Below are positions 1 through 64,000 of a DNA stretch of 64,000 bases, in pieces. The notes below the pieces were generated by a model. The model saw only the letters and a list, made by a program, of their open reading frames with translations. It searched no databases and was not told the DNA's origin. Position 1 is the stretch's first letter, and each line of letters starts with the position of its first letter. The DNA lies in the NCBI RefSeq assembly GCF_021044625.1, contig NZ_CP087999.1, positions 3,369,001-3,433,000 of the forward strand. Reading direction: 5' to 3'. Origin of the DNA: Geomonas sp. RF6. Lineage in GTDB: Bacteria > Desulfobacterota > Desulfuromonadia > Geobacterales > Geobacteraceae. The position numbers and the translations under genes were made by a program.

Positions 1-192
1 ACTCCCGAGCTATTCCGCCTCCATTTGCGCCAAGCTCTGGATCTTACCGACGGGGTTCCCCCCGAAGGGAACCTTCTCTTCATCAAGTCCTGGAATGAAT
101 GGGCGGAGGGGAACCACCTCGAGCCCGATCTCAGGTATGGAAGGGCGTATCTGGAGGTGTTGCACGAAGAGCTGATCGGTGCCGGAGCATGA
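1..192 (+). CDS. C-terminal end of a WbsX-like / GH99-like glycan biosynthesis protein (partial)
   Basis: Reading frame 1 is open from the window edge to a TGA at 190-192. The last 63 residues contain FIKSWNEWAEGNHLEPD followed by RYGRAYLEV, which is the typical C-terminal signature of WbsX-type proteins (glycoside hydrolase 99-like domain) found in O-antigen and capsule clusters. The WNEWAEG and LEPD segments hold the conserved acidic and tryptophan residues. The 5' part lies outside the window. Its stop overlaps the ATG of the next glycosyltransferase (ATGA), so the two are probably translationally coupled. A role in polysaccharide assembly is family knowledge; the exact reaction is not known. 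Confidence 0.8.
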   Translation, partial: TPELFRLHLRQALDLTDGVPPEGNLLFIKSWNEWAEGNHLEPDLRYGRAYLEVLHEELIGAGA

Positions 193-1094
193 GCCGCATT
201 TCGGTGATCATACCGGCCTACAATGCCGCAGCAACCATTGCAAGGGCGGTGCACTCCGTGCTGCGGCAGGAACTCGCGCCGTACGAAGTGATCGTGGTGG
301 ATGACGGCTCGCAGGACGGCACCTCACGCCTCGTCGAGGAGCGCTTCGCCGACCGGGTGAGGCTGGTGCGTCAGGCCAATGCCGGCCCTGCTGCCGCACG
401 CAACCGCGGCATTAAGGAGGCTACTGCAGAGTATATAGCCTTTCTCGATGCGGACGACGAGTGGCATCCGGGAAAGCTGCAGATTCAACTTGCTGCATTT
501 TCGGCCAACCCGGCGGCGGGACTGTGTTTCACGGACATGTCTCACTGGGAAAATGACGAAGAAGTTCACGTTTCGTACCTACACGAGCGTGGCTTCCGAC
601 ACGTATCAGGGGGAGCTATCTACGAAAACCTGCTGCACGAATGCTTCGTGTTCACGCCTTCGGTCGTGATCCCGCGAGTTATTCTGGAGAGGGTTGGCGG
701 CTTTAACGAGTGTCTGCGCATCGCCGAGGACTACGATCTCTGGTTGCGCATCGCGCACGACTACAACTTTATCTTCATCGACCAACCATTGTTGCGCAGA
801 CACCGAAACGCTCAAAACATAACGAACAACCTGTTGCTCTATGCTGAGGACTCCCTTTCGATGATGGAACAGCTCCTTACTCGACAAAAGGGGAATGCCC
901 GCCATGAGGCCATCATTCGAAAGAGATTGTCGATAATGCATAATGACGCCGGATACCACTGCCGGCGTAAGGGAATGATGTCCCTTGCTCGACAGCACTA
1001 CCTAAAAAGCCTGTCTCGTTGCCTCAACCTGATTTCCGCGAGGGGACTGCTGGCTACAATCTATCACGATATATTCTGGAAGAGCAGGTCCTAA
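189..1094 (+). CDS. Family 2 glycosyltransferase
   Basis: 301 residues. The protein opens with a GT-A fold: ISVIIPAYNAAATIARAV at the N-terminus, then VVDDGS and the metal-binding DADDEW motif near residue 95, which bind the nucleotide-sugar. AEDYDLWLRI further on is the usual acceptor-side/catalytic region of GT2 enzymes. No membrane segment is evident, so it probably works at the cytoplasmic face on a lipid-linked sugar. The start at 189 is chosen because the sugar-binding domain begins at once and the ATG overlaps the upstream stop by four bases; an in-frame upstream extension from 99 lies inside the preceding gene. Donor and acceptor cannot be told from sequence. Confidence 0.85.
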   Translation: MSRISVIIPAYNAAATIARAVHSVLRQELAPYEVIVVDDGSQDGTSRLVEERFADRVRLVRQANAGPAAARNRGIKEATAEYIAFLDADDEWHPGKLQIQLAAFSANPAAGLCFTDMSHWENDEEVHVSYLHERGFRHVSGGAIYENLLHECFVFTPSVVIPRVILERVGGFNECLRIAEDYDLWLRIAHDYNFIFIDQPLLRRHRNAQNITNNLLLYAEDSLSMMEQLLTRQKGNARHEAIIRKRLSIMHNDAGYHCRRKGMMSLARQHYLKSLSRCLNLISARGLLATIYHDIFWKSRS

Positions 1095-1119
1095 TACCGT
1101 TCTGCGTCGGAGGTAACTC

Positions 1120-2082
1120 TTGAACCCGGTTGTTTCGGTAGTGATACCTACGTACAACTCTGCATCAACCCTCCGCGACTGTGTCACATCGGTCCTTGCT
1201 CAGACTCACAAGTCGCTGGAGGTGATCATCGTCGATGACGGATCGTCGGACGACACTGTCACGATTGCGCGCTCTTTTGGCGGCCCCGTGGTGGTCCTGA
1301 CGAAGGAAAATGGCGGTCCGGCCAGTGCCCGCAATTTGGGGATCAGGAAGTGTAGTGGTGAGTTCATCGCTTTTATGGACTCAGACGATCTCTGGCTTCC
1401 CACGAAGGTAGAGCGACAAGTCGCTGTCGCCCGCTCAGCTAAGAAACCGGCACTGGTCTTCACGGGCGTGCAAAGGACTTTGGGGCCGGGTATGATACCC
1501 CCTTCTCCGCAATATAAACTCTACAGCGGTGAAAATCCACTCACTTACGCGACTCTTTGGGCGAAGAACTGGATTACCACATCGAGTGTTCTGGCACACC
1601 GTCTGGTGTTTGAGGACCTGCTCTTTGACGAGGATCCCCTCATTGAAGGGGCAGAGGACTTCGACCTATGGCTGCGCATTGCGAACCGGCACCCGATCTG
1701 GTATCTCGACGAGGTGCTCACCATCTACCTCGTGTCGGGCGGCGGACACAGTCGCAGCAACATGGAGCGGACGTATCTGGCGCTTAATAGGATGTATGAC
1801 AAGCTCGCTCCGCTGTCGGAACGCCACCATCTATCCGCACGAGATCTCAATTGGAAGAGGTTCGAACTAAACAAAATCTTCGGAATTCGTTTCTTTCAAT
1901 GCGGGAATATATCTGTGGCAAAAAGCTACCTCCGGAACGCTCGGTCCGCCTCTTGGTATGACTTATCGCTCATGTATTTCTCCCTTCTAACGTTTCTTCC
2001 GGAGTCTTCCCTAGAGTTTCTTCGGAGGATAAAAAAGAGCCGGATGTTTGGAGCCGTCAATGGTATCGCTCGGCATTGCTAG
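1120..2082 (+). CDS. Family 2 glycosyltransferase (TTG start)
   Basis: 320 residues, same architecture as its upstream neighbour: VVSVVIPTYNSASTL, VDDGSSDDT, DSDDLW (DxD metal site) and EDFDLWLRI. The two genes are probably ancient duplicates working on successive sugars. A TTG start is supported by GGAGGT at 1109-1114 five bases upstream, and no ATG fits before the catalytic domain. The 3' end overlaps the next gene. Substrate unknown. Confidence 0.85.
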   Translation: MNPVVSVVIPTYNSASTLRDCVTSVLAQTHKSLEVIIVDDGSSDDTVTIARSFGGPVVVLTKENGGPASARNLGIRKCSGEFIAFMDSDDLWLPTKVERQVAVARSAKKPALVFTGVQRTLGPGMIPPSPQYKLYSGENPLTYATLWAKNWITTSSVLAHRLVFEDLLFDEDPLIEGAEDFDLWLRIANRHPIWYLDEVLTIYLVSGGGHSRSNMERTYLALNRMYDKLAPLSERHHLSARDLNWKRFELNKIFGIRFFQCGNISVAKSYLRNARSASWYDLSLMYFSLLTFLPESSLEFLRRIKKSRMFGAVNGIARHC

Positions 2083-3313
2083 TCTTGGCGTTTCCTGCTT
2101 CATGATGAAATCGCTCAAGTGCCCCATCGTCGGATACCTCTTGATGCTCGTGCTCATTATAGCCAAGCCGTATATCTACGATATCTTTCCTGAGATGTAT
2201 ACCGTGTTGCATGGCCCCCTCGTCCTTGGAGGCTTCCTCCTGGGACTCTGCGTTCTTACCGGTGCCCCAAGCGAACTGACCGCTCGATCATTGAAGACTT
2301 TCGGCTGGCTCACTGGCTTTCTCATTGTTTGCTGGCTCACCCACGCTTTAGGGGAAGGAGGTGGCGGACCCCACCGGTATCTCGGCGAGATAACGAACAT
2401 GTGGCTGCTCTTTTTCATCGGCATCTGTGTGGTCAGAAATTCCTCCGACCTAAAGAACCTCCAGTACTGGCTGTCTGCTACCTTCATCTTCGTGGCCGCC
2501 GCCGCCTATTATCATTACCGCGTCCTTGGGTGGGAGATGCCGCTTCCTTCCCGGCGTCTGGTTGATCGGAACGAGTTCGCATCTACGTTGGCTGCGGTGG
2601 CGCCCCTCTTCATGTACCTAATCCTGACGGCAAAGAGCACGTTTCCCCGGAGCATCGGGATCTTTGGAGTTATCCTAATCATAATTTGCGTCATTCCGAG
2701 CTATTCGCGCGGAGCTTTCTTAAGCCTTGGTATCGCTCTAGCCCTGTGCTCAACGATGGCACAGGATAAGAAAGCCTACTTCATCGTTCTGAGCGTGGCT
2801 GCACTCTTAGGGGCCGCTAGAGTCTCCAGCACTTACATTGAGAGGATCTCCAGCACCGTCGACTATAAGGAAGAAGCCTCAGCTGCTGGAAGGATAGCGA
2901 CATACGGTGCTGCCATATATATGGTCCGTTCTGCACCCATTCTGGGGGTCGGTGTCGGAGGTTTCAATGACAACTTCTGGAATTACTGTCCAGAAAAGTA
3001 CCGTCAGTTTTGCAATCCGGGAAAGAGTGTCCACAACATCTACTTACAGGTCCTCTCTGAAACAGGGATCCTAGGCTTCACTGCTTTCTCGGCGTTTCTG
3101 CTCTCGGCACTTGCCCCGTTGCGAGGCATGCTGACGCGTCGCCCAGAGTCTAGCCACGAGATGCTGGCGTATGCCTTCGGGATCTCCTGTGTGGTGCTGC
3201 TATTCTCGTACGCTTTTTTGCCTGGCGCGTACAACTCCTTTATCTACCCTCTTCTGGCAAGCTTCATTGCCTCGGTGTCAGTCACTCAAGGAAAGAGCGT
3301 GCGTAATGATTAA
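2060..3313 (+). CDS. O-antigen ligase / polymerase family membrane protein
   Basis: About 417 residues and strongly hydrophobic, with roughly ten predicted membrane segments. A large loop near residues 285-325 contains APILGVGVGGFNDNF and, after it, SVHNIYLQVLSETG, which is the Wzy_C/WaaL-type pattern (glycine-rich PILGVG then H-N-x-Y). Such proteins polymerise repeat units or ligate polysaccharide on the periplasmic side. The ATG at 2060 overlaps the end of the glycosyltransferase before it; a TTG at 2048 is an alternative start. It sits in a tight run of glycosyltransferases, which supports a polysaccharide role. Polymerase and ligase cannot be separated by sequence alone. Confidence 0.8.
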   Translation: MVSLGIASLGVSCFMMKSLKCPIVGYLLMLVLIIAKPYIYDIFPEMYTVLHGPLVLGGFLLGLCVLTGAPSELTARSLKTFGWLTGFLIVCWLTHALGEGGGGPHRYLGEITNMWLLFFIGICVVRNSSDLKNLQYWLSATFIFVAAAAYYHYRVLGWEMPLPSRRLVDRNEFASTLAAVAPLFMYLILTAKSTFPRSIGIFGVILIIICVIPSYSRGAFLSLGIALALCSTMAQDKKAYFIVLSVAALLGAARVSSTYIERISSTVDYKEEASAAGRIATYGAAIYMVRSAPILGVGVGGFNDNFWNYCPEKYRQFCNPGKSVHNIYLQVLSETGILGFTAFSAFLLSALAPLRGMLTRRPESSHEMLAYAFGISCVVLLFSYAFLPGAYNSFIYPLLASFIASVSVTQGKSVRND

Positions 3314-4442
3314 GGTCCTTCATCTTTTGGAGTCATTTGTTACAGGCGGCGCTGAGAACGTCGTTTTCGAGCTCTGCCGGGGCCTGCACCAAGCAAGCTT
3401 CGATTCCACCGTCATTGCAATACGGGACGGGGATATGTTTGAAAGATTCTCAGGTGTAGCTAATGTTGATGTGGTTCCGAAACGTAAGGGGCCTGATCCT
3501 ACTCTGTTGTTTCGTCTCAGGGATAGAATACGGGTGCTGAACGTTGATGTAGTGCATGTAGTAAACGGGCTAACAGTTGTTAATTACGGCGTAACGGCTG
3601 CTAGATTGGCAGGCATCCCTGTGGTTGCCTCCGTGCATGGCGCCAGTCACTTGATGCAGACTGGCTTCGCTCCTACGGTATGGCGCCGAATGCTGAAAGC
3701 TGCGGATATGAGAGTGGCGGTTTCGGATGACATCAGGAAACGGTTGAAGATGTGTCTGGGAAGTGACGTGCCAGTGCAACTTGTTTATAACGCAATCGAT
3801 GAGTTATCTACAGTACCGGATCCTGAATTCCGTACTGCGTGTTTCGGGGAGTGGGGGATACCTGAGGATGCGACCGTCGCTGTATGCGTCGCAAATCTGC
3901 GGGAAGTAAAGGGCCATAAATTTCTGATCCAAGCTGTGTCTCGCGTCGTCAGAACTGTATCGAGCTTTCATTTACTCTTGATAGGAACAGGACCCTTGGA
4001 AGCTTCTATAAGGGAAGCTGCTTACGGATTAGGGGTTGAGAGCCATATACATTTCGCCGGTCTTCGTAAAGATGTCCCCGCATGTCTACAGCTGTGCGAT
4101 ATCTTTGTGCTCCCCTCTATCTCGGAAGGAACCCCCCTCTGTCTCCTGGAGGCAATGAGAGCCGCGCTCCCTGTCGTTGCATCCAGAGTCGGAGGGATCC
4201 CTGAGATAGTTGTTGATGGCGTCACTGGCAACCTAGTGCCGCCAGAAGATCCGACTGTACTTGCAACCTCTATCTTACATCTCATCCAGCGTCCAGAGTT
4301 ATCGAAGAGGTACGGCGAACAGGGGAGGGCAAGATTGAGGAACGCGTTCACCCTCCCGCTTTTCTTGAACCGATATGCAAAACTTTTCGAAGAAGTCTCC
4401 GCTAAACGTTCCTTCTTGTGTGCATACGGGGTAGCATCATGA
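3306..4442 (+). CDS. Family 4 glycosyltransferase
   Basis: 378 residues with the two-Rossmann GT-B layout. The N-terminal half has KVLHLLESFVTGGAENVV (acceptor-side glycine loop) and VVASVHGASH; the C-terminal half has the E-x7-E type donor site in LPSISEGTPLCLLEAMRA followed by GIPEIVVDG. It transfers a sugar from a nucleotide donor with retention, a family property. The start ATG overlaps the upstream stop by eight bases. Base composition is noticeably AT-richer than genes right of 17 kb. Confidence 0.85.
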   Translation: MIKVLHLLESFVTGGAENVVFELCRGLHQASFDSTVIAIRDGDMFERFSGVANVDVVPKRKGPDPTLLFRLRDRIRVLNVDVVHVVNGLTVVNYGVTAARLAGIPVVASVHGASHLMQTGFAPTVWRRMLKAADMRVAVSDDIRKRLKMCLGSDVPVQLVYNAIDELSTVPDPEFRTACFGEWGIPEDATVAVCVANLREVKGHKFLIQAVSRVVRTVSSFHLLLIGTGPLEASIREAAYGLGVESHIHFAGLRKDVPACLQLCDIFVLPSISEGTPLCLLEAMRAALPVVASRVGGIPEIVVDGVTGNLVPPEDPTVLATSILHLIQRPELSKRYGEQGRARLRNAFTLPLFLNRYAKLFEEVSAKRSFLCAYGVAS

Positions 4443-5623
4443 GGGTCCTTTCGCTAACGACTCTCTTTCCTAATAACATGCAACCGAACCTTGGTGTCTT
4501 CGTCCGTAACAGGTTAGAGGCTCTATCAGCATTTACCGAGGTGCAGGTGGTTGCGCCCGTGCCATGGGTACCTTCCTGTTGTCCCGGGAATAGGGCGCGC
4601 CTTTATAGGTTGATACCCGCAAAGGAATGTATAGGAGGGCTAGAAACATATCATCCCCGGTACCTTGTCACTCCCAAAGTTCTCCGCCGGCTCTACGGGA
4701 TGATGTACTTTCGATCAATTGTGGGCTTTATTAGGAAACTCCACCGAGAGAATCCTTTTGATATCATCGATGTCCACTGGGCGTACCCAGATGGCTACGC
4801 TGGGGTCGCCCTTGCCAATCTGTTGGGTGTTCCTGTTTCAGTCTCTCTGCGAGGGAGTGATATCCACACCTATACCAAAAAAGCGGCAATCAGGAAACTG
4901 ATTGTCCATACCCTGCAACAAGCTGATCTCATTATCCCGGTGGCACAATCCATGGTCTCCCTCGTAGAAAATCTAGGCGTTTCACCGGAGCGCGTGCTTG
5001 TTGTGCCTAACGGAGTCAATGGGAGCATTTTTACCCCTATGGACCGTGCAGAGGCCCGCGCAAAAGTGGGGCTACGAACCGGCAGCACCGTTGTTCTTTC
5101 CGTGGGGCGACTCGAAAAACCGAAGCGCTTCGACCTTCTCCTGCGTGCCTGTACCAAACTGCGCCAAGGCATCAAGGCTGACCTCCAGTTGGTGATCGTC
5201 GGAGATGGTAGCTTGGGGGAAGAACTGAAAACATTGGTGATCGAGCATGGCATGACGGAAAATGTTCTTTTTGTCGGTGAAGTTGAAAACAAGGATCTCG
5301 CACCGTGGTATTGCGCTGCGGACCTCTTCTGCCTGGCCAGTGACAATGAAGGCTGTCCGAATGTCCTGTTGGAAGCCGCTGCTTGCGGAACTCCGATCGT
5401 AGCTTCAAACGTTGGAGGGGTTCCTGAACTTGTGTCACGAGAGAATGGTCTGGTGGTACCGGAAAATACTATTGAATCCTGGAGTCGCTGCATACTCGCG
5501 GCGATGGATGCACGATGGGATCCGTCGAAAATAAGTTCCACTGTGCTTCATCGGACTTGGGAAAATATCGGACAGCAGGTCTTCGAGGGATTCTGCGCAT
5601 GCCGCTGTGCACCGCGGCGATGA
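4439..5623 (+). CDS. Family 4 glycosyltransferase
   Basis: 394 residues, GT-B fold. Visible motifs are TLFPNNMQPNLGVFVRNR at the N-terminus, SLRGSDIH in the middle, LSVGRLEKPKRFD at the start of the donor domain and ASDNEGCPNVLLEAAACG with the paired glutamates of the donor site. The ATG overlaps the preceding stop (ATGA), so it closes the five-gene overlapping run that begins at 189. Acceptor and sugar unknown. Confidence 0.85.
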   Translation: MRVLSLTTLFPNNMQPNLGVFVRNRLEALSAFTEVQVVAPVPWVPSCCPGNRARLYRLIPAKECIGGLETYHPRYLVTPKVLRRLYGMMYFRSIVGFIRKLHRENPFDIIDVHWAYPDGYAGVALANLLGVPVSVSLRGSDIHTYTKKAAIRKLIVHTLQQADLIIPVAQSMVSLVENLGVSPERVLVVPNGVNGSIFTPMDRAEARAKVGLRTGSTVVLSVGRLEKPKRFDLLLRACTKLRQGIKADLQLVIVGDGSLGEELKTLVIEHGMTENVLFVGEVENKDLAPWYCAADLFCLASDNEGCPNVLLEAAACGTPIVASNVGGVPELVSRENGLVVPENTIESWSRCILAAMDARWDPSKISSTVLHRTWENIGQQVFEGFCACRCAPRR

Positions 5624-6370
5624 GATGGCGGACGGAAAAAGGGGGAGCTGGTGGAACTTGACTTCATTGGAAATATTGCGTCTGCGTAAGATTCCGATTC
5701 TCTGCAAAAGGCGCCATGCGCTGGAACAGTCATGGTGGTCAATGTGACTATACGTATGGCGATCTTGTTTAACCTTTGATGATGAGAAGTTAGGCTACGA
5801 AAAGAGGTAGGTCGTTGCCATATACTACCTCTGACGGGAGCAGGGAGTTTCAAGCCATCTCGCTCGAAGGGACACAGCCACGCAAGCAATGACACTTGCT
5901 CCTGAGGGGATCCTTACAAAGACGCTTTGTTCCATATGGTATACTCTGTTTGTCTCCTTCCGTCATTCAACGCCTCAGTCCATAGATACGACCGGTGCAC
6001 CATATCGTTGCAGTGGTTGGTTTTTTTCAGGCCTTCACTCCCTCCACTCGTGCCGGACTATATCATGTCGCTGCAGGTACTTCCCCAACTTGGTGATTTG
6101 AAATACTCGATTTTATTACCGCGTATGATACCACCACATCTTACTGGACGGAGTTGTAGGCCCTTGGCTTTGCGAATTCGTTGCAGTGTCATGGACGAGA
6201 CGTAGGCGGCTTGTGGCGATGGGTTTCCATTCTTTCTTCGAAGGCTCGTGCGGAGGCAGTATCAAGATCTATTGCCCCTTATATACTATTTCTTATGCCT
6301 TGGGGAAAATGGCAGTTCTCCCTGTCAAACCAGGCAAGCAGTCAATATAAGGCAGTTTTAGGAGGTGGAC
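5624..6370. other. Non-coding stretch, AT-richer than surroundings
   Basis: No open frame here shows a recognisable domain, and the short frames on either strand have no ribosome-binding site. Composition is AT-richer than the right half of the window. It may hold remnants of a decayed gene, but no family could be named. The only clear signal is the AGGAGGT ribosome-binding site at 6360-6366 for the next gene. Confidence 0.5.
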
Positions 6371-8956
6371 ATGGACAAAGCAAGGAAGGCGAAAGCCCCG
6401 ATGCCATTCACGCTGTTTGTTTTCACGGTCTTCTGCATGCTCTCAACGACGAAGGCCGCACGTGGATTAGATGCATCCACGGTTGGAACAGTGTATGGCG
6501 ATGCCGCTGGTCTTGCTCGGGTTGAGATTCTTGAGACTCAATTCCGCAATATGAGCATCAAGTCGCAACACCCACGTATCATCCTCACTCCTGAGCTGAT
6601 CACGCGAGCTCAGGCACGAATTCAGGCGCAGCATTACAAATGGGCATCTATCAAGTCAGCTGCGGCTAATGATACTATCGCAGCAGCTTTTTGTTATGCC
6701 GTGACCGGAAATAACGCGTATGCATCCATTGTTTACAATAACCTCATGGCTGAGACCGCCACCTCTTGGACGGGGAGCTACACGTCAAATAACGTCTCCG
6801 GTACCGACCGCAAAGTTGCAGAATGGGCCATTGCCTTTGACTGGGCCTACAATGGCCTTACTCAACAGCAACGGGAGGCACTCGTAGAGAAAATTGCCGC
6901 TGCGGCAAACATAGCGGGCCGGGCCGCATGGATACGTGCCGGAAACCGAATTCAGAGTACCGGGGGGGAAACCTTTCACCGTGAGGAGTGGATATTTTGG
7001 GCATGGCGGGCTTGGCCTGAGATAGTGCTGGCGAATCATCTTGCTGATGCCGATTTCTGCTATAAGAGCAGGTGGAGATATGATTCCATTTATGGAGACG
7101 CTGCTAGAGCATTTGCTTATTTAAACGACGGGACACCTCTGGAGGGATACCAGTACGGTGCAGATGGAACTAGTTGGTTCATGGCCTTGAAGAGTGCGAC
7201 AGGAATAAACCTCGTTGACGGTGCAGACCTGCACTATGATATTTCGGCTGCCGATTACCAGCTTTACAGCACAGACTTCGGGCTCAATAGAAATGTCCTC
7301 CATCACGGAGTTGGCCTTGGTGCCGGAGGTCTCGCAACCTATTCAGACACGACAGGAAATGACTTTAATTGGAAGACGAAGGAGTACCACTCGGTAGCTA
7401 CTCAATTGGCAGCAACGACAAACCCATACCAGCAGTGGATTGCTAAAAATATACTTACATTCGATAAACGCGGTGCCTCCAGCTGGATTTTCACCAACGA
7501 ATACTACGGCGAGTGGAAAAATTTTGAAGATATCGCAACCTTGCTATTTTACGATCCGGCGCTTCCTGCCATCGATCCGCGGCAGGCAACCTATGATCAA
7601 TTGCCTTTTGCGAAACACTTTGACGGGGGAAATGAAGTCTACATGCGGTCCAGTTGGGCAGACAATGCAGTAATCGCCTCTTTCCGGTCTACTCCTGCTT
7701 TTACAAAAACCTCCCACGGCGACTTTGATGTCAACAGTTTTGCGTTGTACCGCAGAGGAAATTTGGCCCCGGAATCCGGAGTGTACGATACGTATCAGGG
7801 GCAGACAAACTATATAGGTTACCAGAAGAATACGGTGGCGCATAACACGCTTTTACTCATAGATCCTGCAAATCCGGACTCACCCAAAAAATTAGGGAAC
7901 AATAACCCAGATCCAGGAGGAACAGAAAAAACCACGACGAGAACTTTCGGGACAATACATCCTACGTTTACTTCTATAACTAATACATTTTTGCTAAATA
8001 AGGCTGCCAACTGGGGAGATATTGTTGCCTTTGATACGAGTAAGGCTTTTGATTATGCAGTTGGCGAGGCACCAAAAGCGTATGGCACCCGTGCAACTGA
8101 ATTCACGAGAGCTGTGATGTTTCTGCGCAAGGCGGGAGACAAGTCGTATGTTTTAGTATTCGATCGCGTTGAAGCATCTGATTCAAAGTTTAAGAAAAAG
8201 TTGCTATTGCACACTGTAAACGAACCTTTGCTCAATGGTAACGTCCTTAGTACAGAGGCCACTGGCCATATTTACACCACCGATGGTGACTCGTACTCAG
8301 CAACGAATGTTTTTAACAACTCGGCCCTGTATGGCAAGGTGTTACTTCCGCAAGACCGCCGGATCCGGAAGGTAGGAGGTCAAGGATACGAATTTTGGGT
8401 GGATGGAAGCGTTCCGAAGAACTGGGGAATTGACTGGACGGTTCTGGCAGCGGATAAGGAACGATATATGGGCGGACCCATCCAAGAGATCGGACAATGG
8501 CGTCTGGAACTGATGCCAGCAATTCAGCAGCAGCGTGACCTTTTTCTAAACGTTATGTATGTTGGCGACGTAGACGAAAAACTTCCCCCTGTCTCACGGT
8601 TTGTGACTTCAAATTCCTCGCTCATAGGAGTCTTGCTCGAAGACAGTGTTACACAGAACTACGTCGTGATTTTTAATTCTGCAAAGTACAATACAGCCGC
8701 CACCAACACCCTTAGCTACTCGGTCGGCGGCACTGATCCTCAAAACTCCCTCATAACACATATCATTACTGAGGTCACTCCCGACACGCACTTCGTCGTG
8801 AAGCAAAAGGGCATCACCATCGCCACTCCTACTTCATCTCACAGTGGGACCATCTCCTTCACCTATAAAGGCGGCGGTTCTTTTGCTATCGAAGTTGCCT
8901 CCACGTCTTCCGTTGTCCCGCCGGGACCGCTTGGTGGGAGGCGTATACAACAGTAG
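6371..8956 (+). CDS. Secreted heparinase II/III-like polysaccharide lyase-type protein
   Basis: 861 residues. Residues 1-30 form a signal peptide (basic start, hydrophobic FTLFVFTVFCML core). Residues about 35-370 are helical and resemble the alpha/alpha toroid of heparinase-type lyases (RIILTPELITRAQARI, DWAYNGL, FHREEWIFWAW). The later part is beta-rich and contains SHGDFDVNSFALYRRG and NTVAHNTLLLID, which match the H-x-D-x-x-S-F and H-N-T blocks of heparinase II/III domains. These enzymes cleave uronic-acid polymers by beta-elimination (family knowledge). The ATG at 6371 follows AGGAGGT by four bases; an in-frame GTG at 6365 overlaps that site and is rejected. No PEP-CTERM tail is present. 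A role in trimming the exported polymer is inferred. Confidence 0.7.
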   Translation: MDKARKAKAPMPFTLFVFTVFCMLSTTKAARGLDASTVGTVYGDAAGLARVEILETQFRNMSIKSQHPRIILTPELITRAQARIQAQHYKWASIKSAAANDTIAAAFCYAVTGNNAYASIVYNNLMAETATSWTGSYTSNNVSGTDRKVAEWAIAFDWAYNGLTQQQREALVEKIAAAANIAGRAAWIRAGNRIQSTGGETFHREEWIFWAWRAWPEIVLANHLADADFCYKSRWRYDSIYGDAARAFAYLNDGTPLEGYQYGADGTSWFMALKSATGINLVDGADLHYDISAADYQLYSTDFGLNRNVLHHGVGLGAGGLATYSDTTGNDFNWKTKEYHSVATQLAATTNPYQQWIAKNILTFDKRGASSWIFTNEYYGEWKNFEDIATLLFYDPALPAIDPRQATYDQLPFAKHFDGGNEVYMRSSWADNAVIASFRSTPAFTKTSHGDFDVNSFALYRRGNLAPESGVYDTYQGQTNYIGYQKNTVAHNTLLLIDPANPDSPKKLGNNNPDPGGTEKTTTRTFGTIHPTFTSITNTFLLNKAANWGDIVAFDTSKAFDYAVGEAPKAYGTRATEFTRAVMFLRKAGDKSYVLVFDRVEASDSKFKKKLLLHTVNEPLLNGNVLSTEATGHIYTTDGDSYSATNVFNNSALYGKVLLPQDRRIRKVGGQGYEFWVDGSVPKNWGIDWTVLAADKERYMGGPIQEIGQWRLELMPAIQQQRDLFLNVMYVGDVDEKLPPVSRFVTSNSSLIGVLLEDSVTQNYVVIFNSAKYNTAATNTLSYSVGGTDPQNSLITHIITEVTPDTHFVVKQKGITIATPTSSHSGTISFTYKGGGSFAIEVASTSSVVPPGPLGGRRIQQ

Positions 8957-9202
8957 TCTTCCTGTGAGGAACGAGCGAGGCAGTTGGAACATTTCTAGTT
9001 GCTTCGCTCGCGCTTTCACCCCTGACTCGCACAGCCTTTCCTCCCACCCCGCTTTGTTAGCAACCACAGCCCCGCCAACTTCTCCTGCAGGTTCAGCCAA
9101 TCGAATGGGTCTTTCGCTCACTGTCCGGCATTATAGGGAGAGTTGTAAGTTTGGGTTTTTGGTGACCTGCAGCACCTCCCGCGTTCTTCAAAGAGCTTAT
9201 AG
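8957..9202. other. Upstream region of the first riboswitch
   Basis: About 250 bases between the heparinase-like gene and the first riboswitch unit. No coding frame with a credible start or domain. I see nothing specific before the possible promoter at 9203. Confidence 0.45.
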
Positions 9203-9218
9203 TAGCTCCAAACTTGCT
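9203..9218 (+). promoter_or_regulatory. Possible sigma-54 promoter (weak -24)
   Basis: TAGCTCCAAACTTGCT matches the -12 TTGC element exactly with correct spacing, but the -24 GG is AG. Its position just before the first riboswitch makes it worth noting. A start site about 12 bases past GC would fall at the first bases of the aptamer, which argues against it. Weak call. Confidence 0.25.
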
Positions 9219-9222
9219 CCGG

Positions 9223-9334
9223 TACACGACAATACTAAACCACCCGCGAGGGTGGGACGGAAAGCCTAAAGGGTCTCCCTGAGACAGCCGGGACGCCGAA
9301 ATGCCTCGATGCATTTGCGGGTCCCGGCTTTTTT
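9223..9334 (+). promoter_or_regulatory. GEMM-I riboswitch, copy 1 (probable cyclic GMP-AMP sensor) with expression platform
   Basis: The aptamer has the GEMM-I signature in order: ACACGACAATACTAAACC, a stem capped by a GCGA (GNRA) tetraloop at about 9239-9255, GGGACGGAAAGCC, a hairpin GTCTC/GAGAC at 9272-9285, and AGCCGGGACGCCGAA. Aligned with the Vibrio Vc2 aptamer, position 20 is A rather than G. That change is known in Geobacter GEMM-Ib riboswitches, which prefer 3',3'-cGAMP over c-di-GMP. The 3' strand of the aptamer is also the 5' arm of the terminator at 9287-9334. Ligand binding should therefore block termination and switch on the downstream gene (inference). Near-identical in plan to copy 3. 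Confidence 0.88.
9287..9334 (+). terminator. Riboswitch-controlled intrinsic terminator, copy 1
   Basis: GCCGGGAC at 9287-9294 pairs with GTCCCGGC at 9321-9328, with an inner AAATGC/GCATTT stem, and is followed by six T residues. The 5' arm overlaps the aptamer 3' end, so the two folds exclude each other. Confidence 0.85.
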
Positions 9335-9376
9335 GTGCCCGGACCTGCACAACCCCGTCTCGTGGAGGTCTTTGTG

Positions 9377-11113
9377 GTGGTAGTGAAAGGTAAGTGCGGC
9401 AGGAGACTGCCTTTATTTCTGGCAACGCTTCACGTTCTCTTCATCCTGCTGGCGTCGGCGGCGCCGAGCTTTGCCGCCAGTGTCATTCTCGACTGGGATC
9501 CCTCAACCGATGCGGATCTCTCCGGGTACAAGGTGTACTACCAGGCGGACTCCGCGGCTATTCCTTTCAAGGGGACTGGTGCGACGCAGGGGAGTGCCCC
9601 GATTGATGTCGCCAATACGACGACAGCTACCGTCGACGGACTCGATCCCGCCCGTTCCTACTTCTTTGCCGTAACCGCCTATAATTCCGTCGGGACGGAA
9701 AGCGTCTACTCAAACATCATCGAAATCCCCGAAGCTGTCGCTCCGATCGTGACCATCAGCTCTCCCTTGGCATCCGCCTCCGTCAGCGGTACCGTCCCCG
9801 TTACCGCCAGTGCTTCCGACAATGTCGGGGTCGCAAAGGTGGAGTTTTACATCAACGGCGCGCTCAAGGCAGCCGTCACAGCCGCACCGTACGTCTACTC
9901 CTGGAATACCTCTGCGCTCCCCCCCGGAAGCTATACCCTTTCGGCAAAGGCCTATGACGCTGCCGGGAATGTCGGACAGTCAGCCGGCGTCGCCGTGAAG
10001 GTAGCAGGGGATGTCGTTCCACCAACCGTCTCCGTTACCTCACCGACAGCCAATACAGCCGTCACCGGCTCTGTGACGGTTTCTGCCAGCGCAACCGACA
10101 ACGTGGGCGTGACAAAGACGGAGGTGTACGACAACGGGACCCTCGCCTTTGTCAGCAACCAGAGCTCGGTATCCTACGCCTGGGACACGACGCGTGCCGC
10201 CTCCGGCACCCATGCACTTGTGGCCAAGGCATACGACGCCGCAGGGAATGTCGGCCAGTCCTCCACTGTCGTGGTCACTGTCGGGACCGACGCCACCCCC
10301 CCGGCGGTTGCCCTGACTTCGCCCCTTGCCGGGAGCACCGTGCGCGGTGCAGTCAGCGTCTCGGCCAATGCCACTGACGCCGTCGGCGTGACCCGGGTGG
10401 AGTTTTATGTCCAGGGAGCGATCGCTGCCACCACGACGACCGCTCCGTACAGCTTCACCTGGAACACCGCCTCCGTCGCAAACGGCTCTTATACCCTCAC
10501 CGCGAAAGCGTACGACGCCGCAGGCAATATCGGGCGGTCCGGCACCGTGACCGTCACCGTTTCCAATGACAAGACAGCTCCGTCAGTCTCCCTTACCTCG
10601 CCTGTCGCCGGCACCAAAGTGGGCGGGACCGTGGCGGTCACGGCCGCTGCTACCGACAATGTAGGAGTCGGCAAGGTTTCCTTTTTTGTGAACGGGGTGT
10701 TGAAAAGTACCGATACCACCGCGCCCTATAGCTACAGCTGGACTACCACGGCTTTTGCCAATGGAAGCTATACCCTCACCGCCAAGGCCTACGACGCCGC
10801 CGGTAACGTCGGGCAGTCGGGATCCGTCACGGTCACCGTCTACAACGACAAAACTGCCCCTACCGTGACATTGCTCTCCCCGACGTCGAGCTATTTCAAA
10901 GGCACCTCTCTTGCCGTCAAGGCGTCGGGCACCGACAATGTCGGCATCAAGAAGATGCTGCTGTACATCGACGGCGTGCTGAAGTACACGACGACTTACA
11001 GCTCCTTTTCCACCTCAGTTGCCCTCGCTGCGGGACAACACACCATCGTGGTGAAAGCTTACGACGCTGCGAACAATGTAGGTACCGTGACGAAAACGGT
11101 GACTCTTTACTAA
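9377..11113 (+). CDS. Secreted FN3 plus five Ig-repeat protein, riboswitch-controlled
   Basis: About 578 residues. A signal peptide (hydrophobic core ending SAAPSFAA) is followed by a fibronectin type III domain (DWDPSTDADLSGYKVYYQ to GTESVYSNIIEI) and five Ig-like repeats of about 93 residues. Each repeat starts P-x-V-x-x-x-SP and contains ASDNVGV-x-K-x-E-F-Y and AKAYDAAGNVG, which is the Big_7-type bacterial Ig domain. No membrane anchor, PEP-CTERM or catalytic domain is visible, so it is most likely an extracellular matrix or adhesive protein. GGAGGT at 9364-9369 supports a GTG start at 9377 (9374 and 9383 are alternatives). A GTG at 9335 sits right behind the terminator T-tract and is unlikely. 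Paralogous to the genes at 11725 and 15362. Confidence 0.85.
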   Translation: MVVKGKCGRRLPLFLATLHVLFILLASAAPSFAASVILDWDPSTDADLSGYKVYYQADSAAIPFKGTGATQGSAPIDVANTTTATVDGLDPARSYFFAVTAYNSVGTESVYSNIIEIPEAVAPIVTISSPLASASVSGTVPVTASASDNVGVAKVEFYINGALKAAVTAAPYVYSWNTSALPPGSYTLSAKAYDAAGNVGQSAGVAVKVAGDVVPPTVSVTSPTANTAVTGSVTVSASATDNVGVTKTEVYDNGTLAFVSNQSSVSYAWDTTRAASGTHALVAKAYDAAGNVGQSSTVVVTVGTDATPPAVALTSPLAGSTVRGAVSVSANATDAVGVTRVEFYVQGAIAATTTTAPYSFTWNTASVANGSYTLTAKAYDAAGNIGRSGTVTVTVSNDKTAPSVSLTSPVAGTKVGGTVAVTAAATDNVGVGKVSFFVNGVLKSTDTTAPYSYSWTTTAFANGSYTLTAKAYDAAGNVGQSGSVTVTVYNDKTAPTVTLLSPTSSYFKGTSLAVKASGTDNVGIKKMLLYIDGVLKYTTTYSSFSTSVALAAGQHTIVVKAYDAANNVGTVTKTVTLY

Positions 11114-11148
11114 GGCTCCTGATGAGTCACCACCTTGTTTAGCGAAAA

Positions 11149-11183
11149 GGGGGCGCGTCTCACGACGTGCCCCCCTCCTTTTG
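11149..11183 (+). terminator. Intrinsic terminator after the first FN3/Ig gene
   Basis: GGGGGCGCGTC pairs with GACGTGCCCCC around a TCAC loop, about 11 base pairs with one wobble, followed by the moderately T-rich TCCTTTTG. Confidence 0.7.
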
Positions 11184-11460
11184 TTACCGCTTACCGCGTC
11201 AGTCCATTTTCTTCCCTCTTCCAGAAACCCTTCTGCAGAGCAGCATGTAACTTTCGAGCTACGGCTGTTCATCCTTTTGGCAGTGCTCGACTGCTGGACT
11301 GGATCCCTCAGATATATCCAAATGACTGCAACTTTCGGGATACCTACTCCATAACTCTGCTCTTTGTCTGGACAGCCTTTTTGACCACCTGATTTAGTCC
11401 ACTCCCGCAAAAAAGTTGTGAAAACAGCTTATTAGGCATCAATGCTGCCCTTTGGCTCGC
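11184..11460. other. Non-coding stretch before the sigma-54 promoter
   Basis: About 280 bases with no credible gene. Enhancer sites for a sigma-54 activator would be expected here, but no clear repeated operator could be picked out by eye. Confidence 0.4.
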
Positions 11461-11476
11461 TGGCACTACACTTGCG
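11461..11476 (+). promoter_or_regulatory. Sigma-54 (RpoN) -24/-12 promoter, perfect match
   Basis: TGGCACTACACTTGCG matches the consensus TGGCAC-N5-TTGC exactly, with GG and GC ten bases apart. Predicted transcription starts near 11487, about 85 bases before the riboswitch-like element and 240 before the gene at 11725. An activator ATPase is required for this promoter class; PrsR, encoded at the right end of the window, is the natural candidate (inference). Confidence 0.8.
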
Positions 11477-11573
11477 AATTAATTTCTCGATAGGGTTGAA
11501 ACTAATTAGTCTAGCGGCGTGATCTCACTCACACAACAACTCCGCGAGATCTCCGACAGTTACAACCAGGTAT

Positions 11574-11679
11574 ATCGACGGCAACAAACCATCCGCGAGG
11601 GTGGAAGAAAGTCGCTGGGTCACTGGCAGAACGCCGGGTTCCGAATGCCTAATACGCGTCAGCGGGTCCCGGCTTTTTT
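11574..11679 (+). promoter_or_regulatory. Degenerate GEMM-I riboswitch, copy 2, with terminator
   Basis: The element keeps the GEMM layout: ATCGACGGCAACAAACC, a GCGA-capped stem (CCATCC/GGGTGG), a changed core GGAAGAAAGTC in place of GGGACGCAAAGCC, then GGGTCACTGGCAGAACGCCGGGTTCCGAA. Position 20 is again A. The terminator is intact: GCCGGG at 11633-11638 pairs with CCCGGC at 11668-11673 and six T residues follow. The altered core may weaken or abolish ligand binding, or tune it; this cannot be decided by eye. It lies at the same place relative to its gene as copies 1 and 3. Confidence 0.65.
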
Positions 11680-11724
11680 GCGCCTAAAGATCGCCACATA
11701 CATTCCCAAAGGGAGGTAACCATC

Positions 11725-13983
11725 ATGAAAAAGACCAGGTGTAGTTCCAAAAGTGTGCTCCAGACTGCGCTGATGCTGCTCGCGCTTTCTGCTCCTGCCC
11801 ATGCTGCCACTGTTGTACTCGATTGGGATCCTTCGAGCGACGCCGACCTCGCCGGCTACAAGGTTTATTACCAGGCGGACTCTGCAGCCGTTCCCTTCAA
11901 GGGGACCGGCGCTGCCGAGGGGAGCGCACCTATCGATGTGGCCAACACGACTACAGCGACCATAAACGGCCTCGATCCGAGCCGGTCCTACTTCTTTGCT
12001 GTCACCGCCTACAATTCCGCCGGAACCGAGAGCGTCTATTCCAACGTCATCGAGATCGCAGAGGCGATGCCGCCGGTCGTCAGCATTACTTCCGCAGTCG
12101 TTAACGCGGTCGCGGCAAACGTGGTGACGATTACCGCCAGCGCGTCCGACAACGCGGGCGTTACCGGCGTTCAGTTCTACGCCAACGGCGCCCTTATCGG
12201 GACCGTTTCTACCGCGCCATATGTTTATACCTGGAACACCTCGTCCCTCACCCCTGGCACCTACACGATTTCGGCGAAGGCTACGGACGCTGCGGGGAAC
12301 GTGGGTGAATCAAGCAGTGTGCAGGTCACGATCGGTGGGGATACGGTTCCTCCTACTGTTGCGGTGACCGCTCCTGGGCCGAATGCTTCATTGAGCGGCG
12401 GTGTCACGGTAACCGCCAATGCCACAGACAACACGGGTGTCACGAAGATCGAGGTCTACGACAACGGCACTGTCGCTTTCGTAAGCAATCAAAATTCCGC
12501 AAGCTACTACTGGGACACCACCCTGGCAAGCAATGGCACCCATACTCTCACTGCAAAGGCATACGACGCGGCAGGGAATGTTGGACTGGCAAGCGATGTG
12601 ACGGTAACGGTTCTGAACGATTCCTCCGCTCCGTCGGTGACCTTAGCCCCCCTCGGGACCGGTACGGTAGGTGGCGTGGTCGGCATTGCCGCCAACGCCT
12701 CTGACAACATCGGGGTTACCCAGGTAGAATTCTACGTCAACGGCGCTCTTCAGAGCACCTCCACGAGCGCTCCTTACGGCTTCAGCTGGAATACCGCCGT
12801 GCTCACTAACGGCTCCTACACCCTCAGCGCCAAAGCTTTCGACGCGGTAGGTAACGTTGGGCAATCCGGCACGGTGACCGTAACAGTCTTCAACGACACC
12901 TCCGCACCCGCCGTCTCCATCCTTTCCCCGACGAGCGGCAACACCGCGACCGGAACAGTCAATGTCGCCGCCGCTGCCAGCGATGATGTCGCCGTCTCCA
13001 AAGTGGAGTTCTACCTGAACGGGATCCTGCAGAATACCTCCACCAGCGCTCCTTACTCCTTTACCTGGAACACCGTGAACGTGGCGAATGGCTCCTACAC
13101 CATCAGTGCAAAAGCATTCGACGCAGCGGGCAACGTGGGACAGTCCGGCAGCGTGACGGTAGCAGTCTTCAACGACACCACCGCTCCGAGCGTATCACTC
13201 GCCGCCCCGACGACCGCTTCCGGGACAGTTACGGTTTCCGTTGCTGCCAGTGACGATGTGGCGGTCTCCAGGGTGGAGTTCTACCTCAATGGCGCGCTGC
13301 AGAGCACGACGACCAGCGCCCCCTACGGCTTCAGCTGGAATACCTCCAATGTGGCTAACGGCTCCTATACCCTCAGCGCAAAGGCTTTTGACGCAGCGGG
13401 GAACGTGGGACAGTCCGGCAGCGTGACGGTAGCAGTCTTTAACGACACCACCGCTCCGAGCGTTTCGGTCACCGCCCCGACCACCGCTTCCGGGACAGTT
13501 ACGGTTTCCGCGGCTGCCAGCGATGATGTAGCGGTCTCCAGGGTGGAGTTCTACCTCAATGGCGCGCTGCAGAGCACGACGACCAGCGCCCCTTACAGCT
13601 TCAACTGGAATACCGCAAGCTTCGCCAACGGCTCTTATACCTGGACCGCAAAAGCGTACGACGCAGCCGGCAATATCGGCCAGGCCGCAAACGTGGCGGT
13701 CACCGTCCTCAACGACACTACCGCGCCGACGGTAGCCTTCACTGCTCCCACTTCCCTCTACCTGAACGGCAGCAATGTGAAGATCAGCAGCTACGCTACT
13801 GATAACGTCGCGGTTGCAAAGATGGAACTCTACATCGATGGGGCCCTCAAGGTCTCTACCAACCAGAGCTCCATCAACTTCTCCTGGAACTTCGCCAAAG
13901 GGATCCACACCCTCGCGGTGAAAGCATACGATACTTCCAACAACGTCCAGACCGCGTCCCAGAAGCTGTACCGCTTCAACTAG
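11725..13983 (+). CDS. Secreted FN3 plus seven Ig-repeat protein
   Basis: 752 residues. A signal peptide (MKKTRCSSK start, ending APAHAA) is followed by a fibronectin type III domain nearly identical to those of its two paralogues, then seven Big_7-type Ig repeats of about 90-93 residues. Several repeats are almost identical in DNA as well as protein, so recent internal duplication has lengthened the array. The ATG is set by GGAGGT at 11712-11717. No anchor or catalytic domain is visible; a role as an extracellular spacer or adhesin is inferred. It is transcribed from the sigma-54 promoter at 11461 through a degenerate riboswitch, and closed by a bidirectional terminator. Confidence 0.85.
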   Translation: MKKTRCSSKSVLQTALMLLALSAPAHAATVVLDWDPSSDADLAGYKVYYQADSAAVPFKGTGAAEGSAPIDVANTTTATINGLDPSRSYFFAVTAYNSAGTESVYSNVIEIAEAMPPVVSITSAVVNAVAANVVTITASASDNAGVTGVQFYANGALIGTVSTAPYVYTWNTSSLTPGTYTISAKATDAAGNVGESSSVQVTIGGDTVPPTVAVTAPGPNASLSGGVTVTANATDNTGVTKIEVYDNGTVAFVSNQNSASYYWDTTLASNGTHTLTAKAYDAAGNVGLASDVTVTVLNDSSAPSVTLAPLGTGTVGGVVGIAANASDNIGVTQVEFYVNGALQSTSTSAPYGFSWNTAVLTNGSYTLSAKAFDAVGNVGQSGTVTVTVFNDTSAPAVSILSPTSGNTATGTVNVAAAASDDVAVSKVEFYLNGILQNTSTSAPYSFTWNTVNVANGSYTISAKAFDAAGNVGQSGSVTVAVFNDTTAPSVSLAAPTTASGTVTVSVAASDDVAVSRVEFYLNGALQSTTTSAPYGFSWNTSNVANGSYTLSAKAFDAAGNVGQSGSVTVAVFNDTTAPSVSVTAPTTASGTVTVSAAASDDVAVSRVEFYLNGALQSTTTSAPYSFNWNTASFANGSYTWTAKAYDAAGNIGQAANVAVTVLNDTTAPTVAFTAPTSLYLNGSNVKISSYATDNVAVAKMELYIDGALKVSTNQSSINFSWNFAKGIHTLAVKAYDTSNNVQTASQKLYRFN
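12919..13728 (+). repeat. Tandem 270-base repeats coding Ig domains
   Basis: The segment AACGACACCA at 13171 recurs at 13441, and 13261-13320 is base-for-base the same as 13531-13590, giving an exact period of 270 bases (90 codons). The unit before them is related but 279 bases apart. Such arrays can expand or contract by recombination. Confidence 0.85.
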
Positions 13984-14006
13984 CTCTCCTGCTGACACCG
14001 AACGGC

Positions 14007-14040
14007 AAAAAAGGCAGCTCCATCTGGGGCTGCCTTTTTT
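14007..14040. terminator. Bidirectional intrinsic terminator
   Basis: AAAAAAGGCAGC and GCTGCCTTTTTT flank a short loop between two convergent genes, so it can stop transcription from both sides. Confidence 0.9.
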
Positions 14041-14084
14041 GCGTCTATCGAACGAGATCAGAGCACGGTCAAGAGCCGAGGTCC

Positions 14085-14726
14085 CTACCGTTTCATCCTC
14101 CGCCGCGCGAAGCCGATGGCTGCTATGCCTCCGGCGAGGAGGAGGAAGGTTGAGGGTTCCGGTACCGGATCGGCGGTTGCCGAGTCTATTTGTACCAAGA
14201 GGCCGGTGGGGTTGGTGTAGGGGGCATCCCCCCAAGGACCGTTCTCCACCACAAAGAGAAGGAAGTTGATCTCGTCGATAAAACCATCGGTGATTGTAGC
14301 GGTGGTCAGCTGTCGGTAACTGTTGTCGCCGCCAGGAGTTGAGCCGATCCGATTACTATTAAAAAACAACTCGCTAACGTTGTCCGATGCCCAGGAGATC
14401 TTCAAGATCGCAGTCGCGGGATCAAAGTTCGTTAGGTCAAATGTGGTGAGATAGAAGTAACTGCCAGGGAGGTTTCCCGTCGCCGGCCCCATCGGCCACG
14501 TCTGGTCCGGATTGTTGAGTGTTATCCACTTCCCCGGGGTCCACACCGCTGCCGGAAAAGTCACCGGTATGGCTTCCGTGGGCTCGGCTTGCCCCTCAAA
14601 GTAAACTGAATACGCCGACGGCGTGTCGCTGCCATAGACAGTAAAGGCTTTAGCGCCAGCTACGGACGCCGAAAAGAGAACTGCCGCACACAGTGAACAG
14701 ACGACCCCCAGGATTGACTTCTTCAT
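14085..14726 (-). CDS. PEP-CTERM sorting-domain protein (exosortase substrate)
   Basis: 213 residues. A signal peptide at the N-terminus (MKKSILGVVCSLCAAVLF) and a classic PEP-CTERM tail at the C-terminus: VPEPST, a hydrophobic stretch FLLLAGGIAAIGF, then RRRMKR. The body is beta-rich and of unknown fold. The tail is recognised and cut by exosortase A, encoded here at 58802 (family knowledge). Start at 14726 follows AGGAGGG by five bases on the minus strand; an in-frame upstream start has no such site. It has its own sigma-54-like promoter at 14802-14818. It is the only PEP-CTERM protein in the window and is convergent with the second FN3/Ig gene. Confidence 0.9.
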   Translation of the reverse strand: MKKSILGVVCSLCAAVLFSASVAGAKAFTVYGSDTPSAYSVYFEGQAEPTEAIPVTFPAAVWTPGKWITLNNPDQTWPMGPATGNLPGSYFYLTTFDLTNFDPATAILKISWASDNVSELFFNSNRIGSTPGGDNSYRQLTTATITDGFIDEINFLLFVVENGPWGDAPYTNPTGLLVQIDSATADPVPEPSTFLLLAGGIAAIGFARRRMKR

Positions 14727-14801
14727 CAGAACCCTCCTTGTATTTATTTGCAGCAAATCAATGTATGAGCAGTGTCGGAATCTTCATCGACCCAATGGCA
14801 A

Positions 14802-14818
14802 AAGCATAACCGGTGCCA
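14802..14818 (-). promoter_or_regulatory. Sigma-54 promoter of the PEP-CTERM gene
   Basis: Read on the minus strand the site is TGGCACCGGTTATGCTT: a perfect -24 TGGCAC and a -12 ATGC, with GG and GC ten bases apart. The predicted start near 14792 leaves a leader of about 65 bases. PEP-CTERM genes in XrtA species are known to depend on RpoN and PrsR, which fits. Confidence 0.7.
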
Positions 14819-15210
14819 TCTGTGAAAGCTGCTGTTTCACCTGCGGTTTCTTCGTTGCGGTTGCCGGTGGGTTATTTTTTTGTAAAGAAATCCGACACTC
14901 CATTCACCCGATATAGAGGGCAGAAACTTCTTGACCGCAGCTTTGGTTTTAGGGTTACTAGCGCGTTCCAGCCTTTGGCAGAAAAGTGGCCGAGGGAGAT
15001 GCCGGGAACGCCTGCCGGCTTATCCCGGCCTACATAGGACAGAACCCTCGAAAGTATCAAGGGCGAGGGTGGGGGGAGTTCATTGGAGGTGGCATAGCGC
15101 CGTCTGGAGTAGACGAAGCAAAAAAGTGCGCCTCTGTGATTTGAAACACATGAGAAAGACCGGCGTTGTGGTTCACTGGCGCCAGCTTGCGGTGCATAAA
15201 ATTTAATAGG
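14819..15210. other. Divergent regulatory region before riboswitch copy 3
   Basis: No gene seen. TGGCGCCAGCTTGC at 15177-15190 resembles a sigma-54 site but its GG-GC spacing is nine rather than ten, so it is not called. Activator sites for the minus-strand PEP-CTERM promoter would lie here. Confidence 0.4.
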
Positions 15211-15323
15211 TACACGATAATACTAAACCATTCGCGAGAATGGGACGGAAAGCCTATAGGGTCTCTCTGAGACAGCCGGGTCGCCGAAATACCATGCGTG
15301 GTGTGCGGCCCCGGCTTATTTTG
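15211..15323 (+). promoter_or_regulatory. GEMM-I riboswitch, copy 3 (probable cyclic GMP-AMP sensor) with terminator
   Basis: Same design as copy 1: ACACGATAATACTAAACC, CCATTC-GCGA-GAATGG, GGGACGGAAAGCC, GTCTC/GAGAC hairpin and AGCCGGGTCGCCGAA. Position 20 is A, the cGAMP-preferring variant of Geobacter. The terminator uses GCCGGG at 15275-15280 and CCCGGC at 15310-15315, followed by TTATTTTG; the interrupted T-tract should make it leakier than copy 1. Ligand binding is expected to turn expression on because the aptamer and terminator share bases. Confidence 0.87.
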
Positions 15324-15361
15324 TTTCTGCCTGCCGCGCTCCACGGTTTTCGGAGGGCGAC

Positions 15362-17026
15362 ATGGCCAGGACGAAGCCGAACAAAATATCAGTGAAGATT
15401 TCTCTCCTGTACGCGGTCCTGCAGCTTTTGCTTACCTTCTGTTTCTTCCCTTCGGCTTCTTTTGCCGCCAGCGTCGTCCTCGACTGGGATCCCAGCACCG
15501 ACGCAGATCTCGCAGGGTACAAGGTCTATTACCAGGCCAATTCCTCCGCATTGCCTTTTGGAGGCTCCGGAGCAGACGAAGGTTCTGCCCCCCTCGACGT
15601 GAAAAATGTCACCAGCACCACCATCAGCGGGCTGGATCCGAGCAACTCCTACTACTTTGCGGTGACCGCCTACAACTCGGTCGGAACCGAGAGCGTCTAC
15701 TCCAACATCATCGAGATAAAGGAGGCGGTTGCTCCTTCGATAACGGTAACCGCACCTTCGACGACTGCGATCGGGACCGTCACGATCGGTGCCAATGCTT
15801 CCGACAATGCCGGTGTGACCGCAGTCCGTTTCTTCGTCAATGGGGAGATGGCTGCGGAGAAATCCTCTGCCCCATACTCCTTCGAGTGGAACACCGCGTC
15901 CCTTACTCCCGGCTCCTATTCGATCTCGGCAAAGGCGTACGATGCGGCGGGAAACGAGGGGACCTCCGATGTTGTCGTGGTAACAGTTGCGGGCGACACC
16001 GTGAAGCCTGCTGTTTCGGTCGTCGCGCCGACTGCTCCCCTAAGCGGTATGGTCGCTCTTTCGGCAAGCGCCACGGACAACACGGCCGTAGCCGCCATCG
16101 AACTGCAACTCGACGGCGCCGTCATCCTCACCGGAAACCAGAGCCCGGTAAGCTACACGCTCGACAGCTCGGCCGTCGCAAACGGCAGCCATCAGCTCTG
16201 CGCGAAGGCGTACGACGTGGCGGGAAATGCCGGCGACGCGTGCGTATCCCTTTTCGTCAACAACCCTGTCGTTGACTCCATTCCCCCCGTCATCAGCGCC
16301 TTTGGCATGCCCGCGTCTGCCGGTGCGCTCAATGTTCCGATCGAGTCTTTCTCCGCAACCGATAACGTCGCCGTTACCGGCTACCTCGTCACCGAAAGTG
16401 CTGATCCTCCGGCGGGTAACGGGGAGGGGTGGAGTGCCTCCGCTCCCGCGTCCTTCCGCTTTGCCGCTCCCGGCACTCACACCGCCTTTGCCTGGGCGAA
16501 AGACGCGGCGGGGAATGTTTCCGCGGCAGGGAGCGCGACTGTCACCATCACCCTGCCCGACACGACCGCACCGGCTGTCTCCCTCACCCTCTCCAACTCC
16601 GGCTCGACAGTCAGCGGCACCGTCAATGTCTCCCTCGCCGCGACAGACGATACGGCCGTCGCGAGGCTGGTCCTCTACGTCAACGGCAAGATGCAGGGCA
16701 GCTCGAACATGTCGTCGTTCAACATGGAGTGGAACAGCACCTCCGTTGCGGACGGCTCCTACACCTTCACCGCCAAAGCTTTCGATGCGGCGGGGAATGC
16801 AGGGGAGGCGGTACCGGTGACCGTGACGGTCTCCAACGTCCGCGAGCTCTCACTTCTCGATGCACTGACCGCGCTGCAGGTCGCCTGCGCCAAGATCATC
16901 CCCAACGCGGAGCAGGTGACGCAACTCGACGTGGCGCCCGTTGTTGGCGGCAAGTCGGCCCCCGACGGGAAGATAGACGCGGGTGACGTCCTCGTCATCC
17001 TCTCCCGTGTTGTCGGGAAAAAGTGA
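15362..17026 (+). CDS. Secreted FN3 plus Ig-repeat protein with dockerin-like tail, riboswitch-controlled
   Basis: 554 residues. Signal peptide (ending FPSASFAA), fibronectin type III domain as in its two paralogues, two Big_7-type Ig repeats, one divergent beta domain (PPVISAFGMPASAG onward), a further Ig repeat, then a 60-residue tail. The tail reads LLDALTALQVAC, then LDVAPVVGG and PDGKIDAGDVLVILSRVVG, which resembles a dockerin type I calcium-binding segment (D-x-D/N-G-x-I-D-x-x-D-x-x). The paralogues lack this tail. The ATG follows GGAGGG. It may dock to a cohesin-like partner or only bind calcium; no cohesin gene is seen in the window. Confidence 0.82.
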   Translation: MARTKPNKISVKISLLYAVLQLLLTFCFFPSASFAASVVLDWDPSTDADLAGYKVYYQANSSALPFGGSGADEGSAPLDVKNVTSTTISGLDPSNSYYFAVTAYNSVGTESVYSNIIEIKEAVAPSITVTAPSTTAIGTVTIGANASDNAGVTAVRFFVNGEMAAEKSSAPYSFEWNTASLTPGSYSISAKAYDAAGNEGTSDVVVVTVAGDTVKPAVSVVAPTAPLSGMVALSASATDNTAVAAIELQLDGAVILTGNQSPVSYTLDSSAVANGSHQLCAKAYDVAGNAGDACVSLFVNNPVVDSIPPVISAFGMPASAGALNVPIESFSATDNVAVTGYLVTESADPPAGNGEGWSASAPASFRFAAPGTHTAFAWAKDAAGNVSAAGSATVTITLPDTTAPAVSLTLSNSGSTVSGTVNVSLAATDDTAVARLVLYVNGKMQGSSNMSSFNMEWNSTSVADGSYTFTAKAFDAAGNAGEAVPVTVTVSNVRELSLLDALTALQVACAKIIPNAEQVTQLDVAPVVGGKSAPDGKIDAGDVLVILSRVVGKK

Positions 17027-17711
17027 GGCTACATCCTCCTGCGGCCGATGCTGGCAGCCGCTCTGAAGCGACAGGGGTGGGGGAACTGCCACCAGCTATG
17101 GAGGTGCCGGTTTCCCCCGCCCCCTGCCCCTCGGCCGCCAACTGTTCGGGGACATAGGTAACACTTTCTCCTACACCCACAATGGTGGGCGCGCAGCGAC
17201 TGGCGGTCGCTCGATTTGTCCTGCTTCTTCCATGCGTTCGTTAATCGCGCCGCCCCCCATCCCCCTCCTGTCCTCCCCCTTGAAAGGGGAGGAACGCGCA
17301 GCCGGTGGCCCAGGTTTCATCATCTCGTCCCCACAATTTGCGGAAGAACCTCTTTTGTTTCCCCTCTAACTCCCTCCATTACCCGCTCTCCCGGCATGTC
17401 CGCAGCAGAGCTAACTCCAGCTCGGACAACAATTATTGACAGGCTCTAATGTTGTTGTAGAGTAAATTCCTGGAAGCCGTGTCGGTGCCTTCGCCGGCCT
17501 CCCCCGAAGGTTCCTTATTCCCAGAATGGGAAGTGGCGCGATCACAGCACCGGGAAGCGAAACCTGTTCAACTGGAACAGATGCGGACGAGAAGACGTCT
17601 CCGCGGGGTGAGGCTGGTCGCTGAGACGACCTCCCCCTCGGCGTCCTCGGCTGCTTCGCACCGGGGCGCCGGACGGACCACAATTGTGGCCGCCGGGGGG
17701 AGGTCTCTCCC
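17027..17711. other. Long intergenic region before the main XrtA operon
   Basis: 685 bases without a credible gene. It contains a sigma-70-like promoter (next entry) and a weak GG-N10-GC element at 17534-17549 (TGGCGCGATCACAGCA) whose -12 half is poor. The promoter of the following 20-kb operon must lie here or further upstream. Confidence 0.45.
17436..17463 (+). promoter_or_regulatory. Candidate sigma-70 promoter for the XrtA operon
   Basis: TTGACA (perfect -35) is followed after 16 bases by TAGAGT (four of six for -10). It lies about 250 bases before the deacetylase gene, giving a long leader. Confidence 0.4.
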
Positions 17712-18584
17712 ATGCTGAATGCCCTGACCATCGATGTGGAAGATTACTTCCAGGTACATGCATTTGAGGCGTACGTGGAACGGGGCAACTGGGACCGATT
17801 TCCACTGCGGGTGGGGGACAACGTGGCGCGGTTGCTGGACCTGGTGGATGAGTTCAGCGTCCACGCCACTTTTTTTATACTGGGGTGGGTGGCGGAGCGC
17901 CTGCCGGCAACCGTGAGGGAGATCCACAAAAGAGGACACGAGATCGCCTGCCACGGCTACGGCCATCAACTCATCTACCGCATCGGACCTAAGCGTTTCA
18001 GGGAGGACATCCGGCGCGCGAAGAAGATCCTGGAGGATACCGTCGGCGTCGAAATCCGCGGCTACCGCGCTCCGACCTATTCAATAACGAAGGATTCTCT
18101 CTGGGCCTTCGATGAACTGATCGAGGAGGGTTTCTCTTTTGATTCCAGCGTCTTCCCGGTGTACCACGATACCTATGGTCTTCCCGATGCACCCCGTTTC
18201 CCCTTCACCATAAGGCGGGAAACCGGGAACCTGCTGGAGTTTCCCCTTTCGACCCTCCCTTTGAAGGTGGCGGGGGTGCACTACCACCTTCCGATCGCGG
18301 GGGGCGGATATCTCCGGCTACTTCCGGTGTCGCTGATCCGGTGGGGGATCGAGCAGATCAACAGCCATGAAGGGAAGCCGGCGGTTCTCTACCTGCACCC
18401 CTGGGAGATAGATCCGGGGCAGCCGCGGATCAAGGCAGGTTGGAAGTCGCGTTTCAGGCACTACAACAACCTCGCCGGCACAGAGGCGAAGCTGCGCTAT
18501 CTCCTGCAGGGGGTGCCGTACGGCACCATGAGCGATGTTCTGCTGACGGAAGGTGAGGGGGGCGCGTGCAAGACCACACCGTGA
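17712..18584 (+). CDS. XrtA-system polysaccharide deacetylase
   Basis: 290 residues, the usual length of the exosortase A-associated deacetylase family (NodB domain followed by a DUF3473-type C-terminus). Motif 1 is TIDVEDYFQ (D8, D11), motif 2 is CHGYGHQ (H81, H85, metal ligands) and motif 3 is RGYRAPTYSI. The C-terminal part has YLHPWEIDPGQPR. It removes N-acetyl groups from sugars of the exported polymer (family knowledge), probably in the cytoplasm or at the membrane since no signal peptide is seen. ATG preceded by GGGGAGGT. It is the first gene of a long overlapping operon and overlaps the FemAB-like gene. Confidence 0.92.
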   Translation: MLNALTIDVEDYFQVHAFEAYVERGNWDRFPLRVGDNVARLLDLVDEFSVHATFFILGWVAERLPATVREIHKRGHEIACHGYGHQLIYRIGPKRFREDIRRAKKILEDTVGVEIRGYRAPTYSITKDSLWAFDELIEEGFSFDSSVFPVYHDTYGLPDAPRFPFTIRRETGNLLEFPLSTLPLKVAGVHYHLPIAGGGYLRLLPVSLIRWGIEQINSHEGKPAVLYLHPWEIDPGQPRIKAGWKSRFRHYNNLAGTEAKLRYLLQGVPYGTMSDVLLTEGEGGACKTTP

Positions 18585-19600
18585 CATTCGAGCTCGACCA
18601 GTCCCGCTGGGATGCCTTTGTCGAGGGATCCGCCGAGGCGACACCGTACCATCGCTACTCCTGGAGGCGGGTGATCGAGGAGAGCTTCGGGCACCGGGGG
18701 CACTACCTTGCGGCACTCGACGGCGCCGGAGCGGTGCGCGGCATCCTTCCCCTCGTACACATGCGCAGCGCCCTCTTCGGGAACTTCCTCGTGTCGGTCC
18801 CCTTCGTGAACTACGGCGGCCTCCTGTGCAACTCCGACGGTGCCGGTGCGGCGCTCGTGGCGGCGGCGGAGAGACTGCGCTCCTCCCTCGGGGCCGGCCA
18901 CGTGGAGATGCGCCACCTCGCCTTCAAGGTAGGGGGGCTCCCCGCCCGCACACACAAGGTCACCATGGTCCTTCCCCTGCAGCCCGACGCGCAGTCGCAG
19001 TGGGACTCCTTCAACGCGAAGCTGCGCAACCAGATCCGCAAGGCCGAGAAAAGCGGCCTTACCTGCACTATCGGCCACCTCGATCTCCTCGACGACTTCT
19101 ACGATGTCTTTGCCCGCAATATGCGCGACCTGGGGACCCCGGTGTACGGGAAGGAGTTCTTCAGAAACGTCCTGCGTGCCTTTCCAGAGCACTCGAAGAT
19201 CTTCGCCGTCATGAACGACGGAAGGACGATAGCCGCCGGTATCGTCTCCTGGTACCGGCGCACCACGGAGATGCCGTGGGCCTCCTCCATCCGGGAATAC
19301 AAGCCTCTCTGCCCGAACAACCTCCTGTACTGGGAGGCGATCCGCTTCGCCATCGACAAGGGGTGCGCGAGCTTCGATTTCGGGCGCTCGACCCCGGAGG
19401 AGGGGACCTTCAACTTCAAGAAGCAGTGGGGGGCGCAGCCGGTGCAGCTCTACTGGCAGTACCTCCTGCCGGAGGGGGAGCCCCTGCCGGAATTGAGTCC
19501 CAAAAACCCGAAGTTCGAGGCGGCGATCGCTCTCTGGAAGCGCCTCCCGGTAGGTATGACCCGGATTCTGGGACCGGCGATCGTGCGCAACATTCCGTGA
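18566..19600 (+). CDS. FemAB-related protein, XrtA/PEP-CTERM system
   Basis: 344 residues, matching the exosortase-associated FemAB-like family in length and position directly after the deacetylase. The double GNAT-like fold is suggested by SWRRVIEESFGH near the start, KLRNQIRKAEKSGL in the middle and FDFGRSTPEEGTFNFKKQWGAQP near residue 275-295. Family members transfer an aminoacyl or acyl group; the substrate in exosortase systems is not known. GTG start inside the upstream gene with GAGGGGG before it. Confidence 0.88.
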   Translation: MQDHTVTFELDQSRWDAFVEGSAEATPYHRYSWRRVIEESFGHRGHYLAALDGAGAVRGILPLVHMRSALFGNFLVSVPFVNYGGLLCNSDGAGAALVAAAERLRSSLGAGHVEMRHLAFKVGGLPARTHKVTMVLPLQPDAQSQWDSFNAKLRNQIRKAEKSGLTCTIGHLDLLDDFYDVFARNMRDLGTPVYGKEFFRNVLRAFPEHSKIFAVMNDGRTIAAGIVSWYRRTTEMPWASSIREYKPLCPNNLLYWEAIRFAIDKGCASFDFGRSTPEEGTFNFKKQWGAQPVQLYWQYLLPEGEPLPELSPKNPKFEAAIALWKRLPVGMTRILGPAIVRNIP

Positions 19601-19607
19601 GGGAGAA

Positions 19608-20543
19608 ATGCTCTTTTCGATCATCATCCCTGCCAAGAACGAGGAGCAAAACATAGGGCGCTGCCTCGCCTCCATCTTTGCGACGGAGTGCCACGCCGAC
19701 GACTTCGAGGTCGTGGTGGTGGACAACGGCTCCAGCGACGACACCGCCCGCATCGCCCGCGAAATGGGCGCCATCGTCTACGTCGTCCCCGGATGGACGA
19801 TCGGGGCTCTCCGAAACCTCGCCGCCTCCAGAACGACCGGCGAAATCCTCGCCTTCATCGATGCCGACTGCACCGTTTCCCCCACCTGGCTCTCCGACGC
19901 GGCACGGCACCTCGCCACGCCAGAGGTCGTCTGCTTCGGCAGTCCTCCCCAGGTCCCCCCCGATGCGACCTGGGTGCAGCGGGCCTGGTACCAGGTGCGC
20001 AGAAAGAAGGTCTCTCTCGGCGAGACGGAGTGGCTGGAGTCGATGAACATGTTCGTGCGCCGCGAGGCCTTTCTCGCCTGTGGCGGCTTCGACGAGAAGC
20101 TCGTCACCTGCGAGGACTACGACCTCTCGCTGCGGCTGCGCGCCCTCGGAAAGCTTGTCACCGACAGCGATGTGGTCGCCTTCCATTTCGGCGAGGCGGC
20201 AACAGTGAAGCACTTCTTCCACAAGGAGTACTGGCGCGGCATCGGCAACCTGAAAGGAGCGATGCGCCACGGAGTCACCCGCTCCGAAATCCCCAGCCTC
20301 CTTATCCCGGTGCTGCACGCGCTGGTGACCATCACCGTCGTCGTCACCATCATGCTGGGGGACAGCCTCCCCCTGCAGCTTACCTGCGGCATCCTCCTCC
20401 TCTTCCTCCTGTGGCAGTCGTTGCTCCTTGTCACCTCACTGGTGAAGTATTACCAGCGCACGCCGAGCCGGGCCGTCCAGATCTTCCTGCTCCTCAACGT
20501 CTACTATCTGGCCCGGGGGCTCGCCTTTCTGAGGAACTCCTGA
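19608..20543 (+). CDS. Family 2 glycosyltransferase with C-terminal membrane segments
   Basis: 311 residues. FSIIIPAKNEEQNIGRCL, VVDNGSSDDT, FIDADCTVS (DxD) and VTCEDYDLSLRL are the standard GT2 blocks; two hydrophobic segments follow at about residues 230-285. Very similar in plan to the protein at 41616 (PAKNEE start, TWVQ-AW, SMNM), so the two are duplicates within the locus. It probably acts on a membrane-bound acceptor. Seven bases behind the FemAB gene. Confidence 0.85.
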   Translation: MLFSIIIPAKNEEQNIGRCLASIFATECHADDFEVVVVDNGSSDDTARIAREMGAIVYVVPGWTIGALRNLAASRTTGEILAFIDADCTVSPTWLSDAARHLATPEVVCFGSPPQVPPDATWVQRAWYQVRRKKVSLGETEWLESMNMFVRREAFLACGGFDEKLVTCEDYDLSLRLRALGKLVTDSDVVAFHFGEAATVKHFFHKEYWRGIGNLKGAMRHGVTRSEIPSLLIPVLHALVTITVVVTIMLGDSLPLQLTCGILLLFLLWQSLLLVTSLVKYYQRTPSRAVQIFLLLNVYYLARGLAFLRNS

Positions 20544-22960
20544 TGACGTTCACGGAAGCCGCCATCCTCTTTCTCCTTCTCCTGCTGGCCTACATATACC
20601 TAGGCTACCCGCTCCTTTTGTGCGTTCTCGCGCGCCTTTTCCCGCAGCCGCACACCTTCGACCCCGGCTACATCCCGTCCGTTACCCTGGTGATCTCCGC
20701 CTACAACGAGGCCGGCGTCATCGGAACGAAGATCGAGAACTCCCTGCAACTCGACTACCCTCCGGAGAAGCTCTCGATCGTAGTGGTCTCCGATTGTTCC
20801 GACGACGGCACCGATGAGAAAGTCCTCGCCTACGCGCCGCGGGGGGTGCTCCTCTACCGGGCGGAGGGGCACCGCGGGAAGACTGCCGCCCTAAACGGTG
20901 CCATGCGGCACGTGTCGAGTGAGATCGTGGTCTTTTCCGACGGAAACGCCATCTACGACCGCGGCGCGATCCGCGCGCTGGTGCGGCACTTCAGCGATGA
21001 AAGGGTGGGGTATGTGGTGGGGCACGCCCGCTACCAGGAGGAGACCCGGACCGCGGCGGGGAAAAGCGAGGGCGCCTACTGGGATCTGGAGATCATGGTG
21101 AAGAAGTGGGAGTCCGCCTTTTCCTCCGTCGTCGGGGGAGACGGCGCCATCTACGCCATCAGGCGCTTCCTGTACCGGCCGATGCAGGAGACCGACATCA
21201 ACGACTTCGTGAACCCCCTCCAGATAATCGTGCAGGGGTATCGGGGGATCTTCGACCCTGAGGCCTTCTGCACTGAGCATCCCGCCGGGCGCTTCGACAA
21301 GGAATTTTCCCGGAAGGTGCGCATTGTGAACCGCAGCTTCAACGGGCTTTTCCGCGTCGCGCAGGCGTTGCTGCCGTGGGCCACCGGGCGCTTCGCCTGG
21401 CAGCTCGTCTCCCACAAGGCGCTACGCTGGTTCTCCCCGTTTTTCCTGGCCCTCCTTTTCTGCGCGATCCTCCTCGAGTGCCTTGCCCGCCCCGCGTCCC
21501 TCGCTGTGCAGGGTGTCGCCGCCTGCTGCGTCACCTTCTGCACCCTCGCCGCTCTCGGCTGGGGGATCAGCAGGAAGAGGGAGCCGCACCCCCTCTTTTA
21601 CCTGCCGTACTACTTCATGCTGGTGAACCTCGCTTCCGCAAAGGGGATCGTGCTTCGCCTGCGCGGTGACACCATAAGCACCTGGAAGACGGTGCGCCAC
21701 GACGAACAGGTCGATGCCATGCCGGCCGCGGCACGCACGCCGCTCCTCCTGCTCCCCCCCCTCGGGGTGCTGGTCCTTGCAGTGTGGGGCGCCGGGGAGG
21801 TGCGCGTCCTCACCCTCACCGCTTTCCTGCTGACCCTCTTTCTCGGCCATGCCCTCCTCTTTTACCCGATGCTCCTTCTCCCCCTGAACCGGCTTTGGGG
21901 AAAAAGGATCGCGCGGGACGACTCATACACCCCGGAGGTTACCCTTCTCATCGTCGCCTACAACGAGGAGTCGGTGATCGAGGAGAAAGTGCTGAACACC
22001 CTTGCGCTGGAGTATCCAAAGGAGCGCCTGCGGGTCGTCGTCGCCTCGGACGGATCCACCGACGGCACGAACGCGGTCGTGGCGGGGTTCGCGAGGAAGG
22101 GGGTCGAGCTCCTGGCTTTCGCGGAGAACCGGGGGAAGGTCGCCGCGCTGAACGAGGCGATGGAGAGGATAGATTCCGAGATCGTCGTCTTCTCCGACGC
22201 GAACGTCTGGTACGCCCCCGGTGCGATCAGGAAGCTGGTGCGCAATTTCAGCGACCCGCGGGTGGGGGCCGTTTCCGGGAAAGTGATCCTGGCAAACGAC
22301 GCGCTGAGCTACGGGGTGGCGGAGAAGAGCTACTACTGCATCGAGCACACCATCCAGGAGCGCGAGGGTGCGCTCGGCGTGCTCGTCGGCGGGGACGGCG
22401 CCATGTATGCCATCCGCAGGGAGCTCTTCACCCCCCCGAGCCCCGACACGATCCTTGACGATTTCGTGATCCCCATGGCCATCGCGCGCCAGGGGCACCT
22501 GGTGGTGCATGAGAAGGAGGCGCTCGGTTTCGAGGAGAACCTCATGGAGGCGGGGGGGGAATTCCGCAGGAAGGCGCGAATCATCGCGGGGGGATACCAG
22601 TGCCTCCTGCGCCCGGGGATGATCCCCCGGCTCTCCCAGCCGTTGCTTCTCTTCTGCTTCATCTCCCACAAGCTCCTGCGGTGGGGAAGCGGTCTCCTCT
22701 TCCTCGCCCTCGTCTCGGTCCTGGTGCAGCTGCAGGTGCTGCACCCGGAGACGGCGACCCCGGTTCTTGCGTGGCTCCTCACGGGGGCCGGCGGCGCGGC
22801 GTTCCTGGCGCTCCTGGTGCAGCTCGTTCCCCCCCTGAAGCGCTGGTCCCTTGCCAATCACTGCCATTACTTCTTCCTCCTTCTGGCCGCTTCTCTGGTC
22901 GGGTGCTATCTCGGGACAACCGGGCGCCAGCGGGTAAACTGGCGAAGCGAGGTGGCGTAG
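20543..22960 (+). CDS. Double-domain family 2 glycosyltransferase (tandem fusion)
   Basis: 805 residues made of two complete membrane GT2 modules. Module 1 (about 1-385): an N-terminal membrane helix, VTLVISAYNEAGVI, VVSDCSDDGTD, VFSDGNAIYD, ETDINDFVNP and two to three C-terminal helices. Module 2 (about 395-805): a similar helix, VTLLIVAYNEESVIEEKV, VVASDGSTDGT, VFSDANVWYA, DTILDDFVIP and further helices. Both keep the DxD-type and acidic catalytic motifs, so both may be active. The length is twice that of a normal family member. The ATG overlaps the preceding stop (TGATG). It could add two sugars in succession. Confidence 0.85.
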   Translation: MTFTEAAILFLLLLLAYIYLGYPLLLCVLARLFPQPHTFDPGYIPSVTLVISAYNEAGVIGTKIENSLQLDYPPEKLSIVVVSDCSDDGTDEKVLAYAPRGVLLYRAEGHRGKTAALNGAMRHVSSEIVVFSDGNAIYDRGAIRALVRHFSDERVGYVVGHARYQEETRTAAGKSEGAYWDLEIMVKKWESAFSSVVGGDGAIYAIRRFLYRPMQETDINDFVNPLQIIVQGYRGIFDPEAFCTEHPAGRFDKEFSRKVRIVNRSFNGLFRVAQALLPWATGRFAWQLVSHKALRWFSPFFLALLFCAILLECLARPASLAVQGVAACCVTFCTLAALGWGISRKREPHPLFYLPYYFMLVNLASAKGIVLRLRGDTISTWKTVRHDEQVDAMPAAARTPLLLLPPLGVLVLAVWGAGEVRVLTLTAFLLTLFLGHALLFYPMLLLPLNRLWGKRIARDDSYTPEVTLLIVAYNEESVIEEKVLNTLALEYPKERLRVVVASDGSTDGTNAVVAGFARKGVELLAFAENRGKVAALNEAMERIDSEIVVFSDANVWYAPGAIRKLVRNFSDPRVGAVSGKVILANDALSYGVAEKSYYCIEHTIQEREGALGVLVGGDGAMYAIRRELFTPPSPDTILDDFVIPMAIARQGHLVVHEKEALGFEENLMEAGGEFRRKARIIAGGYQCLLRPGMIPRLSQPLLLFCFISHKLLRWGSGLLFLALVSVLVQLQVLHPETATPVLAWLLTGAGGAAFLALLVQLVPPLKRWSLANHCHYFFLLLAASLVGCYLGTTGRQRVNWRSEVA

Positions 22961-22962
22961 CC

Positions 22963-24843
22963 ATGTGCGGAATCGCAGGTTTTTTCAGGTCATGCGCCCC
23001 CGAGGCCGACGAAGCGGTTTTGAGGCAGATGGGGGAGGTCATGCGCCATCGCGGCCCCGATGCTTCCGGGGAGTTCCTCGACGACCATGTCGGCCTTTCC
23101 CACCGAAGGCTCAGCATTCTCGACCTCTCTCCCCTGGGAAACCAGCCGATGCACTCGGCCGACGGCAATCTGGTCATCGTCTTCAACGGCGAGATCTACA
23201 ACTTTCTCGAGCTGCGCGCGGAACTGGAGCGCTCCGGTGTGAGCTTCAGGAGCCGTACCGACACGGAGGTCATACTCGCTCTCTACGCCAGACACGGCGT
23301 GAGATCGCTGGAGATGCTAAACGGCATGTTCGCCTTCGCACTCTGGGACAGGGCGGGGCGAAAGCTCCTCCTGGCGCGTGACCGGATCGGGAAGAAGCCC
23401 CTCTACTACTGCCACCTCGGGGGGGACCGGCTCGCTTTCGCCTCGGAAATAAAGTCCCTCCTTGTACTTCCCGAGGTCGGGAGGAAGATTGAGCCGACCG
23501 CCATAGCGGACTACCTGAAGTACCTGTACATCCCGGCTCCGAAGACGATCTACCGGGGGATCTACAAGCTTCCCCCCGCCCACTCGCTCGAGCTTTCCGT
23601 CGGCGGCGAGCCGCGCGTCTCCGAGTACTGGGACGTCTCCTTCAAGGCCGCCTCCCGCTCGGCTGAAGAGGCTGAGGGGCGCCTCCTGGAGCTTCTGCAG
23701 GAGAGCACCTCCTGCCGCATGATCGCCGACGTTCCCCTCGGGGCCTTCCTGAGCGGCGGAGTCGATTCCAGCGCGGTCGTGGCGCTCATGTCCCGTGCAG
23801 CGCGGGAGCCGGTGAAGACCTGCTCCATCGGCTTTGCCGACAAGAGGCACGATGAGACCCCCTTCGCCCGCGAGGTTGCCGCGGCGTTCGGGACGGACCA
23901 TCGCGAGTACCTGGTGCAGGAGAATCTCGCCGCCACCGCGGCCCTCATGCCGAAGTTCTTCGACGAGCCGTTCGCCGACTCCTCTGCGCTGCCGACCTAT
24001 CATGTCTCGCGGCTGGCACGCCGGTTCGTGACGGTGGCGCTGGCCGGCGACGGCGGGGATGAAAGCTTCGGCGGCTACAGCAAATATCTCGTCGAGCTGA
24101 AAGAGGAGCTCGTGCGAAAGACGGTGCCGCGGCCGCTCCTCGCACTTCTGGCCTCCGGTGCGCGGACGGTGCGCCACCCCGTCGCCCGGAAGGTGCGCTC
24201 CCTCACCACGAGCGCCCTGTGCCAGCCGGCCCGCGCCTACTACCGCACCAACACTTTCATAGAGGACGACCTTCTGGAGGAGATCCTGGCGGCGCCGGTG
24301 CGCCGCGCCTGCACCGGGTACGACCCCGGCGCCTTCACCGAGCGCTGTTTCAGGAAGGTTGCCGGCGCGGACCACGTCACCTCCATGCTGTACACAGACC
24401 TGAAGACCTACCTCCCGGGGGACATCCTCGTGAAGGTGGACCGCATGAGCATGGCGCACTCCCTCGAGGTGCGCGCCCCGTTCCTCGATTACCGCGTCGT
24501 GGAATTCGCCGCAGCGCTCCCGACGAGCTGCAAGATCTCCGCTGGGCAGAAAAAGGTCATCCTGAAGCGGGTATTCGGCCCGCTCCTCCCGGAGAGCGTC
24601 TTCAACCGTCCGAAGCAGGGGTTCACCGTGCCGCTGGACTGCTGGTTCCGCTCCGAGCTGAAGGGGCTTGCCGAGGAGTCGCTCCTGCGCGAGGAGGCGA
24701 TGGGTGAGTACCTTGATCGTGCGGTGGTGCGGCGCATCTGGGAGGAGCACCAGGACGGAAGGGAGAACCACGGGACCCTTCTGTGGGCCCTCCTGATGCT
24801 CGCACTGTGGCACAGGGCGTACCTCGGAGGGCACCATGTTTGA
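22963..24843 (+). CDS. XrtA-associated asparagine synthase-type amidotransferase
   Basis: 626 residues. Class II glutaminase domain at the N-terminus (MCGIAGFF, Cys2 nucleophile; RHRGPDASG; FNGEIYNF) and an ATP-pyrophosphatase synthetase domain with the PP-loop SGGVDSS at 264-270. This is the amidotransferase regularly found in XrtA loci. It uses glutamine to amidate a carboxylate; in this setting a uronic acid is likelier than aspartate (inference). ATG at 22963 is fixed by the need for Cys at position 2. It overlaps the acetyltransferase gene that follows. Confidence 0.9.
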   Translation: MCGIAGFFRSCAPEADEAVLRQMGEVMRHRGPDASGEFLDDHVGLSHRRLSILDLSPLGNQPMHSADGNLVIVFNGEIYNFLELRAELERSGVSFRSRTDTEVILALYARHGVRSLEMLNGMFAFALWDRAGRKLLLARDRIGKKPLYYCHLGGDRLAFASEIKSLLVLPEVGRKIEPTAIADYLKYLYIPAPKTIYRGIYKLPPAHSLELSVGGEPRVSEYWDVSFKAASRSAEEAEGRLLELLQESTSCRMIADVPLGAFLSGGVDSSAVVALMSRAAREPVKTCSIGFADKRHDETPFAREVAAAFGTDHREYLVQENLAATAALMPKFFDEPFADSSALPTYHVSRLARRFVTVALAGDGGDESFGGYSKYLVELKEELVRKTVPRPLLALLASGARTVRHPVARKVRSLTTSALCQPARAYYRTNTFIEDDLLEEILAAPVRRACTGYDPGAFTERCFRKVAGADHVTSMLYTDLKTYLPGDILVKVDRMSMAHSLEVRAPFLDYRVVEFAAALPTSCKISAGQKKVILKRVFGPLLPESVFNRPKQGFTVPLDCWFRSELKGLAEESLLREEAMGEYLDRAVVRRIWEEHQDGRENHGTLLWALLMLALWHRAYLGGHHV

Positions 24844-25363
24844 CCGCGTGCGTGGCGATCTGCAGCGCCTGTCGCCCGGGAAGGGACTCTCGGCGCGCGC
24901 CGTCGTGGCGGGGGTCCTGTCGCAGGGGTTCCAGGCGATCGTGGTGTACCGCTTCTTCAACTGGCTGCACCGCCACCGCATCCCCGGGCAGCCGCTGCGC
25001 TTTTTCTGCGAGCGCTTCGTGGAGATTACAGCGGGGATCTCCATACCTGCTGCCTGCACCATCGGGAAGGGGCTGCGCATCCACCACTTCGGCGGGATCA
25101 TCTTCCACCCCTCCGTGGTACTCGGAGAGGGGTGCACCGTGTACCACGGAGTCACCATCGGGGACCGCGGCGGGAGCGGGGGAGCGGCGGTCCTTGGCAA
25201 CAACGTCCTTGTCGGTGCCGGCGCGAAGATTATCGGCCCCGTCACCATCGGGGACGACTGCGTCATCGGGGCGAACGTTGTGGTGACCAAAAATCTGCCG
25301 CCGGGGACGACCGCCCTCGGAGCCGGGTGCCGCCTCAGGTACCCGGATGGCCGCATCGAGTGA
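24836..25363 (+). CDS. Serine acetyltransferase-like hexapeptide transferase
   Basis: 175 residues. The C-terminal two thirds form a left-handed beta helix of hexapeptide repeats (AGISIPAACTIGKGLRI, GCTVYHGVTIGDR, NNVLVGAGAKIIGPVTIGDD, IGANVVV). HHFGGIIFHPS matches the catalytic histidine region of serine O-acetyltransferases. It lacks the long N-terminal helical domain of housekeeping CysE. Probably acetylates a sugar hydroxyl from acetyl-CoA in the cytoplasm. Confidence 0.82.
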   Translation: MFDRVRGDLQRLSPGKGLSARAVVAGVLSQGFQAIVVYRFFNWLHRHRIPGQPLRFFCERFVEITAGISIPAACTIGKGLRIHHFGGIIFHPSVVLGEGCTVYHGVTIGDRGGSGGAAVLGNNVLVGAGAKIIGPVTIGDDCVIGANVVVTKNLPPGTTALGAGCRLRYPDGRIE

Positions 25364-25367
25364 GACC

Positions 25368-26600
25368 ATGAACGAGAAGCGGAAGATACCGCGGATCATG
25401 GACCTGCGCGGCACCTACAAGGGGGGAGGGGGGCCGGACAAGACGGTACTGAACTCCGCGGCGCTGCACGATCCGGAAAAGGTCCATGTACTGGTGACCT
25501 ACCTGAGGGCTCCCTGGGACGACCAGTTCCAGATCCCGGAGATGGCCGCGCGCCTGAAGATCAACTACGTTGACGTGCTCGACCGGTCCTTTCTCGACCT
25601 GGAGTGCCTGCGGCGCCTCGCGGCACTCGTGAAGGAGCACCGGCTGAACGTCGTGCACTCACATGACGACAAGACCCTCCTGTACGCCTGGCTTCTGAAG
25701 CTCCTCATCCCCGCCGTAAGGATTGTGCACACCTGCCACTCCCACGCGGTGGGGGAGCGGCACTGCTTCCCGTGTCTTTCCTCATTCCTGCGCTTCAAGG
25801 GAAGGCAGCGGATGCAGATCTTCCTGATGCGTCGCCATCTGCAGCCGGTCCTCGCCGTCTCTGCCGATACCGGTCGTCGCCTCGTCGCCAGCGGCCTTCC
25901 CGAGGAAGGGGTGACTGTCCTGCACAACGGCATCGACACGAGCCGCTGGTGCCGCGACGACGCCCTCCCGGTGCTGCGCCGGGAGCTCTCCCTCCGGGAG
26001 GGGCGGCTCCTGGTGGGGACTGTGGCGCGGATCACCCCGGAGAAGGATCTTCCGACCTTCTACGACGTCGCGGCACTCGTCGCCCGGAAGCTCCCCGGCA
26101 CCCTTTTCGCCGTCGTCGGGGACGGGTACGGAGACGAGCTCGCGGTGGCCCGCCGGGAGGTCGCGCGGCGCGGGCTGGAGAAGACGGTTCACTTCACCGG
26201 TCACAGAAATGACCTTCCGGATCTGTACGCCTCCTTTGACGTCTTCCTGATGACCTCCGTGACGGAGGGGATGCCTAACACGCTTCTGGAAGCGATGTCC
26301 ATGGCGGTCCCTTCGGTGGCGACCGCGGTGGGAGGGGTTCCGGAGCTGCTGCAGCACGGCAGGGGGGGCTTCCTCGCTTCCGCCGGAGACGCGGAGGCGC
26401 TTGCCCGCCACGTGCTGACGCTGCTGGAGTCGCCGGAGCTGCGCAAGGAGTTCGGTGCCGCATGCCGGGCACGAATCGAGGAGAGATTCGCGTTCGACCG
26501 CCGGGTGCGGCTCATGGAGGAGTATTACGCCTGGTTTGCTGGGTGCGGCTCGCTGCCGGACCCGGTTCCCGCATGGAGTGGCTTTGCCGATGAAAGCTAA
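25368..26600 (+). CDS. Family 4 glycosyltransferase
   Basis: About 410 residues, GT-B. RIMDLRGTYKGGGGPDK at the N-terminus, VVHSHDDKTLLYAWL, then VGTVARITPEKDLPTF and TSVTEGMPNTLLEAMSMA in the donor domain with the paired glutamates. The ATG at 25368 lies just after the upstream stop; an overlapping ATG at 25347 with AGGT before it is possible. The stop overlaps the next gene by eleven bases. Confidence 0.83.
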   Translation: MNEKRKIPRIMDLRGTYKGGGGPDKTVLNSAALHDPEKVHVLVTYLRAPWDDQFQIPEMAARLKINYVDVLDRSFLDLECLRRLAALVKEHRLNVVHSHDDKTLLYAWLLKLLIPAVRIVHTCHSHAVGERHCFPCLSSFLRFKGRQRMQIFLMRRHLQPVLAVSADTGRRLVASGLPEEGVTVLHNGIDTSRWCRDDALPVLRRELSLREGRLLVGTVARITPEKDLPTFYDVAALVARKLPGTLFAVVGDGYGDELAVARREVARRGLEKTVHFTGHRNDLPDLYASFDVFLMTSVTEGMPNTLLEAMSMAVPSVATAVGGVPELLQHGRGGFLASAGDAEALARHVLTLLESPELRKEFGAACRARIEERFAFDRRVRLMEEYYAWFAGCGSLPDPVPAWSGFADES

Positions 26601-29166
26601 AGAGATCTGGGTGATGGAGAGGGACGGGGTTGCTCGTGCCGGGGAACCGGTGCGGGTCTCGGTGCCGTTTGCCAGGGGGGAAGCGCCGGAGGAGTCGGGG
26701 GTGCGCCTCCTCGGGCCCGATGGGAAGGGGTGCCCGGTGCAACTGGACGTGCTGTCCCGCTGGCACGACAGTTCGGTGAAGTGGCTGCTGTGCGACTTCT
26801 TAGCCTCGGTTCCCGCTGCGGGAAAAGGGGTGTACCGACTTGTGGCCGGAGAGGCGGCCCCACCCCCTGCTCCGGGGATATCGATCGTGCCGGGAGAAGG
26901 GAGCTGGACCGTCGATACCGGCGTCGCCCGCTTCACCGTCGATGCACGGAAGCTGCGCCCCTTTGCCGCCGTTACCGCCCGCGGCGCCCGCTGCCTTGCC
27001 GATAGCGGCGGGGTTTGCGAGCTCATCCTGCCGGACGGCGCACGGCACCCGGCGCTGGTGGAGTCGGCAGCTCCGGAATGCGGCGGCCCCCTCCGCGCGA
27101 CGCTCGCTCTTGCAGGGCGGTTCGACGGGATCGCGAAAGCCCTCTTTTTCTGCCGCCTCCACTTCCATGCCGATCGCAGCTACGTCGGAATCGACTTCAC
27201 CCTCCACAACCCGTGCGCCGCGACCCACCCGGGAGGGATCTGGGACCTCGGTGACCCCGGCTCACTCCTTTTTTCTGAGCTTTCGCTCCAGCTCCCTTTC
27301 CCGCCGGACTGGAAGCCGATGCTGGAAGTCGCAGCGGAGCCGGGGGAGGTGGTAAGGATCGCGGGAGAGAAAGGGGCGGACCTCTCCATACGGCAGGAGT
27401 CGAGCGGTGGCCGCAGATGCCTGAGCCCCAACCACCGCACGGCGCAGGGGCCGAGCTACGCCTCAGGGCGCGGCTACCTTCTGAAAAACGGAGAGCGGGT
27501 GCTCAAGGAGGGGGACCGTGCCACCCCTTCCTTCTGGTGCGGCTTCGGCGAGCGGGGAATCGGGGTCGTTCTTCCCTGCTTCTGGCAGGAATTTCCGAAG
27601 GAGATTTCGGCAGGCGCGGATCTCCTGAAGGTTTCTGTTTTCCCTGCCGGCTCTCCGGCACTTCACGAACTGCAGGGGGGGGAGCAGAAGACGACGCAGA
27701 TCCGGGTTGACTTCGACTGTCTGCCGCGCGAGCTGGAGTGGATGAATCGACCGCTCCTTGCTGTCGCCGCACCTGAAGCGGTGCTGGATGCGGCGGTTCT
27801 TCCGGACCTTCCCCCTCCCGAGGGGGGGGACGATCTCGTCGACCGCTACCTCTCCTCGCCGCAGGAGCTCGCCGAAAAGCGGGAGGAGATCGACGAGTAC
27901 GGCTGGCGCCACTATGGCGAGGTGTACGCCGACCACGAGGCGGTGTATCACCAGGGGGAGGATCCCTTCATCTCCCACTACAACAACCAGTACGACCTCT
28001 GCGCCGGGCTCTACCGCAAGTTCCTGGCGACAGGGGAGCCGGGGTGGGGGGAGCTCGCGGGGGATCTCGCCCGGCATGTGCTGGACATCGACATCTACCA
28101 TACCGACGGCGACCGGGAGGAGTACAACGGCGGCCTCTTCTGGCACACCGAGCACTACATAAGCGCGGGGCTCGCCACCCATCGCACGTTTTCCAGAGAG
28201 CACCTCGAGAGGAAGGATCCACGCTTCTACGGTGGGGGACCGGCAGCAGAGCACTGCTACACGACCGGACTCCTCCTGCACTACTGGCTGACCGGCGACA
28301 CCCGCTTCCGCGATGCCGTGGTATCCCTTGCGGACTGGTGCTACCGGTCGCTCTCGGGCGTCCCCTCCCTTCTGGCGGTCCTCAAGAAAACGCGCAGCTA
28401 CCTGTCGCTTCTGCACCTCCGGCGGGGAGCCCCCTTTCCGCGCTACCCGTTGAGCCGCGGCACCGGAAACGCCCTCAATGCCGCTCTGGACGCCTTTCGC
28501 GCCTGCGGTGATCGCCGCTTCCTGGCACGCGCCGAGGAGCTGATCGGCGGCTCGATCCATCCCGATGATGACGTTGACGCAAGAAATCTGCTGCAACCCG
28601 AGGTGGCATGGTCGTACTCCGTCCTTCTCAACTCGGTCCTGAAATTTCTGGATCTGAAGATGGAGCTTGAGGAATGCGATGGCGGCTTCGCATTCGCAAG
28701 GGACGCTCTCCTGACCTACGCCAGATGGATGGCCAAAAACGAGTATACTTACCTTCAGCGTCCGGAAAGGTTGGAGTATCCAAATGAGACGTGGGCGGCG
28801 CAGGAACTCCGCAAGAGCGTGGTGCTCTACGGCGCTGCGCGGCATGCCCAGAACGAGGCACGGGACGCGTTCCTCGCGAAGGCACGCGAGCTGGCGGACG
28901 CTGCGGTGGTCGACCTCTCCCGTTTTTCAACCAGCAGGTGCACGAGACCTCTGGCGCTGATGCTGCAAAACGGCTGGGTAGTCCCGGCGCTCTCCACGGT
29001 GCAATTGCACGACATCGCCGTCGCAGCACACGGGAGAGGGGAGGGGGCACCGATCCCGCGACTTGGCGTCGCGTCGGTCTCGGCGAGGGTACTCTCTGAG
29101 CTTGCCGTGGCACTGCGCGAGACGAGCCTGAAGCGGGAGCTTTCCTGGCTCAGAGCAAGACTGTAA
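26590..29166 (+). CDS. RIFT-barrel / alpha-toroid protein, exo-rhamnogalacturonan lyase-like
   Basis: 858 residues, no signal peptide. The first 90 residues (RVSVPFARG, VQLDVLSRWHDSSVKWLL) match the N-terminal RIFT-barrel domain of the PcRGLX/YetA group, which includes exo-acting uronate lyases. A central beta-rich part follows, then a helical toroid (NNQYDLCAGLYRKFL, EYNGGLFWHTEHYISAG, AEHCYTTGLLLHYWL). The activity is not proven, and many relatives are unnamed. Cytoplasmic location would be odd for a lyase acting on exported polymer. Start at 26590 overlaps the preceding gene. Confidence 0.65.
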   Translation: MKAKEIWVMERDGVARAGEPVRVSVPFARGEAPEESGVRLLGPDGKGCPVQLDVLSRWHDSSVKWLLCDFLASVPAAGKGVYRLVAGEAAPPPAPGISIVPGEGSWTVDTGVARFTVDARKLRPFAAVTARGARCLADSGGVCELILPDGARHPALVESAAPECGGPLRATLALAGRFDGIAKALFFCRLHFHADRSYVGIDFTLHNPCAATHPGGIWDLGDPGSLLFSELSLQLPFPPDWKPMLEVAAEPGEVVRIAGEKGADLSIRQESSGGRRCLSPNHRTAQGPSYASGRGYLLKNGERVLKEGDRATPSFWCGFGERGIGVVLPCFWQEFPKEISAGADLLKVSVFPAGSPALHELQGGEQKTTQIRVDFDCLPRELEWMNRPLLAVAAPEAVLDAAVLPDLPPPEGGDDLVDRYLSSPQELAEKREEIDEYGWRHYGEVYADHEAVYHQGEDPFISHYNNQYDLCAGLYRKFLATGEPGWGELAGDLARHVLDIDIYHTDGDREEYNGGLFWHTEHYISAGLATHRTFSREHLERKDPRFYGGGPAAEHCYTTGLLLHYWLTGDTRFRDAVVSLADWCYRSLSGVPSLLAVLKKTRSYLSLLHLRRGAPFPRYPLSRGTGNALNAALDAFRACGDRRFLARAEELIGGSIHPDDDVDARNLLQPEVAWSYSVLLNSVLKFLDLKMELEECDGGFAFARDALLTYARWMAKNEYTYLQRPERLEYPNETWAAQELRKSVVLYGAARHAQNEARDAFLAKARELADAAVVDLSRFSTSRCTRPLALMLQNGWVVPALSTVQLHDIAVAAHGRGEGAPIPRLGVASVSARVLSELAVALRETSLKRELSWLRARL

Positions 29167-29185
29167 TCGCATACGGAGGGGAAGG

Positions 29186-30286
29186 ATGCATCCGTGGTTG
29201 AAGCAAGCTCTCTGCCGGGTTCCGGTAGCATTTGGAGTGGACAGCGCTTTCCGGTACCTGAACCGGAACCGGCTCCTCGTGGTCATGTACCATGGCGTCA
29301 CGGAACGTCTCTTCGATCCGCCGGTCTGGACGCAGCTTCCGGTCGACTCCTTCAGGCGCCAGATACTCTTCCTGCGCGACCATTACCGTCTGGTGAGCCT
29401 TGCTGAGGTAGTGGCGGCGCTTACCTCCGGGACTCCTCTCCCCGAGCGGGCGGCGCTGATAACCTTCGATGACGGCCTGAAGAACAACTTCAGTGTCGCC
29501 TTTCCCATCATGCAGGACCTGCAGGTTCCCGCCGGAATCTTCCTCACTGTCGATCTCATCGGCACCAATGAAATCCTCTGGTTTGACGAGCTCTATCTCC
29601 TCATTACGACCGGGTGGCAAAGGGGAATCCAGCTCCCCCTTCCAGGTGCGGAGGCGCAGCGGTATTACCGCGCCGGAAAACTGTGGGAGGCCTATGTCTC
29701 ATGCGCGGAGGAGTACAAGCGTGCGGGGGTGAAGGTGAGGGAGATGCTCATGACCGGATTGCGGCAGTCGGTGCCGCTCGATTATTCAGAATATCTTGCT
29801 GATCTCGGGCTGCTTGACTGGGACGAAGTGCGCTACATGCAGCGCTCGGGCCTGGTGGAGTTCGGGATGCACACGGCGACGCACAGGATTCTCGCCGAGA
29901 TGGATGACGACGAACTGCACGGGGAGATTGTGGCACCGAGGAAACGGTTCAGGGAGACGCTGGGGCACGAGGCGGAGGCATTCTGCTTCCCGAACGGGAA
30001 ACCGGGCCTCGACTTCCAGGAGAGACACCAGGAATTCCTGCCCCGCGCCGGCTATCTCTGCGCCTTTACCACCGACAGCACCCTGTACGACCTGAGCGGC
30101 GGAAACCGGTTCGGCATCGGCAGGGTCCCCGCCGGAAACGACGGCACCTCATCCCCAGACATCTTCAGACTGAGCACCTGCGGCGCCTTCTCTCTCTTGC
30201 GAAGCATTGGCCGCGGCAGGCTTTCTTGCAGCAATCCCGGAGCAGTCGGAAGGAAGGCGGGGACTCCTCGCGTGGAGGGAGCGTGA
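29186..30286 (+). CDS. NodB-type polysaccharide deacetylase
   Basis: 366 residues. VVMYHGVTERL, RQILFLRDHYRLVSL, ALITFDDGLKNN (motif 1 D-D) and EFGMHTATHRIL (motif 2 H-x3-H) define the NodB fold; EAEAFCFPNG is the motif 3 region. It differs from the XrtA deacetylase at 17712 and has an inserted segment around residues 135-185. No clear signal peptide. ATG follows GGAGGGG. The stop shares one base with the next gene. Confidence 0.85.
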   Translation: MHPWLKQALCRVPVAFGVDSAFRYLNRNRLLVVMYHGVTERLFDPPVWTQLPVDSFRRQILFLRDHYRLVSLAEVVAALTSGTPLPERAALITFDDGLKNNFSVAFPIMQDLQVPAGIFLTVDLIGTNEILWFDELYLLITTGWQRGIQLPLPGAEAQRYYRAGKLWEAYVSCAEEYKRAGVKVREMLMTGLRQSVPLDYSEYLADLGLLDWDEVRYMQRSGLVEFGMHTATHRILAEMDDDELHGEIVAPRKRFRETLGHEAEAFCFPNGKPGLDFQERHQEFLPRAGYLCAFTTDSTLYDLSGGNRFGIGRVPAGNDGTSSPDIFRLSTCGAFSLLRSIGRGRLSCSNPGAVGRKAGTPRVEGA

Positions 30287-31434
30287 TGGGCGGCGCAACT
30301 ATCGACATTGTCGACGACGCCCTCGGGCTGGACCGCCTGCAGCCGGAGTGGGATGTGCTTCACGCAGCCCTGAAGGATGACGCTACCTTCTTCATGTCTC
30401 ATCCCTGGTACCGCTGCTGGTGGGCTCATTTTGGCGGCGGCGGTGCGCTGCAGGTCCTCGTGGTGCGGAAAAGCGGGGAGACGGTCGGCATCTTTCCCCT
30501 GATGCGGCATCGCGCCTTCCTGCACGGTGTGCCGGTGCGCGCTCTCTCCTTCCTGGAGAACGGAAACTCGCTGCACAACGAGCCGCTGGTGCTGCCGGAG
30601 TGCCGGGAGAAGGTGCTGGGGGAGGTGCTGGGATACCTGTATCGGCGCCGTGACATGTGGGACGTGTTGCAGCTGAAAAACATACCGGAGGAGTCGGAGA
30701 ACTGCGCATCCCTTCTCCGCCTTCTCCTCGAGGACCGGAGGAAGTTCCAGTCGCGTCCCTCCTTCGCATCGCCGTACATCAATGTCTCCGGGACGTGGGA
30801 GACCTTCCTTTCCAGCCGCTCCGCCAGGGCGCGCAAGACATTGCGCAACATCGAGAACACCATCTGCCGTCACGGGCGCCACGAGATTGTTCAGGTCACG
30901 ACTTGGGAGGCGTACCGCGACGTCAGGGCCGAAATCGAGGACGTGGCAAGAAGCAGCTGGACCGACAGGGTCGGTGACTCGCTGGCGCAACCCGGGAACG
31001 CGGCCTTCTTCGCCGATCTCGCATGTGTGGCGGCGGCGCGGCAGGCGCTTTCGTTGTGGATCCTGAAGCTGGAGGGGAGGACGGTGGCCTTTGAGTTCCA
31101 CCTCCGCAGCGGCGCGACGGATCATGCCCTGCGGGCGTCCTATCACGAGGAGTATGCGCACCTGTCCCCGGGAGCTTTTCTGGAGATGCAGATCCTGAAG
31201 AAGTTTTTTGAGGTGCCAGCCGGGATACGCCGGATCGATTTCGGCGGCAGCTTCGATCGGTACAAGAGGCGCTGGAGTGACAGCGCCAGGGCGCACGTCT
31301 CCCTCACCGCCTTCCACGGAGGGATCGGGTCCACCATGGCCGCCCTTCATGAACTCGGGACCGTGGCGCTCCTGAGAACGGTGCGTGACAAGGTCCGGCT
31401 GATGCCGGAGATACTCGGAGGTGCACGTACATGA
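30286..31434 (+). CDS. CelD/BcsL-type GNAT acetyltransferase
   Basis: 382 residues. FFMSHPWYRCWWAHFG near the N-terminus, LRNIENTICRHG in the middle and LKKFFEVPAGIRRIDFGGSFDRYKRRW near the end are typical of the FemAB/BioF2-like acetyltransferase fold seen in exopolysaccharide clusters. ATG at 30286 has GTGGAGGGA upstream and overlaps the previous stop. Predicted to acylate an amino sugar or peptide; the substrate is unknown. Confidence 0.75.
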   Translation: MGGATIDIVDDALGLDRLQPEWDVLHAALKDDATFFMSHPWYRCWWAHFGGGGALQVLVVRKSGETVGIFPLMRHRAFLHGVPVRALSFLENGNSLHNEPLVLPECREKVLGEVLGYLYRRRDMWDVLQLKNIPEESENCASLLRLLLEDRRKFQSRPSFASPYINVSGTWETFLSSRSARARKTLRNIENTICRHGRHEIVQVTTWEAYRDVRAEIEDVARSSWTDRVGDSLAQPGNAAFFADLACVAAARQALSLWILKLEGRTVAFEFHLRSGATDHALRASYHEEYAHLSPGAFLEMQILKKFFEVPAGIRRIDFGGSFDRYKRRWSDSARAHVSLTAFHGGIGSTMAALHELGTVALLRTVRDKVRLMPEILGGART

Positions 31435-32099
31435 CGAGTATGCGGCGTATCAGGAGCCTTCTGGGGCAGGGCAAGAGGTATCTCTTCACGCACAACAGCG
31501 CGATGTGGTTTTGCGGAGCCGCGGCGGGGCGCGCGCAGTGGCGGCCGGCGGAGGGGATCCGGATAGAGTTCGATGATTTCGCCGCCTCCTGCGTATACCT
31601 GCAGAAGGAGGCAGCCCGCTTCCCCTGGATCGCTCCAGGCGCGGAGCTGGAGGCAGCGCGCCGTTGGGGGCACCATTACCCGCTCATCTACCGGGGCGGA
31701 ACGGCAGCAGGATATATAAAGATCGCACTGCAGAAGGTGTACGTGCAGGACTTCGATGCGCTGATCCCGCTAAAGGATGACGAGGCCTTCGTCTGCGACA
31801 CCTACATCGCGCCGGAATTCCGCGGCAAGGGGCTCTCCCGGGAGCTCGTCCTGGGGACCCTTGGGTGGCTCGCGCAGAGCGGCGGGCGCTATCTCTTTTG
31901 CCATATTCCTGAGTGGAACGCCGCGTCGCTGAAGCTCTACACAGGGTGCGGCTTTCTCCCGGTGAAGAAGATCAGCCACCTAAGGGTCTGCGGCTGCCGC
32001 TACTTCACGACCACTCCTGAGGAGGTCCTTGCGGCTGGGCGCCTGCTGCACGGGCACGAGGAAGCGCGTCCGCTGGTGGTTGGGGAGGGCGCGTCGTGA
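31431..32099 (+). CDS. GNAT family N-acetyltransferase
   Basis: 222 residues. The acetyl-CoA loop is visible as APEFRGKGLSRELVLG near residues 125-140, followed by EWNAASLKLYTGCGF, the usual C-terminal GNAT block. Coupled by ATGA overlap to the previous acetyltransferase. The substrate cannot be told; an amino sugar of the repeat unit is a fair guess from context. Confidence 0.8.
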   Translation: MTSMRRIRSLLGQGKRYLFTHNSAMWFCGAAAGRAQWRPAEGIRIEFDDFAASCVYLQKEAARFPWIAPGAELEAARRWGHHYPLIYRGGTAAGYIKIALQKVYVQDFDALIPLKDDEAFVCDTYIAPEFRGKGLSRELVLGTLGWLAQSGGRYLFCHIPEWNAASLKLYTGCGFLPVKKISHLRVCGCRYFTTTPEEVLAAGRLLHGHEEARPLVVGEGAS

Positions 32100-33214
32100 C
32101 TCGGGATGGAAGGGGAGAGCGTGCAACGAGCGATCTGGCTCGGGAGACACGCCGCTGCGGAATCGGAACGATCTCGCGGGAAGAGGTGCCATGGGGATGG
32201 AGGCTGGGTCGCCGCGGATTTCTCGCTCTCATGGCTGCTGCCGCCTTTTTCAGGGGAGGCGTCAAGAGAGAGGCATTTGCGGCGACCTCTGTACGTGGCA
32301 GGAGCCGCGTGATCACGGTCCACGATCCGCGTGCTTCCGCTGCCGGAACTGGCTTCGACAACGCCGACGTCGATGCCGATGTGGTGCGCGGGATGGTGCA
32401 GGAGGGTGTCCTCGCCTTCACCGGCGCTCGGGATCTCCAAACTGCGTGGCGGCAGATCATTCCCGACCCGGCGAAGCGGGTGGCGATCAAGGTGAACTGC
32501 CAGATTGAGGCGGTGTACACGAAGTCGAAGGTGGTGCAGCCGATCGTGGAGGGGCTTCTTGTGGCAGGTGTCGCGGCGGGGAACATTGTGATCTACGACA
32601 TGACAGACCACGCCTTTCACCTCGCCGGGTTCCGGCGCAACTCCGGCCCCGGCGTGAAGGTCGGCACCGTATCTGACTTTGGCGGGTACTCCCGCTTCTA
32701 CAATCATCGCCTTGCCCGATTGCTGTGCAACGACCTGTCCGGCGGGCTTCTGCCTCTCCCCGGTGTGCGGTTTCACTGTGACTACCTCATAAACGTCCCG
32801 GTGCTGAAGGCGCTGGACGGGTACTGCGGCGTCACCCTCAGCATGAAGAACCACTACGGGAGCATCGCGAACCCGGGTGAGCACCACAAGGACATCATGG
32901 AGCACATCCCCCTTGTTAACTCCCTTCCGGAGATACGGGAAAAGACGCGGCTCGTCGTTCTCGATGCCATCTTCGGCTCCTATCGCTGGGTGAATGGCCG
33001 GGATCAGAAGTACCTGTCGCGGGTCGACCGGCTGCTTCTCTCCGATGATCCGGTGGCGGTCGACGCAGTCGGGTGGCGGCTCATCGAGAAGCTGAGGAAG
33101 GAAAATGGAATGGCAGCAGTTGCCCCTCCCCCCCGCTACATACAGAGAGCTGCCGAACTTGGCATAGGCGTCGCGGATCCTTCAAGGATAGAGCTCGTTC
33201 AGATAACGATGTAG
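32096..33214 (+). CDS. DUF362 family protein with Tat-type signal
   Basis: 372 residues. A twin-arginine motif, LGRRGFLALMAAAAFF, lies about 40 residues from the GTG start, suggesting Tat export. The body has RVAIKVNCQIEAVYTKSKVV, DYLINVPVLKALDGYCGVTLSMKNHYG and LLSDDPVAVDAVGW, all typical of DUF362 proteins. No iron-sulfur CxxCxxC motif is seen. The function of DUF362 is poorly defined; members occur in exosortase and methanogenesis loci. The true start may be internal, nearer to the Tat motif. Confidence 0.75.
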   Translation: MTRDGRGERATSDLARETRRCGIGTISREEVPWGWRLGRRGFLALMAAAAFFRGGVKREAFAATSVRGRSRVITVHDPRASAAGTGFDNADVDADVVRGMVQEGVLAFTGARDLQTAWRQIIPDPAKRVAIKVNCQIEAVYTKSKVVQPIVEGLLVAGVAAGNIVIYDMTDHAFHLAGFRRNSGPGVKVGTVSDFGGYSRFYNHRLARLLCNDLSGGLLPLPGVRFHCDYLINVPVLKALDGYCGVTLSMKNHYGSIANPGEHHKDIMEHIPLVNSLPEIREKTRLVVLDAIFGSYRWVNGRDQKYLSRVDRLLLSDDPVAVDAVGWRLIEKLRKENGMAAVAPPPRYIQRAAELGIGVADPSRIELVQITM

Positions 33215-33229
33215 ACGATGGAGGAAGAT

Positions 33230-34168
33230 ATGTACTCCGGGTTTTCCCTCGAGCTTTTGCAGCAGATCCTTTGTCCCATCGATGCGGGTGCTCTCGTGCT
33301 GGAAGGCGCGCTGCAGGATCCGGTTCTCAATGGGTGCGCCCGCTGTGTTAGATGCGGGCTTCTCTACCGGGTCGAGAGTGGCATTCTCATTCTCCTGGAG
33401 CACCAACAAAAGCTCATGGATCCGGAGAGCGTCCGTGAGGCTGAGGCACGAGACGTCGACGCGGAGAATTACCACACCTACTGCAGTGAGGTCGGCGACA
33501 GGAAGGAGATCCCGCCGACTCTCTGCATGCTCGGCGAGCTCGAGGGTAAGAGGGTGCTGGAGCTTGGCTGTGGCACCGGCAGGTACTCTGTCTACCTCGC
33601 CGGAAGATCGGCATCTTTCACCGGAGTGGACTTCTCCCTTGACTCTCTGAAGCTTCTGGCGGCGGCCATGCCACAGGGGGGGAGGAGGGGGCTCGTGCTG
33701 GCGGACGCCACGAAGTTCCAAACCTCTCCGCACTCATTCGACCTCGTGCTTTGCGCCCAGGTGCTGCAGCACGTTCCAACTGCTGCGCTGCGCGAAGACC
33801 TGTACCGCCACGTGGCGCAGCAGCTTACCCCCGGCGGCGTCTTCGTCTGCAACGCATATCACCATCACCTCAGCTGGCGCATGCAGGGGCTGCCGAAGGA
33901 GGGGCGCCACGAGAGCGGGATCTTCTATCACCGCTTCACGAGGAAGGAGCTCACCGAGGAGATCGGACGACACCTGATTGTGCGGAAGTCACATCCGATC
34001 TCCGTGCACATCCCCTTCTCCGGACGTCTTGGCCTTAACGACCTTTGGCTCTCCCGCGTAGTGGAGAGGGTCCCGCTTTTGAACAACCTCGGGGAGTTGA
34101 TGCTGGTGAAGGCGAAGAAAGGGGAAGTGGCTGCCGATGGGGAAACCACATTTTCGGAGGAAGTATGA
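33230..34168 (+). CDS. Class I SAM-dependent methyltransferase with Trm112-like N-terminus
   Basis: 312 residues. The first 60 residues hold a small zinc-ribbon-like part (ILCPID, GCARCVRCGLLYRVESGI) as in Trm112/UPF0434-fused methyltransferases. The SAM site follows: VLELGCGTGRYSVYLAG (motif I), GVDFS, DATKF, and LVLCAQVLQHVP (motif IV). The ATG at 33230 has GGAGGA four bases away; an ATG at 33218 has no site. Likely O-methylates a sugar. Confidence 0.82.
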   Translation: MYSGFSLELLQQILCPIDAGALVLEGALQDPVLNGCARCVRCGLLYRVESGILILLEHQQKLMDPESVREAEARDVDAENYHTYCSEVGDRKEIPPTLCMLGELEGKRVLELGCGTGRYSVYLAGRSASFTGVDFSLDSLKLLAAAMPQGGRRGLVLADATKFQTSPHSFDLVLCAQVLQHVPTAALREDLYRHVAQQLTPGGVFVCNAYHHHLSWRMQGLPKEGRHESGIFYHRFTRKELTEEIGRHLIVRKSHPISVHIPFSGRLGLNDLWLSRVVERVPLLNNLGELMLVKAKKGEVAADGETTFSEEV

Positions 34169-35301
34169 ATCTGATTCGTGGCATGGCAGAAGAGGTTATG
34201 GGGAACGTGAAGAGGGAGCTTTGCCATCGAAGGGTGCAACCAACCTGTGCCCTCGCCTTTCTAACCTATCGCTGCACTAACTGCTGCAAGACGTGCAATC
34301 TCTGGCAGTTGGGGAAGGATGGCAGGGATGAGATGGATCGGGCTGGGTGGATGACGGCGGTGAAGAACCTGGAGCGCCTCGGCGTGCGCTCCCTGGAGAT
34401 CTTCGGAGGCGATGCGCTGTTGCGGAAGGATGTGCTCTTTGACCTCATCCGTGAGTGCCGGATCAAAGGGATCACCACGTTCCTGCCCACCAACGCGAAT
34501 CTGTGCGACAGCGAGACCCTTAAATCCCTCATCGATTCCGGCCTAGACATGCTGTACTTCTCCGTTGATGACCTTGATGAGGCCCATGATCTGGTGAGGG
34601 GCGTATCGGGAAATTTCGCGAAAATTGCAGTGGCGATAGAGGAATTCTTCAGGCTGCGAGGTGACAAGACTGTGCCTCGGCTTGGCATCGTAACCACCCT
34701 CTCCCGGATGAATTTCCGGAACTTCCCTCGCCTCGTCGAATTTCTGGAAAGCTATCCGATATCAGCGATCTACCCGCGCCCGCTGGCGGAATTCTCGCCG
34801 GAGAATGTCGCCGGCTCTCTGCTGGATGGATCCCGCCCGGAGCCCTTCTTCATGCCGACAGATGGTGAATCGCACCTGATCACCCCGGGCGAACTTGCCG
34901 AGTTCAAGGAGATGGTCAGACGGGCGCAAAGCCGCACCAGCCGCGTCTATGTGTGCTGGAAGACCTACTACTCCACATCAGATGCGACGCACCTGAAGGG
35001 TGAGTATCCCCACGCCAGCTGCCGCGTCGCGACCACCCTCATGACAATCGCTCCTAACGGCGACGTTTCTCCCTGCCCGTTTTACCGATGTTACCACCTC
35101 GGGAACATAGCCTTCGGCGAAGCGACCGGGATCTGGGGGACAGCGAAGCACCGCAGATTTATTGCCGCCCAGCAGAGCGCGAAGCTGCCTATCTGTCTCA
35201 ACTGCAACCTCAGGCCGTACCACGACTCGTCCCTCCTTGAGACCGCAAGATTTTACGCGGTCCGCGGTGCCGAAAAGGCAGGCTTGTACTGCAGGTTCTA
35301 G
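34165..35301 (+). CDS. Radical SAM protein with SPASM-like C-terminus
   Basis: 378 residues. YRCTNCCKTCNLW supplies the CX3CX2C iron-sulfur motif (C37, C41, C44), followed by EIFGGDALLRKDVL (the GGEP-like SAM region). The C-terminus has CRVATTLMTIAPNGDVSPCPFYRC and CLNCN, a likely auxiliary cluster. It could install a modification on a sugar or peptide through a radical step. The ATG overlaps the methyltransferase stop, so the two are probably a working pair. Confidence 0.82.
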   Translation: MNLIRGMAEEVMGNVKRELCHRRVQPTCALAFLTYRCTNCCKTCNLWQLGKDGRDEMDRAGWMTAVKNLERLGVRSLEIFGGDALLRKDVLFDLIRECRIKGITTFLPTNANLCDSETLKSLIDSGLDMLYFSVDDLDEAHDLVRGVSGNFAKIAVAIEEFFRLRGDKTVPRLGIVTTLSRMNFRNFPRLVEFLESYPISAIYPRPLAEFSPENVAGSLLDGSRPEPFFMPTDGESHLITPGELAEFKEMVRRAQSRTSRVYVCWKTYYSTSDATHLKGEYPHASCRVATTLMTIAPNGDVSPCPFYRCYHLGNIAFGEATGIWGTAKHRRFIAAQQSAKLPICLNCNLRPYHDSSLLETARFYAVRGAEKAGLYCRF

Positions 35302-35310
35302 GGAGGCGTG

Positions 35311-36552
35311 ATGTTGCGACCGAAGAAAGATGCTTACAATCCGAGTCAACCTCTCTCCGAAGGTGGATACCACGGGCACACCAGCGACTCCGGGACGGAG
35401 CCGCTTCCCCTGTCGCCTATGCAGCTCTGCGTAATGCACGTACTCTACTCTCTCGGGGTTGGGGGGGCCGAAAAATTGGCCTACGACATGGTTGCCAGCC
35501 TTCCCGCGCACCGGTACCGGCCCATAATGGTTTGTGTCGGTCAAAGCGGCCCCCTCGCCGAAAGGGTCCGCGCGAGGGGAATCACCCTCTACCTCCGTCC
35601 TGACAGTATAAAGGATCGGTGGGGCACGGTGTCCTGGCTGAAAGCGATCATCGAGAAAGAGCGGGTGGCGGTGGTCCACGCCCATCAGTACAACCCGTTG
35701 CACTACTCGGTTCTGGCCACCCTCGGCAGACCAGAGGTCAATCTCGTGTACACCGAGCACGGGCGGATGTACCCGGAGCGCTTGAATTGGAAGCGCTACC
35801 TGACGAACCGCCTCTTTGCCACGAGGGTCAATCACCTCGTCTCCATCTCCAGCAGCACACGGCTCGCGATGGTGCGATACGACAACCTTCCTGGACCCCG
35901 CATCTCCGTCATTCACAATGGAGTGGAGATCGACGAGGTGGGCCCGCAGTTTGATCTCAAGGAAAAGCGCCGTGCACTTGGTATCGGGGAGGGGGCTCGC
36001 GTGATCGGGACGGCCAGCCGCCTAGAGGAGATCAAGAACATCCCGACGATGCTGAGAGCTTTCAGGAGGGTGCTTCAGGCATTCCCCGACTGTGTCCTGC
36101 TCGTTGCCGGCCACGGTACGCAGCTTGAGCGTCTCACCGCCCTTGCCACCGAACTGGGGATCTCCGAGCGGGTGCACTTCCTGGGCCTGCGATCTGATCT
36201 ACGGGAGATCTTCAAGGTCATTGAGGTCTTCCTCCTTGTCTCTTTCACGGAGGGAATATCAATTACCCTCCTGGAGGCTATGGGGAGTGGCGTGCCGACC
36301 GTGGTTTCCAGGGCGGGAGGTAACCCTGAGGTCGTTCTCGACGGGGTGACGGGATACCTTGTGGAGGTGGAAGACGATGAAGCGCTGGCGCGGCGCGTGG
36401 TCGAGCTTCTGAACGATCGGGAAAAGGCCGCCCGGCTGGGAGCCCGGGGGCGTGAGCGGGTTATCGCGGATTTCAGCTTCAGCACGATGATGGAAGCATA
36501 TCTGAAGCTTTATCAACACAGGATCGAAGGAAGCCATGAGATTCGCGGATAA
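35311..36552 (+). CDS. Family 4 glycosyltransferase
   Basis: About 413 residues. HVLYSLGVGGAEKLAYDMV, VHAHQYNPLHYSVL, GTASRLEEIKNIPTML and SFTEGISITLLEAMGSG mark the GT-B fold and donor site. The first 35 residues are low in structure. ATG at 35311 is four bases after GGGAGG; a GTG three bases earlier is too close to it. It overlaps the flippase gene. Confidence 0.85.
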   Translation: MLRPKKDAYNPSQPLSEGGYHGHTSDSGTEPLPLSPMQLCVMHVLYSLGVGGAEKLAYDMVASLPAHRYRPIMVCVGQSGPLAERVRARGITLYLRPDSIKDRWGTVSWLKAIIEKERVAVVHAHQYNPLHYSVLATLGRPEVNLVYTEHGRMYPERLNWKRYLTNRLFATRVNHLVSISSSTRLAMVRYDNLPGPRISVIHNGVEIDEVGPQFDLKEKRRALGIGEGARVIGTASRLEEIKNIPTMLRAFRRVLQAFPDCVLLVAGHGTQLERLTALATELGISERVHFLGLRSDLREIFKVIEVFLLVSFTEGISITLLEAMGSGVPTVVSRAGGNPEVVLDGVTGYLVEVEDDEALARRVVELLNDREKAARLGARGRERVIADFSFSTMMEAYLKLYQHRIEGSHEIRG

Positions 36553-38065
36553 GGCAACGCTCAATATTCTTGCAAAGACGGCCGGGTCGGTGCTCTTGAT
36601 GGTCTCGAGCGTTATCATGACCCGCTACCTCACGAAGGCCGCCTATGGCACGTACCTGCAGGCGATGCTCATAGTCAACACCGTTATCCTCCTCGCTTTC
36701 GTAGGGATACCGCAAAGCATCTACTACTACTTCCACGTCACTGCCGACAGGAAGAGGTTCATCTACAGGAACCTCCTCCTGAGCATCGCCATTGGAGGAG
36801 TGGTGGCCCTCGTCATGATCCTCTGTGCGGGGGGCATCAGCGCCCTCATGGGGAACGCCGAACTGGCAGGCTACGTCCCCTACATGGCGCTGATAATACT
36901 GCTGCAGGCTCCTCTCGGCTTCCGGGACTCGATCTTTTTCTCCTCCGGGGCGTTTGTAGCCAATTCCGGGAGCGTCCTCTGCTGCGCCCTTCTGGACTAC
37001 CTGCCCCTTTTCTGGGCAGTCGCCTGCGGGTTCGGCCTCAGAGAGATCTTCCTGCTGATGATAGTCTCCAAGGCGTTGGGGCTTTTCCTCTTCTTCATCC
37101 TCCTGAGGCGGTGCTGCCTGAGCCGGTGCGGGGGCTCTCCTGCGGATACCGGGGAGCATGTGACGCTGCTGGACCAGATTCGATACGCGGTTCCGATCAG
37201 CGCAGCGGGATATCTCGGAGTGGTCGGCAGCCAGCTGGACAAGTACGTCATATCGAACGGCTTCTCCCCCGCCCAGTTTGCCGTCTACTCCCGTGGCGCG
37301 ATGGAAGTCCCTTTCATTTCCACCATCACCTACCTCCTGAACGACATCACCCTCCCGCAGTACATCGCCGCCTACAAGGAAAGGAACGTTAAACTCCTTC
37401 TCGACCTGATGCACGCGAACATGGACAAGGTGGCAAAGATAAACCTCGCGGTTTTCGCCTTCCTCATGGTCGAGGCTCCACTGCTCATCGAGACTCTGTA
37501 CACGAAACAGTACGCGGAGGCGATTCCCGTTTTCAGGGTATACCTGCTGTCGCTTCTCTTCGGTGTAACGGTGTACAACATGATCCCCACTGTCAGCGGC
37601 AACACCAGGATGCTCCTGCATGCCACCGTCATCAGTATCGTGACGAAGATCTCCTGTTGCCTGCTCTTTCTCAAGATCATGGGCACAGTCGGCGTGGCTG
37701 CCGGCGTCTTTGCCGGTTCTTTCCTGTACGTCGTGTACCTCCTCGGGTGCTCCGTGCGGATACTGGGGGTGAAGTGGTCTGAGATCATGCCGTGGCGCCA
37801 TGTCGCGAAGATCTCAGCTGTCGCGGGTGCCGCCGGGGGCGCAACCTTCATCTTTCACCTCCTGTGGACGGGATGTGGTTTGCCTGAACGGTTGCCGGCC
37901 CTTGCTACCTTCTTTGTGATCTTTTGCTACGTCTACCTCTTCGCCCTCAACCTTGCCGGGCTCGTCAGCAGCGAAGACCATGGGTTCCTGAGAAGGTGGC
38001 TGCGGATCGATCCGTTTCTTTTCATCCCGGGGCGCAGGCGGCTCCCTGAAGCCTCGAGGGGGTAG
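36536..38065 (+). CDS. Wzx-type oligosaccharide flippase
   Basis: 509 residues with about twelve to fourteen hydrophobic segments spaced through the whole length. The N-terminus, LAKTAGSVLLMVSSVIMTRYLTKAAYGTYLQ, has the R-x-L-x-x-x-x-Y-G pattern of MOP/Wzx exporters. It moves lipid-linked repeat units across the inner membrane (family knowledge). It ends the main operon that starts at 17712. Confidence 0.87.
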   Translation: MRFADKATLNILAKTAGSVLLMVSSVIMTRYLTKAAYGTYLQAMLIVNTVILLAFVGIPQSIYYYFHVTADRKRFIYRNLLLSIAIGGVVALVMILCAGGISALMGNAELAGYVPYMALIILLQAPLGFRDSIFFSSGAFVANSGSVLCCALLDYLPLFWAVACGFGLREIFLLMIVSKALGLFLFFILLRRCCLSRCGGSPADTGEHVTLLDQIRYAVPISAAGYLGVVGSQLDKYVISNGFSPAQFAVYSRGAMEVPFISTITYLLNDITLPQYIAAYKERNVKLLLDLMHANMDKVAKINLAVFAFLMVEAPLLIETLYTKQYAEAIPVFRVYLLSLLFGVTVYNMIPTVSGNTRMLLHATVISIVTKISCCLLFLKIMGTVGVAAGVFAGSFLYVVYLLGCSVRILGVKWSEIMPWRHVAKISAVAGAAGGATFIFHLLWTGCGLPERLPALATFFVIFCYVYLFALNLAGLVSSEDHGFLRRWLRIDPFLFIPGRRRLPEASRG

Positions 38066-38196
38066 AGGGGAGTGGTGCTGGAAGCGGTGACCGCGCTGGC
38101 AGTCGATCGATCTTGTCCTGCCGCGGCAGGGGGAGCGCGAGAGACTCTGGCGGTAGGAGACAGGCACGCGTGTCCCCACTGCCGTGAAAAACGCGA

Positions 38197-38212
38197 AGGC
38201 TTAGACTTTGCC
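38197..38212 (+). promoter_or_regulatory. Possible sigma-54 promoter of the O-glycosylation ligase
   Basis: AAGGCTTAGACTTTGC has GG and GC ten bases apart, a good -12 (TTTGC) and a partial -24 (AGGC). The start would fall near 38223, about 45 bases before the gene. Moderate to weak match. Confidence 0.4.
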
Positions 38213-38267
38213 GCTGTCCACGATAACTAACTGCTGCAGCCGAGCCTCAGAAACGCAGGGGAATGAA

Positions 38268-39581
38268 ATGTCCATATCCTCCATTCTGTATCTTGCCTTC
38301 TTCCTCGCCGGAGCCGTGGCTACCATGTGGTACTCGCCCTTTTACGGCATCCTCCTGTATATGATGGAATACCTTGTCAATCCCCCTCAACGGTGGTGGT
38401 ATTCGGAGCTACCGCATCTCCGCTACTCTTTTCTGGTAATGTGCCTCGTGGTGATCAGCTACCTTGGAAACATGAAGAAGTTCACTCACAATCGAGTCCT
38501 TTCGCTGCCACAGGTGAAGTGGCTGGCGGGGCTCGTGGTACTGGTGGTGATCAGTTATCTCTGGGCCGTAGATCCGGAGGTGCACCACAAGTTTGCGACA
38601 CGGTACCTGAAGGTCCTGATGTTCGTCATCCTTGCCTACAAGGTGACCGACACACCGGAGAAAATGGAGGCACTCCTGGCAACATACCTGGTAGGCACGA
38701 GCTACCTCGCCCTCCTGATCTGGCAGACCGGACGGACCGGAGGGGGGAGGCTGGAAGGGATAGGGTGCGCCGACGGGAGCGATGCTAACGGCACCGCCGC
38801 GCTCCTTGCCACAGCGGTCCCCCTTTTCGTCTTCTATCTGCTGTTTATAAAAAGCAGGCCGCTGCAATTCGTATGTCTGGTGGGCCTTGCCTTCAACCTC
38901 AACGCTCTGATCCTTCTCAACAGCCGCGGGTCCTTTCTCGCCGTTACCTTTACCATCGCTTTCTTCTCCTGGAGGGTTCTGCGCGAGAAGGGGCTGATAG
39001 GGCAGAAGGCGAAAATCGTCGTGGGGGTCGTAGGCGTTGCGGCACTCTTTCTCTATCTCGCCGACGACGTCTTCTGGACCAGGATGTCTACCCTGAAGGA
39101 GGTGCAGGGCGCATCCGAGAAGGAGACCCACAGCAGGGTGGACTTCTGGCTCATGACGCCGAAGATGCTGGGTGATCACCCCCTCGGTGGCGGAGCCAGA
39201 ACCTACCACACGCTGAGCCCTTACTACCTCCCGAAGGAGTGGCTGACTAACGGGAAGAGGGCCGTTCACTCAACATGGTTCGAGGTGCTCTCCGACTATG
39301 GCTACCAAGGCTTGTGCTGCTTCATCGGCTACGTCGCTTCCGTCTTCGTGCTGGCGCGAAAGACACGACAGCGGCTCTCGGCTGCTGGAGCCACCTACCA
39401 TACCTTCCAGGCAACGGCACTGGAATCCTCGTGGCTTTCGCTGTTGATTGCCCTCTCCTTTATCAACGGGTTCTACGGTGAGCTTATGTACTGGCTTCCT
39501 TTCTTCATTGCAGCATTCGCCAACATCCATCTGTCCAGACCGGCGACTGTCGCGTTGGCCCCGCAGTCCTCCCTCGGATAA
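38268..39581 (+). CDS. Exosortase A-associated O-glycosylation ligase / Wzy-like polymerase
   Basis: 437 residues with many membrane segments. The N-terminus (LYLAFFLAGAVATMWYSPFYG, NPPQRWWY) is distinctive for the XrtA-associated O-antigen ligase family. The large loop has LNSRGSFLAV and HPLGGGARTYH, followed by HSTWFEVLSDYGY, the Wzy_C signature. Starts at ATG 38268; another ATG five bases upstream is in the wrong frame. A truncated second copy of its N-terminus occurs at 46768. Confidence 0.88.
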   Translation: MSISSILYLAFFLAGAVATMWYSPFYGILLYMMEYLVNPPQRWWYSELPHLRYSFLVMCLVVISYLGNMKKFTHNRVLSLPQVKWLAGLVVLVVISYLWAVDPEVHHKFATRYLKVLMFVILAYKVTDTPEKMEALLATYLVGTSYLALLIWQTGRTGGGRLEGIGCADGSDANGTAALLATAVPLFVFYLLFIKSRPLQFVCLVGLAFNLNALILLNSRGSFLAVTFTIAFFSWRVLREKGLIGQKAKIVVGVVGVAALFLYLADDVFWTRMSTLKEVQGASEKETHSRVDFWLMTPKMLGDHPLGGGARTYHTLSPYYLPKEWLTNGKRAVHSTWFEVLSDYGYQGLCCFIGYVASVFVLARKTRQRLSAAGATYHTFQATALESSWLSLLIALSFINGFYGELMYWLPFFIAAFANIHLSRPATVALAPQSSLG

Positions 39582-39618
39582 GCGAGCCACGACTGCAGGC
39601 AGAAGACCTCCTCACACC

Positions 39619-39869
39619 GCGCACCTTCGCCTCCCTCAAGAGGAGGCCTGCGGCCTGTCGATCTGCTCTCTCTCTACCGTTATGTTTGTGCAAATCGACA
39701 TGAGAAACGACTGGTACAGCAGGCGGCTGCGCCCCGGGAGTCCCACCGGGGAAGACCTCGCTACCTCGTGGACTGCACGTCCCGGTGTGGGGCCCCTCTG
39801 ATTGCAAAGGTCCGGGTGGACAGGGAGGCTTTCTTTGACTCGGCTGTGAACCATTTTACTGTTCCTTGA
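39619..39869 (+). pseudogene. Frameshifted C-terminal remnant of a transglutaminase-like gene
   Basis: The DNA aligns with 47720-47940 of the intact transglutaminase-like gene: CGCACCTTCGC, TACCGTTATG, ACATGAGAAACGACTGGT and CCCGGGAGTCCC are shared. Translated pieces in different frames match it in order: VDLLSLYRYV, then DMRNDWYSRRL and GSPTGEDLAT, then VRVDREAFFDSAVNHF. At least two frameshifts break it and the first two thirds are missing. It ends at TGA 39867-39869. Confidence 0.85.
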
Positions 39870-40190
39870 CGCGTCACATCTTACCTCGAACGGGGCGCTC
39901 CTCTTTTCGAGAAGCTGGCTGCGATCGTCGGCACCTCTCTGTGAAAGGGGTGACAATTGCGGGCTGCCGACAGCGAGGACCCCTCGTCAGTGGCCCTTTC
40001 CCCCTGTTGCGGCCCCTCCTGCGCAGGAAGAGGGGGCGCGTTCTCTGGCTTTAATGTGATATAATTAATTCTTCGGTGGCTGTACTGAAAACTGGGGTTG
40101 CGCTTTCCGTTCGTCCATCTGGAGGGAAGCCAGGAGGCCGCTCCGGACTCAGAGAACGTCCGGGGGACCTTGTCACAGGGAGGGCAGACA
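39870..40190. other. Intergenic region with promoter for the CapK-like gene
   Basis: No gene recognised. It contains the extended -10 promoter listed next and a GC-rich imperfect hairpin near 40010-40040 without a T-tract. Confidence 0.4.
40057..40065 (+). promoter_or_regulatory. Extended -10 sigma-70 promoter
   Basis: TGATATAAT is a perfect -10 with the extended TG element; no convincing -35. The start would be near 40072, leaving a leader of about 120 bases before the GTG at 40191. Confidence 0.55.
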
Positions 40191-41468
40191 GTGAAGATCC
40201 ACAAGTACCTTTACCTCGCGGGGGTCTGGCTGCGCAACAGGAAGATCTTCGACTGCTACAGGTCTTTGAAGGAGAGTGAGAAGTACGACCTGAAGACACT
40301 CCAGGAAATGCAGCTTGCCAGACTGCAGGATCTTCTTGTCCACGCGTATGGGAGGTCTCGCTTCTACAAAAATAAGTTTGATAGTTGCGGCTTCCATCCC
40401 TCCCACATCAGGAGCCTCCAGGACGTGGAAAAGATCCCGTGCAGCACGAAAGAGGAGGTGCTGGCAAATTGCGCGGCGATTCAAATAATGGACTGCGGCG
40501 AGAGGCTCTTTTACTCGGAAACGTCCGGAAGCACCGGAAGACCTCTGGTATTCTACCGCAACCAGGAATGGGATGCGTGGCACAACGCCTCGGTGTTCAG
40601 GGGATACTCCTGGCATCAGGTTGAGCCGTGGGAGCGGAGTGGTTACCTGTGGGGCTACAATATCGCACCCGCGAAGCGTCTGAAGATGAGGCTGCTGGAT
40701 TCCCTGCAGAACCGGTTCCGGCTCTTTTCCTACAAGGATGAAGATGTGGAAGAGTTTTCCAGGAAATTGCGCCATGCCCGTTTTCTGGAGGGCTACTCCT
40801 CGATGGTCTATGAAGTGGCGAAAAAGGTCAATGCGAATGCCCGTCACGGCTATAACCTGCAGATGGTAAAGGGCACCTCGGAGAAGATACTGGAGGTATA
40901 CCAGCGCGAGGCGCAGAGAGCGTTCGGTAGGAGGCTCGTCAGCGAGTACGGTTCTGCAGAAGGCGGGATCATCGCCTTTGAGTGTCCCGGTCGCAACATG
41001 CATATAAATATGGAGACATCGCTCGTAGAGGTCATAGAGGAGGAGATAGTGGTGACAAACCTCGTCTCCAGATCCTTTCCCATCATCCGCTACAAGCTGG
41101 GAGACTATGTGAGGGTAGACAGGGAGACGAAATGCTCATGTGGAATGGCGCATCAAATCATTACCGAAGTAACCGGAAGGGTAGGTGCCCTGATACACGG
41201 GAAGAAGCACACATATCCCAGTTTGACGCTTTACTATGTTTTCAAGAATCTGGCAGGAAGGAATCTGGTCTACAACTATCAGGTGGTGCAGGACACGAAA
41301 GGAAAGGTTGTTGCTTATCTGGAAAAGAAGCTTGAACCGGCCGAGACCTCCCTGATCCAGGGGGAGTTCCGCAAGTACTTCTCCGACGACCTGGAGGTGG
41401 TGATACAGGATGACTGTCAGCGAAGCGATTTCAGCGGCAAGAGAAAAGATTTCATATCGACCGTCTAG
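40191..41468 (+). CDS. CapK-like adenylate-forming enzyme (phenylacetate-CoA ligase family)
   Basis: 425 residues. The ATP-binding loop is SETSGSTGRPLVFYRN, and SEYGSAEGGIIAFECP and YKLGDYVRVD are later adenylation motifs. Paralogues in capsule and exosortase loci are annotated CapK; they are thought to activate a carboxylic acid for transfer onto the polymer, but this is unproven. GTG at 40191 is six bases after AGGGAGGG. An upstream in-frame ATG at 40098 lacks a ribosome-binding site. Confidence 0.83.
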   Translation: MKIHKYLYLAGVWLRNRKIFDCYRSLKESEKYDLKTLQEMQLARLQDLLVHAYGRSRFYKNKFDSCGFHPSHIRSLQDVEKIPCSTKEEVLANCAAIQIMDCGERLFYSETSGSTGRPLVFYRNQEWDAWHNASVFRGYSWHQVEPWERSGYLWGYNIAPAKRLKMRLLDSLQNRFRLFSYKDEDVEEFSRKLRHARFLEGYSSMVYEVAKKVNANARHGYNLQMVKGTSEKILEVYQREAQRAFGRRLVSEYGSAEGGIIAFECPGRNMHINMETSLVEVIEEEIVVTNLVSRSFPIIRYKLGDYVRVDRETKCSCGMAHQIITEVTGRVGALIHGKKHTYPSLTLYYVFKNLAGRNLVYNYQVVQDTKGKVVAYLEKKLEPAETSLIQGEFRKYFSDDLEVVIQDDCQRSDFSGKRKDFISTV

Positions 41469-41615
41469 CTTTGCCCCAGCATCGCAAACGCCGGCTCAAT
41501 GGCGAGTAGCCATGACACCGGGGGTCGCAAGTCCGGGGAAGTGCCTTCCTCCGCCGGGACGGGGCGGATAGAGATAGCAGGCAAGGAGTAGGGCCAACAG
41601 GATGCCAGAGAACCT

Positions 41616-42572
41616 ATGGATATCGCGTTTATAATACCAGCTAAGAACGAGGAAAAGAGGATCTCCGTTTGCCTTGCCGCCATCGAAGGCCTGAACAGGG
41701 ATGGCCATAACATAACTGTTGTGGTGGTTGACAACGGCTCGTCAGACAACACGGTGGAAATAGCGCAGAGATTCCATGCTCAGGTCTTCGTGCAGGTGGG
41801 CTCCACCATCGCACAGATGAGGAATCACGGAGCCGGCCGGGTCGCGGGAGATGTCGTAGTCTTTGTTGACGCAGATGTCGTCGTTGCGAAAGACTTTCTG
41901 GTCCGGGCCCTGCCGCATCTCGAAAGGGAGGAAATCGGTATCGTCACGGGGCGCATCGACATCCCCGGTGACAGTACGTGGGTGCAGAAGGCCTGGGAAC
42001 AGACCAGGAGAAAGAACAGGACGGTTGGCTACGTACAGTGGGCCTCGTCGATGAACATGGTAATGAAGAAGGAGCTTTTCCATGAGATAGGGGGGTTCTC
42101 CGAATCCCTGGTGACCTGCGAGGACGTGGATCTTTGCAGGAAGGTGACGTTGCATGGCAAGAAGATCCTTTATGATGACGAACTCGTAGTAACTCATCTG
42201 GGTGAAGCCAGGGATCTCTATGCACTGTACCTGAAGGAGAAGTGGAGGGGCAGAAGCCTCGCAAGCATCACGGTCTCGAGGACGTCGTTGCGCCAGTTTT
42301 TCAGTGTCGTTCAGTTCTATCTCTTTTCTTTTGCACTGGCTTTGAACCTTTACATTGCGGTATCTGCCGGACCTGTCCCCCTATCAGTGACACTTCCCGT
42401 GGTTCTCATGCTTCCTCTCTACAGAAGTGCACGAGCCGTGTGCCGCGGGGCAGAAGTCAGATTCTTCGGCCCCCTTATCATCGTCTGGATGGTTTATTAC
42501 GTGGCCAGAAGTGCATCTCTGTGGCACGGGCATTTCCAGAAAATGTTCACTCCCCGGGGAGGGACATCATGA
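41616..42572 (+). CDS. Family 2 glycosyltransferase, paralogue of the one at 19608
   Basis: 318 residues: FIIPAKNEEKRISVCL, VVVDNGSSDNT, VFVDADVVV, TWVQKAWEQTRRKN, SSMNMVMKKELF and VTCEDVDLCRKV. The C-terminal half is hydrophobic with two to three membrane segments. Motif order and spacing match the protein at 19608, so it arose by duplication within the locus. Its stop overlaps the ATG of the next gene. Confidence 0.85.
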   Translation: MDIAFIIPAKNEEKRISVCLAAIEGLNRDGHNITVVVVDNGSSDNTVEIAQRFHAQVFVQVGSTIAQMRNHGAGRVAGDVVVFVDADVVVAKDFLVRALPHLEREEIGIVTGRIDIPGDSTWVQKAWEQTRRKNRTVGYVQWASSMNMVMKKELFHEIGGFSESLVTCEDVDLCRKVTLHGKKILYDDELVVTHLGEARDLYALYLKEKWRGRSLASITVSRTSLRQFFSVVQFYLFSFALALNLYIAVSAGPVPLSVTLPVVLMLPLYRSARAVCRGAEVRFFGPLIIVWMVYYVARSASLWHGHFQKMFTPRGGTS

Positions 42573-43981
42573 AGAAGTCCTTTAAAACGGCCTTTTCCCT
42601 GGCAGCTACTCTGGCGGTCTTCCTTTATGGCGGCGATAGCAAAGGAGCAAGCTGGCAGGAGGTCCTGCAAAGCCGGTACGACATCGTCGAGACCTTCGAT
42701 GAGCTACGAGACTGGACCCCTGGTGGCCAATGGTACTCCGCCGCCGGTTGCCCGACCTGTCCCTCTGACACAACACTTCCCCGGAGGCTCGACGGGACGA
42801 AGTCGATCTGGGGGCTTTGGAACAACAAGGGGTTGGCCTTCCAGTACGATCCAGGGCGCGGGACCTTCGCCCCTGGTGACCTCATTACCGGTGGGACGTC
42901 CGGTGCCCGAGCTACGGTGCGGCAGGTATGGAACCTGGAGGGGAAGTGGTACATCCAGCTGACCGACGGCAACGGCGTTCGTGGAACCACGAACTTTGTG
43001 GCCGGCGAGCGCATCAGTTGCGGGTCAAAGACAGGGTCGAACCTGCAGTGGCCGCTTTTCATCGCCGACCACGGCCCAGGCAAAACCTGGCGGGGAAACG
43101 GAAAATCGCTGGTTATGGATATAGGCGACAACGACAATACCGACCCCCGGAACCCGACAATGGCGGGTTTGGGAGCGCAACGGATGGCCGCATTCCTTGG
43201 TGACGGAAGAAGTGGGAAAAGCGGCTACAAGAAGATACATGTTTTTTTCATGATGAAGGTCAGTCGCACCTTCTTCAATAAATCCCAAATGTCCGGGGCG
43301 ACCTCCGTTGCCGATGGGTACGATCCGGTATCGGTAGTAAAGGTCTTTGAACTGGACTCCGGCTTCACGGGGGTAAGCCAGTGGGGAATCCCGTCAGAGG
43401 CGGCTCAGGTTTCCGGACCTGATTCCCACCGTCTCAACGAGTACGGGCTGAACTACAGCATCTTCTACTTTATGGGGGGGGGGAAGTCATTCCCTCGGAG
43501 CATATTCTTCGGGGAAGGTACCCGTGTTGCTGGCGGCGCCTCGCGCAATTACCTAGTCAGCAGAAAGGGCGGCATCAGGCCGCTACGCAGGGGTACAAGC
43601 CTGGACATCGAGTCGTATATCGCGTCCGGCGACTGGTTCGGGGTCGAGGTGGCCTCCGACATTGGCACTCCTGGCAACAACGATGGAAGCTTGGACTTCT
43701 GGATTTACGACAAAAACGGTTCCGAGAAGGGGCACTACTCGGTACGCCGCGAAAACAGGGTGATGCATTTCGACCACTTCTACAACAAGTTCGTGCTGGG
43801 GGGGAACCGGCTGAGCCGCAGCGGCAAAACCGGTGGAAACGACAGCCGGTGGTGGATTGACGATGTAATCATCAATGGCTCCCGCATCGGGCCGAGCTAC
43901 TTCCTGCTGCTTAAGGGAACGACTTTGTCCACCGTCCCCTCATCCACTCCGACTAAAGGGACAATCCCCAGCGGCCAGTGA
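42569..43981 (+). CDS. Secreted protein of unknown function, short paralogue
   Basis: 470 residues. A signal peptide (MKKSFKTAFSLAATLAVFL) is followed by a single beta-rich domain: FDELRDWTPGGQWYS, SIWGLWNNKGLAF, GDLITGGTSGARATV, DIGDNDN, VFFMMKVS, FWIYDKNG and RWWIDDVIINGSRIG. The alternating aromatic and glycine pattern and absence of membrane helices suggest a carbohydrate-binding or lectin-like fold, but no family can be named. The N-terminal 440 residues of the protein at 48978 are a clear paralogue. The ATG overlaps the previous stop; GGGGAGGG precedes it. Confidence 0.75.
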   Translation: MKKSFKTAFSLAATLAVFLYGGDSKGASWQEVLQSRYDIVETFDELRDWTPGGQWYSAAGCPTCPSDTTLPRRLDGTKSIWGLWNNKGLAFQYDPGRGTFAPGDLITGGTSGARATVRQVWNLEGKWYIQLTDGNGVRGTTNFVAGERISCGSKTGSNLQWPLFIADHGPGKTWRGNGKSLVMDIGDNDNTDPRNPTMAGLGAQRMAAFLGDGRSGKSGYKKIHVFFMMKVSRTFFNKSQMSGATSVADGYDPVSVVKVFELDSGFTGVSQWGIPSEAAQVSGPDSHRLNEYGLNYSIFYFMGGGKSFPRSIFFGEGTRVAGGASRNYLVSRKGGIRPLRRGTSLDIESYIASGDWFGVEVASDIGTPGNNDGSLDFWIYDKNGSEKGHYSVRRENRVMHFDHFYNKFVLGGNRLSRSGKTGGNDSRWWIDDVIINGSRIGPSYFLLLKGTTLSTVPSSTPTKGTIPSGQ

Positions 43982-44023
43982 GCAGGACTCGGCCAAACAG
44001 GAGCACGTTCACAAGGAGGGTAC

Positions 44024-45133
44024 ATGCCCGGTGACGATCGCGATCTATCTTTTACCGCTGTAGGGGACCTCATGCTCGGGGACTCCGCGAAGTGCGTAGG
44101 GTTCGGCGTCAGGTCAGCCACCTCGAGATCCGGTTTTGGCTACCTGTTCCAGAAGATCTGCAACTTTCTCGAGGGTGACATAGTCTTTGCCAACCTGGAA
44201 TGTGTGGTCGGCGACCACGACTTCTGTCGCTGGAGTTTCAGGAAAGCGCAGATGAGGGGAGCTCCGGGAGCAGTAACAGCACTCCGCGAAGCAGGAATCA
44301 CCGTGCTCAATGTCGCCAACAATCACGCAATGCAGCACGGGGAGGTCGGCTTCAGGGCTACCTGTCGGGCCATAGAAGAGGCAGGGCTCCATGTCGTGGG
44401 ACTGCGCGGCACAGGAAGGTACCTGTGCCACCCCCTGGTCCTTGATCTACGCGGGAAAAAAGTCGGCATCCTGGGGTATGGATGTACCACGGAGAACTAC
44501 TGCAGAAACACCCCTCTGTACGCCCAGGGACACCCCCCCCAGATCATCGCTGACACCGCAATGTTGAGCGAGGAGTGCGACAAGGTCGTGGTCAGCCTCC
44601 ACTGGGGGGACGAGTTTGTTTCGGGGCCTTCCGCGGAGATTGTCGACCTCGGGAGAAAGGTGATAGATGCCGGCGCTTGCCTTGTAGTAGGACATCACCC
44701 GCACGTACTGCAAGAAGCGGAGGCTTACCGCGACGGGATAATCCTCTACAGCCTGGGAAACTTTGTATCGGACATGCTGTGGGATGATCCGTTGCGGAAG
44801 GGGATAATTGTCACCTGCGATGTAGGTGCCACGACGCAAATCCGCAAAACCGTGCTTGTGGAGACCTGCGACGACTACAGCGTCGCCCCGCTGGCAGTTG
44901 CGGAGCACTACCCGGTTTCCCACTGCTCACGCGTTCCGGCAGAGTATGAGTCATATGTGGAGAGACTGCGCCTGCGGAACAGAAACCTTTCCCACCTCCA
45001 TGTGGCGAAGAACTTCCACCGGTACAACCCCGCAATCCTGGCGCAGATAGCCTTTCAATCCCTGCGGAGCGCGCTGCATCTCCAGGACGCCAGTCCCGGG
45101 CGTCGATCCGTGCGCCACTATCCTCATCCCTGA
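44024..45133 (+). CDS. CapA family protein (PgsA-like metallophosphatase fold)
   Basis: 369 residues. FTAVGDLMLGD, FANLECVVG, VLNVANNHAMQHG, VVSLHWGDEF, VVGHHPHVLQ and ILYSLGNFVSD are the ordered metal-site motifs of the CapA family. Members help make or release poly-gamma-glutamate and other capsules; here the role is open. No signal peptide. ATG follows AGGAGGG. Confidence 0.85.
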   Translation: MPGDDRDLSFTAVGDLMLGDSAKCVGFGVRSATSRSGFGYLFQKICNFLEGDIVFANLECVVGDHDFCRWSFRKAQMRGAPGAVTALREAGITVLNVANNHAMQHGEVGFRATCRAIEEAGLHVVGLRGTGRYLCHPLVLDLRGKKVGILGYGCTTENYCRNTPLYAQGHPPQIIADTAMLSEECDKVVVSLHWGDEFVSGPSAEIVDLGRKVIDAGACLVVGHHPHVLQEAEAYRDGIILYSLGNFVSDMLWDDPLRKGIIVTCDVGATTQIRKTVLVETCDDYSVAPLAVAEHYPVSHCSRVPAEYESYVERLRLRNRNLSHLHVAKNFHRYNPAILAQIAFQSLRSALHLQDASPGRRSVRHYPHP

Positions 45134-45257
45134 ATCTGCCAGCGGCATGGCCTCCTTTCCACCAGTGCCGCGAACCGTTGTGAAGAGACGTTTCGGTCCG
45201 AGGCCCCCTCTGCCCCGTCTCGCCCGGTAAGGAAGAGTCTTCGATTACATCCTTGCA

Positions 45258-45285
45258 TTGAAAAGAATTTATCTTGTACTAGACT
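45258..45285 (+). promoter_or_regulatory. Candidate sigma-70 promoter
   Basis: TTGAAA, 16 bases, TAGACT. Both halves are partial matches. It lies in the 235-base gap before the next glycosyltransferase. Confidence 0.3.
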
Positions 45286-45368
45286 GGTCGAGATACCTGA
45301 CTCATCCGGATCTACCCCACCGCAACTGCCTTCCGCTGCCTTCATACGATCATTTGAAAGGGAAAGAA

Positions 45369-46754
45369 ATGCAGAAAAACAAGCTGCTGTTCGTCACCTT
45401 TTACTATCCGCCGGCAGGAGGCGTGGCTCTGCCAGGCTCGCAGCGGGCGGTCAAGTTCGTGCGGTACCTTGAGAAGCAGTCGGTATGGGTGCTGACAGTG
45501 GAAACCTCCTGCTATCCCCCCTTCGTCTCCCGCGACTTCGACCGCGAGGTGCCGGTCAAGGGTGAGAAGATCGCATTCGCGCGCTCCTACGACCTGTTCC
45601 AGGTGCTTCTCGCCCTGAGGCGTGCGCTCCGACGCGCTCTCGGAAGAGGGAGAGGAAAGGTGGAGGCGCAGGGGATGGCCGCGGCGGGGGGATCTGAGGC
45701 CCTTCCGCGGCACCCCCGCTCCCTGGCGCAAAAGGTCAAGGACTTCGTCTACGACCTTTGTCACTATCCTGACGGAGCGAGCGGCTGGATCCTGCCTGCG
45801 CTGCGAGCCGGCCGCAGCATTGTCAGAAAAGAGAAGATCGACCTCGTGTTAGCCAGCGGAATGCCATGGTCAGCGCTGGTGGTGGCCTGGCTTCTGCACA
45901 AGGTGACCGGCGTCAGCTTCGCCGTGGATTTTCGGGACCCCTGGATCGGCAACCCCTTCCACGAAAGCAAGGGGGTCCTCCTGGATGCTCTCGGAAGGTA
46001 TCTGGAGAGGCGCATCGTGCACGATGCGGCGCTTGTCTCGGCGAATACGGAGCCTCTGCGGGACGAATTTCTGGCCCGGTATCCGGAGCAGCCCCGTTCC
46101 AAGTTCGTGGTGCTCAGCAACGGCTACGACCCGGAAGACTTCCGGACTTTGCAGCCGGATGCCGAAACGGCAGCTGAATCGGGTCCAGACCGCCTGGTCC
46201 TGGCGCACGCCGGTTTCTTGTATGGCAGGCGGGATCCCTCCCCCCTTCTCGAGGCGCTGGAGCGACTGATTGCTTCTGACAGGTGCCAGCCGGGGGAGTT
46301 CCTCTTTCTGCAGATCGGGACCGTGCAGCTGGATTACGATTTTCACGAGCGCTACCGCAGTCTGATGGAGCGGGGCGTGATGAGGGATCTCGGCCCCTTC
46401 CCCTTCGCCGAATGCCTGAGGGAACTGCAGCGCTCGGATGTCCTGGTGCTGATTCAGCCAAACACCAGGACGCAGGTACCGTCCAAGCTCTACGACTACC
46501 TGTGCCTGAACAGGCCTATCCTCACCATTACCCCTCACGACGGCGCGCTGGGAAGAATGGTCACTCAGCACCGGTTCGGGGACCTCTTCGACCAGACGGA
46601 CGTGGCGGGGATCGCAGACCGGCTGCTGGAGTTGCTGGAGCAAAAGAAGATCGCCGGCACACTGCGCGCTGACTACCATGAGCGTGACTTCTACAACGTC
46701 CAGCGCATTGCAGCCGTCCTCGACGACCACCTGATCGAGGCAGCACGATCATAG
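45369..46754 (+). CDS. Glycosyltransferase, GT4-like
   Basis: 461 residues. LLFVTFYYPPAGGVALPGSQR is the N-terminal loop; DLVLASGMPWSALVVAWLL and VDFRDPWIGNP follow, then VLSNGYDPEDF and VPSKLYDYLCLNRPIL in the donor domain. This pattern is common in GT-B enzymes of exopolysaccharide loci. An insert of about 30 low-complexity residues sits near 95-125. The start at 45369 has a GAAAGGGA site; an upstream ATG-less extension is unlikely. Confidence 0.8.
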   Translation: MQKNKLLFVTFYYPPAGGVALPGSQRAVKFVRYLEKQSVWVLTVETSCYPPFVSRDFDREVPVKGEKIAFARSYDLFQVLLALRRALRRALGRGRGKVEAQGMAAAGGSEALPRHPRSLAQKVKDFVYDLCHYPDGASGWILPALRAGRSIVRKEKIDLVLASGMPWSALVVAWLLHKVTGVSFAVDFRDPWIGNPFHESKGVLLDALGRYLERRIVHDAALVSANTEPLRDEFLARYPEQPRSKFVVLSNGYDPEDFRTLQPDAETAAESGPDRLVLAHAGFLYGRRDPSPLLEALERLIASDRCQPGEFLFLQIGTVQLDYDFHERYRSLMERGVMRDLGPFPFAECLRELQRSDVLVLIQPNTRTQVPSKLYDYLCLNRPILTITPHDGALGRMVTQHRFGDLFDQTDVAGIADRLLELLEQKKIAGTLRADYHERDFYNVQRIAAVLDDHLIEAARS

Positions 46755-46767
46755 AGAGCGAGGGAAG

Positions 46768-46953
46768 ATGTCCGCTACAGCACTCTTCTTCGTCGCAGTC
46801 TTTTTCAGCGGATGCATCGCCACCGTAAGTCTGTCATCCATCTGCGCGCTTTTCTTGTGCGTGTTCAACCATCTGGTCAACCGGAGTGGGCGCTGGTGGT
46901 ATGCTGGCCTCCGCGATGGTGCAGCGCCAGAAGCTCAGGAAAGTCTTCCGTGA
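46768..46953 (+). pseudogene. N-terminal remnant of a second O-glycosylation ligase gene
   Basis: 61 codons. The first 46 residues align with the N-terminus of the intact ligase at 38268: MSATALFFVAVFFSGCIAT against MSISSILYLAFFLAGAVAT, then FNHLVN-R-GRWWY against MEYLVN-P-QRWWY. After that the frame runs into unrelated sequence and a TGA that overlaps the next gene's ATG. The remaining 390 residues are gone. A start codon and GAGGGAAG site survive, so a short membrane peptide could still be made and might couple translation to the next gene. Confidence 0.8.
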
Positions 46954-48194
46954 TGAGTCCGAAGCGATCAAGCCGGCGATTGGCGGCGGCAACGGTGGCA
47001 ATCCTCTTGTGCTGCACGCTCCTCCTCTCCCGCCACTACCACGCCACGCCATTTACTCTCGTGCATCTGGCGGCCAAAAGAGTCTGCACGCCGATCCTTG
47101 CCCGCCACTATTCCAGCCATCTGGATCGGGTGGAGGCGATCTGCGGCTCCTACTTCCACGGCGAAAATGAGCAGCAGCCGCAGGAGAGGGGGGCACTGGC
47201 GCAAGGCGGCACCCTGCCCGCACCTGGTGCAATTCCCTTCGTCTATGAGTCCTCCCGCGCCGAGTACCTGCTGGAACTTTTGCAGCGGTTTCGCCTGAGA
47301 CATCTGGTCTCAAGCGGCGCCACGGAATATGACCGGATGCTGATCCTGTTCCGCTGGATTGGCACACGGTGGGACCATGGGACGGATCCAGTGCCAGGTG
47401 GCGTTGCGACCGGGTCTCCCGCCGACATCATTGTCTCCGGTGAAAGGGGCAGGAGATTCTGGTGCGAAGTATGCGCCAGGGTGACGGTGCAGACGGCTAC
47501 GGCCCTTGGCTGGCCGGCCCGCCTCGTTACCGCCTCCAGTGACGGGTATGTTTGGGAGCACGCGCTGGCGGAGGTGTGGTCCAACCAGTTCAACAAATGG
47601 TTCCTGGTGGATACCGACTACAACCTCGTGTACGAAGCCGGCGGCATCCCCCTTTCGGCTTACGAGCTGTGCCACCGCGGGGTGCAACTCAAGAAAGAGG
47701 GGTTGCTGAAGGTTCGCACCTTCGCTCCTCTGAAGCCCAGCCTGCGGGAGGTGGATCTCTTGCATCTTTACCGGTATGTTCATCTCGACATGAGAAACGA
47801 CTGGTTGAGCAGGCGCTTGCCCCCCGGAAGTCCCGCCGGTGGCGATCTCGCCACCTGGTGGACTGCTCGCAGTGACCTTGGTCCTATCCTGACAGAAAAA
47901 AAACGTGTCGACTCCCAGGCCCTCTTCGACTGGCCCGTAAACGTCGTTCAGGTGCGGGCCAGGGAGGTGCGGGAGGTGGGGGGGGGCAGATATCTGCTGA
48001 AGCTGGGATTGCGCTGCTACAGTCCGTACTTCAGCCACTTCGAGGTAAAAGCCGACGGCGGAGGATGGCGGGATTGCAAGGGGAGCGGGCGTTACTTGCT
48101 GCTGGCACCGGGCAGGCATGCCGCAGAAGCCCGGGTGGTCACCGAAAACGGCGATCCCGGGCCCCCGTCGCGGATCGAGTTCACACTTCCTTGA
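46953..48194 (+). CDS. Transglutaminase-like protein
   Basis: 413 residues. A membrane anchor or signal lies at 10-28 (AAATVAILLCCTLLL). The core reads FWCEVCARVTVQTATALGWPARLV (Cys), YVWEHALAEVW (His) and WFLVDTDYN (Asp), the ordered triad region of the transglutaminase-like fold. The C-terminal 120 residues are beta-rich. Such proteins in bacteria are mostly peptidases or amidases rather than cross-linkers, so the reaction is open. ATG at 46953 overlaps the upstream stop. A decayed C-terminal copy lies at 39619. Confidence 0.8.
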   Translation: MSPKRSSRRLAAATVAILLCCTLLLSRHYHATPFTLVHLAAKRVCTPILARHYSSHLDRVEAICGSYFHGENEQQPQERGALAQGGTLPAPGAIPFVYESSRAEYLLELLQRFRLRHLVSSGATEYDRMLILFRWIGTRWDHGTDPVPGGVATGSPADIIVSGERGRRFWCEVCARVTVQTATALGWPARLVTASSDGYVWEHALAEVWSNQFNKWFLVDTDYNLVYEAGGIPLSAYELCHRGVQLKKEGLLKVRTFAPLKPSLREVDLLHLYRYVHLDMRNDWLSRRLPPGSPAGGDLATWWTARSDLGPILTEKKRVDSQALFDWPVNVVQVRAREVREVGGGRYLLKLGLRCYSPYFSHFEVKADGGGWRDCKGSGRYLLLAPGRHAAEARVVTENGDPGPPSRIEFTLP

Positions 48195-48977
48195 TCTCCG
48201 TGGGAAGTTGCACGTGCGGAAACCCTTTTCTGCAGATGAGTTACCCGAAGCTTTGCTTGCCGCCGCCGCAAAGGCCCACCGGCATCACATCTGACTCCAT
48301 AACTTGTTAATCAAGTCAAATCCAGATCTCCTGACAGCCCCTTCGGAAACTCCCTCCTCTCCTGCCACCGCTCCCGGCAGCCTATGAAGCGAAGCGCAGC
48401 AGACCGATCCACATTTGGGAAGTAGCTAGGCCGGTCGATTAGCATTGTGTACGGGCTCGGCCGTTCAACGAGGAAGTGCCCCATCACGTTGTATGAACTC
48501 AACCTGCCCATGACCCCCTTCCTTCCCACGCCCTTCCTTTAGCTATGCAACCGACATAAACATTGACCCCGATTACGGCGAAGGGGGCGCACGCCTGGCG
48601 GCAGCCGTCTGCCTGTTCGGCATCTCGCATCCCCGGGCAAAGGGCTGAGCTGGCGCGGAATTGGGCGCGGCGGGGAAACGGATCGCGGTTATGGCAGTAC
48701 ATGGATGCTGCCCTTTCGGGTGTTGGCAAATTTTAATATGTCAAGGGGTTGAGAGTGCTTAGTTGGAGCTAATGCGTTTCTTTTGTGACGTGGGACACAG
48801 ACCAATGGGGCTTGGTTGAGCATAATGCCCAAGTTATTTCGTACCGAATGGGGGGCGCCGAAGCTGGTCGCCCTGAGGGGGGCGGTTGTGGGGTGCTACC
48901 GGAACAGGTGCACCTGAAACCTAAGCTCGGGTGTGAGGAAGACGTCTTCTTCTTCATGCCCATCAGACGAGGTGCTG
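48195..48977. other. Long intergenic region; one doubtful small minus-strand frame
   Basis: 780 bases. A 72-codon frame on the minus strand at 48311-48529 (MGRLSSYNVMGHFLVERPSPY) has AAGGAAGG upstream but no recognisable family, and I do not call it a gene. No promoter stands out. The gap may be where the genes between the transglutaminase and the next gene were lost. Confidence 0.4.
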
Positions 48978-51590
48978 ATGACGAAGTTTCTGAGATCGAC
49001 GTTTACTGTTGTAGCAGGGCTGGCCTTGCTCTTTGCCAGCACGGAGGGGAAGGCGGCCACATGGCAAGAGACCCTGGACTCCAAGTTCGACATCGTTGAC
49101 ACATTCGACGAACTGCAGGATTGGACACCTGGTGGTCAGTGGTATTCCGGTGCCGGTTGCGCCACCTGTCCCTCCAACTCTTCCCTTCCGAAGAAAATCG
49201 ATGGCAGCAAGTCCATCTGGCAGCTCTGGAACACCAAAGGGTTGTCCTTCCAGTTCACTCCTGGCAGCGGAACCTTCGCCATAGGTGACGTAGTCACGGG
49301 TGGGACTTCCGGTGCCACGGCGACGGTGCGCCGGGTCTGGAACCTCGACGGCAAGTCTTACATTCAAATCACTTACGACAACACCGCCAGGGGCACCTCC
49401 AAATTTGTGGCGGGGGAGCGCATCAGCAGCGGGTCTAAGACGGGGACGAACCTGCAGTGGCCGCTCATGATCGGGAACCACGGCGCCGCCTACACCTGGA
49501 GGGGTACCGGAAAATCCCTTGTTCTGGACATAGGGGACAACGACAACCTCAAAGCCACCGACCCGACCATGGCGGGTCTGGGGGTGCAGCGGCTGGGGAC
49601 CTACTTCGGTGATGGTACTAACGGGAAAAGCGGCTACAAGAAGGTCTATGTCTTTTTCATGATGAAGGTGAGCCCGACCTTCTTCAACAAGTGCCTCGAT
49701 CCCGGGACCACCTGTGTCGCTGGCGGCTATGATGCGACCAAGGTAATAAAGGCTTTTGACCTCTGCTCCGGCTTCACCGGCGTGAGCGAGTGGGGAACCG
49801 CTGCAGACAGGGCTTTGGTTGACGCCAGCTGGGCCTACCGTGTCCCCGAGTACGGAATGAACTACAGCCTCTTCAACTTCATAGGCGGAGGGCTCTCTAA
49901 CCCTCAGAACCTCTTTTACGGGGAGCATAATCGTGTAGCTACCGGCACCGCCCCCAACTACACAGTTGCCAACATCGTCAACAACCGGCCGCTGCGTAGC
50001 GGCACCACCCTGGACATCAACTCCTATATCAGCACCGGCGACTGGTACGGCGTCGAGCTTGCCGCGGACATAGGGACGAAGGGGAACAACGACGGCAGCA
50101 CGGACTTCTGGATTTACGACAAAAATGGTGTAGAGAAGGGTCACTTTTCCGTTACGGGCCAGAACCATCTGATGTACTTCGATCATTTCTACAACAAGAT
50201 CACGCTCGGTGGTAATCGCCTGAGCGGCCACGGCCTCACCGGCGGGCTGGACAGCCGCTGGTGGATAGATGACTTCATCATCAACGGATCCCGTATCGGT
50301 ACCACTTATTTTCAGCTGCTTTCGGCCCAGGGGAACGCTGACGGCACCGCTCCGACTGCGAGCATCTCGGCTCCTGCCGGCGGGAGTACCGTGACCGGCA
50401 CCACCACCGTCTCCATAGGTGCTTCCGACAACGTCGGAGTGAGCAAGGTGGAACTGTACGTTAACGGCGTGCTCCAGGGGAGCGACACTGCTGCTCCATA
50501 CGCGGTGAGCTGGAACACAGCGAACGTGGCGAACAGTACCTACACCTTGACGGCGAAGGCATATGACGCCGCCGGTAACATCGGCCAGTCGGCTCCTGTC
50601 AGCGTCACTGTGAAGAACGTGGTGGGGGATACCACTGCCCCGACGGCTTCCATCAGCGCCCCGACCGCCAATGCGACCGTTTCCGGCACCACGCCGGTCT
50701 CGATGACTGCCAGCGATAACGTGGCGGTAAGCAAGGTAGAGCTGTACGTCAACGGAGCGTTGTATGGGATGGACGGAACGGCTCCCTACAGCATGTCATG
50801 GAACAGCGCTTCCTATCCCGACGGCGCGTACACCCTGACCGCGAAGGCGTACGATGCCGCCGGAAACGTGGGTACCTCCTCCGCAGTGAGCGTCAACGTC
50901 AAAAACACCGTGACCGCGACCAAGTACTCCCTCACCGCAAGCGCCGGCACGGGGGGGACTATCACCCCTGCGGGTACCACAAGCGTGACTTCCGGGGCCA
51001 GCCAGACCTATACCATCACCCCGGCGACCGGCTACAAGATCTCTGCGGTGAAAGTCGACGGCGCCTTGGTGGGGACGGCATCCAGCTACACCTTCTCCAA
51101 CGTCACCGCGAATCATACAATCGCGGCGAGCTTTACCTCTACCACGGCGACTACCGTATTTGCGGTAAACTGCGGCGGCTCCCAGTACACGAGCACCGGC
51201 TCTGTCTCCTACTCGACTGACACCAGGTACACCGGTGGTGCAGCCTCCACCACGACCTCCACCATCACCGGTACTACCGACCAGACGCTGTACAAGAGCG
51301 AGCGCTGGGGGACGAGCTTCGGCTACAACATCCCGCTGCCGAACGGGACATACTCCGTGACCCTCAGGTTTGCCGAGTTTGCGTACAGCACAGTCGGTTC
51401 GCGCGTCTTCAATGTGGCGATTGGCGGCTCCACCGTTATCAGCAATCTCGACATCTACTCCAAGGTAGGGAAAAATGCTGCCTACGACGTGACCCTGCCG
51501 GTGACGGTGACCAACGGCACGATGAATATCCAGTTGAGCGGAAAGGTCGGGAATGCGAAGATCAACGCCATCCAGGTCAGACGCGTATAA
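48978..51590 (+). CDS. Large secreted protein: unknown domain, two Ig repeats, InlB-type repeat and malectin domain
   Basis: 870 residues. Signal peptide (FTVVAGLALLFASTEGKAA), then a 420-residue domain clearly paralogous to the protein at 42569 (FDELQDWTPGGQWYS, GDVVTGGTSGATATV, DIGDNDN, VFFMMKVSPTFFNK, RWWIDDFIINGSRIG). Next come two Big_7-type Ig repeats (TAPTASISAP, ASDNVGVSKVELYVNG), a divergent InlB B-repeat-like part (GTGGTITPAGTTSVTSGAS) and a C-terminal malectin-like domain (VFAVNCGGSQYTSTG to INAIQVRRV). Malectin domains bind carbohydrate, so this looks like a glycan-binding matrix protein. ATG follows GAGGTG. Terminator at 51637. Confidence 0.85.
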   Translation: MTKFLRSTFTVVAGLALLFASTEGKAATWQETLDSKFDIVDTFDELQDWTPGGQWYSGAGCATCPSNSSLPKKIDGSKSIWQLWNTKGLSFQFTPGSGTFAIGDVVTGGTSGATATVRRVWNLDGKSYIQITYDNTARGTSKFVAGERISSGSKTGTNLQWPLMIGNHGAAYTWRGTGKSLVLDIGDNDNLKATDPTMAGLGVQRLGTYFGDGTNGKSGYKKVYVFFMMKVSPTFFNKCLDPGTTCVAGGYDATKVIKAFDLCSGFTGVSEWGTAADRALVDASWAYRVPEYGMNYSLFNFIGGGLSNPQNLFYGEHNRVATGTAPNYTVANIVNNRPLRSGTTLDINSYISTGDWYGVELAADIGTKGNNDGSTDFWIYDKNGVEKGHFSVTGQNHLMYFDHFYNKITLGGNRLSGHGLTGGLDSRWWIDDFIINGSRIGTTYFQLLSAQGNADGTAPTASISAPAGGSTVTGTTTVSIGASDNVGVSKVELYVNGVLQGSDTAAPYAVSWNTANVANSTYTLTAKAYDAAGNIGQSAPVSVTVKNVVGDTTAPTASISAPTANATVSGTTPVSMTASDNVAVSKVELYVNGALYGMDGTAPYSMSWNSASYPDGAYTLTAKAYDAAGNVGTSSAVSVNVKNTVTATKYSLTASAGTGGTITPAGTTSVTSGASQTYTITPATGYKISAVKVDGALVGTASSYTFSNVTANHTIAASFTSTTATTVFAVNCGGSQYTSTGSVSYSTDTRYTGGAASTTTSTITGTTDQTLYKSERWGTSFGYNIPLPNGTYSVTLRFAEFAYSTVGSRVFNVAIGGSTVISNLDIYSKVGKNAAYDVTLPVTVTNGTMNIQLSGKVGNAKINAIQVRRV

Positions 51591-51636
51591 CCGGGGGCAA
51601 TGTACACTCCGGCTGATGCCGGTAATTGTGAGATCG

Positions 51637-51669
51637 AAAAAGGCACAGGAACTTTCCTGTGCCTTTTTT
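51637..51669. terminator. Bidirectional intrinsic terminator
   Basis: AAAAAGGCACAGGA and TCCTGTGCCTTTTTT form a strong hairpin between convergent genes. Confidence 0.9.
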
Positions 51670-51857
51670 GTGGGGGCGCAAGGCAGCGTGCACGCGATAC
51701 CTCAGCTGTTGTGGCTGATCCTCATGGTGTGACCGATGTCCCCGGGGCCCGCACTGTGTGGGAAACGGCAGCAAGCTGGAACAGAAACGCGTGCAAGGCA
51801 GGCGGGCAATATGGCCATATCTTCAAGGTCCAATAGCTGTCCATCAGGGCGTTTCTG

Positions 51858-52103
51858 TTAAGTCGCTACTCCCAGCTTTCTCTGCAGGAATAGCGAGATG
51901 CTGTTGATGGAATCGAGGTGCTCCGGGACCAGTTCCTCGTCCTGGATCTTTATGGCGAACTCCTGTTCCAGGAAGCTCACCATTTCAAGAATGCCGGTGG
52001 AATCGACCACACCGGCGCCGAGCAGGGAGGTGGAGTCCTCCAGCCCCTTCGCATCCCCGAAGAGGAAGTTGTCGACGATGAAGAGCCTGATTTTCTCGCG
52101 CAT
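51858..52103 (-). CDS. Acyl carrier protein
   Basis: 81 residues, acidic and helical. GVVDSTGILEMV holds the phosphopantetheine attachment serine (S35) in a DS-T/L context, as in stand-alone carrier proteins of amino-acid and polyketide-like pathways. Last gene of the minus-strand unit after AsnB and NadE; it may carry an acyl or aminoacyl group for sugar decoration. Confidence 0.87.
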   Translation of the reverse strand: MREKIRLFIVDNFLFGDAKGLEDSTSLLGAGVVDSTGILEMVSFLEQEFAIKIQDEELVPEHLDSINSISLFLQRKLGVAT

Positions 52104-52133
52104 GGCATTTCCTTCCTTTTGGTTGAACCCGGT

Positions 52134-53126
52134 TCAGTAGGCGATCTCCGGCACCTTCTCGATCAGCAGGGGGCGCAGGTGCAGATACCTCGTGGTCGCG
52201 CGCTTGGTGTCGATATCCTCCAGGACCTTTTGCGCCTGCTCCGCCGACAGCCCTATCGCCGGGGCGAGCTCTTCCGGCTCGATGCCGTGGTTTTTTGCGT
52301 ACAGGCAGAGGTCCATCTGGCGGTAGGGGAGGGAGAAGTAGAACTCGTCCTGCCCCTGCGGCATGGAGTAGGTGTCGGTCGTCGGGGGGCGCCGGCGGAT
52401 CTCCTCCGGTATCCCCAGGTGCTCGGCGAGCTGGTACACCTGCGATTTGTACAGGTGGGCGATCGGCTTGAGGTCGGCCGCGCCATCCCCGAGCTTCACG
52501 AAGAACCCCTGGTCGTACTCCAGCCGGTTCGGGGTACCCGCCACCGCATAGTTCAGCCGGTCGGCATGGTAGTACTCGAGCATCTTCCTGGTGCGCTGCT
52601 TCAGGTTGGTGGCGGCCACAATCTCCAGGTACGGCTTGAGCGGCAGCCTCACCCGCTGCATCGTGCCGTCGGGTGCCTGGGCGACGAGGGTGTGGAGACT
52701 GAACCCCTCGTTCTCGAAGGAACTCGATATGACTATCTTCGATTTCCACCCCGCGCCGTACTCCGGTATGACGGAGCGCACCGCGCTGTCGTACTCGCGG
52801 TAGAACCCCTCCGCCTCGAGGATCGGGGCGATGTCCAGCCGCCTCGATTCGATCCCCAGGTGGCTGATCACCGCGCCGCTGAGCTCCGTCGTCTCCTTCG
52901 CCGAATGGAGCTCCGGCATCTCCAGCCCGAATACCCTCTCCTTTCCCACCGCGCGTACCGCGAGAGCGGCGGTGACGCTGCTGTCGATCCCCCCCGAGAG
53001 GGCGACGACGATGCCGCGCCGCTTCAGCTCGTTACGCAAAAGTGTGCGTATCGTGGCGGTGATCCTTGCGGTCTCCTCCTTCGCGTCGAGCCGTAACACT
53101 TCCGGTGAAAGTTGTTCTGGTGCCAT
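52134..53126 (-). CDS. nadE: NAD synthase-like amide-forming enzyme
   Basis: 330 residues. The PP-loop VALSGGIDSS is at 41-50 and TPNRLEYDQGFFVKLGDGAADLKPIAHLYKSQV is the substrate-binding block of ammonia-type NAD synthases. It lacks a glutaminase domain. Biochemically it would make NAD from deamido-NAD with ammonia; the position between AsnB and a carrier protein suggests it may instead amidate a cluster-specific substrate (inference). ATG has AGGAGGG four bases away. Length is slightly above the family norm. Confidence 0.8.
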   Translation of the reverse strand: MAPEQLSPEVLRLDAKEETARITATIRTLLRNELKRRGIVVALSGGIDSSVTAALAVRAVGKERVFGLEMPELHSAKETTELSGAVISHLGIESRRLDIAPILEAEGFYREYDSAVRSVIPEYGAGWKSKIVISSSFENEGFSLHTLVAQAPDGTMQRVRLPLKPYLEIVAATNLKQRTRKMLEYYHADRLNYAVAGTPNRLEYDQGFFVKLGDGAADLKPIAHLYKSQVYQLAEHLGIPEEIRRRPPTTDTYSMPQGQDEFYFSLPYRQMDLCLYAKNHGIEPEELAPAIGLSAEQAQKVLEDIDTKRATTRYLHLRPLLIEKVPEIAY

Positions 53127-53144
53127 GTACCCTCCTGCGGCCGG

Positions 53145-55115
53145 TCATGCGCCGAGTATGACCCTCTTTTTCATGGCGGCCGGCTCTATCTCCCCCGAAG
53201 GGAAGTGGTCTATGAACTTCTCGTGCACAAGCTGCGTTGAGAGGATCCCCACCAGCGCCATGTTTTGCGTTTCGCTGGCGACGAACTTTTCGGCGTTCCT
53301 GAACTTTTCCACCAGCATCCGCACTTTCCCCGGATCGAAGTAGCCGCTCCTTTTAAGCGCCGGCTCGGAGAGGAGCTCGTCGAGGTACCCGGGGCGCTGC
53401 GCGAAGAAGACGTCGCGGATCGGCGCACGGTACGGGTGCTTCGGGCGGGAGAGGATACGCTGGGGAACAAGGTCCCGGAAGGCGCGCTTCAGTATGTGCT
53501 TCTCGTCGAGCGCCCGTATCTTCCACGCAGGGGGGAGACGCATGGCGAAGTCGATGACCCGGTAGTCGAGGAAGGGGACGCGCAGCTCCAGCGAGTTCCC
53601 CATGGCGACACGGTCCCCCTGGGAGGAGAGGAGGTAGTTGGAGAGGAAAAGGGTCATCTCCAGAAACTGTGCCTGCGCCAGCGGATCGCGCCGCGAGAAC
53701 CCCTCCGGGAGCTGCTGCAGGAGCGCCCCTTCGAGATCGTACCCCGCCGCCCTCTCCATCACGTCCTGAGAGAAGAAGGTGTGGTTCTTCCCGGTGTTCT
53801 TCCAGCGCACCCTGTGCGAGAAGAAGGGATCTGCCAGCTCTTCCGGGCTCACGGCGTAGAAGCTCTGCAGCATGGCGCGGCTGCGGGCGTCCCTGAAGAT
53901 GTAGGGGTGCAGCTTCTCCAGGAGGCGCGGGCGCATCTTCGAGTCGGGACGCCTGCACCAGAAGCGCCTGATCTTTCCCTCCTTGAAGATGTCGTACCCG
54001 CCGAATACCTCGTCCGCCCCCTCGCCGGTCAGCACGACCTTGAAGTTGTTCCCCCGCACCAGCCCGGAGAGGAGGTACATCGGGACCGGCGCCGTCCGCA
54101 GGAGGGGGGTCTCGCAGTGCCAGATCACCTGGGGGAAGTTGTCCCGTATGGTGGCGGAGGAGATCAGCAGCTCCCGGTGGTCGGTGCCGAGGTGCGCCGC
54201 CATTTCCCGCTGGTACGGCGTCTCGTCGAACGCCTCCTCCTGGAAACGGAGCGAAAAGGTACGCAGCCTGTTGTTGAAATTGCGCGCGATGACCGCCGTG
54301 ATGATGGATGAGTCGAGCCCGCCGCTCAGATATGCCCCGACCGGGACGTCCGCGCGCAGCCTGATCCTGATGGCGTCGTGCAGGAGCGCCTTCAGCTCCT
54401 CCATCGCTTCGGCGAAGCTCCCCCTGAACCGGTTCTCCGGAGTCGCATACGGGATGGCCCAGAAGGGGCGCGGCGCCTCCGCCTTCCCCTTGCGGATGAT
54501 CTGGTAGTGGCCGGGGGGGAGCTCGTACACTCCCCTGAAGACCGTGGCGGGGCTCACGGTGGTCCAGAGGGTGAATATCTGGTGCAGCGCGACCGGGTCT
54601 ATCTCCCGCGGAACGGAGGGGTCTGCAAAGAGCGCCTTCATCTCCGAGGCAAAGAGGACGCGATCGCCGCGGCGGTGGTAGAAAAGGGGGCGAATGCCGA
54701 CCCGGTCCCTGGCGATCAGGAGCTCCTTCTTTCCCCTGTCCCAGATCGCGAAGGCGAACTGCCCGTTCACCTTCGCAAGTCCCTCCACCCCGTACTCCTC
54801 GTAGAGATGGATCAGCACCTCCGTGTCGGTGCCGGTGCGGAAGAGGTGCCCCTTCTTCTGGAGCTCCTCGCGCAGCTCCGGATAGTTGAAGACCTCGCCG
54901 TTGTACACGATCCACAGCGTCCCGGTCTCGTTCCCGATCGGCTGGATTCCGTCGTCGAGGCCGACGATGCTGAGGCGGCAATGGCCCAGTGCCACATCGT
55001 CGTCGAGGTACAGCCCTGTCTCGTCCGGACCCCGGTACTGGAGGGCGGAGATCATCCGGCACACCAGCTCCTCACGGTCGGGACCGCTATCAAAAACCCC
55101 GGAGATTCCGCACAT
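53145..55115 (-). CDS. asnB: Asparagine synthase-type amidotransferase, second copy
   Basis: 656 residues. MCGISGVF with Cys2, YRGPDETG, YNGEVFNY in the glutaminase domain and SGGLDSS at 264-270 in the synthetase domain. It is a different branch from the XrtA amidotransferase at 22963 (CGISG versus CGIAG, longer C-terminus). First gene of the minus-strand unit; NadE follows after 18 bases. The product is probably an amidated sugar or acid rather than free asparagine (inference). Confidence 0.88.
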   Translation of the reverse strand: MCGISGVFDSGPDREELVCRMISALQYRGPDETGLYLDDDVALGHCRLSIVGLDDGIQPIGNETGTLWIVYNGEVFNYPELREELQKKGHLFRTGTDTEVLIHLYEEYGVEGLAKVNGQFAFAIWDRGKKELLIARDRVGIRPLFYHRRGDRVLFASEMKALFADPSVPREIDPVALHQIFTLWTTVSPATVFRGVYELPPGHYQIIRKGKAEAPRPFWAIPYATPENRFRGSFAEAMEELKALLHDAIRIRLRADVPVGAYLSGGLDSSIITAVIARNFNNRLRTFSLRFQEEAFDETPYQREMAAHLGTDHRELLISSATIRDNFPQVIWHCETPLLRTAPVPMYLLSGLVRGNNFKVVLTGEGADEVFGGYDIFKEGKIRRFWCRRPDSKMRPRLLEKLHPYIFRDARSRAMLQSFYAVSPEELADPFFSHRVRWKNTGKNHTFFSQDVMERAAGYDLEGALLQQLPEGFSRRDPLAQAQFLEMTLFLSNYLLSSQGDRVAMGNSLELRVPFLDYRVIDFAMRLPPAWKIRALDEKHILKRAFRDLVPQRILSRPKHPYRAPIRDVFFAQRPGYLDELLSEPALKRSGYFDPGKVRMLVEKFRNAEKFVASETQNMALVGILSTQLVHEKFIDHFPSGEIEPAAMKKRVILGA

Positions 55116-55167
55116 GGGTGTGATTTCCTGTCTGAGGTGGGTTAAAAAAGTGGAACCATGTTAAGAA

Positions 55168-55196
55168 ACGTTAAAGGTGGTTCCGGTGCTTGTCAA
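55168..55196 (-). promoter_or_regulatory. Candidate promoter with inverted repeat upstream of asnB
   Basis: On the minus strand a perfect -35 TTGACA (55191-55196) is followed after 17 bases by a weak -10 TAACGT. The inverted repeat GGAACCA (55152-55158) and TGGTTCC (55178-55184) brackets the -10 and may be an operator. Confidence 0.35.
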
Positions 55197-55329
55197 TCGG
55201 AGCGCCGTTCACCGGACCGCTGAAGGAATCGCCTGTTATCCTGGCTTCTCTGCAGCAGCAAAGCCGCACCCCCTCCGGGCGGAGACCGTGCTCCCCTGTC
55301 ATCCTGCGGCGCAACCGGCACTGTTATCG

Positions 55330-56346
55330 TCATCTGACGAGGCGTCCCTCCTGCTCCATCGAGACGAGGAAGTCACGGTCGTAGTTCAGGGGGAAACTCT
55401 CCAGGTTCTGGCGCAGGTCCCGGTTGATCTCCTGCATCCAGGGCGCCACCCGTACCGACATGATCTCGGATCCACCACTCCCGGAGATCGCATAAATGCC
55501 TCTCTCGATGAATGACTCGTGCCTCTTCCTGAGTCTTTCCCACACCGAGTTTCCGCGCAACTTCTGCCATATCCGCTGATAGTTGTAGCCGGGAAACAGC
55601 AACATGTAGTCCGGATACCATAAGACGTTCTTGTCGCCACCGTCATCTTCTTCCAGTACAGCCAGAGGCAGTACCGGTGTGTGAAGCCTCACGGTAAATG
55701 TGGCCACCTCGCCGCCGGGGAGCAGGCTCTTCGCGTGGAAGGGCTCATCGAGGAAGAGATTTGGCATGTCCACCATTTCCTGCGTCCGGTGCAGGATGCT
55801 GGTGTTGTTGGTGTGAATGAGGAGCAGATACGCATCCGGCTTTTCGCAGAAGCGGCCATAGGCCGAGTCGTCACCGAAAGGGGTGGCCGAGTGCTCGGTA
55901 CCGTCGATCAGCTCGTGCGCTCCGGGGCCCAGGGCGACGCACGGGTGGGTAGGGTGCAAACCCCGTACGGCCCCCGGCATGTGCCTCAGGCACTCGGTAA
56001 GCAATCCGCTTCTGGAAGGGGTACGCTGCACGTCGAAGACCTGCCCGAGGTCGAGATAATCCTTCGCGGAGCCGGAAAAGGGAAAACTGGGCATCATGAT
56101 CGTGCAGCCGGGGACAGAGCGCTGCAGTGCCCTGATTACCATTTCCGGGCCGCCGACCAGATATCCCAGACCACTGAGCATGCTGTGCACGCAGATGTAT
56201 GCGCCGGGGGGAATCTGCAGGCGCCGGAACGCTTGCACCAGCTTTTCTTCGGTGCAGCGGTTGAAAAGGCGATTGCGCAGCTTTTCCAGTTCTTTCCGTA
56301 CCCCTTTCGGAAAAAGTCTCCGTTTCAGCTCCACAAGAGCGGTCAT
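55330..56346 (-). CDS. AAC(3)-family acyl-CoA N-acyltransferase
   Basis: 338 residues. CVHSMLSGLGYLVGGPEMVIRAL matches the acetyl-CoA site of aminoglycoside 3-N-acetyltransferases; MMPSFPFSG, PTHPCVALGPGA and DDSAYGRFCEKPDAYLLLI are later family blocks. In polysaccharide clusters such proteins acylate amino sugars; there is no reason here to call drug resistance. ATG at 56346 follows AAGGGGG. Confidence 0.78.
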   Translation of the reverse strand: MTALVELKRRLFPKGVRKELEKLRNRLFNRCTEEKLVQAFRRLQIPPGAYICVHSMLSGLGYLVGGPEMVIRALQRSVPGCTIMMPSFPFSGSAKDYLDLGQVFDVQRTPSRSGLLTECLRHMPGAVRGLHPTHPCVALGPGAHELIDGTEHSATPFGDDSAYGRFCEKPDAYLLLIHTNNTSILHRTQEMVDMPNLFLDEPFHAKSLLPGGEVATFTVRLHTPVLPLAVLEEDDGGDKNVLWYPDYMLLFPGYNYQRIWQKLRGNSVWERLRKRHESFIERGIYAISGSGGSEIMSVRVAPWMQEINRDLRQNLESFPLNYDRDFLVSMEQEGRLVR

Positions 56347-56365
56347 ACGGCCCCCTTCTGCTGGT

Positions 56366-57445
56366 TTATGTGCGGCACTCGAGCAACGAGAAATCGTACT
56401 TTCTGACATTTACCGGGGTGAAGAACAGGGTGGCCAGGGAGTCGTCCCCCGCCGGCAAGTTCACCGTCCCGTAGCGCGTGCCGGAGCTCCTGCCGGAAGG
56501 CTGGAAGGGGAGGGCAGCGACTCTCTTCCACTGTTCCGCGTCCCTGGAAATCCAGATATCTGCCGATTCCTCTTCAACCCCCTGTTGCCCCGGCTCGTAC
56601 GTCGTGCCGATTGCCAGGGTTCCGTCGCTCAGGCGGGTCGCGTAGTATGCCGGCTTGTTGATGTACTGCAACCGCTCGATCCGGTTGTCTGCGAGGTCGT
56701 AGCGGTAGATGTAGTTGTCTGCCGCCGGGGCGTCACGGCCGGCATCCGACCCCCAGATCAGGGAGTCGGGGGCAGGAATGACAGTAACCATGCGCCACCG
56801 TTGCGACTGGCCCCCGAGGTGCCTCACGGTCCTGAAGTCGTCGTCCGTGTAGAAGAGGTGAGCTTCCTGATCCGCATCGCCCGTGCAGATCCAGAGCCGG
56901 TTTCTGAACGGGTCCGGCACGATGCTGTGGACGTGCTTGATCTTTCCCGGCGGGAACTGGTGGCATATCTCCCATTTGCGGCCGTCGTCGGTCCCGCGCA
57001 CGATCCGTACGCTGTACGGTCGCGTGTTATTATACTCGCCGAAGTAGAGGTTTCCGGAGCTGTCGTCCACCGCCAGCCCGTTCTTGAGCGGACCTTGCAG
57101 GTTGTGATCGCTGAAGCGGCAGACATGGCGGGCGCGGGTGCCTGTGCCGTCGTAGCGGTATATGCCGTCGTACTGGATGATCACGGTCCCGCTCGGGAGA
57201 ACCACCACATTGTTGATCCCGATATTGCGCCGGAGCCTCCTGACGATGCCGGACCTGAGGAGAAAGCTTTTGGCCCTGCTGATTGCGGATGTCCTGCGGT
57301 TTTCGATCTCGCAGACCTGCTGCCAGGTCGACCCGCTGTCCCGGCTCGCGTAAACGAAATGGTCCTCGCTCGTGTACAGGACGCCGTTGCGGGCGAACTG
57401 CACCATCATGCGGTCATGCACGGGGTGAACGGTTGATCGGTCCAT
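56366..57445 (-). CDS. Beta-propeller (BNR/sialidase-like) protein
   Basis: About 359 residues. Repeated W-x-x-V/I strands with S/D-x-D-x-G-x-x-W motifs (YASRDSGSTWQQV, GTDDGRKWEI, ISRDAEQWKRV) are BNR-type Asp boxes of a six-bladed propeller. No signal peptide is visible, unlike most sialidase-like proteins. Catalytic residues of sialidases cannot be confirmed. ATG at 57445 has GGAGGGG close by. It sits next to the AAC(3)-like gene. Confidence 0.7.
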   Translation of the reverse strand: MDRSTVHPVHDRMMVQFARNGVLYTSEDHFVYASRDSGSTWQQVCEIENRRTSAISRAKSFLLRSGIVRRLRRNIGINNVVVLPSGTVIIQYDGIYRYDGTGTRARHVCRFSDHNLQGPLKNGLAVDDSSGNLYFGEYNNTRPYSVRIVRGTDDGRKWEICHQFPPGKIKHVHSIVPDPFRNRLWICTGDADQEAHLFYTDDDFRTVRHLGGQSQRWRMVTVIPAPDSLIWGSDAGRDAPAADNYIYRYDLADNRIERLQYINKPAYYATRLSDGTLAIGTTYEPGQQGVEEESADIWISRDAEQWKRVAALPFQPSGRSSGTRYGTVNLPAGDDSLATLFFTPVNVRKYDFSLLECRT

Positions 57446-57616
57446 GGCCCCTCCGTGGAACCTCCTGAGAGGAGAGTATCTGCAGGGCGACACCCGCAGG
57501 CCGGTGACAGCCTTGTGGTGGAGGAGTGATGCTTCCCCGGGATAGTATTGGAGGTTGCTAATTGGATTGTAGCAGGCTGTGGCAGGATTCCAGTGAATGA
57601 CGGAACAAAAGCCCGC

Positions 57617-58348
57617 TTACGAGAGAGCGGCAGCAGCTGGGTGTTTCTTGTCCGGCGCTTCGGGAGCCGCTATGGAAGAGCAGCTGTTGATGCGGATTGC
57701 CTTGTTCTCCATGATGCTGATCGCTCCGGACTTTTCCAGCGTCTTCAGTACGCGGGTCATCGTCTCCCGGGTCACCGAGGCGTAACTCGCCATCTGCTGG
57801 TGGGTCATCTTCACGTCGATGATGACGCCGCGGTCGTCCCTTATGCCGTAGAGCTCCTTCAGCCTCTTCAGGAGGGAAACGACGCGGTCCTGCGCGTTTT
57901 CCGTGTTGAAGCTGAGGATCTTGATCATTTCCCAGCTGTCGCGCAGCCGGCTGCAGAGGAGCTCTATGACCTTCTTCCTGATCCCCTCGTTCTTCATCAG
58001 GTGCTCGTCGAAGTCCCTTTTGTGCAGGAGCCCGATGATCGCCTCTTCGTGGGCGATGATGGTGGCGGGTGAGGTCTTGCCGTCCAGAAGGGACATCTCT
58101 CCGAAGAAATCGTTCCTCTTGTGGATGGTGATGATCTGCTCCTTCCCTTCGTCGTTCATCTTCACGACCCGCACCTTGCCGGAATAGATAAGGTACATGT
58201 AGCTCGAGGTGTCCTCCTCGTAGAGAACGATCTCCTCCTTGGCGTACTGCTTCTTCCTGAAGAGGAGTTCCACCTGCTCCATCTCTTCAGGGGCGAGGGT
58301 GGAGAAAAAGGGGATGTTGCAGATCACGCTTCTGGTTTTCTCCGCCAT
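57617..58348 (-). CDS. Crp/Fnr family transcription regulator
   Basis: 243 residues. A cyclic-nucleotide-binding barrel (residues about 10-125: FFSTLAPEEMEQVELLF, DFFGEMSLLDGKTSPATI) is joined by a helix to a winged helix (THQQMASYASVTRETMTRVLKTLEKSG, recognition helix). No Fnr-type cysteine cluster is seen. It may regulate the neighbouring XrtA genes, a guess from position only. Confidence 0.88.
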   Translation of the reverse strand: MAEKTRSVICNIPFFSTLAPEEMEQVELLFRKKQYAKEEIVLYEEDTSSYMYLIYSGKVRVVKMNDEGKEQIITIHKRNDFFGEMSLLDGKTSPATIIAHEEAIIGLLHKRDFDEHLMKNEGIRKKVIELLCSRLRDSWEMIKILSFNTENAQDRVVSLLKRLKELYGIRDDRGVIIDVKMTHQQMASYASVTRETMTRVLKTLEKSGAISIMENKAIRINSCSSIAAPEAPDKKHPAAAALS

Positions 58349-58699
58349 AAAGCTCCTCCAGTACCCCCGCCAGGCCGTTGCGTCCCGGGGAGGAAAGACG
58401 CGGGTGAGGTAGCAAAAAAAGTGCCCTGGCCGCAGTCGAGGCTAACCCTCTGTGATTACAGGTGATCGAGCCGCCTCATGCGGACGCGGCGTTCGCACTG
58501 TCGGAATTCTTTACAGCGTACGGCGGGCGTCCCTCCGGAAGTACGGTGAAAGCAGAAAAAAATTTCCCACCTGCAGCGCCTTCTCATTCTGCTGCTACTT
58601 TTAATAAAAAGTGTCTATTGGTTCGGCGTCAGTTACTCCTTGATCAGGAGCGCGTTTTCGGCCTAATTCCCGAATTTTCACTCATTCATGCAGCTGTTG
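58349..58699. other. Divergent intergenic region between crp-like gene and xrtA
   Basis: About 350 bases of divergent regulatory space. A frame across it is not supported by any domain. The clear promoter is the one at 58700. Confidence 0.45.
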
Positions 58700-58728
58700 T
58701 TGCAAAAGAAGAATTGGTTGTGTATCAT
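58700..58728 (+). promoter_or_regulatory. Sigma-70 promoter of the xrtA operon
   Basis: TTGCAA (four of six), 17 bases, TATCAT (five of six). The start near 58735 gives a leader of about 65 bases to the xrtA ATG. Confidence 0.55.
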
Positions 58729-58801
58729 AATCCGCCTGCAATCTTCGGTCTCACTCAAGCAACTTCGATGCTCTTGCAAAGCGACAAAGCGGTGGCGAGC
58801 T

Positions 58802-59647
58802 ATGACTTTGGTTGAATCTCTGAAGGCCGACAAGTGGCCGTATCTGATACTGCTGCTCCTTGTGGCTGTGCTGTACCATACAGTGGTGCCGCAAATGGCG
58901 CTCGACTGGTACCACGACGCGAACTATTCGCATGGATTCGTAGTCCCTCTCATTGCCGGATACTTCCTCTATGAGATGAGAGAGGAACTGCAGGGCGTGG
59001 CGGTGGAGCCGTGGTGGCCGGGGCTCGCCCTCGTCGGGTGCGGGGTCGTGCAACTGGTGCTGGGATGGCTTGCAACCGAGCTCTTCACCATGAGGTCCTC
59101 CATCGTCGTCCTCCTTGGCGGGCTCACTCTCTTTTTCTTCGGGAAGGGGGCTTTCCGGCTCATGCTCTTCCCTATCTGCTACCTCTTTTTCATGGTCCCC
59201 CTGCCGTACATCGTGTACGACGCGGTCGCTTTCCCCCTGAAGCTCTTCGTGACGAAGGCCTCCATCGCGTTCCTGAAGCTCATGGGGGTGGTGGTCCTGT
59301 CGGAAGGGAACATCATCATCCTGCCGGAGACGACACTGGAGGTGGCGGACGCCTGCAGCGGGATCAGGTCGCTCATCTCGCTCCTGGCACTGACCGTGGC
59401 CTACGCCTTTTTCCTGCGCATCCCCCCGCTCAAGAGGGTGCTTCTGATCGGTGCGGCAGTCCCGGTGGCGGTCTTCACCAACGCCCTCCGGGTGATCGTC
59501 ACCGGCTTTCTGGCGCAGTACTGGGGAGCCCGGGCGGCGGAGGGGTTCTTCCATGAATTCGCAGGGCTCGCGGTTTTCGGCGTGGCGATTGCCATGGTGG
59601 TCTCCTTCGGCGGCCTCCTCGCCCGCTCGGGGAAGGGGGGCTCATGA
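58802..59647 (+). CDS. xrtA: Exosortase A
   Basis: 281 residues with about eight membrane helices. The catalytic triad of the exosortase/archaeosortase family is intact: Cys185 in VADACSGIRSL, Arg230 in TNALRVIVTGF and His251 in GFFHEFAG. It cuts proteins at the PEP-CTERM signal and passes them to an unknown acceptor at the membrane. ATG at 58802 is chosen because upstream in-frame codons add a charged non-membrane stretch. Overlaps EpsI by four bases. Confidence 0.93.
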   Translation: MTLVESLKADKWPYLILLLLVAVLYHTVVPQMALDWYHDANYSHGFVVPLIAGYFLYEMREELQGVAVEPWWPGLALVGCGVVQLVLGWLATELFTMRSSIVVLLGGLTLFFFGKGAFRLMLFPICYLFFMVPLPYIVYDAVAFPLKLFVTKASIAFLKLMGVVVLSEGNIIILPETTLEVADACSGIRSLISLLALTVAYAFFLRIPPLKRVLLIGAAVPVAVFTNALRVIVTGFLAQYWGARAAEGFFHEFAGLAVFGVAIAMVVSFGGLLARSGKGGS

Positions 59648-60276
59648 TCGGGAAGAGCCGCTTCCTCGCCGTCTACGCCCTCCTCGGCGCCGCGGCACTG
59701 TACATGACGGTGCACCGCGACCTCGGGGTGCCGATGAAGAAGCCTTTCGAAGACTTTCCCGCTGCGGTGAGCAGCTGGAAGCTGACGCGGGAGTCGAGCC
59801 TGCCGGAGAGCGTGCAGCAGGTGCTGAAGGCATCCGACGTCCTGTACCGGGAGTATGTGAATCCGCGGGGGGAGCGGGTGCTCCTCTACGTGGGGTATCA
59901 CGACGGCGGCAAGGAGAGCGGCGAGATCCACTCCCCGAAGCACTGCCTCCCCGGGAGCGGCTGGTGCGAGGTGTACAGCAAACGTGCCGAGGTCGCCACC
60001 GCGGGGGAGAAGCTGAAGTTCGTGCGGGCGCTGTACCAGAAGGGAGAGAACAAGGAGCTCTTCCTTTACTGGTTCCAGGTCGGAAAGACCAGCATCTCCG
60101 ACGAATATTCCTTAAAGGTTGCCGAAATTGCCAATTCGGTGCTGCACCGGCGCCGCGACGCCTCATTTATCCGGATATCGGTCCCGGTGGAGGGGGACGA
60201 CCAGAAGGCCGCCCTGGTAGGCGAGCAGTTCGTGAAAGATCTGATCCCCACCCTGCGGGAGTTCCTGCCGAGCTAG
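59644..60276 (+). CDS. epsI: EpsI-type exosortase partner
   Basis: 210 residues. One N-terminal membrane helix (FLAVYALLGAAALYMTV) and the family motif YHDGGKESGEIHSPKHCLPGSGW around residues 87-109. EpsI proteins always sit beside, or are fused to, exosortases in EPS loci; their action is not known. ATG overlaps the xrtA stop. Confidence 0.9.
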   Translation: MIGKSRFLAVYALLGAAALYMTVHRDLGVPMKKPFEDFPAAVSSWKLTRESSLPESVQQVLKASDVLYREYVNPRGERVLLYVGYHDGGKESGEIHSPKHCLPGSGWCEVYSKRAEVATAGEKLKFVRALYQKGENKELFLYWFQVGKTSISDEYSLKVAEIANSVLHRRRDASFIRISVPVEGDDQKAALVGEQFVKDLIPTLREFLPS

Positions 60277-60334
60277 CGGACCCCCGCAGGGAGCGAGGAA
60301 GAAGAATCATGGCAATGGAAAAAGGAGATAACCT

Positions 60335-61621
60335 GTGAACACCGATCGTATCGTCTCTGTCATTGGTCTTGGCTACGTCGGGCTGCCGGTGGCAGTCGCC
60401 TTCGGGAAGGTGCGCCGCACCATCGGCTTTGACATCAACAAGGTGAGGATCGCGGAACTGAGGGACGGGATCGACCGCACCGGCGAGGTCGATGCGCACG
60501 ACCTCCTTTCCGCCGACATCCTCTTCACCGACAGCATAGAGGAGCTAAAGCACGCCGACTTCCATATCGTGGCGGTGCCGACCCCGATAGACGAGGCGAA
60601 CCAGCCCGATCTCTCCCTCATGTGCAGGGCCTCCGAGACGGTGGGGGCGGCGCTGAAGGCGGGGGACATCGTGGTGTACGAGTCGACCGTCTATCCCGGG
60701 GTGACCGAGGAGGAGTGCCTCCCGATCCTCGAGCGGGTATCGGGGCTGAAGGGTGGGCGCGACTTTACCGTCGGCTACAGCCCGGAGAGGATCAACCCGG
60801 GGGACAGGGAGCATACCTTCACGAAGATAAAGAAAGTCGTCTCCGGCCAGGACGCGCAGACGCTGGAGATCGTGGCGCAGGTCTACTCCTCCGTCGTGAC
60901 CGCCGGGGTGCACCGGGCACCCTCCATCAAGGTCGCGGAAGCCGCCAAGGCGATAGAGAACACCCAACGCGACCTGAACATCGCGCTCATGAACGAGCTC
61001 GCGCTGATCTTCGACCGCCTCAATATCGATACCTCCGCGGTGCTGGAGGCGGCGGGTACCAAGTGGAACTTCCTGAAGTTCTCCCCGGGACTGGTAGGAG
61101 GGCACTGCATCGGTGTCGACCCCTACTACCTCACCCACCGCGCGGAGAAGGCGGGGTACATCCCGCAGGTGATCCTCGCCGGGCGGCGCATAAATGACGG
61201 CATGGGCAGGTTCATCGCGCAGCGCGCGGTGAAGGAGATAGTCCGTGCCGGCCACCCGGTCCTCGGAAGCGTCGTAACCGTCCTCGGACTGACCTTCAAG
61301 GAGGACTGCCCGGACCTGCGAAACTCCAAGGTCGCCGATATCATCCACGAACTCTCCGACTACGGCATGGAAGTGCAGGTAACCGACCCGCTGGCGGACC
61401 CCGAGGAGGCGCTGGAGGAGTACGGGGTGAAGCTTGTTCCTTTCGGCGAGTTGAAACCCGCGGTGGCGGTTGTCGCGGCGGTCGCCCACGCCGACTTCCG
61501 CGCCCTGAACGTGGCGGAGCTCACCCGGCTCATGGGGGAGTCCCCGGTGCTGATCGACGTGAAGAGTATCTACGACGGCTCCGCATTGAGCGCTGCCGGG
61601 ATGAGGGTCTGGAACCTTTGA
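60335..61621 (+). CDS. tviB: TviB-type UDP-N-acetylhexosamine dehydrogenase
   Basis: 428 residues. NAD Rossmann loop VIGLGYVGLPVAVAFG at 9-24, YESTVYPG, KVAEAAKAIENTQRDLNIALMNEL (helix linking the domains) and the catalytic Cys258 in VGGHCIGVDPYYL. It oxidises the 6-OH of a UDP-N-acetylhexosamine to a uronic acid (UDP-GlcNAcA or UDP-GalNAcA). That gives the polymer its acidic sugars and a carboxylate for the amidotransferases. GTG start follows AAAGGAGATAACCT. Confidence 0.9.
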   Translation: MNTDRIVSVIGLGYVGLPVAVAFGKVRRTIGFDINKVRIAELRDGIDRTGEVDAHDLLSADILFTDSIEELKHADFHIVAVPTPIDEANQPDLSLMCRASETVGAALKAGDIVVYESTVYPGVTEEECLPILERVSGLKGGRDFTVGYSPERINPGDREHTFTKIKKVVSGQDAQTLEIVAQVYSSVVTAGVHRAPSIKVAEAAKAIENTQRDLNIALMNELALIFDRLNIDTSAVLEAAGTKWNFLKFSPGLVGGHCIGVDPYYLTHRAEKAGYIPQVILAGRRINDGMGRFIAQRAVKEIVRAGHPVLGSVVTVLGLTFKEDCPDLRNSKVADIIHELSDYGMEVQVTDPLADPEEALEEYGVKLVPFGELKPAVAVVAAVAHADFRALNVAELTRLMGESPVLIDVKSIYDGSALSAAGMRVWNL

Positions 61622-61659
61622 GATAGCGGCGCAGCGAGGACTGCGCAGGAGGGGGGGAG

Positions 61660-63726
61660 ATGGCGATTTCTCTGGTTGCGATCATTGCGCTGTATGCTTG
61701 CGCGCTGCGCGCACTCCTGCGCGATCGCACCCTCGACAACGCCTCCCTTTGCGTTGCCCTCGCCGCCACCGCCACGCTGGAACTTTGCGACCTCGGAGCC
61801 CTTTCCGGGGTCGCACCCCATTTCCCCTTCAAAAGCTGCGCGCTGGTGGTGGAGGCGCTTTTGCCTCTCTTTTGGGTGGCCTGCAGCCTGAGCTACGCAC
61901 GGGGCGGCGGAGTCGCCTCTTTCAGCCGCTGCGGGAAGCTCTGCTGTCTCCTCTCTCCCCTCCTCGTCCTGGCGCCCCTGCTTCTGCCGGACTCCGCCTT
62001 CTTCTATGCCCCCGATTTCCCTCAGGAGCCGCTCCTTTTCCTCACCACCTTCGGCAGCTGCTACTACTTCGCGATCATGACGTTTCTGGTGTACGCCCTG
62101 ATCAATTTCGAATCGACCCTGCAAAACGCCTCCCCCGAGGCGCTCTGGCGGGTGAAACTGGACGTCATAGCGCTCGGCGCCATCCTCGCCGTCCTCATCT
62201 TTTACTACAGCCACGCCATCCTGTACCGCACCCTCGACATGGGGTACGTGCCGCTGCGCTCGACCCTCTTCGCGGTGGCGGCGGCGCTTATGTCGTACGC
62301 GAGGCTGCACTTTCGCGGCGCGGTGCGCATCACCGTCTCACACTCCGCAGCCTTCAAGTCCGTCGTCTTCGGCGCGGTCGCCTGCTACCTCGTCGTTCTC
62401 GGGATGCTGGGGGTGGGGATGCAGTATCTCGGGCCGTTCTTCCCGCGCTCCCTCACGGCGAGCGTCGTCTTCCTCGGCGGCGTTCTTCTCCTGGTGCTTC
62501 TCTCTTCCAGGAGGGTGAAGCGGGAGGTGCAGGTCTTCCTGCACAAGCACTTCTATCCGAGCAAGTACGACTACCGGCACCAGTGGCTGAGCCTGACCGA
62601 GAGAGTGGAATCCTCCTCTTCCGGCGAAGAGGTCCTGAAGAGCCTCCTTTCCGCCTATTGCGACACCTTCGGGGTGCAGGGTGCAGCTCTTTTCCTGCAC
62701 CAGGAGGGGACGGGGTGGTACTGCAGCATCTCCATCCGCGAGATGGACGCGACGGACGACACCCTCCCGAGCGAGAACCAGCTGGTGAAGTACCTGAGGG
62801 AGCGCCGCTGGGTATTCAGCACGAGAGACGACAACCCCGAGATCCTGCGGGAGAACGAGGAGTTCCTCGGCAGGCACCGCATCTCCTTCATAGTCCCCCT
62901 CTTCGAAGGGGAGCGGCTTGTCGGCCTCCTCCCCCTCGGGGCGCTCGTCAAATCGGACGAGCCGTTCATCTACGAGGACTACGACCTCATGAAGGCGATG
63001 GCCAGGCAGGCGTCCCTCGCGGTGCAGCATCAGCGCCTCTCGGAGGAACTGACCCGGGCGCGGGCGCTGGAGGCCGTCGGAAGCCTCGCCACCTTCGTGG
63101 TGCACGACCTGAAAAACCAGGTCGCCACCATCTCGCTCATCCTGGAAAACGCCCGGCAACACCTGGACAACCCCGAATTCCAGCAGGACATGATGGAGGG
63201 CCTGGGACTCACGGTGGACAAGATGCAGCGCCTGATCGGCAGGCTGGGGAACTTCGGGAACCACAGGACGGAGCTGAGGCCGGTAGATCTCCTGACCCTG
63301 GTAAAGAAGAGCGCGCGGCAGATATCGGGGGCGCAGATAGAGGTTTCAGGGACTTCCCGCATCGCCATGGCGGACGAAGGGGAGATGCAGAAGGTGGTGC
63401 TGAATCTTCTCCTGAACGGGATCGAGGCCTCCGACCGGGAGAGCCCGGTCTTCGTCGAGGTCGGAGGCGAAGACGCCCCCTATATCCGGGTTGCCGACTA
63501 CGGTTGCGGAATGTCCCCCGCCTTTCTCGGCCGCGAGCTTTTCACCCCCTTTCGCAGCACGAAGAAACAGGGGCTGGGGATCGGGCTGTACCAGTGCCGC
63601 CAGATCGTGAAGGCTCACGGCGGCAGGATCGACGTGAGCAGTGTGGAAGGGAAGGGGACCGTCTTTACCGTGTGGCTCTCCCCGCTGGAGGAGAGTGGTT
63701 ACAACGGGAATACGGCGGCGGCATGA
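61660..63726 (+). CDS. prsK: XrtA/PEP-CTERM system sensor histidine kinase
   Basis: 688 residues. About eight membrane helices in residues 1-280, a GAF-like domain at 310-460 (GEEVLKSLLSAYCDTFGVQGAALF) and the kinase core: VVHDLKNQVA with phospho-acceptor His482, NLLLNGIEAS (N box), VADYGCGMSP and KKQGLGIGLYQCRQIV. This domain order and the HDLKNQ box are those of PrsK, partner of PrsR. ATG 61660 follows GGAGGGGGGG. Confidence 0.92.
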   Translation: MAISLVAIIALYACALRALLRDRTLDNASLCVALAATATLELCDLGALSGVAPHFPFKSCALVVEALLPLFWVACSLSYARGGGVASFSRCGKLCCLLSPLLVLAPLLLPDSAFFYAPDFPQEPLLFLTTFGSCYYFAIMTFLVYALINFESTLQNASPEALWRVKLDVIALGAILAVLIFYYSHAILYRTLDMGYVPLRSTLFAVAAALMSYARLHFRGAVRITVSHSAAFKSVVFGAVACYLVVLGMLGVGMQYLGPFFPRSLTASVVFLGGVLLLVLLSSRRVKREVQVFLHKHFYPSKYDYRHQWLSLTERVESSSSGEEVLKSLLSAYCDTFGVQGAALFLHQEGTGWYCSISIREMDATDDTLPSENQLVKYLRERRWVFSTRDDNPEILRENEEFLGRHRISFIVPLFEGERLVGLLPLGALVKSDEPFIYEDYDLMKAMARQASLAVQHQRLSEELTRARALEAVGSLATFVVHDLKNQVATISLILENARQHLDNPEFQQDMMEGLGLTVDKMQRLIGRLGNFGNHRTELRPVDLLTLVKKSARQISGAQIEVSGTSRIAMADEGEMQKVVLNLLLNGIEASDRESPVFVEVGGEDAPYIRVADYGCGMSPAFLGRELFTPFRSTKKQGLGIGLYQCRQIVKAHGGRIDVSSVEGKGTVFTVWLSPLEESGYNGNTAAA

Positions 63727-63777
63727 ACTGCTGCCTCTGGTCGATAATCATCAGGACATTTGTGGACGAGGTTACCT

Positions 63778-64000
63778 GTGGCTAAGTTGCTCATTGTCGA
63801 CGACAACAGGGAGATACGGCAGCAGCTCAAATGGGGGCTGGGGCAGGACTTTACCGTCTTTCTCGCCGGTGACGCGAAAGAGGCGCTCGCTCTCTTCAAG
63901 AAGGAGGCTCCCCCCGTGGTGGTCCTCGATCTCGGGCTCCCGCCGTACGAGGAGAGTTCGGAGGAGGGATTTCGTCTTCTGGCCCAGATGCTGGAACTGA
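63778..64000 (+). CDS. prsR: XrtA/PEP-CTERM system response regulator, N-terminal part (partial)
   Basis: Runs off the window. The receiver domain begins at once: KLLIVDDNREIRQQL (acidic pocket) and VVVLDLGLPP (phospho-Asp). PrsR proteins continue into a sigma-54-activating AAA+ domain and a Fis-type helix-turn-helix, not visible here. The GTG start has GAGGTT before it and lies 51 bases after prsK. PrsR plus RpoN would act on sites such as 11461 and 14802. Confidence 0.87.
   Translation, partial: MAKLLIVDDNREIRQQLKWGLGQDFTVFLAGDAKEALALFKKEAPPVVVLDLGLPPYEESSEEGFRLLAQMLEL

Follow-up and report, generated by a model that had tools for sequence, protein, structure and literature searches.

Opposite losses of a Wzy_C gene and a transglutaminase-like gene at two sites of a putative exosortase-associated exopolysaccharide locus in Geomonas sp. 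RF6

Known systems and the composition of the locus

In Caulobacter, the exported transglutaminase homologue HvyA is encoded in a Wzy-type capsule locus, and PMC4241560 reports that it cannot restrain the capsule without its catalytic residues. HvyA itself is described there as having a BTLCP domain as well as a signal sequence, and as being released with periplasmic proteins. A second point of comparison is given by the XrtA/PEP-CTERM exopolysaccharide (EPS) loci of Haft 2006 (PMC1569441), which have an exosortase in common with the locus studied here and the main text of which uses neither the word 'transglutaminase' nor the word 'ligase'. Among open-licence papers in PubMed Central, we found none that brings 'transglutaminase', 'exosortase' and 'polysaccharide' together, and none on reciprocal gene loss combined with a polysaccharide gene cluster.

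The window, by which we mean the whole analysed stretch of 64,000 nucleotides, comes from a genome of one contig (5,258,610 bases). The region holds a Wzx-type flippase, many glycosyltransferases, deacetylases, an XrtA-type amidotransferase and an exosortase A gene (Table 1). Of these, it is the exosortase A gene that points to an XrtA/PEP-CTERM exopolysaccharide cluster, and on this sequence evidence we take the locus to be one. The amidotransferase scores 647 bits against TIGR03108, under that model's own cut-off of 816.9; together with the deacetylases and glycosyltransferases, it is presumably also a part that such loci share. Promoter-like sites occur about as often as chance predicts (4 found, 4.3 expected), and the same scan gave 17 terminator-like sites where 13.6 (sd 3.6) were expected.

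Table 1. Features of the window discussed in the text (TG, transglutaminase-like)
Feature	Coordinates	Strand	Evidence
Wzx-type flippase (Polysacc_synt_3), adjoining copy A upstream	36536..38065	+	Pfam
Copy A Wzy_C gene ("ligase A"), intact, 437 aa	38268..39581	+	PF04932, 60.5 bits
Copy A TG remnant, residues ~245-330 of TG B, frames shifted, both ends gone	39590..39851	+	DNA and protein alignment
PaaK/CapK-like adenylate-forming enzyme	40098..41468	+	NCBIfam matches below cut-offs
Family 2 glycosyltransferase (GT2)	41616..42572	+	Pfam
secA, secreted protein, copy A, no named family	42569..43981	+	Export signal read from sequence
PGA_cap (CapA-like) protein	44024..45133	+	Pfam
GT4-type glycosyltransferase, upstream of copy B	45258..46754	+	Pfam
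Copy B ligase stub, 61 codons, rest of gene missing	46768..46953	+	Protein alignment to ligase A
Copy B TG-like gene (TG B), intact, 413 aa	46953..48194	+	Pfam, alignment, model
secB, secreted protein, copy B, plus Big_7 repeats and malectin domain	48978..51590	+	Pfam, alignment
Exosortase A (XrtA) gene	58688..59647	+	TIGR03109, 212.1 bits (cut-off 208)

An intact Wzy_C gene and an intact TG gene, 8 kb apart

A preliminary description of this DNA had proposed that two copies of a ligase-TG pair each lost the opposite member: copy A would have kept its ligase beside a frameshifted TG remnant, and copy B its TG gene beside an N-terminal ligase stub, leaving one working set split across 8 kb. We find one intact Wzy_C gene and one intact TG gene, 8 kb apart on the same strand, each with a broken counterpart of the other beside it.

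Ligase A scores well above the gathering cut-off of 31.7 for Wzy_C (PF04932). Moreover, it carries the common residue at all 13 positions conserved in ten or more of 11 aligned proteins, a set that includes ligase A, and from its sequence looks whole. We use 'ligase' as a family name only, as a single such gene near wzx would suit a Wzy polymerase equally.

The TG remnant begins 8 bases past the ligase A stop and contains position 39619, where the preliminary description had placed it. By blastn, 39620-39779 aligns with 47715-47869 (76% over 160 columns, E 6e-26), and protein alignment gives the full reach listed in Table 1. Relative to TG B, frame +1 matches residues 245-261, frame +2 residues 259-330 with a poorly aligned middle, and frame +3 residues 275-312, which we read as a path from +1 through +2 and +3 that returns to +2. 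The remnant lacks about 244 residues of TG B at its front and about 83 at its back. Because both ends are gone and the frame changes several times, sequencing error is an unlikely source of the remnant. In a protein search of the genome (E<=1e-10), TG B was the sole intact copy, and the remnant was the only other copy found. The search took in 48 genomes of the family, of which only the window's belongs to its genus.

In copy B, residues 1-48 of the stub align gap-free to residues 1-48 of ligase A with 17 of 48 identical. The score is 95, where shuffled sequences averaged 29.6 (sd 4.65). We reject chance likeness, as none of 2000 shuffles scored as high and the match is specific to ligase A, which gave a z of 14.7, whereas none of 20 further Wzy_C proteins drawn from the window's genome and other genomes exceeded 2.1 (200 shuffles each). 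At the DNA level the stub has no significant match to ligase A, so that a plain DNA alignment would have missed its homology. The alignment of the two copies that had been suggested as a check thus recovers the TG remnant from DNA, and the stub from protein but not from DNA; the original observation holds, and the evidence for it goes beyond what an alignment of DNA by itself could give. The 13-residue tail of the stub may be the old ligase C-terminus.

Is the stub a dead remnant? It has an open frame, a plausible ribosome site, one hydrophobic segment and a stop that overlaps the TG start at 46953, features that would fit if it worked as a small membrane protein or served TG as a translational leader. 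However, its homology is confined to the N-terminal part of a protein that is much longer, and an AGGAAAG site read inside the stub, immediately before 46953, provides TG with a site of its own. No second stub was seen for comparison. We regard a working stub as improbable.

A third gene, sec, is doubled in the same blocks, and both of its copies are intact. The DNA of secA and secB is 72% identical over 1264 columns, and the proteins are 63-66% identical. The part that they share matches no Pfam or NCBIfam family, and the best hit in a PDB sequence search (E 0.49) was taken as chance. The structural model of sec, with a mean pLDDT of 32.0, was not usable for assigning a fold.

Age and origin of the two copies

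The TG and sec pairs are equally diverged. For TG, we obtained a dN of 0.24 and a dS of 1.24 by NG86 (0.25 and 1.31 by YN00), values that come from 80 codons, with one residue counted twice, picked for in-frame alignment and therefore leaning towards conserved codons. For sec, the corresponding values were 0.26 and 1.01 (0.25 and 1.40). With dN at ~0.25 and dS, near saturation, at ~1.0-1.4 in both pairs, the copies are old. This age rests on TG and sec, since the shortness and divergence of the ligase pair left no dS value by NG86 or YN00.

Identity at the three codon positions is 0.78, 0.80 and 0.51 in the TG remnant, compared with 0.74, 0.79 and 0.56 in the intact sec pair. The differences in the remnant therefore gather at third positions, as they do in the intact pair, which argues for late decay; judged by this pattern, the remnant was probably a working gene through most of its separate history. 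GC3 shows no clear difference between copies A and B.

Copy A can be compared with a relative, G015. There, the order TG-PaaK-GT2-PGA_cap is the order found downstream of the copy A remnant, with secA extra in the window, and thus the remnant sits where the relative has its TG. Of 79 residues that can be compared, remnant A has 54 in common with TG B, 43 with the TG of G015 and 33 with that of another genome, G429, and TG B shares 50 with G015. On these counts, copies A and B come out as closest relatives, by a modest margin.

Our preferred reading, to which we give a probability of roughly 0.66, is that the variable part of an exosortase-A EPS locus holds a block consisting of Wzy_C, TG and a secreted-protein gene in two old and diverged copies on the same strand, and that these copies lost opposite partners; it includes the joint role of the two products that is taken up below. 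The TG and secreted-protein copies would long have been under coding constraint. Later, copy A would have lost its TG gene through deletion of the ends and frame shifts, and copy B most of its Wzy_C gene, everything past residue 48; both secreted-protein genes would have stayed through the decay of these partners.

How the two blocks arose is a separate matter, on which old duplication in place and the merger of two diverged cassettes both fit. The blocks may have diverged in different strains and been recombined into the EPS variable region, where redundant genes decayed, which would make them xenologous rather than duplicated. Such a merger, to which we give slightly less than an even chance, is compatible with the preferred reading, as that reading leaves the origin open. 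The dS values are large for redundant genes kept side by side, and copy B lacks PaaK and GT2 genes between TG and sec, with no remnants of them found there. The TG family is also patchy (see below), and relatives, alike in scaffold as far as a GT4 gene, diverge beyond it. Against a merger, the stub matches ligase A alone among the 21 Wzy_C proteins compared, remnant A is closer to B than to G015 in the counts above, GC3 is alike in both copies, and sec was found in no genome but the window's own (1 of 141 genomes of the order, 1 of 395 in a phylum sample). Hence, of the term 'duplicated' in the preliminary description, the homologous pairs in the same order stand, whereas the event itself could have been a merger; duplication with reciprocal loss remains likely in form, and the earlier interpretation as a whole is partly supported.

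We also searched for further decayed genes, comparing 34 window genes with 13 stretches, of which two (51580-53150 and 55100-58700) are not plain gaps. This returned the TG remnant, self-matches and otherwise only weak matches (E 3e-4 to 0.03), all inside stretches occupied by other genes.

The TG family and its possible link to Wzy_C

TG B has one hydrophobic segment, at its N-terminus (residues 10-28). It matches PF01841 with 22.0 bits, just under the gathering cut-off of 23, and the PF01841 core is matched in all six aligned TG family members at E<=0.01 (best 1e-7). Residues C171, H203 and D220 are invariant in the same six, giving a Cys-His-Asp set that, by position and by the usual pattern of the family, we take to be the transglutaminase triad. 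The alignment also shows WSN and MRNDW motifs. From these features, we predict that TG is a periplasmic cysteine enzyme with a Cys-His-Asp triad, anchored in the inner membrane. Its C-terminal domain (residues 330-413) is FN3-like, with a best Z of 9.5 (rmsd 2.1, 82 residues aligned) obtained from a model of mean pLDDT 52.6 with a search tool for which Z values of 7 to 8 are common. Fold searches with this model reached mainly that domain; a transglutaminase was absent among the best 50 matches of each, which says nothing against one. A PDB sequence search with TG gave a best E of 0.7, taken as chance. Pfam, which we presume to contain a BTLCP model, returned PF01841 only (E<=0.001 for the window TG, E<=0.01 for the six members).

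Like HvyA (PMC4241560), TG is a transglutaminase-like protein with Cys-His-Asp residues that would be exported, and its gene lies within a Wzy-type polysaccharide locus. Unlike HvyA, TG would carry a membrane segment at its N-terminus and no obvious cleaved signal, and it has an MRNDW motif, an FN3-like domain, a weak PF01841 match and no BTLCP match. By this analogy, HvyA appears to be the nearest working analogue that we found, and as no BTLCP model matched, TG may work like HvyA without belonging to that family. What is new here is this unnamed TG family in exosortase-type EPS loci, rather than the gene decay.

A TG profile found the family in 5 of 277 genomes of the class (the window's own, G015, G117, G122 and G603), and an earlier profile found it in 3 of 395 genomes of the phylum sample (the window's own, G178 and G429), giving six other TG-bearing genomes. 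The preliminary description had suggested looking for the undivided pair in related genomes. In three of the six (G117, G122, G603), a Wzy_C-family gene directly follows TG, the reverse of the ligase-TG order in the window; it was identified by Pfam in G117 and G122, and in G603 by an 11-protein Wzy_C profile and a TIGR03097 match below cut-off. In two others the adjacency is absent: in G015 the Wzy_C gene lies ~5.8 kb from TG in the same locus, where TG adjoins AsnB and PaaK genes, and in G178 it lies ~41 kb away on the same contig. The sixth genome, G429, has TG on one contig and its best Wzy_C candidate on another, each close to a contig end, so that the two may or may not adjoin. A single clade unites the adjacent Wzy_C proteins of G117, G122 and G603 with the one from G429, and thus the three cases are not independent. 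In a 20-protein Wzy_C tree, 9 of 17 inner branches are open. TIGR03097 (PEP_O_lig_1), a putative O-glycosylation ligase family associated with exosortase A, aligns over almost its whole length with ligase A and with the Wzy_C proteins next to TG in G117 and G603, at 107.7, 139.5 and 113 bits respectively, all under the cut-off of 188.1.

Across the 141 genomes of the order, a TG homologue (E<=1e-10) occurs in four and a ligase A homologue (E<=1e-20) in four, and only the window's genome has both; no TG was found in the other three carriers of ligase A homologues (G029, G056, G111). Among 39 genomes around G429 and 8 around G178, TG was found only in G429 and G178 themselves. Four remote TG relatives showed no Wzy_C-like frame in the stretches examined, one of which was only 3.4 kb. 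The locus of a further genome, G023, contains a Wzy_C-like gene, yet no TG turned up over the 34 kb that were read, with only five weak matches (E 0.008 or worse) across three stretches.

That the Wzy_C and TG products act together, as had been suggested from their pairing, is plausible on this gene-order evidence. The Wzy_C protein would polymerise or transfer the EPS repeat in the inner membrane, and anchored TG, its Cys-His-Asp domain in the periplasm, would cut or transamidate its target, either a protein of the envelope or an amide group belonging to the same assembly line. Loss of one partner per copy would have been tolerated because the other copy supplied it. Read in this way, the opposite losses from the paired copies amount to a complementation experiment made by nature, suggesting that neither product could be spared unless the other copy provided it. 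They also point to a link, open to testing, between Wzy-type EPS assembly and a transglutaminase-like enzyme. In favour of a joint role, the ligase-TG order is the same in both window copies and the genes adjoin in three other genomes. This is weakened by the distances in G015 and G178 and by the finding that no other genome of the order has both genes at the cut-offs used; G023 and the existence of two gene orders also count against it. Alternatively, TG and Wzy_C could be independent EPS accessories whose adjacency reflects the density of polysaccharide genes. The two genomes without adjacency and the three ligase A carriers without TG agree with such independence, but adjacency in both window copies and in three of six other genomes, in two different orders, does not, and we consider it rather unlikely. 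A more specific proposal, that a new membrane-anchored periplasmic TG family partners Wzy_C in exosortase-type EPS loci, controlling chain length or attaching the glycan through amide chemistry, with the pair suppliable by two different half-cassettes, is a long shot.

G023 also carries the closest PaaK found elsewhere, at 61%. The true start of the PaaK/CapK-like gene in the window is probably at ~40191.

Layout of the EPS locus

The exopolysaccharide (EPS) locus is built on a constant/variable layout, a recurring scaffold followed by differing genes. The scaffold is present again in the compared genome G023, minus the GNAT and methyltransferase genes among the matches listed, and in parts in three others (G015, G117 and G603); gene content beyond it varies between the window and all four.

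Features of the window
Feature	Position	Description
second Wzy_C gene	2048-3313	distant
three ORFs	9335-17026	tandem Big_7 Ig-like repeats
scaffold	22600-36552	AsnB-GT4-RGLX-like-deacetylase-FemAB-like-GNAT-DUF362-methyltransferase-rSAM-GT4
secA	42569-43981	secreted protein, paralogue of secB; no named family
secB	48978-51590	secreted protein, paralogue of secA; no named family
island	52134-56409	minus strand, within plus-strand EPS locus

The island encodes NAD synthase-like, asparagine synthase-like (the second such gene) and Antibiotic_NAT (AAC(3)-like) proteins, the last scoring far under NCBIfam resistance cut-offs.

Repeat and secreted proteins

The Big_7 ORFs, with 5, 7 and 3 repeat stretches, look like paralogues of one another. 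Compared with secA, secB has additional Ig-like repeats and a malectin domain. Homologues of either were found in no other genome, whether in the order (141 genomes searched) or in the phylum sample (395).

Wzy_C in a further genome

In G429, the transglutaminase-like gene and a Wzy_C gene of the transglutaminase-adjacent clade each lie near the end of separate contigs (stretches L024 and L065), and might be close neighbours across an assembly gap.
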